NCBI RefSeq assembly: GCF_026151205.1
Contig: NC_087075.1
Span: 5,386,858 to 5,450,857 of the forward strand
DNA: 64,000 nucleotides
From: Bolinopsis microptera
Lineage: Eukaryota; Ctenophora; Tentaculata; Lobata; Bolinopsidae
Direction of reading: 5' to 3'
Shown: positions 1-64,000 of the stretch, in pieces
Position numbering within the stretch: position 1 is the stretch's first letter
How the letters are laid out: the number at the start of each line of letters is the position of its first letter
Made by a program: the position numbers and the translations under genes
Notes under the pieces: model-generated
What the model was told of the DNA's origin: nothing
What the model saw: only the letters and a program-made list of their open reading frames with translations
Database searches by the model: none

Positions 1-562
1 CTCTACTAACCTAGTATAAGCATCTAGTAGCCTACTATGAGCTTTCATAAGCTTGTTACGACCCTAGTAAGCGTAAATGAACATGTTAGGATGTCCAATT
101 TAGGTGTTAAATGGTGTTAAAGATGAAATTTCGAAGACAAAATTCATGGCATTAAATGGAGAAAATGGAGAATTACTCATGGGTTTTTCCATTTTCTCCA
201 TAGAAAAAGTCTCCATTTTATGCCATTGCCGCCTCCCCCTTCTCAGATTCTCATATCCATCAGTATCGTAAAGTAGTAGTAAATATTCTCATTTATAATT
301 CTAAAAATGATTTTACTTAGGCCATAGTTGTCGTCAGAATATTAGGAGGTTGCTTGAAATTCTATAAAATGTATATTGTAAATAATAATTAGTTTACTAC
401 TGTTAAAGTCTTGTTGAATCATTATATTATAGGGTTACTCATAGGAGACGATAGCTATATATTTAGTATATAATTTATGTGCAAAAGCTAAAAATGATTT
501 GGTGAAAAACAATAATTTGTCTAAAATATTTGTCGTTGTTCGACATTAAAGTACAAATTCTT
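1..562. other. First intron of gene 1 and MITE remnant; no gene seen
   Basis: Positions 255-560 align by eye with the intron next to the signal-peptide exons of gene 2 (27480-27790) and gene 3 (36000-36320); shared blocks include AGAATATTAGGA and GCTTGAAATTCTAT. This is therefore the first intron of gene 1, whose later exons lie beyond the left edge. I see no exon in it. Confidence 0.6.
140..235. repeat. MITE-like remnant with ATGGCATTAAATGGAGAA-type ends
   Basis: A short fold-back sequence runs from ATGGCATTAAATGGAG to CTCCATTTTATGCCATTG. It resembles the terminal modules of the 4.8-kb transposon at 17443-22241 and is probably a non-autonomous relative or a solo remnant. Confidence 0.5.
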
Positions 563-564
563 AC

Positions 565-625
565 CTTCGTTCGTATCAGCACTTGCAGTCCCAAATAGGA
601 AGAGAAACGAAAACAATTTCAACAT
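565..625 (-). CDS. Gene 1, signal-peptide exon (5' end of a secreted protein gene)
   Basis: The 61-nt first coding exon encodes MLKLFSFLFLFGTASADTNE and ends one base into a codon at a GTAAG donor. The hydrophobic core followed by TASA is a classic cleavable signal peptide. The exon is almost identical to those of gene 2 (27796-27856) and gene 3 (36327-36387), so this is a third member of the same secreted family. The rest of the gene lies off the left edge, so its domains are unknown; by analogy with genes 2 and 3 it may carry the shared unrecognised domain. Its upstream sequence is cut at 770 by the giant palindromic transposon, which starts about 145 bp from the ATG. Confidence 0.8.
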
Positions 626-764
626 TCCTAATTTTAGAAGATTGGTGATTAACTGAGACAGATTAGAGGGACACACAGTACAGGGAGGTTTAAGCGATTA
701 ATTTAATCATTATCAAATACAAATTCTAAACAAGGGATAGTTAAAACGAACATGCTAAATCACT

Positions 765-770
765 CTACAC
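765..770. repeat. Target-site duplication CTACAC, left copy
   Basis: CTACAC directly precedes the TATGGTGGCC terminus and recurs at 16580-16585 directly after the other terminus. Removing the element and one copy restores the host reading AATCACTCTACACTCGAA. Uninterrupted paralogues at about 25225-25240 and 36490-36500 have this with CTATAC. Confidence 0.9.
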
Positions 771-811
771 TATGGTGGCCGAGGTGGGTCATTGTAAATT
801 ATTTCAAAATA

Positions 812-1018
812 AATTTAGAAAACCAAAAAAAACCAAAAAATAACCAAACTTTTAAAAAATAAACCAAAAATAAATTAAAAAAAAACAAAAAAAAAACTAA
901 ACTAAAAAAAACTTTAAAAAAACCAAAAAAAAAACAATTTAAAACAATAAAAAGCCAAAACAAAAAAAAAACAAAAAAAAATTTAAAAAAAACCAAAAAA
1001 AATTCAAAACAAAAATGA
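812..1018. repeat. A-rich subterminal tract, left arm
   Basis: About 200 bp of AAAC/AAAACC-type low-complexity sequence lies just inside the terminus. It is mirrored by a T-rich tract at 16337-16540. Reading frames through it are phenylalanine-rich and meaningless. Confidence 0.85.
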
Positions 1019-1439
1019 AATCGCTCCATATGGCCGAAATGTGCCATCAGCAGTCCTCACTGCGCGCCACAAAGAACGTACGTTGCGCGCGCGCGCAGAT
1101 GTCTACAATTGTACCAAATGGCGATCGCGCTAACGCGTGCTTATTGTTCCCTCACGTGTAGTCTGATCCAGTTATTATTATCCACCTATTATTGTACTTC
1201 AGGTGAAATATATATGGCATACCGATAAACTCCTGTATTTGACGTGTGATTTAAGCGTGCTTGAAAACGACTGCAGACATTAGGTTATTGAGATTGAGTT
1301 CAGCATCTTGCCCGGCCCCATTGGCCGGACAAATCTCTATATAAATTTGTGTTCAAAGTTGGGAGATTACTTGGGCTTTTTATATTTTGTAGGATGATGT
1401 TAGCAGTGAAACAAAAATGTCATCAAAGTCAATAATTTA

Positions 1440-2060
1440 ATAATCAGACCCATATATAAAACAACCAAGTATATGTTATAATTTAACAAAACATTGTAGT
1501 AGGATGATGTTAGCAGTGAAACAAACATTTTATCATAATAACTTACTTCGTATTCTAATCCTTAGAAAAGAATTGTACCAACTTTATAATTTACGGAGTT
1601 TAACATTTAAACTTTTAAGTTAACTTGAAATCCTTATAACATGATTTTATGGGTAATGGCTGGCTGTACCGAAGAAAAAACAGTACAAAAACCAACAGAA
1701 GAATCAAACCCACATATAAAACAACCAAGTAAATGTTATAATTTAACAAAACATTGTAGTTCTGCTAAAAAGAATTCAATGTTAAAATTTAATGTTAAAA
1801 ATTGAATGTTAAAAATCTAAAAATCAATTTCATGCGTTTAATCGAGGTTTAAATGTGTTTAACCAACCAAGTAAATGTTAAAACAACCAGGTAAATGTTA
1901 TAATTTAACAAAACATTGTAGTTCTGCTAAAAAGAATTCAATGTTTTAATGTTAAAATTTAATGTTAAAAATTGAATGTTAAAAATCTAAAAATCAATTT
2001 CATGCGTTTAATCGAGGTTTAAATGTGTTTAACCAACCAAGTAAATGTTAGTACAAAAAC
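1440..2060. repeat. Degenerate repeats near the transposase 3' end, left arm
   Basis: Blocks containing AAACAACCAAGTAAATG and AATTTAACAAAACATTG recur, together with repeated AATGTTAAAA units. The mirror copy at about 15300-15925 differs slightly in unit number. Confidence 0.7.
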
Positions 2061-2138
2061 CAACAGAAGCTTTTTTACGATATTTATAACTAAACGTTCT
2101 TTATTAATAAAATCTCGGCCTCAACGAGACGGAAATTA

Positions 2139-5100
2139 TCAAAATCTGGTATCTCGATAGACCGCTTCCCTTATTCGTGTGTATTCCGCTTTAACCCCAC
2201 TTACCTGAAGTTCCTGAAACGGGTAAATATTTTAGCAAAAACGTTGCCTAACTATTACATGTTCATAGCCAGTCATTATTACGTGTTCATAGCCAGTCAT
2301 CGGAGTAAGATATATATATATTCCAGTTGCTTTTAGAACAATTTTATCTCAGATAACGATGTTTAATAAAATGATGCAAAGACTTGTTTCGAAGATCTAA
2401 TCAACACCGACTTTTAATGTGTAGGAGTACAGCTACAAAATATATATATATACGACAAACGATAACAATTAATATGAGAGGGGAAGTAGGATGCATTTGA
2501 AGACACTTACTGCTATCCGAGGGAGAGCAGCAACGAGGTATTCAGACGCCAACTCCGAATTAATTTTAATACCAGTAAAAACGTTGGACAAAATATCAGC
2601 GTCAGTGAAACTCTCTATATCCTTGTCAGAAAGCATGATTCCACACTCCTGAATGATAAATAATACCTGATAATTAATAAGAGAGGGGAAAATAAATAAA
2701 AATTGGGCCCAGATAATGGGTTTTCTGTCTGCTAATTTGTATAGCTATGATTGGGTTGTTTTTGTTTGCTAATTTATCTGATTGCGTTAGCCAACACTGT
2801 TGACGGTTTTTAGTAAAGAATAATTCATTGGATCTAATCAAACTAACCTCTCCGCCGTACTCTTCTGGGCACGAATACACATGCTCAGGGATTGTTCCTG
2901 ATGGAAGTTCCACGTTGCGCTGCTTTCTTCCCCTGAACAGATTTATTAGATTATTAGATATGCACTTAAAGAGGCCTCATGTAGCCTCCAGGCTCGAAAA
3001 ACCCCGAAAAACCCCGACACACCCCGAAAAACCCCGACAAACCCCGACACACCCCGACATATCCCGACAAACCCCGACAGACCCCGACAAACCCCGACGT
3101 GTCGAGATATGTCAGGGTATGTCGGATTATGTCAGTTTGCCCCAATAATTATTCAAACCCCGACACACGCCGAAATATCCCGACAAACCCCGACATATCC
3201 CGACAAACTTCGACAAACCCCGACAAACCCCGACACACCCCGACAAACCCCGACAAACCCCGACGTGTCGAGATATGTCGTATCATGTCGGGCCAACCGG
3301 CTACACGAGGCCTTTAAAGACATCCTATATGTTGTTTCTATTCTTGAATGTTTTCAGTAATTTCGTATTGCAGTTTACTATAAATTTATAATCCTACCTC
3401 ATATTGTTATGGTTCTCCCTGAATTCGTCGAGATAACGTTCGACAACAGGTATGAACACACCAGCAATTAAATCCCTGTCATACTCGCAACTTGAATCAT
3501 ACAGACCGTCTTGATCAATCTCTCTAAGTACGTGACGAAAACCATCACAAACCTTTTCGCGGACCTGTCAGCATTTTTTACTTGGAAAATGGGGACAAAC
3601 TATGGTATAAGTAAGGAAACGGACTTTGCTTTGCCTATGTTTGTTTCTTGTCGACAAATAATTGTTTTGAAAACGGTTGTGACCTAAGAAGTGAGCAAGA
3701 TCTAACCAGATTTAGCAAACATTTCACTCCAACTATTGCCTACCTGCCTCCACAATCGTTCTATTTTGTTGGCAGTAGAAGGACCAAGTATCGTTGTAAT
3801 CTCCTTGTCAACATTTTTCAGTTGCAATAGAGTTTTCTGAAAAAAAAGAGTGAAAACAAGCAGAATCCTGCGGTCTAACACCATAGCTTTAAGGTACGTA
3901 TTGAAATTTAATATGGAAACAGCATTTGTAGCAGACATGGCACAGGGACAGTAGGCAGTAGAATATATAAAAAACGCCTTGGAAAATTAACTCACGTGTA
4001 CAGCTGCAGCATGGACGGTCTCAGTTCCTTTGTCAAATCGAAGCATTTGCGGTAAAACTCTAGATTCCAGCAGATGGTCAAACAAAATACGTCCAATAAC
4101 TTCACTGTCTCTATTAGACCGCCCAATGTACAAGAAGATGATTTTCCTACTGTAAGTATCAAGGGCCCTGTGAAAAATTAAAAAGAATTAATAACGCTAG
4201 CATATCGCCCGACCTAAGAACCAACTTTATAAATATAATGAAATCTTATCATGATGATCAGCAATGTTTAAATTATGAATTACTTTAATTTTAAGCATCC
4301 CTCCCCATCACCTCTTAATAAAATACACTGCTAAAAATACATTGTTTAACTGTTTCATACTCAACAGCTATAAATTCACCCTTCTCCCAAAAGTCTTCCT
4401 CCGAGCTTTTCTCCCTGTTACATGATAGATAAGATTTGTTTGATTTGTTCAAGCTCCCCGTCAAGATTGAAGGGCCTTAATTTTGCTCACATCATTTCTA
4501 CAGTCTAAAACTTATATCATAGTTTGGTTATATTCTGTGTTTAAGCCCCTTGCCAAAATTAAAAGATCGGTACCACGCTATAGTCTATACACTCTACAGG
4601 GGCAGAACACCAAATAGGTGCTACAGTATAGTGATATAACTGATTGGCTGATAAGGGGGAAATCTTATCCAATGCTGTGCTCCCATACTGTCACATGATG
4701 CACTCAATCTCATCACGTAGTGTGTGCGCTCATGTCACGTGACAATATTCAGTCAGGTGCACCGTGCACACACTCAATCATGGTTATACAACATACACAT
4801 GATATGCGCCCAGAAATGCCCAGCAGGGTTATCTTTCTAGCTGATGTTGACAGTGGGATTACCCGTTTAATCCCGCCCCTTATGAGCCATCCCGCCCCTT
4901 TCAAAACATCATGAAGGAATTTATAAGTTGTGGGATGGTATAAAAACAATTAGAGCTCAGCAATGGCATGTTTTCACACAAACAAGAAATGTAACATACC
5001 CATATATTTTGAGGTCGAATTGGCAGTTGGCATCCCCACTTAACTTGTCATGGCCATCCAGACTCCATAAGTAGTTTGGCCCCTTGCTGAAGAAGGTCTT

Positions 5101-6244
5101 CTTAGGCCTCTTATTCTTGAACTTTGGAGTGCGCATAACAACACCTTGTGGATCAACTAACCTTAGTGTATTCATAACATCATCTCTCGATACGAAGAGG
5201 CCTTGAGACCTGCAACAAGGAACAGTGAATATACTGAATATTGATAAATAAGGTGTATATATACACATATATGCATTATACCGTTCCTTAACATCGTGAT
5301 GCCATTGTTTTAATACTACTTCAAGGCGCCTCAATTATTATAAAAATGTTTACTCCTTTTTTCATTGACGTGTTTAAATATTTTAACTTGTTACATTAAC
5401 ACTACAAATTTGCCCTTTTTAGTGTACCTTAGTTTTTCAGTCACATCCCGGTATCCTAATTGGCCCGAACTTTCGTTAACAACATTCTGTACCGCCGTCA
5501 GCAAAGTATGATCATCAACATCATTGTGTCGTTTAATGTTCCAGTGATTCAGCATTCTGCAAAGCACTTATTAGTGAAACTTTTAGTTTTACTGAAAATG
5601 TTTTGTTTTACTCAATCAATCCATGTGTATTGTGTACACATATGCACAACAGATTTTTGTTTTTAATATGTGGTCATTTGGTAAAGTATAAGTTTCGGTG
5701 TTAATCTTTAGTTCAAATACCAGTGAGGTAGATCGTAGAGGGCTGAGGGAGTGGAAGGTTTTTCGTCAGAAATATGAAAATTCAAAACCCATTCGATATG
5801 TTCATAGTAACTTGACTAGACTTAAACGCACTTGTGTGCTCATGAGTGTAATGAAGGAGGGTCCAATAAGGGTTAAATACACGGCGCAATTCTGCAACGT
5901 TTTACGTTGACATAGCAAAACTGAACTGCACATTGAATGAGGGTCCAATAGGGGCGCGAGCAATTTTGCTATGTAAATATAACAAAATTGCGCCCCGCAT
6001 TAGACCCTCGTTCATTGCATCTATGAGCACACATGCAGTAATGAACAGTAAACACGATTTCCATTAATTTACAATGTTCATTGTCTGCATTATACCTTTT
6101 TACAGTGCGTTCTGAATAAGCCCTGTAGTTGGGGAACTTCTTTGGCAGGAGTGAAGTAATCTCGCTGCAAGTATAGTTGGATGCTCTTGAAGCCTCCAAA
6201 AAGTGTCTCAGATCTTCGTCTCCCATCCATGCTGGACCATCCAT
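2139..6244 (-). CDS. DDE integrase-core (rve/IS3-like) transposase, left copy, nine exons, apparently intact
   Basis: Nine exons join in consistent phase into about 405-411 codons: 6096-6244, 5428-5556, 5000-5209, 3996-4167, 3744-3836, 3398-3564, 2848-2932, 2511-2666 (or starting at 2648) and 2139-2213. Exon 2 ends in a QLGYRDVTEKLR helix motif and exon 3 has the family signature VDPQGVVMR. The catalytic acidic residues are placed at WSLDGHDK (exon 3), RFDKGTET (exon 4) and NKIERLW (exon 5), spaced about 63 and 37 residues apart. A conserved C-terminal PEEYGG segment follows. The protein should cut and join the element's ends in the nucleus. Unlike the right copy, exon 6 keeps its donor (ATGAG|GTAGG). 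Exon 9 here reads CAGGTAAGT where the right arm has CAGTTAAGT, which creates a possible extra splice donor. Confidence 0.82.
2998..3288. repeat. 10-bp CCCCGACAAA minisatellite, left arm
   Basis: Two blocks of CCCCGACAAA/CCCCGACACA repeats lie in the intron between transposase exons 6 and 7, each closed by the motif GTGTCGAGATATGTC. The small proline-rich frames through it are repeat translation, not genes. The right-arm copy differs by single bases and in a few units. Confidence 0.88.
5834..6032. repeat. Small fold-back MITE in transposase intron 1, left arm
   Basis: The ends GTGTGCTCATRGATG and its complement bracket two inverted blocks containing GGACCCTC and GGGCGCAATTT. The element is mirrored at 11355-11553, so it was already present before the arms became a palindrome, or was copied with them. 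Confidence 0.65.
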
Positions 6245-6782
6245 GACATATACCTATATTTTATGTTCTCATGTTGTGAAATTATTCATGGGACAAAGCA
6301 ATATCACAAATTACTTTGCAATAATGTCCTAGTTGCACACAATATTTTGATGATATTCAACTTCATTATTTGTTATTTGGTAATGCAGAAGGTATTTTAA
6401 CAGTATTAATACCCTACTATATAATGAAGATCATCAAAAGGCACTGAAAGAAAAATTTTTATATTTTTGAAAGAAAAATTTTTATTTACCACAAAACAAT
6501 CAAAACATAATGTTATACGAAACGAAAACGAAACGAAACACTGTATTTACTACCCCGCTACTATGCGACAAAGATATTGTATAAAGATAACTAAATAATT
6601 TATACAATATGGTGCCCATGTCTGAGCGGCTCTCCTCAAATAACTTTCTCTCCTCCTCGGAGCAGAAAGTTAAAAACAAAACACAGGTCTCATAAATCAA
6701 AAAATACTAAATAATGTTAAAGAGATAATATCAGATTAACTGTCGCAGAAAAATGGTTAAAGTATACATATTACATAATTGA

Positions 6783-7022
6783 TTTTATTGACACACCGAT
6801 AAAAACCAGAAAAACAAGAAGTGGATACTCGGAAAACAAAAAATAACACAAAAAAGACTAGAAGCCACAAAAAATAGCTTAACCAGGCTATAGCTGATCA
6901 TACAAATAGTTCTTTAACTTACCCTTAAAAGAGACAATATTCTCGATGTTACGGACATTAAGAGGGAGAGAATTCCATGATTCAGGTGCATAGTTGCTGA
7001 ACCGCCTGCTAGTTGCCTTCAA
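6783..7022 (-). pseudogene. LINE 3' terminal fragment carried in the left arm
   Basis: Read on the minus strand, this encodes a short tail including FSNYAPESWNSLPLNVR and FKGKLKNYLYDQL before a stop, followed by an AATAAA. That is the usual C-terminus of CR1/L2/Jockey-like reverse transcriptases (AP..WN.LP..IR). Only the last 45 or so codons and the 3' UTR are present. The mirror copy is at 10365-10604. Confidence 0.7.
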
Positions 7023-7026
7023 TTTA

Positions 7027-8687
7027 GAGAACTATATTCATAAATAAAATCAAATTTCAATTTCAACCACATATACAGTACGCCGCGCACACAGCCACTA
7101 TTTTGGTGGGCGTTCTTATAGTTCTACTGTTCCATATCTTCCAAAGATGGATACTAGGCTCAGGTTACTTGGCTCAGATCTCGTGTCTTCTGATGCTTTG
7201 AGAGGGCCTGACATGGTTCAGATCTCGAGCCTTGGGTCGGATCTCGATGTTTGAGGATCGTATCCTTTTCGGCACGCTTTGTAAACACATAAGCTTGTTA
7301 GATCAGATCTTGCGAAAGGCACCTGAGACCTTGTCATCTATTAGTACGCTTGTTATACAGATCGGATCAATACATAAGAAAGAGAGATGGTGGTCGCAGA
7401 ATCTAATTATGATTGTCTTCAGCAAGTACATCCGCTGACAAAGAGGAGCTGAACTACTTCTGGAGTCTGGACACAGACGGTGTCCTCAACACCCGGAGAA
7501 AGGATCGAGATACCCTACTACCTCTACCTGGAGATGCCAGAGGTACAGAATCAAGAAATGTCCTGCTCATGTAATCCTTGACCATGGAGATCAGTCCTTG
7601 GCCAGCGGTGCCAAACCTCATTCCCACGACCCTGACAACTTAAAGTTAAACTAGAGCGGTATTTGGAAACCTGTTTATCTTTTAGTTATTTCTAACTGAC
7701 GATTGGGTTCAGTTGTCGTTTCAAAGTTAATTAGGTAAACTGATTGGGTTTTTAATTATTTTCCCAAGCTACCCTGTCTAGGAAAAGTCCAAATTGGGTT
7801 CAGTTGTCCGGTAGCCTTTGAGGAGCTATAAAATAATGACATAATACATCTTACAATATCATACATTTAAAACACCATGAGGAGAAGTTAAACATAACTT
7901 TCGAGATACAAATCGAAAAGTTCAAACATCCAGACAAGATATTACTTACTATTAAGTATATGTGCTCCCAAAAAGTCTTAACGGCCATCTAACACCATGC
8001 TAGTAGCCAGCTGTTACAGTAATAGCCCAGCCCTCTTACACCCCTCTAATAGCCATAACACCACCAGTAGTTATCAGGTATAATCCACGATTCTGCCTTC
8101 ACAGATTATCAACCAGTGTCCAAAATTATTTAATAAAGGATATTAACATCACACCATTTATCCCCAATCGACAAAGATCATATTCCAAATGTCTTCAAAA
8201 ACTACAGACCAGTGTCAAACCTTGAGAAAATTGATTGAAAGAAAAGGCTACAGGAGCAATGAGCATGTAATGATAATCTCAATTTTCCAGACTCTACTTC
8301 TGGACAATATGCTTACAAAAGAGATCATAAATGGGTACTCCACATCAAAGAGAATACATGAAAACATAATTAGTAATCAAATTACACATCAAAAAGATAA
8401 CTAAATAGGGTGAAAAGGAGTTTCGAAATGCAACAATAATACTAAAAAACAACCTAGGTATTTTTGTGAAAATATGACAGTATCTGCTTTAGCGCTCGAT
8501 TTTCATACCACGGTGTAAATTTTCGAAAATATGCGCGGCGCGCCTAAAATTTTGGTTCTATTAAAAATAAATTTTTTGGTCAAAATTATATTTAATATAT
8601 TGAAATTAGTTGTTATTACAGATATATGTTAAAATATTTCCAAAATATAGAATATAAGTACCCAAAATAAAATGCGCGCAAAAAAGT
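7027..8687. other. Inner part of the left arm, no gene recognised
   Basis: This AT-rich stretch lies between the LINE fragment and the palindrome centre. It holds a few short open frames that are mirrored exactly in the right arm; none resembles a known protein. It includes GCGCGGCGCGCC at about 8534 and must contain the transposase promoter or 5' exon, which I cannot locate. Confidence 0.6.
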
Positions 8688-8699
8688 CAAAATTTTAAC
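8688..8699. other. Centre of the giant palindrome (12-bp non-palindromic spacer)
   Basis: The left arm ends GCGCGCAAAAAAGT at 8687 and the right arm begins ACTTTTTTGCGCGC at 8700. The spacer is CAAAATTTTAAC, itself nearly symmetric. With so little spacer the DNA could extrude as a perfect hairpin. Confidence 0.9.
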
Positions 8700-10360
8700 A
8701 CTTTTTTGCGCGCATTTTATTTTGGGTACTTATATTCTATATTTTGGAAATATTTTAACATATATCTGTAATAACAACTAATTTCAATATATTAAATATA
8801 ATTTTGACCAAAAAATTTATTTTTAATAGAACCAAAATTTTAGGCGCGCCGCGCATATTTTCGAAAATTTACACCGTGGTATGAAAATCGAGCGCTAAAG
8901 CAGATACTGTCATATTTTCACAAAAATACCTAGGTTGTTTTTTAGTATTATTGTTGCATTTCGAAACTCCTTTTCACCCTATTTAGTTATCTTTTTGATG
9001 TGTAATTTGATTACTAATTATGTTTTCATGTATTCTCTTTGATGTGGAGTACCCATTTATGATCTCTTTTGTAAGCATATTGTCCAGAAGTAGAGTCTGG
9101 AAAATTGAGATTATCATTACATGCTCATTGCTCCTGTAGCCTTTTCTTTCAATCAATTTTCTCAAGGTTTGACACTGGTCTGTAGTTTTTGAAGACATTT
9201 GGAATATGATCTTTGTCGATTGGGGATAAATGGTGTGATGTTAATATCCTTTATTAAATAATTTTGGACACTGGTTGATAATCTGTGAAGGCAGAATCGT
9301 GGATTATACCTGATAACTACTGGTGGTGTTATGGCTATTAGAGGGGTGTAAGAGGGCTGGGCTATTACTGTAACAGCTGGCTACTAGCATGGTGTTAGAT
9401 GGCCGTTAAGACTTTTTGGGAGCACATATACTTAATAGTAAGTAATATCTTGTCTGGATGTTTGAACTTTTCGATTTGTATCTCGAAAGTTATGTTTAAC
9501 TTCTCCTCATGGTGTTTTAAATGTATGATATTGTAAGATGTATTATGTCATTATTTTATAGCTCCTCAAAGGCTACCGGACAACTGAACCCAATTTGGAC
9601 TTTTCCTAGACAGGGTAGCTTGGGAAAATAATTAAAAACCCAATCAGTTTACCTAATTAACTTTGAAACGACAACTGAACCCAATCGTCAGTTAGAAATA
9701 ACTAAAAGATAAACAGGTTTCCAAATACCGCTCTAGTTTAACTTTAAGTTGTCAGGGTCGTGGGAATGAGGTTTGGCACCGCTGGCCAAGGACTGATCTC
9801 CATGGTCAAGGATTACATGAGCAGGACATTTCTTGATTCTGTACCTCTGGCATCTCCAGGTAGAGGTAGTAGGGTATCTCGATCCTTTCTCCGGGTGTTG
9901 AGGACACCGTCTGTGTCCAGACTCCAGAAGTAGTTCAGCTCCTCTTTGTCAGCGGATGTACTTGCTGAAGACAATCATAATTAGATTCTGCGACCACCAT
10001 CTCTCTTTCTTATGTATTGATCCGATCTGTATAACAAGCGTACTAATAGATGACAAGGTCTCAGGTGCCTTTCGCAAGATCTGATCTAACAAGCTTATGT
10101 GTTTACAAAGCGTGCCGAAAAGGATACGATCCTCAAACATCGAGATCCGACCCAAGGCTCGAGATCTGAACCATGTCAGGCCCTCTCAAAGCATCAGAAG
10201 ACACGAGATCTGAGCCAAGTAACCTGAGCCTAGTATCCATCTTTGGAAGATATGGAACAGTAGAACTATAAGAACGCCCACCAAAATAGTGGCTGTGTGC
10301 GCGGCGTACTGTATATGTGGTTGAAATTGAAATTTGATTTTATTTATGAATATAGTTCTC
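8700..10360. other. Inner part of the right arm, no gene recognised
   Basis: Mirror of 7027-8687. AT-rich, with only short frames that are also present in the other arm. I see no known domain. Confidence 0.6.
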
Positions 10361-10364
10361 TAAA

Positions 10365-10604
10365 TTGAAGGCAACTAGCAGGCGGTTCAGCAACTATGCA
10401 CCTGAATCATGGAATTCTCTCCCTCTTAATGTCCGTAACATCGAGAATATTGTCTCTTTTAAGGGTAAGTTAAAGAACTATTTGTATGATCAGCTATAGC
10501 CTGGTTAAGCTATTTTTTGTGGCTTCTAGTCTTTTTTGTGTTATTTTTTGTTTTCCGAGTATCCACTTCTTGTTTTTCTGGTTTTTATCGGTGTGTCAAT
10601 AAAA
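10365..10604 (+). pseudogene. LINE 3' terminal fragment carried in the right arm
   Basis: Mirror of 6783-7022. It encodes the FSNYAPESWNSLPLNVR tail of a non-LTR reverse transcriptase, stops at about 10500 and has an AATAAA near 10599. Confidence 0.7.
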
Positions 10605-11354
10605 TCAATTATGTAATATGTATACTTTAACCATTTTTCTGCGACAGTTAATCTGATATTATCTCTTTAACATTATTTAGTATTTTTTGATTTATGAGAC
10701 CCGTGTTTTGTTTTTAACTTTCTGCTCCGAGGAGGAGAGAAAGTTATTTGAGGAGAGCCGCTCAGACATGGGCACCATATTGTATAAATTATTTAGTTAT
10801 CTTTATACAATATCTTTGTCGCATAGTAGCGGGGTAGTAAATACAGTGTTTCGTTTCGTTTTCGTTTCGTATAACATTATGTTTTGATTGTTTTGTGGTA
10901 AATAAAAATTTTTCTTTCAAAAATATAAAAATTTTTCTTTCAGTGCCTTTTGATGATCTTCATTATATAGTAGGGTATTAATACTGTTAAAATACCTTCT
11001 GCATTACCAAATAACAAATAATGAAGTTGAATATCATCAAAATATTGTGTGCAACTAGGACATTATTGCAAAGTAATTTGTGATATTGCTTTGTCCCATG
11101 AATAATTTCACAACATGAGAACATAAAATATAGGTATATGTCATGGATGGTCCAGCATGGATGGGAGACGAAGATCTGAGACACTTTTTGGAGGCTTCAA
11201 GAGCATCCAACTATACTTGCAGCGAGATTACTTCACTCCTGCCAAAGAAGTTCCCCAACTACAGGGCTTATTCAGAACGCACTGTAAAAAGGTATAATGC
11301 AGACAATGAACATTGTAAATTAATGGAAATCGTGTTTACTGTTCATTACTGCAT

Positions 11355-11553
11355 GTGTGCTCATAGATGCAATGAACGAGGGTCTAATGCGGGGCGCAAT
11401 TTTGTTATATTTACATAGCAAAATTGCTCGCGCCCCTATTGGACCCTCATTCAATGTGCAGTTCAGTTTTGCTATGTCAACGTAAAACGTTGCAGAATTG
11501 CGCCGTGTATTTAACCCTTATTGGACCCTCCTTCATTACACTCATGAGCACAC
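11355..11553. repeat. Small fold-back MITE in transposase intron 1, right arm
   Basis: Mirror of 5834-6032. It begins GTGTGCTCATAGATG and ends CTCATGAGCACAC, with inverted GAGGGTCTAAT/ATTGGACCCTC blocks inside. Confidence 0.65.
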
Positions 11554-14074
11554 AAGTGCGTTTAAGTCTAGTCAAGTTACTATGAACATATCGAATGGGT
11601 TTTGAATTTTCATATTTCTGACGAAAAACCTTCCACTCCCTCAGCCCTCTACGATCTACCTCACTGGTATTTGAACTAAAGATTAACACCGAAACTTATA
11701 CTTTACCAAATGACCACATATTAAAAACAAAAATCTGTTGTGCATATGTGTACACAATACACATGGATTGATTGAGTAAAACAAAACATTTTCAGTAAAA
11801 CTAAAAGTTTCACTAATAAGTGCTTTGCAGAATGCTGAATCACTGGAACATTAAACGACACAATGATGTTGATGATCATACTTTGCTGACGGCGGTACAG
11901 AATGTTGTTAACGAAAGTTCGGGCCAATTAGGATACCGGGATGTGACTGAAAAACTAAGGTACACTAAAAAGGGCAAATTTGTAGTGTTAATGTAACAAG
12001 TTAAAATATTTAAACACGTCAATGAAAAAAGGAGTAAACATTTTTATAATAATTGAGGCGCCTTGAAGTAGTATTAAAACAATGGCATCACGATGTTAAG
12101 GAACGGTATAATGCATATATGTGTATATATACACCTTATTTATCAATATTCAGTATATTCACTGTTCCTTGTTGCAGGTCTCAAGGCCTCTTCGTATCGA
12201 GAGATGATGTTATGAATACACTAAGGTTAGTTGATCCACAAGGTGTTGTTATGCGCACTCCAAAGTTCAAGAATAAGAGGCCTAAGAAGACCTTCTTCAG
12301 CAAGGGGCCAAACTACTTATGGAGTCTGGATGGCCATGACAAGTTAAGTGGGGATGCCAACTGCCAATTCGACCTCAAAATATATGGGTATGTTACATTT
12401 CTTGTTTGTGTGAAAACATGCCATTGCTGAGCTCTAATTGTTTTTATACCATCCCACAACTTATAAATTCCTTCATGATGTTTTGAAAGGGGCGGGATGG
12501 CTCATAAGGGGCGGGATTAAACGGGTAATCCCACTGTCAACATCAGCTAGAAAGATAACCCTGCTGGGCATTTCTGGGCGCATATCATGTGTATGTTGTA
12601 TAACCATGATTGAGTGTGTGCACGGTGCACCTGACTGAATATTGTCACGTGACATGAGCGCACACACTACGTGATGAGATTGAGTGCATCATGTGACAGT
12701 ATGGGAGCACAGCATTGGATAAGATTTCCCCCTTATCAGCCAATCAGTTATATCACTATACTGTAGCACCTATTTGGTGTTCTGCCCCTGTAGAGTGTAT
12801 AGACTATAGCGTGGTACCGATCTTTTAATTTTGGCAAGGGGCTTAAACACAGAATATAACCAAACTATGATATAAGTTTTAGACTGTAGAAATGATGTGA
12901 GCAAAATTAAGGCCCTTCAATCTTGACGGGGAGCTTGAACAAATCAAACAAATCTTATCTATCATGTAACAGGGAGAAAAGCTCGGAGGAAGACTTTTGG
13001 GAGAAGGGTGAATTTATAGCTGTTGAGTATGAAACAGTTAAACAATGTATTTTTAGCAGTGTATTTTATTAAGAGGTGATGGGGAGGGATGCTTAAAATT
13101 AAAGTAATTCATAATTTAAACATTGCTGATCATCATGATAAGATTTCATTATATTTATAAAGTTGGTTCTTAGGTCGGGCGATATGCTAGCGTTATTAAT
13201 TCTTTTTAATTTTTCACAGGGCCCTTGATACTTACAGTAGGAAAATCATCTTCTTGTACATTGGGCGGTCTAATAGAGACAGTGAAGTTATTGGACGTAT
13301 TTTGTTTGACCATCTGCTGGAATCTAGAGTTTTACCGCAAATGCTTCGATTTGACAAAGGAACTGAGACCGTCCATGCTGCAGCTGTACACGTGAGTTAA
13401 TTTTCCAAGGCGTTTTTTATATATTCTACTGCCTACTGTCCCTGTGCCATGTCTGCTACAAATGCTGTTTCCATATTAAATTTCAATACGTACCTTAAAG
13501 CTATGGTGTTAGACCGCAGGATTCTGCTTGTTTTCACTCTTTTTTTTCAGAAAACTCTATTGCAACTGAAAAATGTTGACAAGGAGATTACAACGATACT
13601 TGGTCCTTCTACTGCCAACAAAATAGAACGATTGTGGAGGCAGGTAGGCAATAGTTGGAGTGAAATGTTTGCTAAATCTGGTTAGATCTTGCTCACTTCT
13701 TAGGTCACAACCGTTTTCAAAACAATTATTTGTCGACAAGAAACAAACATAGGCAAAGCAAAGTCCGTTTCCTTACTTATACCATAGTTTGTCCCCATTT
13801 TCCAAGTAAAAAATGCTGACAGGTCCGCGAAAAGGTTTGTGATGGTTTTCGTCACGTACTTAGAGAGATTGATCAAGACGGTCTGTATGATTCAAGTTGC
13901 GAGTATGACAGGGATTTAATTGCTGGTGTGTTCATACCTGTTGTCGAACGTTATCTCGACGAATTCAGGGAGAACCATAACAATACTGCAATACGAAATT
14001 ACTGAAAACATTCAAGAATAGAAACAACATATAGGATGTCTTTAAAGGCCTCGTGTAGCCGGTTGGCCCGACAT

Positions 14075-14368
14075 GATACGACATATCTCGACACGTCGGG
14101 GTTTGTCGGGGTTTGTCAGGGTTTGTCGGGGTTTGTCGGGGTTTGTCGAAGTTTGTCGGGATATGTCGGGGTTTGTCGGGATATTTCGGCGTGTGTCGGG
14201 GTTTGAAATAATTATTGGGGCAAACTGACATAATCCGACATACCCTGACATATCTCGACACGTCGGGGTTTGTCGGGGTCTGTCGGGGTTTGTCGGGATA
14301 TGTCGGGGTGTGTCGGGGTTTGTCGGGGTTTTTCGGGGTGTGTCGGGGTTTTTCGGGGTTTTTCGAGC
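14075..14368. repeat. 10-bp TTTGTCGGGG minisatellite, right arm
   Basis: Mirror of 2998-3288, between transposase exons 6 and 7. Units are TTTGTCGGGG and TGTGTCGGGG, with GACATATCTCGACACG closing motifs. Confidence 0.88.
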
Positions 14369-15299
14369 CTGGAGGCTACATGAGGCCTCTTTAAGTGCAT
14401 ATCTAATAATCTAATAAATCTGTTCAGGGGAAGAAAGCAGCGCAACGTGGAACTTCCATCAGGGACAATCCCTGAGCATGTGTATTCGTGCCCAGAAGAG
14501 TACGGCGGAGAGGTTAGTTTGATTAGATCCAATGAATTATTCTTTACTAAAAACCGTCAACAGTGTTGGCTAACGCAATCAGATAAATTAGCAAACAAAA
14601 ACAACCCAATCATAGCTATACAAATTAGCAGACAGAAAACCCATTATCTGGGCCCAATTTTTATTTATTTTCCCCTCTCTTATTAATTATCAGGTATTAT
14701 TTATCATTCAGGAGTGTGGAATCATGCTTTCTGACAAGGATATAGAGAGTTTCACTGACGCTGATATTTTGTCCAACGTTTTTACTGGTATTAAAATTAA
14801 TTCGGAGTTGGCGTCTGAATACCTCGTTGCTGCTCTCCCTCGGATAGCAGTAAGTGTCTTCAAATGCATCCTACTTCCCCTCTCATATTAATTGTTATCG
14901 TTTGTCGTATATATATATATTTTGTAGCTGTACTCCTACACATTAAAAGTCGGTGTTGATTAGATCTTCGAAACAAGTCTTTGCATCATTTTATTAAACA
15001 TCGTTATCTGAGATAAAATTGTTCTAAAAGCAACTGGAATATATATATATCTTACTCCGATGACTGGCTATGAACACGTAATAATGACTGGCTATGAACA
15101 TGTAATAGTTAGGCAACGTTTTTGCTAAAATATTTACCCGTTTCAGGAACTTCAGTTAAGTGGGGTTAAAGCGGAATACACACGAATAAGGGAAGCGGTC
15201 TATCGAGATACCAGATTTTGATAATTTCCGTCTCGTTGAGGCCGAGATTTTATTAATAAAGAACGTTTAGTTATAAATATCGTAAAAAAGCTTCTGTTG

Positions 15300-15925
15300 G
15301 TTTTTGTACTAACATTTACTTGGTTGGTTAAACACATTTAAACCTCGATTAAACGCATGAAATTGATTTTTAGATTTTTAACATTCAATTTTTAACATTA
15401 AATTTTAACATTAAATTTTAACATTGAATTCTTTTTAGCAGAACTACAATGTTTTGTTAAATTATAACATTTACCTGGTTGTTTTAACATTTACTTGGTT
15501 GGTTAAACACATTTAAACCTCGATTAAACGCATGAAATTGATTTTTAGATTTTTAACATTCAATTTTTAACATTAAATTTTAACATTGAATTCTTTTTAG
15601 CAGAACTACAATGTTTTGTTAAATTATAACATTTACTTGGTTGTTTTATATGTGGGTTTGATTCTTCTGTTGGTTTTTGTACTGTTTTATCTTCGGTACA
15701 GCCAGCCATTACCCATAAAATCATGTTATAAGGATTTCAAGTTAACTTAAAAGTTTAAATTTTAAACTCCGTAAATTATAAAGTTGGTACAATTCTTTTC
15801 TAAGGATTAGAATACGAAGTAAGTTATTATGATAAAATGTTTGTTTCACTGCTAACATCATCCTACTACAATGTTTTGTTAAATTATAACATATACTTGG
15901 TTGTTTTATATATGGGTCTGATTAT
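15300..15925. repeat. Degenerate repeats near the transposase 3' end, right arm
   Basis: Mirror of 1440-2060. Units contain CATTTACTTGGTTG and CAATGTTTTGTTAAATT. One TTAACATTAAATTT unit count differs from the left arm. Confidence 0.7.
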
Positions 15926-16336
15926 TAAATTATTGACTTTGATGACATTTTTGTTTCACTGCTAACATCATCCTACAAAATATAAAAAGCCCAAGTAATC
16001 TCCCAACTTTGAACACAAATTTATATAGAGATTTGTCCGGCCAATGGGGCCGGGCAAGATGCTGAACTCAATCTCAATAACCTAATGTCTGCAGTCGTTT
16101 TCAAGCACGCTTAAATCACACGTCAAATACAGGAGTTTATCGGTATGCCATATATATTTCACCTGAGGACAATAATAGGTGGATAATAATAACTGGATCA
16201 GACTACACGTGAGGGAACAATAAGCACGCGTTAGCGCGATCGCCATTTGGTACAATTGTAGACATCTGCGCGCGCGCAACGTACGTTCTTTGTGGCGCGC
16301 AGTGAGGACTGCTGATGGCACATTTCGGCCATATGG

Positions 16337-16540
16337 AGCGATTTCATTTTTGTTTTGATTTTTTTTTGGTTTTTTTTTAATTTTTTTTTGTTTTTTTTTG
16401 TTTTGGTTTTTTATTGTTTTAAATTGTTTTTCTTTTGGTTTTTTTTAAGTTTTTTTTAGTTTAGTTTTTTTAAAATTTATTTTTGGTTTATTTTTTAAAA
16501 GTTTGGTTATTTTTTGGTTTTTTTTGGTTTTCTAAATTTA
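16337..16540. repeat. T-rich subterminal tract, right arm
   Basis: Mirror of the A-rich tract at 812-1018; runs of T with occasional G. Confidence 0.85.
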
Positions 16541-16579
16541 TTTTGAAATAATTTACAATGACCCACCTCGGCCACCATA

Positions 16580-16585
16580 CTACAC
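16580..16585. repeat. Target-site duplication CTACAC, right copy
   Basis: Directly abuts the right terminus and matches 765-770. Confidence 0.9.
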
Positions 16586-17434
16586 TCGAATTTCGAGATT
16601 TTTCTTAAAGGACCCCAAATTGTTGAAACCTGCTTAAATCGATATAATTTGAACGGTCTATCGACGAGATGTATTTTTGAACGCCGATTCCAAATCAACC
16701 AACCTGACACAGAGTTAAAATGCTCCCCTGGCGAGTTATCGACGAAAAACTGTTTTTGATCACGTGACTTGACCAAATATTAATAAGGAGATTGGTATAT
16801 TGTCTCGTTAGGATTAAGGTTTTAGCATATGCTGCAGTTAGGGATCGGGTTAGGGTAAGGTTTAGGGGTTTATATAGTCCCTCAGGCCTCAGGACCATCT
16901 ATAGAACTTGTTTACTGTTCAAGTGAGTCACGTGATATTAGAGTGTAGAATGATTGGTCATCATCCAGTTAAAAACAATGCCCAAGTCAAACTTCACTGT
17001 AGTTTCTACCAATTTTAAATTTCTCTTATCATAAGCTAAATTACGCCATTACGGTCAAAGCAAACAAAAATGTACAAGTTGTTTTGGACTGCCTTAAAAC
17101 GAGAGCACAGTCTCAGCTGACTTATCCTCAAGTGTGCTGCGCATGTCACGTCATTAGCTCTCGCCAGGGTTCTCGCTGGATAATTTTGTAATTGCATTGT
17201 TTTTGAAGAGTAATCGACGATTAACCCAAGGACATGGGACAGCTCATTGCTGAATTATTCAATAGCTCGGGGACTCTGGGTCTCTCCGGGGTCCCTTAGG
17301 CCTTAACTACTACTATAGGTGTAAGAAATACTGTTATAAATGTCAAAGCCTTACCAAATTGTATAGAACATCTTGTATTGGAGTAATAGAGAGATATAGA
17401 GAAAGAATGGGAGAAAGAACCCAAGGAATTTTAT
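16586..17434. repeat. Duplicated upstream block of the gene cluster, copy 1
   Basis: Similar copies lie at about 25236-26061 and 36500-37220, and at 28005-30870 with an insertion. All share TCGAGATTTTTCTTAAAGG, TCACGTGACTTGACC, GTTAGGGTAAGG-type telomere-like words and CTCAAGTGTGCTG. The block lies upstream of the signal-peptide exon in each paralogue, so it probably includes the promoter, although no protein is encoded. In this copy the block was split from its ATG by the giant transposon. Confidence 0.75.
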
Positions 17435-17442
17435 GATCGGTT
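17435..17442. repeat. 8-bp target-site duplication GATCGGTT, left copy
   Basis: GATCGGTT precedes a GGGGGGGTACC terminus and recurs at 22242-22249 after GGTACCCCCC. Paralogous empty sites read GATCGGTC at about 26062 and GATCGTTT at about 30870. Confidence 0.88.
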
Positions 17443-17691
17443 GGGGGGGTACCAATGGCATAAATGGCATAATGGAGAATTGGCCAAACAAAATTTCCAT
17501 TTATGCCATTTGATGATTTTTATGCCATTCTTCTCCATTCTATGCCATTCGAAATATGAAATTTTAAAACTTTGAACTGAGAATTTAATAACGAATAGTC
17601 TGCACCCCACTAGTACTGTCCATCTTTATCTCTATTTATTGTACTACAACATCTATTTTCACCCATTAATTTCCTCAAAATATCCCTAGCA

Positions 17692-18475
17692 ATGGGCATT
17701 ATTGATTACCTGCTGGATGCTGAAATCGTCACTTATTACCTTGGAAGTGATCAGAATGAGCAGCTGTTTGCATTTATTCGGGTTTCTTTTTCATCTGGTC
17801 GCTCAAGAAATATGGATGCGATAACTATGGCCCATGGAATGGAGAGAAAGAATGTGTACAGTGCTTTATCATTACATGAAGACACATCTGCAATTGCACA
17901 TGCACGTGGAAGTACAGTTTTGCATCCTACAGTTCACCTCAAAAAGGTTAAATCTACAGGCCAGAAAGCAGAACGAGTGAAATGGACTGGTAGTATGATA
18001 AGCCTAGGCAAGTTGGCAAATTCGAGAAGGGAAAAGAAACAATTTCCCTGTGTTCGCCGCAGTCGCAGATCCTGAAGAACGGAGTGGGAAGCCAATCGTC
18101 CATGGCCAAGAACTTTCTTGGGAAGCTGTAGATGATGAAGCTGGATGCCTCGAGGATGAGGACGACTTAGCTTATGAGGTAGAACCTGGAGTTGATGATT
18201 GTGATGATGGAGAAACGATATCAACAGATAAATATGGAACACTATCCTTCCGGTCTTTTGAGACACTCACGCTCAATGGAGGAAGAAGCACTTTATCAAC
18301 AAAATCTCGTCTTTCAAGATTCAAGGGGGACGCGTTTGGAGTGTCTTCTGATGTTCGCATATACAATCAACCTGAATGCGGATGTTCAACAGTTTTGAAA
18401 GCTGGCAGTACAGAAACTCTTAAAGTCTTCAAATCTCAGCAGGACTTTGCAACAGGAGTACTTACTTGTACTTGA
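17692..18475 (+). pseudogene. Transposase-like remnant of the 8-bp-TSD element
   Basis: Two overlapping open frames follow each other: 17692-18075 and 18050-18475. The first has YYLGSDQNEQLFAFIR and FSSGRSRNMDAITMAHGMER, reminiscent of the C-terminal QLFxxIR segment of hAT/P/KDZ transposases. The second has an acidic linker and NQPECGCSTVLKAGSTE. The change of frame near 18060 means either a small intron or a frameshift. A stop falls just before the LINE 3' junction at about 18478, so the rest of the gene may have been displaced. I am not sure of the superfamily; the 8-bp duplication is compatible with KDZ, P or hAT. Confidence 0.45.
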
Positions 18476-18477
18476 TT

Positions 18478-21400
18478 AGGTCTCCTCAATCATTCGAGTG
18501 GCCTACACCAATGAACTCCCGTTTGTGACGTATCATCTCCCTCCAAAGTTTGCGGTCACTAGCCATCTCGCTCGCTCCTTCTAGGTCTATGTCAGTGTTT
18601 CCTGTAAACGCTGTAGCATCTTCCAGCAAACATTTCCTCCAGTTCTTTCTTGGACGGCCCCTAGATCTTCTCCCATGGGCAGGGGTCCAGTTAAGCAGGT
18701 ACTTAGGAAGCCTAGTGTCTGGCATTCTGGTGACATGGCCAAACCAACGCAGGCGGTTTGCTCCTATGTACGTCTCTACTGGATTTATCTTTGCACGCTC
18801 CAGCACTTCAGTGTTTCTAACCCGATCGAGCCATCTTATCCTAAGTATTCTCCTCAAGCAACGCTGATGGAACACCTCAAAGCGATGTAGCTGCTTTTTG
18901 GTTGTGTTCCAAACCTCACTACCATATAACAATATTGTCAAAACCGCTGCCTTATAAATCCTGATCTTTGTATAAGACTGGATGTTGCGGTTTTTCCATA
19001 TATTACTCAGTTGATTAAAGGCTCCGGAAGCTTTCTGAATCCTAGCTGACAGCTCACGGTCGATAGTACCGTCGCTGGAAATAATTGTACCTAAGTACGT
19101 AAAGTCACTAACTTGCTGCACTGGCGTGTCTTCAACAGTGATGTTCACACATAGCCTCAGTCTTTTTACCATTGATTCTAAGACCTCGCTGGGCACCATA
19201 CATACACAAAAGGTCAGTTGTCTCTTGAAGACCTTCCTCGCTGTTATCCAGTACAGCTATGCCATCTGCATAATCTGTATCTAACACAGTGATATCATCA
19301 ACAAGCGGACTGATAGATCTTTGAAGAACCGCTCCGTGGGACACCACTTTGTTGCTTTCTGTTCTCTCAGCAGCCACATTGAGGCAGACATTAAAAAGTG
19401 GGGGACCCTGAATGTCTCCTTGGCCACTGCCTGAACTTACTTCAAACCATTCTGATAGTTCACCATTGTGTCTAACAGCACTAACAGTTCCATTAAAGAA
19501 TGCCTGTATTATTCGAATGTATTTACATGGCAGGCCATAATGACTGAAAGCTTTCCAAATATAATTCCTGTCGATGGAATCAAAAGCTGCCTTGAAGTCC
19601 ACAAAATTTACATACAGGGGGAGATTATATTCAATGCAGTTATGTATAATAGTGCGGAGTGAATAAATCTGATCAATGCATGATCTGTTCTTTCTAAACC
19701 CACACTGATTGTCTCGTAGCAAACTTTCTAAACCGTCACTCATGCGTTGTAATATGATGATTTGATACAGTTTAGATGCTGTAGATCTTAGAGTGATCCC
19801 CCTATTATTGGAGCAATGAGAGGTATCACCCTTCTTTGGTACAATTATCACAATGCCTTTCAACCAGTCGTCAGGCACTGCTTCTGAATTCCAAACTTTA
19901 GAGAACAATTTCTCCATCCTATCCACAAGACCACTTGCCCCATACTTTAACTGCTCATTAGAGATTTCGTCGATCCCAGCACTTTTGTGGTTCTTCAATT
20001 TTTTGAGACAGTTTAAAATCTCAAGTCTAGTGGAGGGACCATCACCATCACCAAGATAAGGAAAGCATGGAATCACTTCAAGATGGTCCAGGTCAGACAG
20101 ATCCGCATTCGTGGGAGGAGGGTTTAATAGCTCCGAAAAATGTTCTCCCCAGGCCCATCTCTCTCTGAGCAGAGGGATCAGCAATCAACTTCCCGGATTT
20201 GTCTCTTACAGCAGTTGATTTTCGATTCTTCTTACCGGACAGTGTTTTTATCCGTTGCCAAACTTCCCTTTGCCGGCCATGGACAGCAGCTGTTTGATGT
20301 TTCCAGATCTGCTACAACTCTAAGAGCCCAATTCTCGTCGTCTTTCCTGCAGCTCTTTTTGACAAGTTTGTTGGCCCGAGAATACTCGCTCCTATTGTTG
20401 TTGTCACTAGGCGCCATCTGTTTAATCTTACTGCGTTCTGCAATAAGGCTTTTTGTCTCCTGAGACAAATGCTGCTGCTTTCTGCGCCGGGGGCGCTCAC
20501 CCAGTACCTCCATAGACACTTCTTTAATAGTATCCTTAACTAATGTCCATTCTCCATCAAGATTTACCTCCATTGGTAGGCAGCTAAAATGATTTTGAAG
20601 AGCAATGCAGTACTCTTCAACCTTGGACTGATCCCTAAGATTCTCAATTGCTGGAGATATCCTACGAGAGGCGTTCATTTTTTGAACTGCCATAAGTTTG
20701 ACTCTAAATTGACCCCGAACCAAATAATGATCGGAGCCAATGATGCTGGAAAAGCGTCCCACCGATTGTCAGCTGATGTAATGCACAGAAATCTAATAGT
20801 CGAAGGCCGTTGTCATTTGATGAAACGTGAAGGGAATGCTTACCAATCACACCGGACCAAGCTGAGTTATCTTGGCCAATGCGAGCATTTAGATCTCCAA
20901 GTAAAAACTTCACGTCATGAGCTGGTAGTTCATCAAATGCCCCAGATAGCTGCTGATAAAAGTCATCCTTTACCCCGACTGCTGCATCCTCAGTTGGAGC
21001 ATAAGCTATCACAATCGAAATGTTGATATGTCGACTGTGCAGCCTCGCTGCAAGAATACGTTCTGATATCGGACTGTATGAAATCAATGAATTTTTAGTC
21101 TTCTTCGAGAGGACTAAACCTACCCCTTGTCGTCTGTACCCATCACTTCTTCCTGAGTTAATAAAGAGGGACCCATCATCCAAGGTAACCTCACCAGTGC
21201 CGGATCTGTGCGTCTCTGTCAGCCCCAAGACATCCATTTTATATGCTGACATATTCTGTGACAATTCATACAGCTTTAAGGAACTGCTCTCCAATGATAA
21301 CACATTCCACGTTCCCACATCAATACTGTGTTTGATAAAGTTGTATGGGAGTGCTCTCCGGCTCTCCCCTTCTCCGGGTCCACATGAGTGATATGCTGTG

Positions 21401-21545
21401 AACTAATAACACTGTTGAAATAAGGCGACTTCTTTGTTCTCATCTGCACACTGGGGTCCTTGCGGCTTTGCCCAGAGCACTTCATCCTGGCTACACCCCT
21501 CCTTGAACTCCGAGAGTCACTCCACTTTTGGTTATTCATTGATGT
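18478..21545 (-). mobile_element. RTE-like non-LTR retrotransposon inserted in the DNA transposon
   Basis: About 3.07 kb with endonuclease, reverse transcriptase and C-terminal segment in order on the minus strand. It lies wholly inside 17443-22241, so it came later than that transposon or rode in with it. Confidence 0.75.
18486..21318 (-). pseudogene. Endonuclease-reverse transcriptase of the RTE-like LINE, inactive
   Basis: The endonuclease part (20704-21318) begins MGTWNVLSLESSSLKLYEL and has GLTETHRSGTGEV, IVIAYAPTEDAA and LLGDLNARIG, the usual APE-type motifs. The middle part (20232-20762) resumes at IGSDHYLVRGQFRVKL; the expected stretch before it (about 50 residues in relatives, recalled) is missing, so the endonuclease is internally deleted. 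The reverse transcriptase (19132-20184) shows NNRGITLRSTASK, CGFRKNRSCIDQIYSLR and FVDFKAAFDSIDR. Its catalytic YADD box reads YADG and QG.P is altered to GDIQGPP. The tail (18486-19199) has the typical HGRRSRGRPRKNW motif. Successive frameshifts and a mutated active site make it dead. Confidence 0.8.
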
Positions 21546-22241
21546 TTCAGTAGCTATTTTAAGGTTGAAGGGTAGCTGGCCCCTCGAACCTGGCAGTTTT
21601 TTATCGACCTTTACTGGTCTAGATCCATAGTTTTTTGTTGCACCTCATCTGTTTAAACTGGAATCACCCAGAACAGATTACTGTACTTAATAGTGGCACC
21701 TCGTAAAGGGTGTCTATGGTCATTGAAATAGGAGAGGTTATAAGTTACACGATCACTATTTCCTGAGATTATAAAAATCTCTTGCCACAGGAGTGGTTAG
21801 ATTTATTTCTTAAAAGTCATGCCCGATGAAGTACTACTGCCAGGAACATAGCCTAATCAATGGATCTCCTAATGTTGTGTTGTCAATGTTTGTATTCTGT
21901 ACATTTTGAACATCTCACAATTTGCTTTTCTTGAATAGTGAAATGTTTGGTATATATTTGATATAATAAATTTCTATTTTCTTTATTTGTCATATGAATC
22001 TTTGACTTTAACGATCATTCCAAGCGTTATAAAGCATGAAACATGTCTCTTATTCAAGTACTAATAATATTTGCGAATTTAAAGTCATCCTAAAGGTCAA
22101 ATATGAAGACCTAAATTCATGGCATAAATTGGCATAAATGGAGAATTGGCCAAACAAAATTTCCATTTATGCCATGAAATTTCTATGCCATTTGATGATT
22201 TTTATGCCATTCTTCTCCATTCTATGCCATTGGTACCCCCC

Positions 22242-22249
22242 GATCGGTT
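22242..22249. repeat. 8-bp target-site duplication GATCGGTT, right copy
   Basis: Matches 17435-17442 and is followed by AAAGATGTCATC, the same continuation as at the empty site near 26070. Confidence 0.88.
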
Positions 22250-22597
22250 AAAGATGTCATCTCTCCTACTGGGGACCTAAAAATAGCCTACCTAGAGATG
22301 AGATACTTGTTTGAGTGACCATGGAGGTTTATCATACGAGGGTGAGGTGTTTGAAACACGCGCATTTTTAGGTACCAACATGGTCGTTTTGGTAAACAGA
22401 GCAAGAGCCTGTATCATAACTGAATTTTCATGAAAATATAACGTTTCGTATTAAGAGTTACAAGTTGGTTTGTCCGCACTAAATTAAGTTAAATAATGAA
22501 CGTACCTTTCAAGGCAATGGCATTTTACCTTGCCTCTATACAACGGGAACGGGATTCAACTCCCGGAGTTACAAGGATTGTCGATTAAACGGGAAAT
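22250..22597. repeat. Duplicated cluster block downstream of gene A
   Basis: Repeated at about 26070-26410 and 30880-31210: GATGTCATCTCTCCTACTGG, GAGGTGTTTGAAACAC and TCAAGGCAATGGCAT are shared. It lies between the 3' end of one gene and the upstream block of the next. No exon is evident. Confidence 0.7.
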
Positions 22598-22737
22598 TTA
22601 TACTATAAATTCCCTTCTTCCAAGATTCCCTGTAATCGGGGTATTACTGTACGCTGGTAACAGTGCAAGGAACACAAAGATAACAAGGAATAGTAATACA
22701 AAGTAAATAATCAAAAGTGATATATACCTGATCAGTA
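22598..22737 (-). other. Possible alternative C-terminal membrane exon of gene A
   Basis: From the CTGATCAG acceptor, one frame encodes YISLLIIYFVLLFLVIFVFL, then LALLPAYS and a short tail ending in TAA at 22598. A similar hydrophobic frame is open at the equivalent place in gene 3 (about 31200-31362) but broken in gene 2. The phase does not match the preceding exons, so this is either chance in AT-rich DNA or needs an unseen exon. Confidence 0.25.
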
Positions 22738-24937
22738 TAAATGTGACATATAACATGACATTATGATAATGTCGAGGCATAAAATATTTTAGTCACAAGT
22801 TTTACGTAGTGTTAAGTAGTTACAAGTTTTATACACTATATACTAGTAAACTATATACTATACTAACCGTCTTAACATATTCTCTTCTTCTAATGTAGCT
22901 TTAAAATATATTGCAATCTAGAAATTCTTATTTTGCTCTGCAGTTTAGTTACCAAAGTATCTCGCGCTAATTGAAACGAGAAGTTCGCAGTATCTATTCC
23001 TCGTGGATGACATAAATATTAATTTAAAAGTTTAGATAATAACCTTATGAAGTTGGTATCAAGGTGTTAACATACCAATGATAGCACAAAGTGGTGCATC
23101 ATAGACAAGACCAACTATCTCTCCGTCCATACACCTCGCTTTTCCTCCTCTGTTGATAAACCCTGTATCGCATTGTACCGTCATCAGTGTTCCATTTGCT
23201 ACAGGAAGTTTAGGCTCCGTTGAAACGACGTTCTTCAGGCTCAGTTCCTCGCAACCTTCGGTAGATATTCTAATTTTAGAATGTCGTTTTTTCGCGCAAC
23301 TAGTGAACTGTCGTGAAATATTCTCTTAATCTAATGTAGCTTTAAAATTTCAGAGATTATAGATATGGGTCAAACTTAGATTTCCTGAAAGTTTCGTAAG
23401 CCACGCCCAATTACAGTGGGCGTGGCGTGACACTCCCTCTTTTTCACTATTGTCTTCATAATGGTAATCTTGTTTTGCTCTTATGAGTGGGTCAATCATT
23501 TGACTCTTCGCCGATCGTGTGCAAGACGAACAATCGTTGTTCTGCAGTAAAGGGAGGATAGTGAACCATTTTCGATGATTCAATGGATGGTTCATTCCTT
23601 TTTATTGATTGTAAGGAACCTGTGACTAGCAGAGCTAACAAGCCCTGAAATGGTGACACCACCATAAATTCGTGTGATAGCGTTTTAGGTGCTGTCAGCT
23701 GTATAGGCCGGCCCATAAGCAGGCTGCAACCAATCAAGCGGTGCATGTGAGCCAAACAGGCCATTAACCAAGTGACGAGATCACTGACTGAGTGCTCGGA
23801 TCACGTATCCGATGAGTTTTGAAATGGTCATAACTCAGCCATATTTTAACCAATGAACTTGAAACCTTGGGAAAAGTTTTCAATTATCAAGCCAAATGTG
23901 TGCAAAAAATTTTGAGTTCTTAGCTTAAATCGTTCTCATTTTATGAAGACAATAGTGAAAAAGAGGGAGTGTCACGCCACGCCCACTGTAATTGGGCGTG
24001 GCTTACGAAACTTTCAGGAAATCTAAGTTTGACCCATATCTATAATCTCTGAAATTTTGGTGCAATTTGGAGACGAATTACGTGAGTTATTAAGAGGTTG
24101 CGTGTGGGTAGTCACTTATGGGCCACCCTGTATATAGCTAAGTATAACTCATGAAGCTACTACATGATATAAACTGATAGGTTTCTGAATAATATCTGGA
24201 AAAACAACATAAGATGAGTTCAATAGATTACCTGATAGTAATTGTGCGATGATCACTATTTCATACACGCGGATATTTCCATGCCTATTTATTTCTACAG
24301 TGTCCCCAAGTTCACACCCGGAGGGGACATAGCCTACAGGGACCGTGTTTTCATGGTACACTGTGAGGGAATAATAAGCACATCCCGATCCCTGACAGGT
24401 ACACGAGTCTCTAGAGCAGGTGTGAGTGTTGTTTTGCTTTGAGTCTGAGCCATAATAATGCACTACCTGCATAATGCAGTGTTCCGTTTCTAGAGACGCT
24501 CTAAACCAGGCCTTACTATTCCCTCTTTTTATTGCAGAAACCCAGGTTTTCAGGTCCCTGTCTATGGCTTTATCTGCTCCATTGGAAGCCACGTTATTTG
24601 CAAGAGTCGCAGACACAGACGTAGGTGTTATCTCACCTGGTACTTCTGGTCTTAGAGCACCTGGAGTAGTGAAAATTTCACATTGCATTATGATCAATGA
24701 TCATAATGTTTTCAGTCGGTCAAATTAGGGAAATAGCTGGATTTTACCTCATGATTATAACCAAACTTGTATAAATCCTGAAATTGGAGAACTTACTCAA
24801 ATCTAATGGAGTAATGGCACTAATAAATATCATTCAAAGTACAGATATAACCACTAATTCAAGTGTATCATTGATTCACTTTTACCTTTGAGGGGGGACC
24901 AAAGCAATGTCGTTATGATGATCAAGGTTGCTGTCAT
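22721..24937 (-). CDS. Gene A: secreted F5/8C-like lectin domain plus sushi (CCP) domain
   Basis: Exon 1 (24886-24937) encodes a signal peptide, MTATLIIITTLLWSPLK, and ends in phase 1. Exon 2 (24232-24660) encodes a galactose-binding/F5-8C or fucolectin-like domain with ASNGADKAIDRDLKTWV, KAWFRASLE and paired cysteines. Exon 3 (23076-23255, exactly 180 nt, phase 1-1) is a sushi/CCP module with four cysteines and GFINRGGKARCMDGEIVG. A last exon probably starts at 22737 after CTGATCAG and stops within a few codons (22721). Carbohydrate or cell-surface recognition outside the cell is inferred from the domains. An alternative frame of the last exon (22598-22737) encodes FVLLFLVIFVFLALLPAYS, a good membrane helix, but its phase does not fit exon 3. 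Confidence 0.75.
23346..24132. mobile_element. MITE with inverted repeats of about 120 bp in gene A intron 2
   Basis: The block AAAATTTCAGAGATTATAGA followed by GTGGGCGTGGCGTGACACTC at 23346-23470 recurs inverted at 23930-24058. The sequence continues to GGGCCACCCTGTATA at about 24120-24134, a mariner-like end; the matching left end is absent, so the left border is uncertain. It contains no gene. Confidence 0.65.
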
Positions 24938-26552
24938 GTTCGGGTTTCACATGTCTTAATATCCTAATATATGTAGCTTATTAGAAATTATTTGTCTTAT
25001 ATTTTAACAAAAGTTACGGAATTTTAACACAAACCAATATTTTTCCTTTAATCATATGAAATCATATTTTTAACAAAAGATTGACTCTGGAAGTGCAACT
25101 GAAGTAGTGAAAAAAGTAGTGATCATTTTAAGAGATTGTCAGTTCAGGGAGGTTATAGCAATTAAAATAATTAATATCAAATACAAGTTCTAAACAAAGG
25201 ATAGTTAAAAACGCGCGTGCTAAATCACTCTATACTCGAACTTCGAGATTTTTCTTAAAGGACCCCAACCGTTGAAACCTTAAATCGATATAGTTTCAAC
25301 GGTCTATCGGTGTATTTGTGAGCGCTGATTCCGCATCAACCCACCTGACACAGGGTTAAAATGCTCCCCTGGCGAGTTATCGACGAAAAACTGTTTTTGA
25401 TCACGTGACTTGACCAAATAAGGAGATTGGTATATTGTCTCGTTAGGGTTAAGGTTTTAGCATATGCTTTAGTTAGGGTAAGGGTTAGGGTTTTATATAG
25501 TCCCTCAGGGCCATCTAGAGAACTTGTTTACTGTTTAATAGAGTCACGTGATATTATAGTGTAGATATAGTGTGATATTATAGTGTAGATAAGAGTGATT
25601 GGTCATCATCCAGTTAAAAACAATGCCCAAGTCAAACTTCACTGTAGTTTCTACCAATTTTGAATTTCTCTTATCATAAGCTAAATTACAGTCAAAGCAA
25701 ACAAAAAATGTACAAGTTGTTTTGGGCTGCCTTAAAACGAGAGCACAGTCTCAGCTGACCTATCCTCAAGTGTGCTGCGCATGTCACGTCATTAGCTCTC
25801 GCCAGGGTTCTCTCTGGATAATTTAGTTGCATTGTTTTTGAAGAGTTATCGACGAATAACCCAAGGACATGGGAGAGCTTATTGCTGAATTATTCAATAG
25901 CTCGGGGACTCTTGGTCTCTCCTGGGTCCCTTAACTACTACTATAGGTGTAAGAAATCCTGTTATAAATGTCAAAGCTTACTAAATTGTATAGAACAATT
26001 TATAGTGGAGTAAAAGAGAGATATAGAGAGAGAATGGGAATAAGAACCCAAGGATTTTTATGATCGGTCAATGATGTCATCTCTCCTACTGGGGACCTAA
26101 AAATAGCCTACCTAGAAATAAAATACTTATTTGAGTGACCATGAAGGTTTATTATACTATTATACGAGGGTGAGGTGTTTGAAACACGCGCATTTTTAGG
26201 TACCAACATGGTATTTTTGGTAAACAGAGCAAGAGGCTGTATCACAACTGAATTTTCATGAAAATATAACGTTTCGTATTAAGAGTTACAAGTTGGTTCG
26301 TCCGCACAAAATTAAGTTAAATAATAAACGTACCTTTCAAGGCAATGGCATCTTACCTTGCCTCTATACAACGGGAACGGGATTCAACTCCCGGAGTTAC
26401 AAGGATTATCGATTAAACGGGAAATTTATACTATAAATTCCCTTCATCCAAGATTCCCTGTAATCGGGGTACTTTACGCAGGTAACAGTGCAAGGAACAC
26501 AAAGATATGAAGGATTAGTAATTAAAGTAAATAAACATAGGTGATATATCAC
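24938..26552. repeat. Duplicated upstream block, copy for gene A
   Basis: From about 25141 it aligns with the sequence upstream of genes 1, 2 and 3 (AACAAAGGATAGTTAAAAAC, TAAATCACTCTATACTCG, TCACGTGACTTGACC, GTGTGCTGCGCATGTC). The uninterrupted target of the giant transposon is at about 25225-25240 and that of the 8-bp-TSD element at about 26062. A local duplication of GTGATATTATAGTGTAGATA lies at 25550-25590. No coding exon is seen. Confidence 0.75.
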
Positions 26553-27856
26553 CTATATACCTGATCAGTATAGATGTGACGTATAACATGACATTATGAT
26601 AATGTCGAGGAATAAAATATTTTAATCAGAAGTGTTACGTAGTTACAAGTGTTATATACGGTAGCGTGTCTTTATATTTACCTGGGGCTGGCATGTAGTA
26701 GTCAGAAGCTGTGTCCGAGGAATAGAATTCAATCTGCTCCACTTTTTTACTCCACCGCTCGTTCCACTTATTGTGAGTACACGCCTGATCTGACATGGTA
26801 ATATCCACTACTTTTACCTCGTTACAGTGCACCGTTATCCTTGGTCCAGAGAACTTAGCTATCTTCCATCTCTTATTCACGTCACTAGATGGGGTGGAGA
26901 GGATATAAGGAGAGTAGTTTTGTGTGCAATAGCCGGTAGCGTACTGTGGGGGAGAGGTGAACCTGAGTCTGACAGTTCCTACCATGTATCCCTCTGCGGT
27001 GTAGAACCTCACATACACATAGTCCTCACTCCCATCAGCACTATTTGTCCGTATCTCTAGCGGAGTCCTTGTCAGGTTGTGAAGTATTTTTACTCCACGT
27101 TTCACTGGTTTCCAAGTTCCTGTAAAACAGTAAAACTGTATTCTTTATGAGTTCCATTTATTATGAATCCGTGTTGACCATTTTAGCCATCGCTGAGAAC
27201 GAGACAACTTAGTTGTCTTGATAAAACGACTGTTGAACTTAAACAATTCACTGGAAATTTATGGAGATAGGCGGACTCAAACAGATAGCACATGTAATTT
27301 TATTAGGAACGTTATAATATGATTTACCACGGCACTCAAAAATGGTGGACCATACTATTACTGCTCGATTTATAGGCATGCTTAGAATTAGTCGTCTGTC
27401 CGTTTTTATTTGCAGATAATCAATATATCACAGCTCACACGTAAGTTTTATCAATCTTATGTCGTAAACGATAACATATTTGAATTATTTTTAGTAGAGA
27501 TGTGCATTAGAATCTAATTTGTAAACTTCTTCCCATCAGTACCAATAGGAGGTTTAAAATAGAGATTATCTTGAGGCCTTAGGCCATAGATATCTTCAGA
27601 ATATTAGGAGATTGCTTGAAATTCTATGAAATTTAAACAATAAGTTTACTACTGCTAAAGTCTTATTATATAGATTATAGGGTTACTGATAGGATATATG
27701 TAGCTTCATAATATAACTACATGTGCGATAGATACAAAAATGATACTTAGTCTAAAATATTTGTCGCTGTTTGACATTAAAATACAAATTCTTACCTTCG
27801 TTCGTATCAGCACTTGCAGTCCCAACAAAGAAGAGGAACGAAAACAATTTCAACAT
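26553..27856 (-). CDS. Gene 2: secreted protein with the cluster's unrecognised domain
   Basis: Exon 1 (27796-27856) encodes a signal peptide (MLKLFSFLFFVGTASADTNE) ending in phase 1. Exon 2 (26682-27119, 438 nt, phase 1-1) encodes about 146 residues beginning GTWKPVKRGVKILHNL. Notable parts are LEIRTNSADGSEDYVYVRFY, ITVHCNEVKVVDITMSD and VEQIEFYSSDTASDYY. The alternating pattern suggests a beta-sandwich, but I do not recognise the family; a PLAT-like or FAMeT-like fold is only a guess. A last exon appears to start at 26560 and stops after one codon (GT ATA TAG). The protein should be secreted. The same domain occurs in genes 3 and 4. Confidence 0.72.
27120..27795. other. Intron 1 of gene 2, no other gene seen
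   Basis: AT-rich intron with GTAAG donor and TGTTTTACAG acceptor. It aligns with gene 3's intron at about 35800-36326 and gene 1's at 255-560. It includes GGCACTCAAAAATGGTGGAC, shared with gene 3. Confidence 0.7.
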
Positions 27857-28025
27857 TCCTAATTTTAGAAGATTGGGTATTAACTGAGACAGATTAGAGG
27901 GACGCACGAGGGACACAGTACAGGGAGGTTAAAGCAATTATAATAAATATTATCTAATACAATTTCTAAACAAGGAATAGTTAAAAACAAGCGTGCCAAA
28001 TCACTCGAACTGCGAGATTTTTCTT
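27857..28025. repeat. Duplicated upstream block of gene 2, proximal part
   Basis: Matches 626-770 and 25141-25260 up to the words CGAGATTTTTCTTG at 28024, where a LINE fragment interrupts it. Confidence 0.75.
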
Positions 28026-30206
28026 GAGGGGGGTTCACCCTGAAATTTGATTTAGAGATAGCAATTGACCAACAAACTAAGGCATGTGACCGAACTTTTG
28101 AGGGGGTTTTTTTGTGCTCTACTTGTAGCTGGTGGTCTTCTGAACTCTTATATGAACACAGAATCGACAGTTAAGTAGATATTGTGCTGATAATCTGAGT
28201 GCCCCACATGACATAAGGTTGGGTCACGAAATCCTCTCCGAACCTCCACGTGGTGTGGCCTGGTTGGCACTAACGGGTGGTGTGCTCTCTTGTTGAGTAC
28301 TAAGGTTGGGACTTGCCAACTCAAAGTTCCCATGGGAACCAGGAAGTCAACAATAACAGCTACCAAGCACCAGGAAATTTCTCTTTCAGATATCAGGTTA
28401 CAAGATAGTACACACACAAATGACGATACGTTAGACACAGATACCTAGCTCTAAGAGCTATTAAATCACCAGGAAATTCTCTTTCAGCTTTCAGGTCCCA
28501 TCGAAGTCACCCACCACAGAGCTAGGGATTCCAATTCGCTCATCCTGACTACAAGGACACACTGATAATGAGTAGTCTTGGCACTTCTCCCTCCAGTAAC
28601 CACTTTTCAGGTTTTTTCAGTTAAGACAGCTAATGCGTAAGGGCTGACACACGCTAGACACAGGCTCGTGATAAGACAGAATTAGGGATTTCAACTCTGA
28701 CTACGAGGACACACTGATAACGAGAATTCCTGGCACTTCTTCCTCCAGTAACCACTTTTCAGGGGACCGGGTTAGCTTTGCCACACTCTTTATTGAAGTG
28801 TGACTGGACGCTCTACAATCATCTAGTAGCAGCAGAGTTTGACTGACATCCTTACTGGTTCTATTCAGTTTCTACAGCGGAAGTTCTCAACACTCGAATC
28901 AGTTCATCTCGGACATCCTGCAGAGATGCTTTTTCACAGCCTGCCCCATTACACTGCACGGGGAACCCTTAGATCTACAGTACCCTGGTGGACAGCTTAG
29001 CTCATTAAAGCATAGTGGACCTCTTTAGTTCTGAGACGCAAAGCTAACCGGACCAGGAATAAACATCAATGCAATGCTTAGGGGATGCAAATAGGACATA
29101 CAACGTTTAACGATTTATTCGAACTTTTGATTCATTTTTAAGCTCGACGTTACATGGTATCAATTCAGGACAGATATTCCTTCTTCAGGTTCATTGAGGA
29201 AATCGTACCCGCTATTTGCGTTATACATGGCAAGTATCTGGACTAATGATAACTTAGGATCTCAATCAATCATAAATTCCTCTCAGATTCCCAGGCTGCA
29301 TTTAAAGCCCTTAACAGCACCAATTTTAACTCCAGGTTCGTTCTGAACATCTCAGACCAACTCAACTCGCTAGGTTTTCTCATCGAGTAGAACTTTGTTC
29401 CAGGACATGAAGGAGTATACGGTAAAGAACTATAATCAACACCCAAATAAAAGATTACCTCTTCAATCTCCACATCAAGAAGTATAAACAGGTGGCACTC
29501 AGTGATAAAGGAAAAACCCCACTAACATTTTTCCTCAACAAAAACAGGTACAAGAAAATTAACATCACAGGTACTCACATCAGATGGCTAACATGGCTAC
29601 TATCAGGACACAGCCCACTAGCATACTTCCAGACGGTAGCAAACAACTCCAATTTCGAAACACAGGACTGTGAACACTGCCCAGGGGAAGCAGAAACATC
29701 ACAACACTTCCTATGTGAATGCATCCAGCTGATGACAACTAGAATGAGGATATTTGGTAAACCCATCCTAACAATTGAGGAACCCATCAATAGTAAACTC
29801 GACCACATTATCAAATTCGTGGAACAGTCAACAAGGTTTGACAGAGACGATCTATTTGGATAAGCATCTAGGACATACACCAAGGTTCATAAACAATCAT
29901 ACACTAGACCCACACAGGACTATCTCAGACAGTGACACATATTCAGGTGTGGACCATGCTCGGAAGTCCCTCGCCTGCCCGCCAAAGAAGAACATCTGAA
30001 GTGGGTTTGCTCTGAGCAAGGTAGTAACAGCTTCGAGACTCCAGAGGTCTGTTGCGTTGATATCTATTATTCTATGTTTTTGTATATACTTAGGGAGTCC
30101 TGGAGTGTGGCTAGCAGGAGTCACACTCTGTGGGCACGGCGAGAAGGCCTCCCTCTTCACTAGGAGGCCAGAAACCGTTGACCAAAACAGAGAGAGGGAG
30201 AGACAT
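28026..30206 (+). mobile_element. 5'-truncated, decayed LINE with RNase H and C-terminal zinc motif
   Basis: Frames on the plus strand at 29250-29460 read SDSQAAFKAL and FVPGHEGVYGKEL, the RNase H signatures of I/Jockey/R1-type elements, but with stops. An intact stretch at 29492-29863 (stop included) encodes LSGHSPLAYFQT and a zinc-like CEHCPGEAETSQHFLCEC. Sequence to about 30206 is 3' UTR. Host upstream block resumes at about 30207 and lacks about 120 bp compared with its paralogues, so insertion came with a deletion. The 5' half (28026-29200) has no recognised coding sequence. Confidence 0.65.
28515..28765. repeat. Direct repeat of about 85 bp inside the LINE fragment
   Basis: GACTACAAGGACACACTGAT..CTTCTCCCTCCAGTAACCAC at 28515-28620 recurs with changes at 28685-28762. 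Confidence 0.65.
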
Positions 30207-31354
30207 AAGGTTAAAAAGCATTTTTAACGTCAGGGCCTGGCGAGTTATCGACGAAAAACTATTTCGATCACGTGACTTGACCAAATAAGGAAGTTGGTAT
30301 AATTTCTCGTTAGGGTTAAGGTTTTAAGCATATGCTTCAGTTAGGGATTGGCTTAGGGTAAGGGTTGGGTTTTATATAGTCCCTCAGGGCCATCTAGAGA
30401 ACTTGTTTACTGTTTAAGTGAGTCACGTGATAGTAGAGTCTAGAGCTAGAGTTATTGGTCATCATCCAGTTAAAAACAACGCTCAAGTCTAACTTCACTG
30501 TAGTTTCTACAGATTCTTCTTATCATAAGCTAAACTACGGTCAAAGCAAACGAAAACGAGAGCACGGTCTTTGCTGACCTATCCTCAAGTGTGCTGTGCA
30601 TGTCAGGTAATTAGCTCTCGCCAGGGTTCTCGCTGGATAATTTTGTAATTGCATTGTTTTTGAAGAGTAATCGACGATTAACTCAAGGACATGGGACAGC
30701 TCATTGCTGAATTATTCAATAGCTCGGGGACTCTGGGTCTCTCCTGGGTCCCTTAACTACTACTATAGGTGTAGAAAATGCTGTTATAAATGTCAAAGCC
30801 TTACCACATTGTATAGAGCAATTTATCATAAGATGGAGAGAATGAGAGAAAGAACCCAAGGAATTTTACGATCGTTTAATGATGTCGTTTTTCCTATTGG
30901 GAACTTGAAAATAGCCCACCCAGTGATAGGATAGGTACTTGATGGAGGTTTATCATACGAGGGTGAGGTGTTTGAAACACACGAATTGTTAGGTACCAAC
31001 ATGGTCGTTTTGGTAAAAGGAGCAAGAGTCTTTATAACAACTGAATTTTCATGAAAATATAACGTTTTGTATAAAGAGTTACAAGTTGGTTTGTCCACAC
31101 TAAATTAATTTAAATGATAAACTTACCTTTCAAGGCAATGGCATTTTACCTTACCCCTAATCCTATGGCTATACAACGGGATTGAATTCCTTGAGTTACA
31201 AAGATTATCGATTAAACGGGAAATTAAGACTATAAATTCCCTTCATCCAAGATTCGTTGTAATTTATATAATCGAGGTACGCAGGTAACAGTGCAAGGAA
31301 CAAAAAGAGAACAAGGAATAGTAACACAAAGTAAATAAACATAAGTGATATATA
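30207..31354. repeat. Duplicated upstream and spacer block between genes 2 and 3
   Basis: Continuation of the shared block after the LINE fragment: GAGTTATCGACGAAAAACT, TCACGTGACTTGACC, GAATTATTCAATAGCTCGG, then GAGGTGTTTGAAACAC and the CTATACAACGGG segment, as at 22250-22650 and 26070-26450. No exon is evident apart from the possible membrane frame discussed for gene A. Confidence 0.7.
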
Positions 31355-31902
31355 TTATATACCTGATCAGTATAGATGTGCCGTATAATGTCGAAGAATA
31401 ACATATTTTAGTCAGAAGTGTTACGTAATTACAAGTGTTATATTATAGTGTGTTACTATATTTACCTGGTGCTGGTCTGTAGTAGTCAGAAGCTGTGTCC
31501 AAGCCAGAATCGAATTCAATCTGCTCCACTTCTCTACTCAACGACTGTCTCCAGCTACTGTCACTACACGTCTGATCTGACATGGTAATATCCACTACTT
31601 TTACCTCGTTACTGTGCACCGTTATCCATATTCCGGAGAACCTATTTATCATCCATGTTTTGTCAACGGAACCAGGTAGAGAGGAGAGAAGAGGAGTGTT
31701 GGATCTGCATAAGCCGATCCCGTACTTTGGGGGGGGGAGGCGAAAAAGAGTCTAAAATCTCCTGCATCCACTCCCGCTGCGGTGTAGAAGTTCACCTTCA
31801 CATACTCCTCACTCCCACCAGCACTATTTGTCCGTATCTCTAGCGGAGTCCTTGTCAGGTTGTGAGGTATCTTTACACCACGGGTCACTGGTTTCCAAGT
31901 TC

Positions 31903-32279
31903 CTGTAAAACAGTAAATCTGTCTGGAGGGGATTGTTTAAAACATATAAGTGATACGGAAAGGTTTGTTTAGCAGGAGCTTTTAAAATACATGTGTAAAT
32001 CGTCTTCAGCAGTAAATCTGTATTCTTTGTAATGGCTAAGTTAATGAAAATAATGAAATTTTATCAATTTCAATATTCATATCATTCTTGAAGTGCAAAT
32101 AGTTCACGGCTGTCGGATCACCTTCATATGACGAAATCTAGAAATATAGTTTTTGCCAGATGTTCGGAGTTACCCTCAATATCTGTCGCATTTACTATTT
32201 ATTATGAAACCGGGCTGATTCTATTGTTGCTTTAATTATCTATTGTTATTGTAACTTATCTATCGTATTATATCCGTAA
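31903..32279. other. Intron of gene 3, left of the LINE
   Basis: Resembles the start of gene 2's intron 1 (GTAAATCTGTATTCTTT, ACTATTTATTATGAAACCG). No exon seen. Confidence 0.6.
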
Positions 32280-35200
32280 TATATATATATCCGTAATACT
32301 ATGTCGGAGCAGGAACCTAGCCAGGAACACAACCACAGAGCTACAAAGGAACCTGCCTGCTCAGACTTGCGTTTTCAGTTCATAGATCATGAACCGCCCA
32401 ACATCGAGATTGAGGTTACAAAGAAGCTTAAATTACCACAAGCAGCAGAGAGAGGAATATGGAAAGGAATAGATGAAGATTTGGTTATGCTTTGTCACGA
32501 GATCGTAGAGAAGGATGAGGCGATCAGGCTTCAAAAGACTGAAGGGAGAATCTACAGCTACCTGGAATATAGATTTGGGGAAGAGAATAAGATATTCGAA
32601 CAGAAACAGCAGAGAGAGGACAGGGAGACTAAGGCGATTAGGGTTTCTAAGAGGATAGCAAAGAAAGATATGAGGTCGGCAAAGAGGAGTAAGGACACTA
32701 ACGCTACAGCCACAGCGAAAAGAGAGTACCTCCGGCTGGTGCGGCTCCACAACAAAAGTCGACGCAATGAGCTCAAGAAGAAGAGGGGCAAGCAGGAGAA
32801 GAAAGAGCAGGATAAGTTTAAGAAGAACCCGTATGACTACAGCAAGAAGCTACTTAATGGTAAGCAGAACAACGCACCGCCAAGCTTCTCTAAGGAAGAA
32901 GCAGACAGGTTCTTCAAGAAGGAGTATAAGGACACGGACAGAGGTGCAATCTACACTAAGTTGGAAGGCCTTCCTGAGGCCAAGCCCCCAGTAGTTAAGT
33001 TCGAGCTGACAAAGCTGGACAGGGAAGATTTCGATGCAAAGCTGAAGAGCAGGCCTAATAAGTCATCCCCTGGTCCAAACGGTGTACCATATGTGGTGTA
33101 TAAGAGATGCCCGAGAACCGCACACATGATCTTCCAAACCCTATCTACCCTGTGGGACAAGAAGATAGTGCCACTACAATGGCGATTTGGTGAAGCAGTC
33201 CTTATCCCAAAGACTGAGGATCTGTCAGACCCAAGCAAGTTCAGGAATATTACAAAGACGAACACCAGCGGCAAGTTGAACATGGGAATTCTAGCAGACA
33301 AAATGCTGGATTATATGGTGTCTAATAAGTACATAGACAAGTCAGTTCAGAAGGGCTTTCTGAAGAAGACGCCTGGTTGTCTTGAACACACCCAAGTGCT
33401 TATGGAAGAACTAAAAGACGCCAAACTGGGTGGATTTAATGAATGCATATGGCAGAGTCCCACACAACTTGATCCTCTATGCCCTCCGGCATTACAAATT
33501 CCCTGAATGGCTCATAGATTACATGTTTAAGTACTATGATGAACTGATTGTAAGGGTGGTAACCAAAGACTGGAAGTCAAATTGGTTCTACTACATGTTA
33601 GGCCTCTTTCAAGGAGACCCTCTTTCAGTAGTGTTGTTCCTGATTGTATTCAACTTACTGTTAGATCTTCTACAAGATCAAAAAGAACTGGGTTATAAGC
33701 CCTCCTTTAGCTCGCAACCTACATCAAATCGGGCTTTTGCAGATGACCTAACACTTATGTCCTCCAGACTAGAGAAGGTAAAGAAGCAGATAGAGTTGAT
33801 GGAGCAGTTTTTGGATTGGAGTAGGAAAATGAAGGCCAAGCCTAGCAAGTGTGTCTCCCTGGGAATGAAGGTGATAGATGGTACGTACCAGGCTTATGAC
33901 CCAGAGATATTGATTGACGGCCAGCTAATCAGCTATGTAGGAAACAACCCGATTAAGTTCATGGGCCACTGGATCTATGTCGATCTAGGGTTAAATGACA
34001 CTAAACAACGGATTGAAGACAAACTAAAAACTCTGTTTCAGACAGTGGATGAGTGTGGTCTCAACGGTGTCATGAAGTGTTGGATCTACAATAACATGCT
34101 GACTAGCAAGATGTCCTGGGATCTGATGATTTACAACCTTCCTGTAAGTTTTGTGTACGAACTGGATGCTATCTGCACCAGATTCTTGAAGAAGTGGTTG
34201 GGTGTTACTAGATCAATTACTGTGACAGTCCTGTACAGGAGCAAGGATTACTTCGGGCTAAACTTGAAGAAGCTGAGTGACTTATACAAGTCTCTTCAGG
34301 TATCAAAGGGACACGCCCTGAAGAACAGTGATGACACCAAAGTTGTAGAAGCCTATAATAACAAGAGAGAGAAACAGGAGAACAGCCCGAGATGGTCTTA
34401 TACAACGGAGCTGACGGCAAGAGAGCGAGATCTTTACTTCCAGGAGTTGGTTGGAGTAGTGACTAAAGACCGAGTAGGACTCGGATGCAAACCAAAGTTG
34501 ACTGAGAGGCAGAAGCTAAGACAACTGGTAGAATCGGTGTCAGAGAACGACATGCTAGTCACCCTGGTAAACAAGGGAGTACAGGGCAAGTTCTTGACAT
34601 GGGAGAACACGATGCAGTTAGACTTAGGATGGAACAGCCTTATCTACAACTACAAGATGAGCCCGGCTCTCCTTAAATTCCACCTAAACTCGACACACGA
34701 CGTGGCTAATACCCCTGCAAACATGAAATTGTGGAACTACTCTAGTACAGGAAATTGTGCACTTTGTGGATGGAAGACGTGCAACATCAAGCACATCCTA
34801 GCCGTCTGCAGTGTAGCAAGAAACTCCAAAAGGTACAACTGGAGACATGACAACGTCCTACGTGTTATAGCCGGAGCCTTGCTTGACCAACTCAAGATGT
34901 ACAATTCCTCAGGTTCCACGACCTCCGACAAAGAATGGATACGGTTCAAGTCGAAGGATGGGAAGTATGAACACCCAAAGCCAAAGTTGAGGAAGGAGAG
35001 GCCCTTTGAGAGAGCGAAAGACTGGAAGCTGATATGGAACGAGGATACACTACCTGCCCAGTTCCCACAGCACATCTACAACACAGCGGAGAGACCCGAC
35101 ATTGTAGTATGGTCGGATAGTTTGAGAGAAGTAGTTCTGATTGAACTGACTTGTGGTGACGAGAGTAACTTCAGTGACCAAGTAGCACGTAAAGAAGCAC

Positions 35201-35600
35201 GCTACAACAGAGAGCTGATTCCTGGCATCGACGGGTGCGGTTGGAAAGCTCTGCTCTTTACGGTAGAGATTGGGTGTAGGGGCTTCTGGCACCATACTGT
35301 ACCAGCTCTATTTAACTACTTTGGATTGGCGAAGAGAACGAAGAATAAAGCCCTGAATGAGGCTGCTTTGGTCGCTCTTCGATGTTCCTATACAATCTGG
35401 TTAGCCCGCGACAACAAGAAATGGTCTACCTGCTACGACATCGCAAGGAGGCCAGAAGTCATAAACTGTGAAAGCTGAGTGTTGGGCCCATAAAACATGT
35501 TGAAAGCTGCAACCAGGATCACAAGTACTGGTGGAATACAGAATGACTTGCTAATCAGATTGATAGATGGAGTTGCTATCGAAAGATATAGAACTCAGGT
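32280..35600 (+). mobile_element. Non-LTR retrotransposon with restriction-like endonuclease in gene 3 intron
   Basis: A nearly full coding region sits between AT-rich intron sequences homologous to gene 2's intron. The exact ends and any target duplication are not clear; RLE elements often lack a regular duplication. A tail of about 120 bp follows the stop codon. Confidence 0.7.
32301..35478 (+). pseudogene. Reverse transcriptase plus restriction-like endonuclease polyprotein (R2/NeSL/HERO-type), one frameshift
   Basis: The first frame (32301-33506) starts MSEQEPSQEHNH, has a charged coiled region and then RT fingers with RPNKSSPGPNGVPYVVYKR and ILADKMLDYMV. The second (33430-35478) continues with DLMNAYGRVPHNL (motif A), GLFQGDPLSVVLF (motif B) and RAFADDLTLMSS (motif C, intact). 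It then has a CALCGWKTCNIKHILAVC zinc knuckle and an endonuclease with ERPDIVVWSD..ELTCGDE..KEARY. A frame change and probable loss of a few codons near 33430 break the protein just before motif A. No N-terminal zinc finger is visible. Apart from that break it looks young. Confidence 0.82.
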
Positions 35601-36326
35601 AAACATCTAACCTGTAATAGTTTATTGTTGATTTTTCTCTTATAATGTTCGCTTGTAAAACGAAGAATAGAAGAAATTACTTTTTTTCGAAACAACTTTA
35701 GTGAACATAACTTCGTTTTGACAAAGAGATTTTGAATATTTTGAATATGATGATCGTGCTCAAAAGACTAAAAATTTATATTAGAAAAAAAACATTAGAA
35801 CGTAAGAGCATAATAAAAGCTACCGAAGTCGGCACCCAAAAATGGTGAACCATGCTATACTGTTACTACTCGAATTATAGGCATGCTTAGTTGTCTGCCA
35901 GCCTTTATTTGCAGATTGTTAATATAGCACAGCTCACACATAAGATTTTATCAATCTTATGTCTTAAACGATAGCATATTTGAATTATTTTTCGTCGAGA
36001 TATGCATTAGAATCTAATTTTTAAACTTCTTCTCATCAGTACCAATAGGAGGAGGTTTAAAATAGAGATTACCATGAGGCCTTAGGCCATAGTTATCTTC
36101 AGAATATTAGGATATTGCTTAAAAATTTTATGAAATTTATACAACAAAGCAAAAGGTTTGCTATTGCTAAAGTCTTGTCAAATTATTATATAGATTATAG
36201 GGATACTGATAGGATATGTCAGACGATAGCTACATAATATAATTATAATTTTATGTGTGCGATCGATACAAAAACGATAATTTTTAGAAAACATTTGTTG
36301 TTCGACATTAAAATACACATTCTTAC
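35601..36326. other. Intron of gene 3, right of the LINE
   Basis: From about 35790 it aligns with gene 2's intron 1 (CCAAAAATGGTGAACCATGC, TTATAGGCATGCTTAG). No exon seen. Confidence 0.65.
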
Positions 36327-36387
36327 CTTTGATCGTATCAGCACTTGCAGTCCCAAATATCAAGAGGAACGGAAACAATTTCAAAAT

Positions 36388-37225
36388 TTCTAACTTTAGA
36401 AGGTTGGGGATTTATTGAGACAGGAATTAGAATAATTATTATTTGATAAAAGTTCAAAACAAGAGATAGTTAAAAACGTGGGTGCTAAATCACTCTATAC
36501 TCGAACTTCGAGATTTTTGTTGAAGGACCCCCAACAGTTGAAACCAACTGAAATCGATATATTTTGTAAAGAGTTTGTAAAGCTAATTCCGAATCTCCCC
36601 ACATAAGTCATGATATACATAGGGTTAAAATTAAAATGCCCTCATGGCGAGTTGTCGACGAAAAACTGTTTCGATCACGTGACATGACCATATAAGGAAG
36701 TTGGTCTAATTTCTTGTTAGAGTTAAGGTTTTAGCATATGCTTCAGTTAGGGTAAGGGTGGGGGTTTTGAATAGTCCCTGAAGACCATCTAGAGAACTTG
36801 TTTACTGTTTAAGTGAGTCACGTGATATTAGAGTGTAGAGTGATTGATCATCATCCAGTTAAAAACAATGTCCAAGTCAAACTTCACTGTATTTTCTACC
36901 AATTTCTTTTTATCATAAGCTAAATGGCGGTTAAAGCAAACAAAAATAGAAACATTGTTTATGGGCTGCCTTAAAACGAGAGCACGGTCTCAGCTGACCT
37001 ATCCTCAAGTGTGCTGCGCATGTCAGGTCATTAGCTCTCACCAGGATTCTCGCTGGATTATTTTCGAAATATTAGTAGACGATCTTAACCCAAGGACGTG
37101 GGGCAGCTCATTGCTGAATTATTCAATAGCTCGGGGACTCTGGGTCTCTCCTGGGTCGCTTAACTACTACTATAGGTGTAAAAAATACTGTTATAAATGT
37201 CAAAGCTTAACCACATTGTATAAAA
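36388..37225. repeat. Duplicated upstream block of gene 3
   Basis: Fourth copy of the shared upstream block, including the uninterrupted target ATCACTCTATACTCGAAC at about 36490 and TCACGTGACATGACC. Homology to the other copies ends near 37225. Confidence 0.75.
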
Positions 37226-37803
37226 CACTTTACCGTGAAGTATTAGAGACATATGATTATGGGCTCTCTAGATATAGAGGGGGCTGGATGCTTGTAACTG
37301 TTTTAGGCTCCAGATTCCTGCATACATTTTTAATAGCTGGTGCGCTTCACGCTTCATACATCTTGTTTACCACGATTTTGCATGATCGTACTGAAAGTTC
37401 CGAACTGTGCGAAAGTGTGCGGAAAAAGATGTATAATGCGAGAAAGTGCGAGAAAGTGTGCCAACAGGTGAATAGTGCGATTTTATATTGTCCCTGCTTT
37501 TTTTTTAAAGAGAGGCTGGGGCCTGGGCCATGATAGCCCACGAGAGGATAGCATTGAGATGCTTTGCCTGCCTCTGGGGTGTGGCAACCATGGGGAAGGT
37601 TGCTGGAGAAATCAGAGTGAATGGTGGAGGGTGGTGTTGAAAGTGACATGAGTCAAAATGATACGCATAAGTGTCAGCTAAGTTTGAAAAAAAAATTGTC
37701 CATGCTGTAATTTGGTACAAATGTTTTGAGCTCATTTCCACAATAGCAACTCACACATATTGGTTCCTTATTCCCAGCATTTGTAAAGTTAATATATCTC
37801 CAG
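37226..37803. other. Unassigned stretch before the first PI3-kinase exon
   Basis: Contains an open frame ending near 37533 that begins inside the duplicated block and has no recognisable domain. Tandem words GCGAGAAAGTG occur at about 37438-37460. The previous PI3-kinase exon should lie upstream, but I cannot find it. Confidence 0.5.
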
Positions 37804-40800
37804 GTTTCTGTTGAGGAGGGCTCTCCAGAACAACACTCTTGGTCACTATCTGTACTGGCACCTCAAATCTCAGGTATTGACTATTGAACCATCGTTATTA
37901 TTTTGATGAGCAAATTTATTGTGTTAACGTTATTGATTTTCATAGTCTCTTGTAGATTCTCTGATAAATATTACTTAATAGTTGATATCTTTCTCTTAAA
38001 GTTATGAGTGCTTTTCATTAACAAATGAGCCTTACATGAAAATAAGGCTATGGTGATGGCTGACAAGACTAGTAGACTAAGTTAAAACATTTCATTACAT
38101 AAATTAACTTAATAAATTTAATAGGTTTTAGTTAGTTTATCCCAGGTGGATGGTCGACTCTACGGCGCACAGTTTGCTTTAGTAATAGAGTTTTACTTGC
38201 GTTGCTGTGGAGATCATATAGAGGAACTGAACAAGATATCAAACTCTATGTCTAAAATAGGACTGTTGTACGAGAAGGTCAGCAGGAAGGTCACTCTTGA
38301 TGAGGTGAGATTTGGAGATTTAGTTCTTTTCTAAGAGATTTAGTTCTATTGTGATGGCCCACTATTTTATAATCACTTTGGCTAAATTTGCTTGTGTGCT
38401 GTACGTATGTGTTTTATGTAACAAAGTTAATTTGCTTCACTACACTACTCTAGATCTCGCTCCATTTTTAGTCTTTAGCCAGACAATCATCTATCTTCGC
38501 ATGGTCAGACAGCGTTTAATTCGTAACGTTCACTTCATTAAAATGTTATTTAAGCTGTTCCTCACACCTTAGGGATCCTCCATATCTAGTTAATCTCACT
38601 AGGTAAGGGCAACAGGAAAAGAAATAATTTTCACAGAATTCTGTGCATAATGCATATACTCTACGCATAGCCCATATGGTACGGGAGAGAAGAACCTACT
38701 TTCCCTCCTGTGGCGTTGTGGAAGTGGATGTGCACGTCGTGTAGTATTGTAGAAGTGCGGGGACCGACAACTTCACCTATTTAGAACTAGTTCCCACACA
38801 GTTGATAGGGCACCCAATCAGCCTAAATCCCAAAACGCCAACTTCACCCAGGTCATATTATAATTGCACCCAAATACGACAACTTCGCCCAAATTTGTGC
38901 AGGTCAGATTTTCAGGTGCACCTCGTGTAACGTTGGATAAGTACACGTATAAAATCAGGTCAGATGTAGATTTGACTGACATTTCTAGTGAACAATATTA
39001 TCAGAACCGTGCACTGTATGATTTCAAAGGAGCACAGTTGGGGGGAGGCCACAGTTCGTGTGTATTTTAACGGAAAATTTATTTAATACGAGCCTTTTCT
39101 TTTGATCTTTATAATCATAAAACGTATATATACTACATACTACATATAAAAAATAACTGTATATAGTAATTTTTTAAACAACTGTTACTCTAGTAGCAGG
39201 GAGGGGTTGAGTGTGCACTTCAATGTACAGAGTTTTTTATACTGAATCGGGTTAAATAGGTCATTGGTAACTCAAATCACCGAGGGGCACATGTTGTGTC
39301 GCTAGTCCCAACCCTGTGGGGGCCACGCCCATATTTCACATTAGGCGCATATATGGGAAATCTGTATCTCTATATTTTAGTCTTTTGAGTCTTGACACCG
39401 TTTAGGGTTATACGGAATCTTTTAAATTGCGTATATGCAGAGGAGTTAAAATGAAAACAAATGTTTGTTTAGCTCATTATTCGTTTTGCAAAGCTTCAGT
39501 TGACGATCGATACATACTCAATCTATAATTGTAACTTACAACAACATAGTAGTAAGAGATGGTACCTGGGCAGAAATGGGCGTTACAGGACTGAGTCTGA
39601 GAGGATGATCCGGAACAGTCAGCGCCACCGTCTTTTGGGGAAGGATTAGTACAAGCCCGGGTCCTTGTCTGTGTTCCTCCCCCACACTCTTTAGAGCAGG
39701 AATACCAAGAAGAGTAGGAACTCCAACCTCCATTACTCGGAGCTGAGAGAGACCGATTAAATGTTTACGCTGCATTGTCTAAAATATCAATCAACAAATC
39801 TTAAAATAAAGTATTGGGCTCATATCAGGGATCCCAATTTGAAAATTAAAGCTGACTAAGAGCTAACAATGTTAACTCACAACAAGTTGGGACGGAGCAG
39901 TAGTCCCATCTTGTTCCGGAGTCCATCGTGTAGCACCAAACTTTATCGTACTTCTCCTCTGGGTTCCGGCAATAGCTGTGATTGCCAGTCCCCGCCCTGC
40001 AGTAGGGGATTGATGAGAAGAATACAGCGTTTATTTTTTTTCTGGGGGGGGGGGGGGGGGGGGGGTGGTTTCTGAAAATCCTGACGTCCGGAAATTTTTG
40101 CAGAATTAACGAAAAAGTCCCATTTATTTCAACTCTCTGAATTTTATTAACAATGAATTTGAGTTGGTTTTATTTGTACTCTTAAAAGTAGCTGGAAATC
40201 CGGACGTCCGGGGGAGGGGGTGATATTGCAAATTCGGACATACCCGGACAGTGGGAGGGGGTGGTCTGACAATCTGCGATTTTGGCGGCCGTCCTAAGTA
40301 GATGGCCCCAAAGCAATCTATTCTCGCTGATTGTGCTTGATTTATGTAAAAGAAATCTTTTCTGTTTTTGATCTGTATTATCTCCGTAATTTAGCTTATG
40401 ACAAGATATATTGGCAGAAATTACAATGAAGTTTTGATATTTAGTTATTTGTTTTAGGGAAAGATTAAACTTGGGCGTTGTTTTTAACTATCCCTTGTTT
40501 AGAAATTTTACTTAATAATGATAAAAATCAAAGTAAACCACATCAAGAATTTGTGTGATTAAACTACCAAACTTTGTTAAAAACAAATGATTATAAAATA
40601 TTATTATTAAAATATTATTATTATTATAGGCTATAACCCTTTTAGTCCAATGGAATAAACCTAGCATGCCTTGGTTGCAGCATCGCTTCACTTATAGGTG
40701 CATATAGGGCCCGATGTAATTGCTATGACTAGTTTAATGGTCAACTGGTGTTTCGGTGTCCCTAATTTTGTTTACAGTCGGTCACTTGTCAAGGCATGAA

Positions 40801-43800
40801 AGGTCATTCGGCAAATTTTCTTTGAAATAAAATGATGTATTTGTAAACATTTTGAAAGTTTATTGATTTTTTTAAAAATACTCACAATTGCTTTATTCCC
40901 ACTTCGTGGGGACTATCTGACAACCAATTCTGACATGTGACACCGTTAACCGTTGTAGATTTAGTCCCCCGATATCCTGATCCCTTGTTACTTCTATCAT
41001 AGGCATCCCAACATTCCAGGACTGAAATTTTAAGTTGGTCTGTGATTTGCAGTTCTGTCACAGCGTTTTAGGCTTGATATGGTGTAATTGCAGGAATGAT
41101 ATATTTCAGTGGTTTTTCGGCAACCGAACATTTTTCCCAGAAATTCCAAAAATTGGAAGGCGAAAATGGCGCTGCGCTGATTCACCCTCAGAACTTGAAA
41201 CAGAACGGTGTTTACTCACCACTTAAAGACGAAGTTATTGATCGTAAGATTAACAAGAGAAACATTGACATTGTCTTGCTTTCTGTAGGTATAGTAGTGG
41301 TAAATATTTATAATTAAAATTTTTGGTTGTTAATATGCACACTCTGTTACCTTTAAAAAGTAGATCAAGAATAAAATGTGTTCCAGTTATATGGGACATT
41401 TTCCCTCCACCTTATGTAATTGTAGCTAACATGTCGTCTGTATATTATATCTAAATAGCGGTATTTGTTGTAACTAGTATGATACTAGCTAAAATATCAT
41501 TTTAAAACAGAAAGTAACGGTAGTGGCTTCGTGATCATTTCGCTTATATTTGGCTACCCTTGAAAGTATATAAATATATGAAAAATAATCAAGGGATCAA
41601 ATAGAGAAACCAAAATATTTGTCTGAATCTAAAAAACGATGACACGAGACGGGGAATAAACTTGAAGCAGCTGGACATACTAAAATCGAAGATATGGGGT
41701 CGAGGGTACCTCTGGAGCCAAAGAACAATTGAATTGTCACTAGAGAACAAAGCAACAGGATAAGGGAGAGAGGTAAGGTACTGGAGAGAGCCCAACTTGT
41801 GGTAGATATAACGAGATAGTTAGATGTTCATGTACAAATTTGGGGATTGAAGTAGTTTCAAGTAACCCGGGAGATGGTTAGATGTATACATTTGGGGATA
41901 AGATAAGATAGCTGGAAAAGGAGCTTCTGTAACTGAATTGTGTTGCTCCATAGGCATAAAAATTATCTGAATGTTTTCATACTGAACATTTTGCTGTGCT
42001 GCAAGTAAAGTGTCTGTAAGACTTTTTAGCCCGGGATACCAAAATTAAGTACATGTGTTACTATTTTAGGATGCACGGAAGTTAAAACAGTTTTTAATGA
42101 ATATATCTAAAACTAAGCACTATAAACCCTATGTTGCCTTATAGCTTGTTTGTAAATGTGGCCTTTGCAGTTAGTTTGAGCTAAAACAGAGGCCCCTACA
42201 ACGTTCAGAAGCCGAGATACAAAAGTCATATATTTGCGCCTGAGGGTAATTTAAAAATTTCCCCCCTGCCTAGGGTTGGGACTACTGATAGAAATTGCGT
42301 ATCTTATCAATTCTGATCCAGAATGACCTTACAAAAGACCTGGTTTCTAGAAACGTTGTAGACACCAAACTGCGTACTCCATTTCAATTACCTTCTATAA
42401 AAAAGCAGTTTAACACGAAGAAAAAGGGGTGTGCACAAAGAGCAAAAAGTTAATAAGGTCAAATCAAACAGGGTGTCAAATCGAACAGGGTGTCTTGAAG
42501 AAACAATAACAAATGTCAAATTACAGCTTATAAAAGTAAACAATAGAATTGTTATTTTAAACAGTAACTCTATGTCTATTCTAAATTTTAATTAGGAAGA
42601 AACCGTACTGACAATGAAACGGAACAGTTCCTCTAATTCAGTAACAAATCGGTAGATTCATATATCACTATCAGGAGCAAAATGAATGGGAATTGAGAAA
42701 TGACCTTGTGTAGGAACCTATGATCGAATCCAATGCGAATTTTTTGCGCATAAACAACGATTGAACTTTTATTGTTAATGGGCCGCGCTCCTCATATCAT
42801 ATCACGCCTCATATCATAACACCCCTACCTCAAGCCATTAAACTAATTAAATGGGTCTACAGAGATTCGTAACGCGCGAAAGTGTACGAAGTTCCGCGTT
42901 AATGAGTCTCAATACTTTTTTTCCGTACTACAGAGTAGATTTTTTTCACTCTCGCCCCGGTGAAAATCAGTTTTTCTGGATTTTTTCCAAAATTAAGCAT
43001 TTTGGGCCTTTGTGACCTTTACAGTGTCAATATATACATGTGCATTGTGGTCATTATAAGCCAAAGTTTGAGTCTCTAAGACCTTCAGAAGCTGAGATAC
43101 AGATTTCCCATCTATGCGCCTAATGTTTAATATAAATAGGTAATTTTACCAAAACCCATAATCATGGGTAGAGTGGACCGCTGCCAGTGTCTCTCTTTCC
43201 CAAACAAAAGGAAATGATATTAATTTGATTGACCGTTCTCAAATGCAAAATGATACCGAGAATGAAATCGGTCGCTCGCTTTTCCCATTACGGCTTACGA
43301 ATTGTATATATAAGTTTCGATTGATTACATCAATCAGATGCTGTAAAAATATCTTTGGGTTGCGTTCGGGTAGATACCTAGTATTTCGGGGTAAGAGACA
43401 AGGGTGGTAGTTATTACTTATTGAACAAGCTGAAGTTTATTGAATCTTCATTGCCGAGTACAGCTGCCTTTGGGTAGTTCTTCTTAATCTATTACAATTG
43501 TAAATGAATGGGAAAAGCGAGCGACCGATTTCATTCTCGGTATCATTTTGAATTTGAGAACGGTCAATCAAATTAATATCATTTCCTTTTGTTTGGGAAA
43601 GAGAGACACTGGCAGCGGTCCACTCTACCCATGATTATGGGTTTTGGTAAAATATCATCTCTTTTTGATTATAATGTCAGGGTACTTTATAAAGTCGAAA
43701 TATAAACTGATATCTTCATTAATAAGGAGGAAGTTTCAACGATTTCGAAATTTTTCCTTTAAAAACATTTCCTTGTGTTTAGGGAAGCATATCGGTCGAT

Positions 43801-46800
43801 CACTGACTGAATATGCCACTTAATACTCATTCAAGTTGGCATTAAATTCATATATAATGACATTAAACTGTCGTGGCAAAGCAGAATTTGTTGGAAATCA
43901 CGAATGAGCAAAATTCTCACCTTTCGCACGTGCAAACTTTGAGCGGACGTTGCGTGCGCATCTAATATCAAATCGCAGTAAATTTTTGCATGTAATTGTT
44001 TTATATATAGCTTGATAAGCATGCAAAGTTTCAAAGTATTTCAAGAAGAACTGTAATCACAACGGCACTCTAAAGTTGACAGAAAATGGCGAAAACAGTA
44101 ATTTTCAGTGATTTTAGCAATTTTCTATCAATTTGGGCGTGTCCCAACGTGTGCAACTTTTCGATTTTCAACTTTAAAACTAGCCTAATGCACAATTTAT
44201 ACCTATAGAAAGCAGAACTGAGCTCCACAACCCAAGGCATGGCCCAACACCAGAGAATACTAAATCGCAAAATTGACGTTTTTATAAAATAATTCTTCAA
44301 AAAAGCACAAACTTCAATGACGAATATCTTTATGAAGGAGCAAGCTAGAAAAACTTTCCGGTAGATTTTCAGAATGCTTGAACAATTATCTAAGGTGAAA
44401 ATTTCCTCAGATTTTGAATAAAATTACTCCTTAATGGTTTAAAATTAATTTTTAAAGTTATTACTTTGTCAAAAATCAAGTTTTAAAAACGGTTAACTTG
44501 ATGACGTCATCAAGGGGTGTTTATGACGTCAAATAATTTATGTATACAATGTAAACTAAGGTGTAAACAATTGTTTGCAAGACCTGTGGTCGGAAATGGC
44601 TGTATCACAGTGCTGGCAAGCACGACCGGTGCATTTATTGTGGGTATACTATGTACCCCCTTTACTATTATACCCCCTTTACTATTATACCCCCTTTGGT
44701 ACACGTTACAAGCCTCCTTCGTGCACGCGAAGCGTGCACTCCGGCCGGAGGAGGCGGCCGAAGGCCGCCGCCTCCGGCAGGAGTTTTTCAGGCATTAAGA
44801 CTCATCGGAAGTCGTTCAGCAGATTTAATTTTAGTTCAAAACATTCTAATTTGATGTCAAAGATGACAGGAATAAAAAATAGTTATGTTGAGATTTTTAA
44901 GAAATTTGCATAAAATACTCGCCAGCACTGTTATACGAAATTCGGTAAAAAACCCAAAATTGCCATATTCAGGAGCCTTAATAACCATGTTAAAATCGAG
45001 TTAGAGATCTGAAATTTTTCAGAGCGTCTAGACGCTGACCAAATCGACTGCAAAAAAAGTTTCAGGTCTCAGGATCATCGGGAAATGGGTTTTCTAGAAC
45101 CCCTGTTTTACGATAGATTGTCGTGATACATACATATATATATACATATATTCAGGGATAGACGCTTTGCCAGTCAAATGTAGCCTGTTTTTAATTGTCC
45201 ATAGATTCAAAAGTATAAAAGATACAGCAATTTCCGACCACAGGTCTTGAAAATAATTGTTTACACTTTAGTTTACATTGTATAAACAAATTATTTGACG
45301 TCATGAACACCCCTTGATGACGTCATCAAGTTAACCGTTTTTAAAACTTGATTTTTGACAAAGTAATAACTTTTAAAAATGATTTTACACCATTAAAAAG
45401 TAATTTAATTCAAAATCTGAGGAATTTTTCATCTTAGATAATTGTTCAAGCATTCTGAAAATCTACCGGAAAGTTTTTCTAGCTTGCTCCTTCATAAAGA
45501 TATTCGTGATTGAAGTTTGTGCTTTTTTGAAGAATTATTTTATAAAAACGTCAATTTTGCGATTTAGTATTCTCTGGTGTTGGGCCATGCCTTGGGTTGT
45601 GGAGCTCAGTTCTGCTTCCTATAGGTATAAATTGTGCATTAGGCTAGTTTTAAAGTTGAAAATCGAAAAGTTGCACACGTGGGGACACGCCCAAATTGAT
45701 AGAAAATTGCTAAAATCACTGAAAATTGCTGTTTTCGTCATTTTCTGTCAACTTTAGAGTGCCGTTGTGATTACAGTTCTTCTTGAAATACTTTGAAACT
45801 TTGCATGCTTATCAAGCTATATATAAAACAATTACACGCAAAAATTTACAGCGATTCAATATTGGATGCGCACGCAACGTCCGCTCAAAGTTTGCACGTG
45901 CGAAAAGTGAGAATTTTGCTCATTCGTGATTTCCAACAAATTCTGGCTTTTTAATGTCATTATATATGAATTTAATGCCAACTTGAATGAGTATAAAGTG
46001 GCATATTCAGTCAGTGATCGACCGATATGCTTACCTAAACACAAGGAAATGTTTTTAAAGGACAAATTTCTAAATCGTGGAAACTTCCTCCTTATTAATA
46101 TTAATGAAGATATCAGTTTGTATTTCGACGTTATAAAGTACCCTGACATTATAATCAAAAAGAGATGATATTTTACCAAAACCCATAATCATGGGTAGAG
46201 TGACCGCTGCCAGTGTCTCTCTTTCCCAAACAAAAGGAAATGATATTAATTTGATTGACCGTTCTCAAATGCAAAATGATACCGAGAATGAAATCGGTCC
46301 CTCGCTTTCCCATTCATTTACAATTGTAATAGATTAAGAAGAACTACCCAAAGGCATCTGTGGGGGAAAAGCGAGCGACCGATTCATTCTCGGTATCATT
46401 TTGCATTTCAGAACGGTCAATCAAATTAATATCATTTCCTTTTGTTTGGGAAAGAGAGACACTGGCAGCGGTCCACTCTACCCATGATTATGGGTTTTGG
46501 TAAAATCTTTTATACTTTTAAATCTATGGACACTTAAATACAGGCTACAATTGACTGGCAAAGCGTCTATCCCTGAATATATATGTATATCTGTATGTAT
46601 ATCTGTATATGTCCCGACAATCTGTCGTAAAACAGGGGTTCTAGAAAACCCATTTCCCGATGCTCCTGAAACCTGAAATTTTTTTTGCAGTCGATTTGGT
46701 CAACGTCTAGACGCCCTGAAAAATTTCACATCTCTAACTCAATTTTAACATGGTTTTTAAGGCACCTGAATATGGCGATTTTGGGTTTTTTACCGAATTT

Positions 46801-49800
46801 CGTATAACAGTGCTGGCGACTATTTTATGCAAATTTCTTAAAAATCTCAACATAACTATTTTTTATTCCTGTCATCTTTGACATCAAATTAGAATGTTTT
46901 GAACTAAAAACACTACCAAAGGGGGTATAATAGTAAAGGGGTATAATAGTAAAGGGGGTATAATAGTAAAGGGGGTATTATAGCTTTATAGTAAATGGGG
47001 AACATAGTATACCCACAATAAATGCAACGGTCGTGCTTGCCAGCACTGTGATATCACGACAATCTGTCGTAAAACAGGGGTTCTAGAAAACCCACTTCCC
47101 GATGTTCCTGAAACCTGAAACTTTTTTTGCAGTCGATTTGGTCCAACGTCTAGACGCCCTGAAAAATTTCAGATCTCTAACTCGATTTTAACATGGTTTT
47201 TAAGGCACCTGAATATGGCGATTTTGGGTTTTTTACCGAATTTCGTATAACAGTGCTGGCGAGTATTTTATGCAAATTTCTTAAAAATCTCAACATAACT
47301 ATTTTTTATTCCTGTCATCTTTGACATCAAATTAGAATGTTTTGAACTAAAATGAATCTGCTGAACGACTTCCGAAGAGTCTTAATGCCTGAAAAACTCC
47401 TGCCGGAGGCGGCGGCCTTCGGCCGCCGCCTCTGGCCGGAGTGCACGCTTCGCGTGCACGAAAGAGGCTTGTAACGTGTACCAAAGGGGGTATAATAGTA
47501 AAGGGGGTATAATAGTAAAGGGGGTACATAGTATACCCACAATAAATGCACCGGTCGTGCTTGCCAGCACTGTGATTGGTAACTCAAAACACCGAGGGGG
47601 ACATAATGTGTCGCTAGTCCCAACCCTGTGGGGGCCCCCCGATTCAGTATAAAAAACTCTGTACGTCGAAGTGCACACTCAACCCCTCCCTGCTACTAGA
47701 GTCTAGAGTATGTGGATATACATATAATCTAGCTTACCTGATCAATTGAGACAAAAAATGATTATTAAGTAAACAAGAATGATAACCTGTTGCTGTGGTT
47801 TGTCTGTAGAATTTAGATGCTGTGTCCTGGTGACCGAACCTTATATGCTTCACGTCTCTACTCCAGAACTCGCGCCATCCACTTTGATCACATTCATTTG
47901 ACAGCGTGATATCCAGCACTTTATCTCCGTTACATTGAACTCTAATCCTGGGTACTCCTGGGTGTTCCGATATCTCCAATATTGTGCCTTTAGTAAGTAG
48001 GGACGAGGGGAGGTTATAATGAATTCCGCAGTGTCTTTGACTTTGACAGTCACCGAGGGTGACTGTACCTACGCGTTGAACGTTATTATTATATTCTGTT
48101 CCGTCGTAGAAATGTACGACTACGCGCACCTTATTACTCGAAGCAGTGCTCTTTGTTTTGATTTGTAGATTTCCACTGTTCATGTCAAAGCGTTTAGGAT
48201 CGTTACGATCATTTTTAGATGGTACTGCTCTCCAACCTGTAAAGCAGCCAACTGATTCCTTTATTACAATAGCCCTTATATGTTTACATTTTTATTTTGA
48301 CATTAACAAGAACTACGTCCATTTTCTCGATGGGGGAGAACGCTTCATTTTCAGTGTATACTGGTACCTATTTACCTTTTTTAGCATGGTGGATTTGAAA
48401 CCAGTAACAATTTAATAGCTCTTACCTTCATTTTCATCATCGGCATCTTGACTTGAACTTAAAGGATTATCAGCAGCCACTCCCCTAAGGAGAAGAGTCA
48501 CACACAAGATCAGCCTAACATTCCTTACTCTCGTAAGAAACTTCTGCCGGCTAACAGAAGAGCGATCAAGGCCAAGGTGTTCCCACACGTTCATTGGCTA
48601 AACTTTCAACTTTCTACATGAGCTACGGAAAATAGGAAAATGAGGATCTAAACGCATTTACGTGAAAATGAACTAATTTTGAAACAACCAGACTGGAGAC
48701 TCAAGACTTCAGAACCGATAGATTTGAGAGGAGAGTCTATTCGGAACAGTGCAATCCAAGACGAAACTGCCGATTCGACAAACAGAGACGTTACATCATT
48801 ATAGTTATACACAGTAAAAAGTGTAAACGTAAATGATAAATCCCATTTTCATGAGATAAATATTTCCTTTCGTTTTCATCAATCTGTGCTCTATCAATTC
48901 AATGCAAATGCACGAAATCATCAAATAATTATACATTTTGATGTGACTGATGTGGTTCCTAATCTCTAAGTGCAAACCCGTCCTACGGATTGTGACATAG
49001 TATACCATTTCACCATATTTCGGGCTAAATACCACATATTATTGGGGCTCAGGCTGTATAACTTTGCCAAAAACGTGTCTCTGTAGCTTTCTGGCTTTTG
49101 ATATGGCATCTGTAATCCGAGCGAAGCAATGTGGATGTTAGAAAGCTATGTTAGGCTGCACTGAGTGCATTCGGTTTAAAGGGCCAGTGCTTGAAACAAA
49201 ACAACGATCAGTAACCTCCTTTTAGCACAACGCACTGCCCAGATGGCTAAGCTACAATATCACAAAATGCAGATTTATACCAAAAGCACGCTCTTTTGGG
49301 CCTCGCGGCAACCCTCATGTCACGTGACGCACGTATAACTAATTTACTATGTCACGTGACACATTAATACGTGTGTCACGTGACTACAAGACTGCCAGCA
49401 TAAGTAAGCCGGTTAAGGGGTAGGGGCTTGGAGAAGCTTACGGGTTATTTCCACATAATAGCTTTGTGTTAAGTAGCTGAGAGAGGGGAGGGGGAGTTTA
49501 ACATGGTCAGAGAATGGCTTGCGTAATATGTGAACAATCCCTAAGTTACTTGCCTGAAGAATATGTGAACAATCCCTAAGTTACTCGCCCGAAGAATATG
49601 TGAACAATCCTTAAGTTACTCGCCCGAAGATTATGTGAACAATCCCTTAGTTAATCGCCCGAAGAATATGTAAACGATCCCTAAGTTACTCGCCCGAAGA
49701 ATATGCGAACAATCTCTAAGTTACCCGCCTGAAGAATATGTGACCAATCCCTAAGTTACTCGCCCGAAGAATATGTGACCGATCCCTAAGTTACTCGCCT

Positions 49801-52232
49801 GAAGAATATGTGACCAATCCCTAAGTTACTCGCCTGAAGAATATGTGACCAATCCCCAGGGGTGTAGGAAGCGGGGGGGCAGGGGGGGCCATCGCCCCCC
49901 CATGAAATCTGGGCAAGGGGCCAAAAAGGGCCAACTTTTTAATTTAGGTTACTAAAAATTTTTGGAAAAACAATTTTCCCGAAAATTTTTGTTTTCGAAG
50001 TTCGATATACGAATTTGGACTCGATGGTTCCACTTTGTAATGCGATCTCGGAAGGCAGGCCTCCCCTTCGCGATACGAGCTCATAAGCGGGAGCTCTGCT
50101 TTCAGAGGTACGTATCGAGAATGACTCGGACCGAAAATTTTGTAAGTCAAAAATTTTCAAAGTTTTCTTGGAAACTACTTTTGTTCATGTTTCATGCTAC
50201 CCTGATCATTATGAGCCAAAAATATTTTTTTCGGTTTTTTTGAAGTACCTACATTTGGAAGGTTGTGGAAGTGACACTGATTGGTTTCATATACTAATTA
50301 TAGAAAACGTGATATTTGGTCCTCAGATTTAAAGGAAAATGCGCAATATGACGTGGAGAACTGAAAAAAAATCGCGATTTGTCGTGAGGCCCCCGAAATT
50401 AAGGCTTTGGTGCGAAGCGCCAAAAAATTTATGCTGTGGCGCGAAGCGCCAAAAAATATTTAGAATTTGGCCCCCCCATGAAGAAAATCATTCCTACACC
50501 CCTGCCAATACCTTAGTTACCCGCCCGAAGAATATGTGACCAATCCCTAAGTTACTCACCCGAAGAATGTGTGACCAATCCCTGAGTTACTCACCCGAAG
50601 AATATGTGACCAATCCCTAAGTTACTCGCCCGAAGAATATGTGAACAATCCCTAAGTTACTCGCCTGAAGAATATGTGAACAATCCCTAAGTTACTCGCC
50701 TGAAGAATATGTGAACAATCCATAAGTTACTCGCCCGAAGAATATGTGAACAATCCCTAAGTTACTCGCCTGAAGAATATGTGAACAATCCCTAAGTTAC
50801 TCGCCCGAAGAATATGTGACCAATCCCTAAGTTACTCGCCTGAAGAATATGTGACCAATCCCTAAGTTACTCGCCTGAAGAATATGTGAGCAATCCCTAA
50901 GTTACTCACCCGAAGAATATGTGAACAATCCCTAAGTTACTCGCCTGAAGAATATGTGACCAATCCCTAAGTTACTCACCCGAGAGCGGGCACAGTTTTC
51001 AGAATAACGTTTAACACAATGATCTTATACAAGGTCGCAGCGTGAGAGAGCTGCTTACTTAATACAGCGCAGGGAGTGAGTGGTTTGAATAAAGTCCTAT
51101 AGCTTATCACTGCGTGTTATAGACTACGCACTTAAATCTGATAAAACCACAAGTGAAACTCTATATTATCATACTCACGCGTCAAGGATGGGGATTGAAC
51201 GCAAGGGGGTGGTTGTAAAACAGTCTTCAACCTGAACTATGATTAAACATACGGTTTAACTCAAATTTACACAATTACATGACTCCAGAGCATGATCACT
51301 GACTTTATACACCTAGCGTTACTCTCGTAATTACCATCCAGAGGTTAATTGCACTGTGATGTGTACTATAACATTTGTACAAGGGTGAAGGACTGTTATC
51401 TCCGACGTTTTATATAAGGGGGTCCCATATTCTATGGTTGAAGCAGGAACTGTAATTACTTAAATTAGAAAACTCTTGACTTGTCATGAAGGAACAAAGG
51501 ATCTCGCAAACAGAACCACTGGAAACAATCTCCCGTTGTTAGAGAACATTAAATTATAATGTATCAGGAAGGTCGTTTGTTAAACTTCGTCTAAATAGTT
51601 ATAAATTTGAGCACCTTCATTATCCGATCCTACATTATCCTACATCTTCATAATCTGATCGTAAGTCAGGTAATAAAGAAGCGGTTTAGGCTAACATTAA
51701 AAATTACAACCTTCCTATTAATGATAATATCCTCTTGTGGGCCAACTAGGTCCAGCCTCTCTCTTAAAAACCTCCCTATTTTCCCAAAAATAACCTCCCT
51801 ATTTTCAGATAAAGTCTACCCTGAACTCCCCGGCAGTTAACAAAACATTCTGTGGATTCCAAAACTTGACAGATCCTCGACAAAGGACAAAAGACATTCT
51901 GGTGGAGAAGACGAAGATATTTGATAGCAGCATGAGGCCCATGTTGATGAAGTTTACCAATCAGGTTAGCTAAGTCTTATCTTGTGATTTTGTGTTTCTT
52001 GTTTCTTGTTTGTTCCGAAGACTTGGTACGAGCTTGTGGCCAATATTCACAATGTTGAACGTTGGGGTCAGAAATTCTGTTATGTTTAAAAGATATCCGG
52101 CAACATGCATCACGTTTAACTTTACGATAATAAAAAAATTTAGAAAGTTAGAATTATCATCTTTTTCCCAGGATCCAACATATAAACTGAACTTTGGGAT
52201 AATCTACAAGGAGGGTGACGATCTAAGACAAG
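37804..52232 (+). CDS. PI3-kinase catalytic subunit gene, four exons of the helical to kinase region (partial)
   Basis: Exons: 37804-37873 ([18 protein letters not shown]), 38146-38304 ([19 protein letters not shown]), 51837-51964 ([18 protein letters not shown]) and 52172-52232 ([14 protein letters not shown], ending one base into the next codon). These match in order the end of the PIK helical domain and the N-lobe of class I/II lipid kinases, where the family has FLLRRAL, SKxRPLW and KxGDDLRQD. All have proper AG and GT borders. At least one exon between 38304 and 51837 is missing from my reading, because phases 0 and 1 do not meet. The catalytic loop, upstream domains and stop codon were not found. 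The kinase would phosphorylate phosphoinositides at membranes. Gene 4 and the composite repeats lie in its long intron, on the other strand. Confidence 0.72.
38305..39188. other. PI3-kinase intron, no exon recognised
   Basis: AT-rich with short frames only. A frame at 38864-39070 contains [18 protein letters not shown] but matches nothing I know. Confidence 0.5.
39189..39395. repeat. Interspersed repeat, left member of an inverted pair
   Basis: The outer 65 bp (CTCTAGTAGCAGGGAGGGG to TTTATACTGAATCGG) recurs inverted at about 47640-47708. The next block, about 75 bp (TTGGTAACTCAAATCACC to CAACCCTGTGGGGGCC), recurs at about 47575-47639 but flipped relative to the outer block. The stretch TTAGGCGCATATATGGGAAA also recurs inverted near 43100. 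Confidence 0.7.
39566..48594 (-). CDS. Gene 4: secreted modular protein, unrecognised domain + kringle + TSP1, antisense in the PI3-kinase intron
   Basis: Exon 1 (48426-48594) starts [13 protein letters not shown] and has a hydrophobic segment [14 protein letters not shown], then an acidic linker ending in phase 1. Exon 2 (47787-48236, phase 1-1) carries the same domain as gene 2 ([34 protein letters not shown]). Exons 3 and 4 (40886-41021, 39881-39996) together make a kringle: [20 protein letters not shown] and [19 protein letters not shown], joined in phase. Exon 5 (39566-39742, 177 nt, phase 1-1) is a thrombospondin type 1 repeat: [19 protein letters not shown] and CNAHFCP. All phases agree across the five exons. 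Linking exon 2 to exon 3 across 6.8 kb of repeats is inference. The last exon and stop were not found. An extracellular binding role is expected. Confidence 0.72.
40044..40065. repeat. Run of 22 G
   Basis: An uninterrupted G tract just upstream of kringle exon 4 on the plus strand, in a stretch that also has two GGACGTCCGG words. A likely trouble spot for sequencing. Confidence 0.9.
41022..43143. other. Intron sequence, no exon recognised
   Basis: AT-rich. Short frames at 41096-41317 and 41589-41795 have no known domain. Two related stretches, AGAAGCCGAGATACAAAAG at about 42209 and AGAAGCTGAGATACAGATT at about 43088, are fragments of one repeat, also present inverted at 39330-39390. Confidence 0.55.
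43144..43652. mobile_element. Fold-back MITE, 509 bp, TTTTACCAAAACCCATAATC ends
   Basis: Arms of about 147 bp (43144-43290 and 43506-43652) are inverted copies containing CATGGGTAGAGTGG, GACCGTTCTCAAATG and GAGAATGAAATCGGTCGCTC. A shorter relative is at 46171-46505. Confidence 0.85.
43653..44596. repeat. Left arm of the second inverted repeat
   Basis: Reverse complement of 45231-46170 with scattered changes. A frame reading [20 protein letters not shown] is open in both arms, on opposite strands, but there is no sign that it is a gene. Confidence 0.88.
44597..45230. repeat. Spacer of the second inverted repeat, itself repeated inverted at 46506-47575
   Basis: Holds CAGTGCTGGCAAGCACGACC, a 17-bp array of CCCCCTTTACTATTATA, and two GC-rich hairpins (GTGCACGCGAAGCGTGCAC at 44721-44739 and GGCGGCCGAAGGCCGCC at about 44753-44769). 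Then come TTTGACATC-type and CGTCTAGACGC words. Inverted partial copies are at 46506-46925 and 47052-47575. Confidence 0.85.
45231..46170. repeat. Right arm of the second inverted repeat
   Basis: Mirror of 43653-44596; it ends where MITE copy 2 begins, as the left arm begins where MITE copy 1 ends. Confidence 0.88.
46171..46505. mobile_element. Fold-back MITE, 335 bp, second copy
   Basis: Same ends and arms as 43144-43652 but with a shorter centre. Confidence 0.85.
46506..47575. repeat. Two inverted partial copies of the 44597-45230 spacer in tandem
   Basis: The stretch from CTTTTATACTTTTAAATC onward is the spacer's reverse complement. It restarts at about 47052 (ATCACGACAATCTGTCG) and runs to the AAGCACGACCGG complement, including the GC-rich hairpins (47395-47460) and the AAAGGGGGTATAATAGT array at 46917-46985 and 47483-47525. 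Confidence 0.82.
47575..47708. repeat. Interspersed repeat, right member of an inverted pair
   Basis: Partner of 39189-39395: the outer part ends CAACCCCTCCCTGCTACTAG. The inner block (GGTAACTCAAAACACCGAGG to TGTGGGGG) has the opposite relative orientation. Confidence 0.7.
48595..49524. other. Region upstream of gene 4, no gene recognised
   Basis: Likely holds the gene 4 promoter. No clear TATA box was assigned. The GTCACGTGAC cluster below falls in it. Confidence 0.5.
49316..49385. promoter_or_regulatory. Three GTCACGTGAC palindromes within 70 bp
   Basis: GTCACGTGAC occurs at about 49319, 49352 and 49376. CACGTG with GT/AC flanks is the bHLH-zip (USF/MiT-TFE, CLEAR-like) site in animals. 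It lies about 0.7 kb upstream of the gene 4 start, so it could regulate that gene; this is inference. Confidence 0.4.
49525..50985. repeat. 35-bp minisatellite, about 23 copies, split by a hAT MITE
   Basis: The unit is CTAAGTTACTCGCCTGAAGA followed by ATATGTGAACAATCC, with variants at a few positions (CGCCC/CGCCT, GTGAAC/GTGACC). Blocks are 49525-49856 and 50505-50985. Confidence 0.93.
49857..50504. mobile_element. hAT-type MITE, 648 bp, inside the minisatellite
   Basis: Ends are CAGGGGTGTAGGAA and TTCCTACACCCCTG. The 8-bp flanks are CCAATCCC (49849-49856) and CCAATACC (50505-50512), one mismatch apart and both from the minisatellite unit. CAGGGG ends plus 8-bp duplication indicate hAT. The interior has GCGAAGCGCC repeats and no transposase. 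Confidence 0.85.
50986..51836. other. PI3-kinase intron, no exon recognised
   Basis: Unique-looking AT-rich sequence. It should include a missing PI3-kinase exon or lead straight into the exon at 51837; none was identified. Confidence 0.5.
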
Positions 52233-52540
52233 GTGTTGTTCTCATCGTTATCACACACTTTTAGGGATTGTTTACCACTTCCCCCATCCTCCCTGATAAG
52301 TGAATGATCTCTTAGAGACGGTATAATTCACAAATTATCGAACCAGATGTTGCTAACACTAGAACACATACAAATGGACAAGAAGCTTAAAGGATTCTAG
52401 TTTGGGCTTGGACGCAAACAATAATTATAGAATAATAGATTCCTACTACTTACCATCCTCTCCCATATCTAATAAAGTGAGAGAGAGATAGAAAAGATAT
52501 ACACATAGAGAGTGAGAGAAAAGTACTCTAGCTGCCCCCA
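52233..52540. other. PI3-kinase intron, start
   Basis: Begins with the GTGTTG donor after GACAAG. Contains GAGAGAGAGATAG purine repeats near 52480. No exon seen. Confidence 0.5.
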
Positions 52541-54110
52541 CCAATATTTAAATACCATCACATTTAAGAAAAACATCTTTCATCTACTAAAACATAACAC
52601 AAAACAACACCAATTTAACTCAAAACACAAAAACTCCCTACGTCATATCCTACTCACAACTCTACCACACCCACCAACCCATCACCATATAACCTACAAC
52701 AACATCAATCCCCAACAATTCTTTAAACATACCACACAACCCACTCTTCCTTTCACCATAACTACTTCCATACCCCTTTGAAAATACTCTCAACCAAAAC
52801 AAAACCAAACCAATATAAAATATATCCAGATCACAATCTATATATTATCCAACGCATATAAACCCACCCTAAGAGATATATATATATATAACAATATATA
52901 TCCCCCAAACAACCAACACACCCCAACATCCCCACAAAAACCAAACACCTATCACACCATAGATATTAAGATAAAACAAAGAGTAAAACAATATATGACT
53001 TGATATATATATATATATATCCTAAATATCATACTACTACATATAACCATATCATATAGATCACCACACACTATATATAGATAAAACACATATTAAACCC
53101 CCAACACACACCAACCCCCCCCACCACCACCCCCACCCCCCACCAAAAACCCAACCCACAATATAGAGATATCTCTATACTAACTCCAATCTCCCAAAAC
53201 AAACCAATACCCCACCCAAACTAAATAACAAAACCAACACCAATCACCAAACCCCCCAAAACCCCCACACACCCCCACAACACAAAACACAACACACAAA
53301 ACCACCCCACACAAACCCCACACACCCCCCCCAACCCCCCCAACCACACAAATCACCCATCAAAACAACACAAAACAAACCAAAACCCACCCAAAAACCC
53401 CTCCCTAACCCCAACCCAACCCCCCAACCACCACAACCCCCCCCACCAACCCCCCCCATCACACCCCACAACCCCAACAACCCCCACCCCACTACAAACA
53501 CACATTCCACCACCCACACCTTCCACACCCCACATCCCCATTCCAACCACCACTCCCCCAACAACAAAAAAAATAACCAACCACCAAAACCCCCAAACCA
53601 ACAAATACACATATCCCACACACTCAACACTAACCTCACTACCCAACACCCAACCCCAACCAAACACCCAACTACCCCCACCTAACCCCCCCCCCCTACC
53701 CCACCACCCCAACCAACCCCCCACCATAACCCCACCCTACCCCCCCCACCCATACACACACACATCCTCTCAACACCTCATATTCACCATCAATCTACTC
53801 ACTACACTATATTACAATCATCTCCCTACCCACCATAACCTTCAGTCCCCATCTCCTGACTGTATCCCTTCCTCACTACAAAAAACCTTCCCCCCAAATT
53901 AAACTGCTCCACTCAAATACCTCACATACGCACACAACCAACCCACACACCCCATAACAAATAAATTATCAACACCAAAACAACCCACACCCCCACCAAT
54001 ACCCCTACTTCCCCCATTAACCACACAAACCCTCCCATCCACATCAACAACCTCACATACTACATAACATACCTCCATAAAACAACACCACCTTTCCACC
54101 AGACAATCCC
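52541..54110. repeat. A/C-rich, G-depleted block, with 676 bp lacking G entirely
   Basis: The plus strand is almost only A and C with some T. From 53169 to 53844 there is not a single G. The block is not a simple tandem repeat; words such as CACACCCCC, CCAACCCC and CAAAAC recur irregularly. AT dinucleotide runs (52875-52890, 53003-53020) lie just before it. Tryptophan/glycine-rich frames on the minus strand are by-products of composition. The minus strand has many G runs and could form quadruplexes. Confidence 0.9.
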
Positions 54111-56555
54111 ATCTCTCGATCTAGAGTAGAGTACTCAACCCTTTGTAACCCACCACTTAAACATAATCTTTAATAAGAGAGAATTCCATAAATATTCCAC
54201 TTCTACTCTATAAAACTCCCCACTATCTAACGAGAGACACACATACGCTCAGATCAATCTCACACCAGGCCACTCCCCTCTCTCGCGCTCTCCCACCAAT
54301 CTCCCAAAACCAACACTAACACAAACCAAAAAATCAACCACTACTTTCCTTTCCCACATTACACACTCCTAATTATCTGACCTCCCATTACCCCGTCCGC
54401 CTCGCTGACCACCACCTATACACTATTCATACACTCAAGAACACTATTCCACTCCTATACATTTCCCTTACCCATATTAATTACCCACCCATTACCACTT
54501 AAATGTTATTCCCACAAATACACTATTAATATCCAGTACAATACAATATTACACCTTTCCCATCATGTACCGTTTCAAAAAAAAAATCCGCCTCGCACCC
54601 ATCCCATTCAACCTTAGAGTATTTTCACAAAATTTCACCGTCTTCATATAAACACCCCACTAAATATATACATATGAATCACTTGATAAATCTGCGTCAT
54701 AATATACTACACACCTACCCATTCCACCAACCTACTTATTTAGCCTCTGTTTAGTGACCAATATTCCCTAGCTCACTTAGAATACGCAGTACGATTTTCC
54801 TAACCCCTGTTTCACCTTGCTATCGACACAGAGGACTGAAGTGAGGATAACAATTCCTCCCACACACTGTGAGCATCTTCACTACAGTGAGTGGTTCCAA
54901 CTTGTTTGCGCTCCACTTAATCTCCCGTTGAGGGTTTTTGAATCAAATTATCGTTTATTTGACAGAGTCTCCAAACACCCCAAAAAAAACCTCAATGTTC
55001 ACTCATAACGATTTTGATTAGGTTTGTGTTTATCTGTGGTTTCAGGCGATGTGGTATAGGTAAAAACAGACGATGATGGCTGAGCGGTCAGATTCTGCAC
55101 ATACTGGCACGAGAGTATAAGGATGACACTGATACAGCCATGTCCATTGCTTGCTCACAGTGTCGCTCACTTTTATTGATTTGGTTATTCAATGTAATTT
55201 GGTTGATTATTTGGTAATTGATGGTTTATTTGACGTGGTAATGATGCAGAATGTGTCACTTATACTTATGAGCTTGTCAGTATAATAATAGTATCATTAT
55301 TGTTGGTTGGAATGTAAATGAAAAGTTAATGGTTTTGTATTATGTACGGGTTTTTTTTGGTGTACTTAGTGTGATTTTTATATGTGTATGTACTTTGTAG
55401 TTAGTAAACTTTGATATTGAAATCTTCGGACAATTATCTGTTGTAAATACTCAACTATTTTTCAGACTAAGATCTCAGCATATTTCTGGCCCCTATGTAG
55501 AAATATTTTGGGATTATATTGGATGGGCCATAGAACGACGATTTTCTATCCGCATTCAGAATTTCAATTCAATTTACAGCTTTTTATGGATGTGTCCCCT
55601 CCTTTGCTTAAGAATTAGTTCAGTTGTCTTTCATTCGTTGAATACAGTTACTTTTCTTATTTTTTATAATTTTATCACTTTCTTTTTTATTTTTGAGACT
55701 GTGCCAACAGCCAACTTTAATGTTTACGATTTTTGTCGGGAAAATCTAGACATAAAAAGATAACAATTTTACGAAATTATTCGTATTGTCGCTTGCTTAT
55801 CAAGCCATATAATTAATAATTAAATAATTTAGCCATATATCCAATATCATTTTTCTTGAAGGATTTTAAAATTAGGATAAAACCTTACTAAATAGAATTA
55901 CGAGTTTGTTTAACTTCATGAATTCTACATTATTAAAAGTCCAAAAGTATGTAAGTTATTCATTTTTAGACCATTTATAATAGCAGAGTGGTTGTAACTG
56001 AATTAATTTTGATAAAGTTGTGGTTTCGTTATATTTACTTGAAAGTTAAATGAATGCAGAATGATAATCGTTTTTCTTTGAACAGTATTACATCTTTATT
56101 TTATAATGGGTTTTTACAGAACGGGAGCTAGATGATGAAGAGAAATTATTATATAACTAATTTCAAATTTCCGCGAGTACAGCTGCATTTCAATGTGCGG
56201 ATTTCTAGTGAGCTACATTTTAAACAAGGAAAGGAAAAATGTACGGTGCAATAAAAGGTATGGTGCAGTAAAATGGTGCAGTAAATGCCAAATGGTACGG
56301 TGCAGTAAATAGTACGGTGCAGTAAATGGGGTTTTTATGTTTTACTGTACATGCACTATTTCTTATCCACATTCCTTTCTCTGTCCCAGTTCCCCCACTA
56401 CACTGCTTTGTGGGTACTATTTACGAACGAGATGGGCCATATAGCACGGGGGTCAAGGAGCTAAGTCTCTAGTATAATTAGTTTAAACCTGGCCCACTAC
56501 TTTAACTTAGTACTTACAGAAGTGCAATTTGTTCTCTTTTATATTAGTTACTAAC
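54111..56555. other. No gene recognised
   Basis: The first 600 bp are still C-rich and G-poor; after 54800 composition returns to normal AT-rich. A plus-strand frame at 54817-55008 has no known domain. Short GGTGCAGTAAATG repeats lie at 56255-56335. Confidence 0.55.
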
Positions 56556-57699
56556 CTGGATCAATAGGCTCCTCCTCTTTTCTTTAGGTGTCTTATTTTC
56601 TTCGCTTGCATCATAAGTAGCATCTTTGAATCTGACCTTGGTCATATCAGGGGACATGTTTGCAATGCAGCCATCAGGATCTGCTGCGTCAGGCAAACTT
56701 TTGGCTGTGGTACTGGAGAAAGCGAGTTAGGAAAATTATTGAAAAATATTTATGATTTATAGTAAGAATAATGATAAATCGTGATGAGAGCTATATAGTT
56801 GAAAATGTCTATAGTCTATAACCTAATTCCCGACGGTTGAATGAATTCATATATTTGAAAATGGCTGCATATCATATTTTGATAATGTTTGCAAATCATA
56901 CTTTGATGAAATCATATTGTGATAAAGTTTCCATACCATATTTTAACACTTACCATTTTCCCTTGACACCACACTTGAAACTCTTCGGCTGTTTTGTAAA
57001 AGTACCAGTCCATAGTACTAGATCCAGATATTAAGTTACTGAAGGGGATGTTATTTTCCACGGAGCAACCTCGTATAGCCACCAGCAGTATGCCATCTGA
57101 GGATAAAATTAAATAGCTTTCGTACACAACAATCTGAGCGTTACTAATTCCGATACAGCAAACAGAGGGTTACTTTCTGAACCACAATTGGAAGGACTGC
57201 TGGGAGTTATAATTTATAGTCTTACTTGAATTTGCAGGGATGTTGATGGTGATTAAAGTACCGTAATCACTATAATACTCATGGCCATGCTTTAGAAATA
57301 AACCGAAACGTATACCAGTTGTGTCACCCACGATATCAGTCTGCACAGAAAATAGATATCCATCTACAGGTGTTATGTCCATCCAGTCGTCTCTGATTGT
57401 TATCTCCTGCCACTCTGTCCACCCTGTCCAATCTGGGTGTGATAATGTGGTTACGATATGAGCTGAGCGCATTGTGTGATGTGTCACTTATAATCACGTA
57501 TCTGCATATTATGTGGATTTTTGGGTAAGAAATAGGTCACAGCTATATTAATATAACAGCTGTATAAGTAGGTTTAACAATTCTGACGCAGTTTAAACTG
57601 TACAGTAAAATGTTTGACTAGGTCTAGAGGATTCGATATTGACTTACCTACACCAATTATAGACTGGACTAGAAGGCTTGTCAGGAACATGATAAACAT
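56556..57699 (-). CDS. Gene 5: secreted protein, divergent relative of the cluster (gene model incomplete)
   Basis: Exon 1 (57648-57699) encodes a signal peptide, MFIMFLTSLLVQSIIGV, ending in phase 1. Exon 2 (57174-57486) joins in phase and encodes WTGWTEWQEITIRDDW, YLFSVQTDIVGD and IRFGLFLKHG. Exon 3 (56954-57096) encodes GILLVAIRGCSVENN and DWYFYKTAEEFQVWCQGKM. Exon 4 (56556-56712) encodes CIANMSPDMTKVRFKDATYD. VRFKDATYDAS recalls VEQIEFYSSDTAS of gene 2, and EEFQVWCQGK recalls its ITVHCNEVK, so it may be a distant copy of the same domain. Phases between exons 2-3 and 3-4 do not agree, so an exon is missed or the gene is damaged. No stop codon was located. Confidence 0.5.
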
Positions 57700-59134
57700 A
57701 CTGCTAACAGAACTATATCTTATCGGGCGTTATTTGACCTTCATTCTAGAGGTAAAATTTTGATTATGCATTAATTGGTCCAAAGCAGATTGTGGTTCTA
57801 AAACTGATAAAATATGGGAATAAGTCCTGTCATCAATACTTCCATGAGATATCATATCTGTCACAGAATAGGACACTGGTAATACTGAGGCCAAAATTAG
57901 AACTATGTATAATCATAGGCGATTACACTGGCCACTAGAAAAAAATTCGAACAGAAAGGACAAGAGACAGGGAATGTAGAAGATTGTGAATTTGGGTCAA
58001 GTTTTAAAGGACAAATTTAAAAAATCGCCGGATCGGCTTTTATTTACTAAAAGTTTCCAAGCAAAGCAATTCGTCAAATTAAAGAAGTTGAAAGACTGTG
58101 CTGTTATAAATATAAACCACTAACAAGCTAAGTTACCCATGTCGCATGTGCAGTTGTTCACATGTCAGTACGTGGTCAGATCTACGCGGGTCCGGGACTC
58201 TACGCGTAAGACTCTAACACTTACCGGAACCCTAGGCCTAACCCTAACCCGCTGTAAAGTCTTACGCCGTAGAGTCCGGACCCCTCTACACTAATCGGAA
58301 TCCTTTCTTTAGGTTTCTTGTTGGTGCATTAGTATGCAAGAGAGCTCATCATTGTTCTTGTGAAAACAGAAAATGAGTTGAGAGGACGAACTTTAAGACT
58401 AGTTAGTTAAAGAGTGACGGTGTTATCATCCTGTAGACATGGTTTGTCATTATCTTACAACTCCTCTTATAGGTACAAATCTGAGGCACCTCATTCCCAA
58501 CGGTGACTAATCATCTGACAAATACTGCACTCTACAGTATTCCATAGTATTCACCAGCTACAAGCTTAGTGAAGCTGACTAATGTGGTACATGGTAGCTC
58601 TTGTAATATTTATAAATATTTGAGCCGTCCAGAAGCAGTTGCATGGAGGTCTAACAATACGAACCTACGTAAAATTGTGGACTCACGAATGTGACTAAAG
58701 GATTGTTCCTCGGTTCATTCGTGGCTAGAAATAATAAACGAAACATATAATTATATACAATATACGGCATTCTCAATTCTGGCATACTGGTGACTACCTT
58801 ATCGGACCTAATTTGGACGGACATTACATGAACGGACATAATTATGAACGGACATTAATATGAACGCTCGAAGGCATTCAAAACCATCAAAAATCCGAAT
58901 TTTTTTCAATTTTTTGACGTTTTTTTAATTTCAGCAAATGATTTTAAATCCATTTTTAATACTTATACAGTAAGTAAGAAAAGCAGTCGTTAAGCATTAA
59001 AAATGTTAAAATATGTGTACATGATCAGTGTCTAATATCACATATCATCTTCATCAAATGGGTTTTCGTGCATAGAATAGTCCATGCTTAAAGCATATGT
59101 GGTTTCTAGCTTTATGGAAACCTTTTTTATCAAA
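57700..59134. other. Upstream region of gene 5, no gene recognised
   Basis: AT-rich apart from the small MITE at 58188-58284. Repeated words GAACGGACAT at 58828-58860. Confidence 0.55.
58188..58284. mobile_element. Small fold-back MITE, GGGTCCGGACTCTACG ends
   Basis: GGGTCCGGGACTCTACGCGT at 58188 is inverted at 58262-58284. The loop carries CCTAACCCTAACCC. Flanks TCTACGC and TCTACAC may be a 7-bp target duplication with one change. Confidence 0.7.
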
Positions 59135-59445
59135 CTACCCCGCCCCCCGGTCCTGCATTTCAGTGTTAACTTTTACAAGCCATTCGGCGTGAAGTGGTTT
59201 TATCTTAGACAACTTTGGGTTTACCTTAACATCACGTGGGGCTTTCCTAGCACTGTTTCATTACCTCCCCTGAGTTATATGAACTATAACAACGTCGGAT
59301 TCGACAATGTCCTTGGCAACACGATTTACCGTAATATCTAGAGGCTGGAACAAGTTTGTCATGTTGGCGGGGACTAACTCATGAACTATGTTGTTGAGTG
59401 CCATAATTTCGGTGACTTTTCCGCCAAGTGACCCTTGAAAACATC
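59135..59445 (-). pseudogene. pogo/Tigger-like (DDE_1) transposase C-terminal relic
   Basis: Minus-strand frames read NNIVHELVPANMTNLFQPLD then ITVNRVAKDIV, the characteristic P.N.T..LQPLD..VN segment of pogo-type transposases. A second frame reads NPKLSKIKPLHAEWLVKVNT before a stop at 59135, as in the family's C-terminus. The two lie in different frames, and nothing of the catalytic core upstream was found, so this is a broken fragment. Confidence 0.65.
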
Positions 59446-60742
59446 ATATACTAGTAGAACTAGTATAGTGTTATATTATTTGTAGAGAATATTTTAATGG
59501 TGTACAGTGTAAGCATAGTTCAAAAATGTCTCTATTAGTATTGCCAAATTGCTTCCAGGCGTTTTGCACGAGCAAAATGTTCAAAAATGTTTGCCTTCGG
59601 CAAACTTTAACTGCACGATACTACTACTATAGTATTGAAATTTATAAAACCTTTGAAATTCTGACTGTGGCGCACAGAAAATCATTCCTACACCCCTGAA
59701 TTATCTGCTATTACATGTGAACATTGCGAGGTATCTAGAGGTGGGAAAGGAGGAATTATTTTTGTTTTACGGGGAATTGAATAATGATTGAATCAAGTAA
59801 TCAAGCTTTCTTGGAAACGCGTAGCTCCAGTATAGACATGGGTTTAAGTATAAGTATAAATTACAAGTCATTATCAGGGTACCATACCAACTACCACATA
59901 ACGATTGAGAAATTTAATTATATCTCCCCACGAATTTTACCTGGGGACCTCTCTGTTCATAAACAGGTTGAATATATATTGGAATAACAATTGATAGGCC
60001 GAGCGCCGCCCAGTAACAAGAATTTTGATAGAATTAATTTGTTTATAATAATATGCTCTCTCGTACCACAATTACTATTAGAAAGTTTCTTATTTTACTC
60101 TTAGTTCCCAAAAATTATTTCGACAAACATTTTGGTGGCCCTCTCGTTGTTGTTGTAAAGACCTGTATAGAGCCACCTCTAAGGGCTTTGAGACAGTTTA
60201 TTAAATATAATATAATAATCAATAATATCGAAAGTCGTTTCAAAATATTTTCAAACTCAAAGTTGAAATCACACTCACACTAAAAAAATCAATTATTTTG
60301 TCAAATAGTAAAAATTTAAAAAAAAAAAACTCTCGACACATTACATTTACAGTACGTAAGCATGATTAGCATCAGCATGCCTTTCATTTTATTTGTACCA
60401 CTTAAGTCCCAGAACCTTTTATCTTTTAATTCTGCTTGCTATAGTTTGTTATAATATACGGCTATTCTAATTTCTAGAAATTTTCAAGCGTGACGATGAA
60501 AATTTTATCGCGAGAATTATCTTTAAGATTTTGTGCATTAAAAAGCCGCGCGGAGTGGGGTAAGGCTTGCTGTTATCAGCGCTTTGGCAGTGAAAAATAT
60601 GCTGAAATATGTCAGTCCATTAAGCGAACGTTGTTTATTACTGCTCGTTTATTGTGTGTTTGCTGTCGTCCTATGTTATGTTATGTTATGATATGATGTC
60701 ATGATTTAGCGATTATTGGTCGCTGTATTACTCAATCATCCC
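59446..60742. other. No gene recognised; hAT end at 59685-59698
   Basis: AATCATTCCTACACCCCTG ending at 59698 matches the right terminus of the hAT MITE at 49857-50504, so a truncated relative ends here. The rest is AT-rich with short frames of no known type. Confidence 0.55.
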
Positions 60743-61515
60743 TCATCTATTGGACTTCCTCAAACCAGGTACGTTGTGTAGCAGAAATTCTGGCCAGCTG
60801 TCCTCTGAGTTAGCTAGTGTTGACTGTTGCTCAAGAAGCACGCGTTTTGCGTTCGATTTGTAAATATTTATTGAAAATAAGCTAGGTAGGGACGTGATGT
60901 TCTTGTTGGTGTCTGTTAGAGCTAGTAAAGGTCCTTTAAAAAAGATGGATGCTTTGAAACATCGGTTATTGTACGTATCTAGCCATTCGCTACTGTTCTC
61001 ATGATTTGAACCATGCGTGGGTATGTTAACTGGAAACAAATTTCTAATTGATACAGGTACTGTGTTAGGAAAGTGCTTCATGCGGTGCATTAATGTAAGC
61101 GCATTCTTTACGATGATGCCGTGTATTGTCAAAATCTCAAATTTGCAGAATGCTTCTCTGGTGTGAGCTGGCAATTTGCCGTCTTTGTAAAAGTAATTTA
61201 CATATCCTGGCATAACCATCCGCATTCCTTGCTTTTGTTTACGGAATAATGTCTCAATGTGACATTTTGCCGCGAATCCCCAGGCTAACGAGCAGTAGTT
61301 AACATGTGCCTCAATAAAACTATGGTAGAGTTGTAGTCGCACTTTTAGGGGCAGATGTCGTTTTAATTTGAACATGATGCCTATGTACCTACTCATTTTT
61401 AATCTTACCGCTGTGATATGTTTACACCATGTTAGTTTCTCATCAATTATAACACCCAGAAACCGTGCCTCAGTAACCCGTTCAATGTTTGTTCCAGATA
61501 TGTTGAGACTCGTAA
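60743..61515 (-). pseudogene. CR1/L2-like LINE, 5'-truncated reverse transcriptase C-terminus
   Basis: Starting at about 61515 the minus strand reads NISGTNIERVTEARFLGVII then DEKLTWCKHI, and continues MSRYIGIMFKLKRHLPLKVR, LYHSFIEAHVNYCSLAWG to a stop at 60743. These are the usual motifs after the reverse-transcriptase thumb in CR1/L2/Jockey-like elements (FLGV.ID..L.W..HI, LY.SLI..HL.YC...WG). The frame is open for about 255 codons, so the copy is young but truncated; catalytic motifs are absent. Confidence 0.75.
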
Positions 61516-62055
61516 ATTAATGGCACATATAAATGTTTGCATTGCATTGACACTTTTATTTGTCACTGACACTATACAATATACATGTAGTTAAACTTAA
61601 ATTATTTCATGTTCAATTCCATTGGAAATAGTTTTCAACCAAAACCCAAAATTGGGTTGCCGAGAATGAAATCGGCCGTGAATGAATCAGAATAAGAAAA
61701 GCGAACGACCAATATAAACTGAAGTGTTTTTTTTTCTCACATTATCTGGCATCCTGAGGATAGAAATAGCCGCAGAGATATATGTTTATCTTAGAAACAT
61801 AGTATGTCCTCCATAATGTGCCAAGTTTTCGTTTCGTTTTATTTCCGTAGCTCCTGTCGATTAGCGACATTACCCTTTCCCTCGAAGTCACCCTGTTACT
61901 CAAACCACCGAAAGTATCAGTTCTAATCAATTTACTGGTCAGTCACTGTACGTTATCCCAAGTAATCAACTCATTACCAGACAATCAGTGCAGCTAGGAA
62001 GTGTTTCACGCTCCAGCTAGCCCCTTGTAGGAATCAGCTCTCAAACTCCAAGAAA
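61516..62055. other. 5' flank of the right-edge reverse-transcriptase element
   Basis: At 61670-61720 are GAGAATGAAATCGGCCG and AAAAGCGAACGACC, resembling the two halves of the fold-back MITE at 43144-43652, so it contains a decayed MITE core. No gene. Confidence 0.5.
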
Positions 62056-64000
62056 ATGGAAAATTCAAATCAAGTACCTCAGATGCCAGCCCTGTCCTGT
62101 CACCTCAACGAAAACACTCATAGCCTACTTACACCAAGAACAACAGATCTGCCAACTTTAATACGTGCACCCTTCAGCGGTTTGGGTCAGGAACAAACGA
62201 ACACCTTAGACTACACAACATCAGTAACTCAAAACAATGTTCAGAAGAGTGAAGTCACCGAAGATCAGTCATTACCAGTTTTTCAACCAGCAAAGGAAAT
62301 TCCAGCAACAATCTCCTGGGGTAGCTTCAAAGGACAGGAAATTACAGACCAACTCCACGTGATGTACAACAGAATAATCAGTTGGAAACGTAACATCTTC
62401 AAGATCCCATCAGGTACCCTCGGCAAAGCATTTATCGGAGAAATAACTCGACTGCTTGACCTTTGGATCAACAAAACATCGATGGAATCAATATCATTTC
62501 TCGCTCTTAACGTATTTACTGCAACAATGCTCCAAAAACCTTCGAAAACCTCAAAAAATCGAGATCATATCAAATACCTCGGAGAACGTTTGGAGAAATG
62601 GAAAGCAGGAAAGTTCAAAAAGCTCTTGTCGGAATGTGAGGCTATACAGAAGAGAATACCCCAAAACACACAGCAGAAGAACCAAACCCATGTTGCCAAA
62701 GTTTTCACACGACTGATGCTACAGGGCAAGGTTGCGGCAGCTCTGAGATGGATAACAAACAACAACTCACAACCCCTGGAAATCAGTCCCGAAGTTGTCA
62801 AAAAACTGAAAACCAAACATCCTGACGCAGCCCCACTAGCAACTGGAGTACTCAAAAAGGATAAGGTGCCCATCGTCGAACCTGTCATCTTCGAAAACAT
62901 CGACGCCGAACTGGTCTACAAAGCCGCAAAAATCACGAAAGGAGCGTGCGGGCCCAGTGGCCTTGACAGCGACACCTGGAGGAGGATATTGTGCTCAAAG
63001 TCGTTCGGAAAATCCTCCTCAGACGCTTGTGATTCAATAGCCAGGGCATGTAGGAGGCTCTGCACCGAGAACGTTGACCCGCAGCCAATCGCACCCTTGC
63101 TAAACTGTAGACTTATACCTCTCGATAAGAACCCAGGCATTCGTCCTATAGGTATTGGTGAGGTCTTGCGACGAATAATGGGAAAAACGGTGGTCATGTT
63201 CCTGAAGCCCGAAATCATCAACTCCGTCGGGCCACTACAGCTTTCTGCGGGTCAAGAGGGAGGATGCGAAGCCGCCTGTCATGCAATGTCCGACATATTT
63301 GCTGAAGACGACTGCCAGGGAGTCCTACTGGTGGACGCAACGAACGCGTTTAACAGCCTCAATCGCCAGACAGCACTGCACAACATCAGACACACCTGCC
63401 CCGAATTCGCCACGTACCTAATTAACACCTACAGAAACCCATCGAAACTATTCCTCCCCGATGGCAATCACTTATTATCTAAAGAAGGAACAACACAAGG
63501 TGACAACTGTGCGTCCGGTTTTTATTCCATTTCCACTCTCATGCTTCTACAAGAGTTGTCACTCATCGTCGGCTGTAAGAATATCTGGTACGCCGACGAC
63601 GGAGGAGCTGGCGGCTACTTGGAGTCACTCAAAGCCTGGTGGGACAAACTTCTGATAATTGGACCTCCCATAGGATACTTCCCAAATGCCACAAAGACAT
63701 GGTTAGTTGTCAAACAAGAACACCTAGACAAGGCACGAGAGCTATTTGATGGGACAGGAATCCAGATTACTCAGGAGGGAACTGGGGATAAATCAGGAGG
63801 GCAGAGATACCTCGGCGCTGCCATAGGGACACAGTCATTTATCAAGCAATATGTACAAGATAAGGTGGCAAAATGGGTCACAGAGCTTGAGGAGTTATGC
63901 AAGATCGCACTAACCGAACCCCAGCTGGCGTACTCAGCGTATATCACTGGACTCAGCAAGAGGTGGACATACGTGATGAGGACAATACCAAATATAGCCG
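62056..64000 (+). CDS. Reverse transcriptase of a retroelement, open to the right edge (partial)
   Basis: An ATG at 62056 opens a frame that stays open for 648 codons to the window end. The N-terminal 180 or so residues are unassigned (WGSFKGQEITDQLHVMYN, LGERLEKWKAGKFKKLL). Reverse-transcriptase motifs follow: CRLIPLDKNPGIRPIGIGEV, motif A VLLVDATNAFNSLNR, motif B SKEGTTQGDNCASGF, motif C NIWYADDGGAGG. Then YFPNATKTWLVVKQEHLDKA and RYLGAAIGTQSFIKQYV. Catalytic aspartates are present. This RT type is common in marine invertebrate genomes, but I cannot say whether it belongs to a DIRS-like or non-LTR element; the downstream part is needed. It is the most intact reverse transcriptase in the window. 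Confidence 0.8.
   Translation, partial: MENSNQVPQMPALSCHLNENTHSLLTPRTTDLPTLIRAPFSGLGQEQTNTLDYTTSVTQNNVQKSEVTEDQSLPVFQPAKEIPATISWGSFKGQEITDQLHVMYNRIISWKRNIFKIPSGTLGKAFIGEITRLLDLWINKTSMESISFLALNVFTATMLQKPSKTSKNRDHIKYLGERLEKWKAGKFKKLLSECEAIQKRIPQNTQQKNQTHVAKVFTRLMLQGKVAAALRWITNNNSQPLEISPEVVKKLKTKHPDAAPLATGVLKKDKVPIVEPVIFENIDAELVYKAAKITKGACGPSGLDSDTWRRILCSKSFGKSSSDACDSIARACRRLCTENVDPQPIAPLLNCRLIPLDKNPGIRPIGIGEVLRRIMGKTVVMFLKPEIINSVGPLQLSAGQEGGCEAACHAMSDIFAEDDCQGVLLVDATNAFNSLNRQTALHNIRHTCPEFATYLINTYRNPSKLFLPDGNHLLSKEGTTQGDNCASGFYSISTLMLLQELSLIVGCKNIWYADDGGAGGYLESLKAWWDKLLIIGPPIGYFPNATKTWLVVKQEHLDKARELFDGTGIQITQEGTGDKSGGQRYLGAAIGTQSFIKQYVQDKVAKWVTELEELCKIALTEPQLAYSAYITGLSKRWTYVMRTIPNIA

Follow-up and report, generated by a model that had tools for sequence, protein, structure and literature searches.

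A 15.8-kb palindrome in Bolinopsis microptera and its probable origin from an IS3EU cut-and-paste transposon

The palindrome, its insertion site and its transposase gene

The window considered here is a stretch of 64,000 nucleotides (C4:5386858-5450857) within the 264.7-Mb genome of the ctenophore Bolinopsis microptera. Positions 771 to 16579 form a palindrome of 15,809 bp, which in a self-BLAST comparison aligns to its reverse complement over 15,860 columns with 99.2% identity and is real in the assembly. Self-BLAST and an arm alignment place the left arm, the IS3EU transposase half, at 771..8687 (+ strand) and the right arm at 8700..16579 (- strand). Between them lies a 12-bp spacer, CAAAATTTTAAC, at 8688..8699, as measured from the perfect arms flanking the centre, the longest of which extends for 2,002 bp on each side. 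Over 7,880 compared bases the arms differ by 19 substitutions, four of which are innermost bases that result from halving the asymmetric spacer at the cut; several indels also separate the arms, the biggest being 28 bp. Both outer termini read TATGGTGGCCGAGG. The original prediction of two 7.9-kb inverted arms around a 12-bp centre is borne out by these measurements, its coordinates being accurate to within a few bases.

The exact 6-mer CTACAC stands at both ends of the palindrome, at 765..770 on the left and at 16580..16585 on the right, where a direct repeat around the whole palindrome had been predicted. Of 48,100 window positions tested, 16 have equal 6-mers spaced in this way. The two 6-mers are assigned as target-site duplications by their identity and by an empty-site alignment, for which the flanks were joined with one CTACAC kept and aligned to paralogues of the insertion site. 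The joined flanks run without interruption through both paralogues that had been put forward as empty sites (near 25230 and 36495), at 25140..25346 (+ strand, 180/216 identical) and at 36433..36566 (+ strand, 110/134 identical), and the insertion point reads CTATAC in each. A third paralogue at 27882-28025 (118/151) is less clear, with a 7-base gap at the insertion point.

Each arm carries a transposase gene that begins about 2.5 kb from the centre and is directed outwards, with GT-AG introns. The left-arm gene (2139..6226, - strand) has nine exons (6226-6096, 5556-5428, 5209-5000, 4167-3996, 3836-3744, 3564-3398, 2932-2848, 2648-2511 and 2213-2139) and encodes 399 amino acids without interruption. 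Its counterpart in the right arm (11161..15221, + strand; 11161-11291, 11831-11959, 12178-12387, 13220-13391, 13551-13643, 13823-13985, 14428-14512, 14712-14849 and 15147-15221) has lost the last bases of exon 6 and the splice donor of that exon. The transposase matches a Bolinopsis microptera protein, LOC134815582. A Pfam search with the single exon piece 4957-5334 returned nothing, and the whole matching protein P0001 gave rva_4 (E 2.1e-23) as well as rve at E 0.001, which is below the cut-off of that model. In an alignment of 13 proteins chosen from 94, comprising P0001 and 12 other matches, D138 and D202 were invariant and E240 nearly invariant; we take these three residues to be the catalytic triad.

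Related copies and a non-palindromic sibling

A genome search with the outer 336 bp of the element gave at least 72 matches (40 of 50 first-look candidates scored). The top nine comprise both ends of each of four large elements, designated C4 (in the window), C5, C1 and C10, and one lone end on C6 that matches over about 317 bp; a more distant pair of ends encloses a fold-back element of 3,091 bp on C11. Of these four large copies, three (C4, C5 and C1) are palindromes with one and the same centre. The centre-proximal query gave at least 45 matches (40 of 212 candidates scored), and among the matches listed only these three loci hold full-length centre matches side by side in both orientations. 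At C12:4.25 Mb, a piece of 257 bp and two short ones, 78-79% identical, likewise occur in both orientations. The C5 palindrome measures 18,592 bp and has a 3,947-bp insertion in its left arm only, and the C1 palindrome measures 14,550 bp, with an 842-bp insertion in its left arm only and additional shorter tandem-repeat differences. No solitary single-arm element was seen among the matches listed, which beyond the four pairs of ends and C11 include only the lone C6 end. Two more distant relatives (L044 and L045, 10 kb each) had no long inverted arms among the 20 BLAST matches listed; these loci lend no support to palindromes as a general habit of the transposase family, and are too few to exclude it.

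Exact duplications flank all five complete copies, with 6 bp at C4, C5 (CTTATT) and C11 (CACATC) and 7 bp at C1 (GTCACCG) and C10 (GGGAGAG). The C5 and C1 palindromes lie on other large contigs in unrelated flanks, and a BLAST comparison of 500-bp flanks gave no match in any of the ten pairs of loci formed by the five copies. The search for further full palindromes with duplications of their own, which the original prediction had proposed as a check, has yielded two with the same centre. Mapped through the alignment, the transposase frame has no interruption in the left arms of C4 and C5 or in the right arm of C5; it is frameshifted in both C1 arms, which have one frameshift in common, and in C10.

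The fourth large copy, C10, is 18,150 bp long with exact ends and is not palindromic. Its right half matches the palindrome arm at about 94-97% in the main pieces, with gaps. At its left end the match is restricted to the outer 1.2 kb (query positions 7-576 and 735-1222, the query beginning at window 765), which identifies 771..1986 (+ strand) in the window as homologous to an ordinary inverted end of this sibling. Between its ends C10 holds an alpha-kinase reading frame (PF02816, E 2.1e-22) that faces outwards and points away from the transposase, a hAT dimerisation piece (E 3.7e-11) and a dispersed 664-bp repeat, which is whole; a reverse-transcriptase match there is weak and falls below its cut-off (E 0.0007). 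The copy looks like one that keeps the ancestral layout, with divergent transposase and alpha-kinase genes around an intact repeat. C10 is the best guide to the organisation that preceded the palindrome, and the palindromes need not descend from it directly.

All five copies have the termini TATGGTGGCC..GGCCACCATA (TATGG..CCATA). Members of the IS3EU superfamily are described in two reports as having TA..TA ends and usually 6-bp duplications, with TAYGG..CCRTA ends in fungal families; in TET+ fungal families the transposase and alpha-kinase genes are opposite in orientation, which is not stated there as a requirement (PMC10045372, PMC12730594). By its ends, its 6- or 7-bp duplications and its rve-like DDE transposase, the element fits this superfamily, and C10 resembles it further in its opposed alpha-kinase gene. 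The 7-bp duplications at two of the five copies differ from the usual length in that description, as does the absence of the alpha-kinase gene from C4, C5 and C1, where that half is lost and a mirror of the transposase half replaces it. Elsewhere in the genome, transposase and alpha-kinase matches lie less than 10 kb apart at five further places (C10:1.35-1.36 Mb, C12:2.83 Mb, C7:18.78 Mb, C195 and C4:3.61 Mb), and in four of these five pairs they are on the same strand.

Probable fold-back origin, movement and exchange between arms

The centre of the palindrome falls within the dispersed 664-bp repeat. Comparison of repeat copies places the part retained in the left arm at 8327..8708 (+ strand) and its mirror at 8679..9060 (- strand). 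C10 and all eight fetched copies of the repeat continue through the centre point without rearrangement; seven of the eight read CACTTTTTTGGATTTTTAC there, and L030 and C10 differ by a few bases. At the C5 and C1 junction the sequence reads CACTTTTTTGGATTTTTA and then returns into the arm as TTTTGGGTAC, so that these two palindromes have one idiosyncratic junction, CACTTTTTTGGATTTTTA|TTTTGGG, in common. An independent origin of each palindrome is rejected for C5 and C1, because the junction is both shared and imperfect. In C4 the asymmetric bases are replaced, with GCGCGC on both sides, and we read this symmetric version of the shared centre as a probable later conversion. The junction is most simply read as a fold-back in which TTTTA would pair with a TAAAA that lies 39 bases upstream, CAAAAAAG and CTTTTTTG forming a stem inside this pair, and the break of the palindromes inside the repeat at this TAAAA/TTTTA junction suggests that they arose once, through fold-back copying. 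An unusually strong DNA hairpin is not supported as the cause, since the 58 bases of the strand that surround the fold-back point have no folding advantage over shuffled sequences (z -0.34; 62 of 200 shuffles fold at least as well). Short inverted repeats have been seen to prime such events in yeast, where two of three wild-type fold-back inverted duplications described were primed by a 5-bp repeat with a 35-bp spacer (PMC10622511), much like the 5 bp and 39 bases found here. The yeast events led to dicentric chromosomes, whereas transposition would here have carried the palindrome off as a mobile unit.

From the comparison of these copies it is very probable that the palindromes are derived from an ordinary IS3EU cut-and-paste transposon by a route of six steps. 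The ancestor, as judged from C10, would have had inverted ends of about 1.2 kb and divergent transposase and alpha-kinase genes. The dispersed 664-bp repeat would have stood between both genes, and it is indeed whole in C10 and cut in the palindromes. A broken or stalled strand within the repeat would then have folded back through TTTTA and TAAAA, and the transposase half would have been copied outwards again, so that the alpha-kinase half was lost and a mirror image took its place. The junction is observed, and from it we infer the event, which presumably took place in the chromosome or in a transposition intermediate. The product would have had two identical transposase-side ends in inverted orientation, and the transposase may have taken these as a normal pair. 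The whole palindrome would next have transposed and made duplications of its own, a step that is best supported for C4 and C5. Finally, sequence would have been copied from arm to arm within each copy; the pattern is seen in the alignments, and gene conversion, by analogy with Y-chromosome palindromes, is its likely route.

That the whole palindrome moved as one transposon, as had been proposed from the window, is supported by the three palindromes with the same centre, by their own 6- or 7-bp duplications in unrelated flanks and by the empty-site paralogues. C4 and C5 are only 0.28-0.45% apart over whole arms, and the palindrome has therefore most likely transposed whole; the simplest account of the two copies is that both would descend from one moved palindrome. 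They are 0.47-0.70% apart in the outer 1.9 kb and diverge more in the first 250 bp (4/250 and 8/237). When the outer ends are trimmed to a uniform 1,250 bp and aligned, the distance of C5 right from the other C4 and C5 arms rises to 6.6-7.3% and that of C1 from C4 and C5 to about 16-18%. These results cloud the account; the high figures may stem from missing tandem-repeat copies (about 167 bp) in C5 right and both C1 arms, through which unlike sequence would be superposed. The C1 copy is a mosaic, 3.9% from C4 in the outer 1.9 kb and 0.6-1.1% in the interior. Its diverged ends and near-identical interior may reflect an earlier move with later exchange of the interior, or a palindromic interior received by recombination. 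The same mosaic would favour the view that only one palindrome formed and moved little, the others having obtained their interiors by ectopic recombination within the inverted ends of resident IS3EU copies. However, C4 and C5 are close in their outer 1.9 kb as well, at unrelated sites with separate duplications, and this explanation is unlikely.

Transposition of the whole palindrome leaves the likeness of the arms within each copy to be considered. A 515-bp dispersed transposon with a TATA duplication is found in both C4 arms at mirror positions, at 6518..7032 (+ strand) and at 10355..10869 (- strand; match C4:5397204-5397729, exact bounds obtained by mirroring the left copy), and in no C5 or C1 arm; C10 lacks the region around this site and is uninformative for it. 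Elsewhere in the genome the 515-bp element has at least 23 near-full copies at 96-99% (40 of 257 candidates scored). Likewise, both C1 arms carry at mirror positions an insert of about 203 bp whose A-richness and 17-bp duplication make it retroposon-like, and which is absent from C4, C5 and C10; at least 38 other copies at 94-99% occur elsewhere (40 of 571 candidates scored). Single sites were counted over the six palindrome arms and C10 right, with columns gapped in any palindrome arm omitted (6,780 of 13,240, mostly inserts). At 40 sites, 34 of them in the outer 1.9 kb, the two C1 arms are distinct from every C4 and C5 arm, and C10 sides with C4 and C5 at 30, with C1 at 7, and has a gap or another base at 3. 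Five sites are common to both arms of C4 only and two to both arms of C5 only, and changes confined to a single arm number 44 (right) and 27 (left) in C1, 8 (right) and 3 (left) in C4, and 2 (right) and 7 (left) in C5. Eight sites are common to C5 right and C1 right, seven of these at the junction, and four other sites split the arms across copies. In trees of two segments, the C1 arms pair in both (100/100 in the outer, 95/91 in the inner), the C4 arms pair in the inner one (98/96) and form no resolved pair in the outer, and the C5 arms pair in neither.

The arms have been homogenised within copies, probably by gene conversion. Such arm-to-arm conversion is documented for Y-chromosome palindromes (PMC5490193), and the arms evolve in concert in both cases; the C4 type differs in being mobile and multi-copy, with a 12-bp centre and a transposase of its own. 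Alternatively, the palindrome might be remade from a single arm at each transposition through a hairpin-ended intermediate, in which case the arms would be identical on landing and gene conversion would be unneeded. Inserts and a frameshift common to both arms of one copy only would be expected from such remaking, and arm differences that cross copies away from the junction are indeed few (C4 left with C5 left at site 214, C5 right with C1 right at site 202, each of them within the variable outermost 250 bp). Nevertheless, sites 145, 7248 and 7403 split the C4 or C5 arms, with one arm siding with other copies, and the C1 arms diverge unevenly (21/246 within the outermost 250 bp, 0/1,999 at arm positions 3251-5250), so that conversion tracts fit better than one uniform copying event. 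With gene conversion accounting for the data without a new intermediate, remaking at each move is quite unlikely.

A palindrome may also arise in the assembly itself, if reads fold back at a missed adapter or if the assembler takes a wrong path through a repeated element. The assembly was made with wtdbg2 from PacBio reads and polished; the genome paper names PacBio CLR or HiFi libraries for its species, wtdbg2 for Bolinopsis microptera and Pilon in the pipeline (PMC10232365). Elements this long and this alike are hard to assemble, and polishing or the assembler could blur differences between arms, although the one-arm differences that were kept argue against it as the chief explanation. Had reads folded back, the flank would be mirrored too, but left and right flanks differ and exact duplications are found at all three palindromes. 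In addition, the joined C4 flanks match uninterrupted paralogues, and the one-arm inserts of C5 and C1 and a 28-bp deletion in one C4 arm were kept apart by the assembly. An artefact is thus very unlikely, and so is the wrongly joined right flank that the original prediction had feared. Least credible of all, and rejected here, is the insertion of two separate 7.9-kb elements head to head, which the complete transposase genes of C4 left, C5 left and C5 right would suit, because the TATGG terminus and the duplication occur at the outer ends only, the inner ends lie within the dispersed repeat that is intact in C10, the same inner junction recurs at three loci, and single-arm elements are absent from the matches listed.

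Precedents and meaning

Polinton/Maverick elements carry a protein-primed DNA polymerase and capsid genes beside an rve integrase. In comparison, the 6-bp duplication of C4 fits, but the arm has no stop-free stretch of more than 136 codons; Pfam searches covered selected pieces. The closest precedent for an element made mostly of inverted repeat is Galileo copy 112, a Foldback-like element of Drosophila which is 9,021 bp long with inverted ends of 4,246 and 4,680 bp and without transposase (PMC4168063). The earlier statement that known transposons have short or moderate inverted ends needs tempering in view of this copy, which is nearly all inverted repeat. Other Galileo copies described there hold only parts of the ORF in their arms (69 bp and over 500 bp), and the authors propose that an inserted transposon may pass from one arm to the other (PMC4168063). 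Galileo and the C4 element are alike in that inverted ends may span nearly the whole element and in this proposed transfer of inserts. In contrast to C4, which has a whole gene per arm, Galileo as described belongs to the P superfamily, has 7-8-bp duplications and has no whole transposase in its arms (PMC4168063). With an rva_4 transposase and 6-bp duplications at three of five copies, C4 is not placed in Galileo or the P superfamily.

No transposon with a complete transposase gene in both arms was found in searches of open-licence papers. The suggestion that no described rve/IS3-like transposon has this layout holds as far as the layout was not found elsewhere, but the element would be a derivative of the described IS3EU superfamily and not a new kind. 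It is possible, if rather doubtful, that the palindrome is the propagating form of a transposon lineage, self-templating and with each arm a reserve copy of the transposase gene. Were this true, the arms would be kept alike by arm-to-arm copying or by mirror remaking at each move, and the structure would be maintained and not merely tolerated.

Palindromes that are long and have almost no spacer are generally considered unstable. In this assembly of an animal genome, one of about 15 kb would have been made, moved and kept at several places. C10 would show the state before the fold-back, and the junction can still be read. The family may therefore serve as a natural test of fold-back copying as a source of a new transposon form, and of the pace at which palindrome arms are homogenised outside sex chromosomes.

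A mosaic palindrome on C1

Three palindromic copies of an element that fits IS3EU, a superfamily of eukaryotic DNA transposons, have a common centre, and that on contig C1 (loci L015-L017) does not diverge evenly from the copy on C4 in the window. In both arms of the C1 element, the outer 1.9 kb is 3.9% diverged from the C4 copy, while the interior differs from it by 0.6-1.1%. Because of this disparity between the outer and interior portions, the C1 element appears to be a recombinant mosaic.

Relatives on other contigs

A fold-back relative of 3,091 bp is found on C11 (C11:10532034-10535124; L021 4034-7124). It shares its ends with the palindromes, its inverted arms each span about 1.1 kb, and a 6-bp target duplication flanks it. 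At C12:4249871-4250329 lies a 257-bp piece (94%) of the dispersed repeat in which the fold-back junction of the palindromes falls, and beside it are two short pieces (78-79%) in both orientations. Perhaps this is a second, older fold-back within the same dispersed-repeat family. Another IS3EU relative, with matches to both transposase and alpha-kinase, occurs with equal scores at C7:18.78 Mb and on the small contig C195, where it may represent an unmerged second haplotype.

Other repeats and reading frames in the window

By eye, the long frames at 18486-21318 and 32301-35478 resemble non-LTR retrotransposon proteins, and two minus-strand frames (26635-27105 and 47734-48183) resemble each other. 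Tandem repeats form two blocks at 49525-50983, with offsets of ~35 and ~70 bp and copies ~88-94% alike. Nested inverted repeats with 1.15-kb arms, 95% alike, occupy 43143-47702. The 1,147-bp unit of this block is present in at least 39 other places at 98-99% (best 40 of 2,298 candidates scored), and the block is built from this young, high-copy element.
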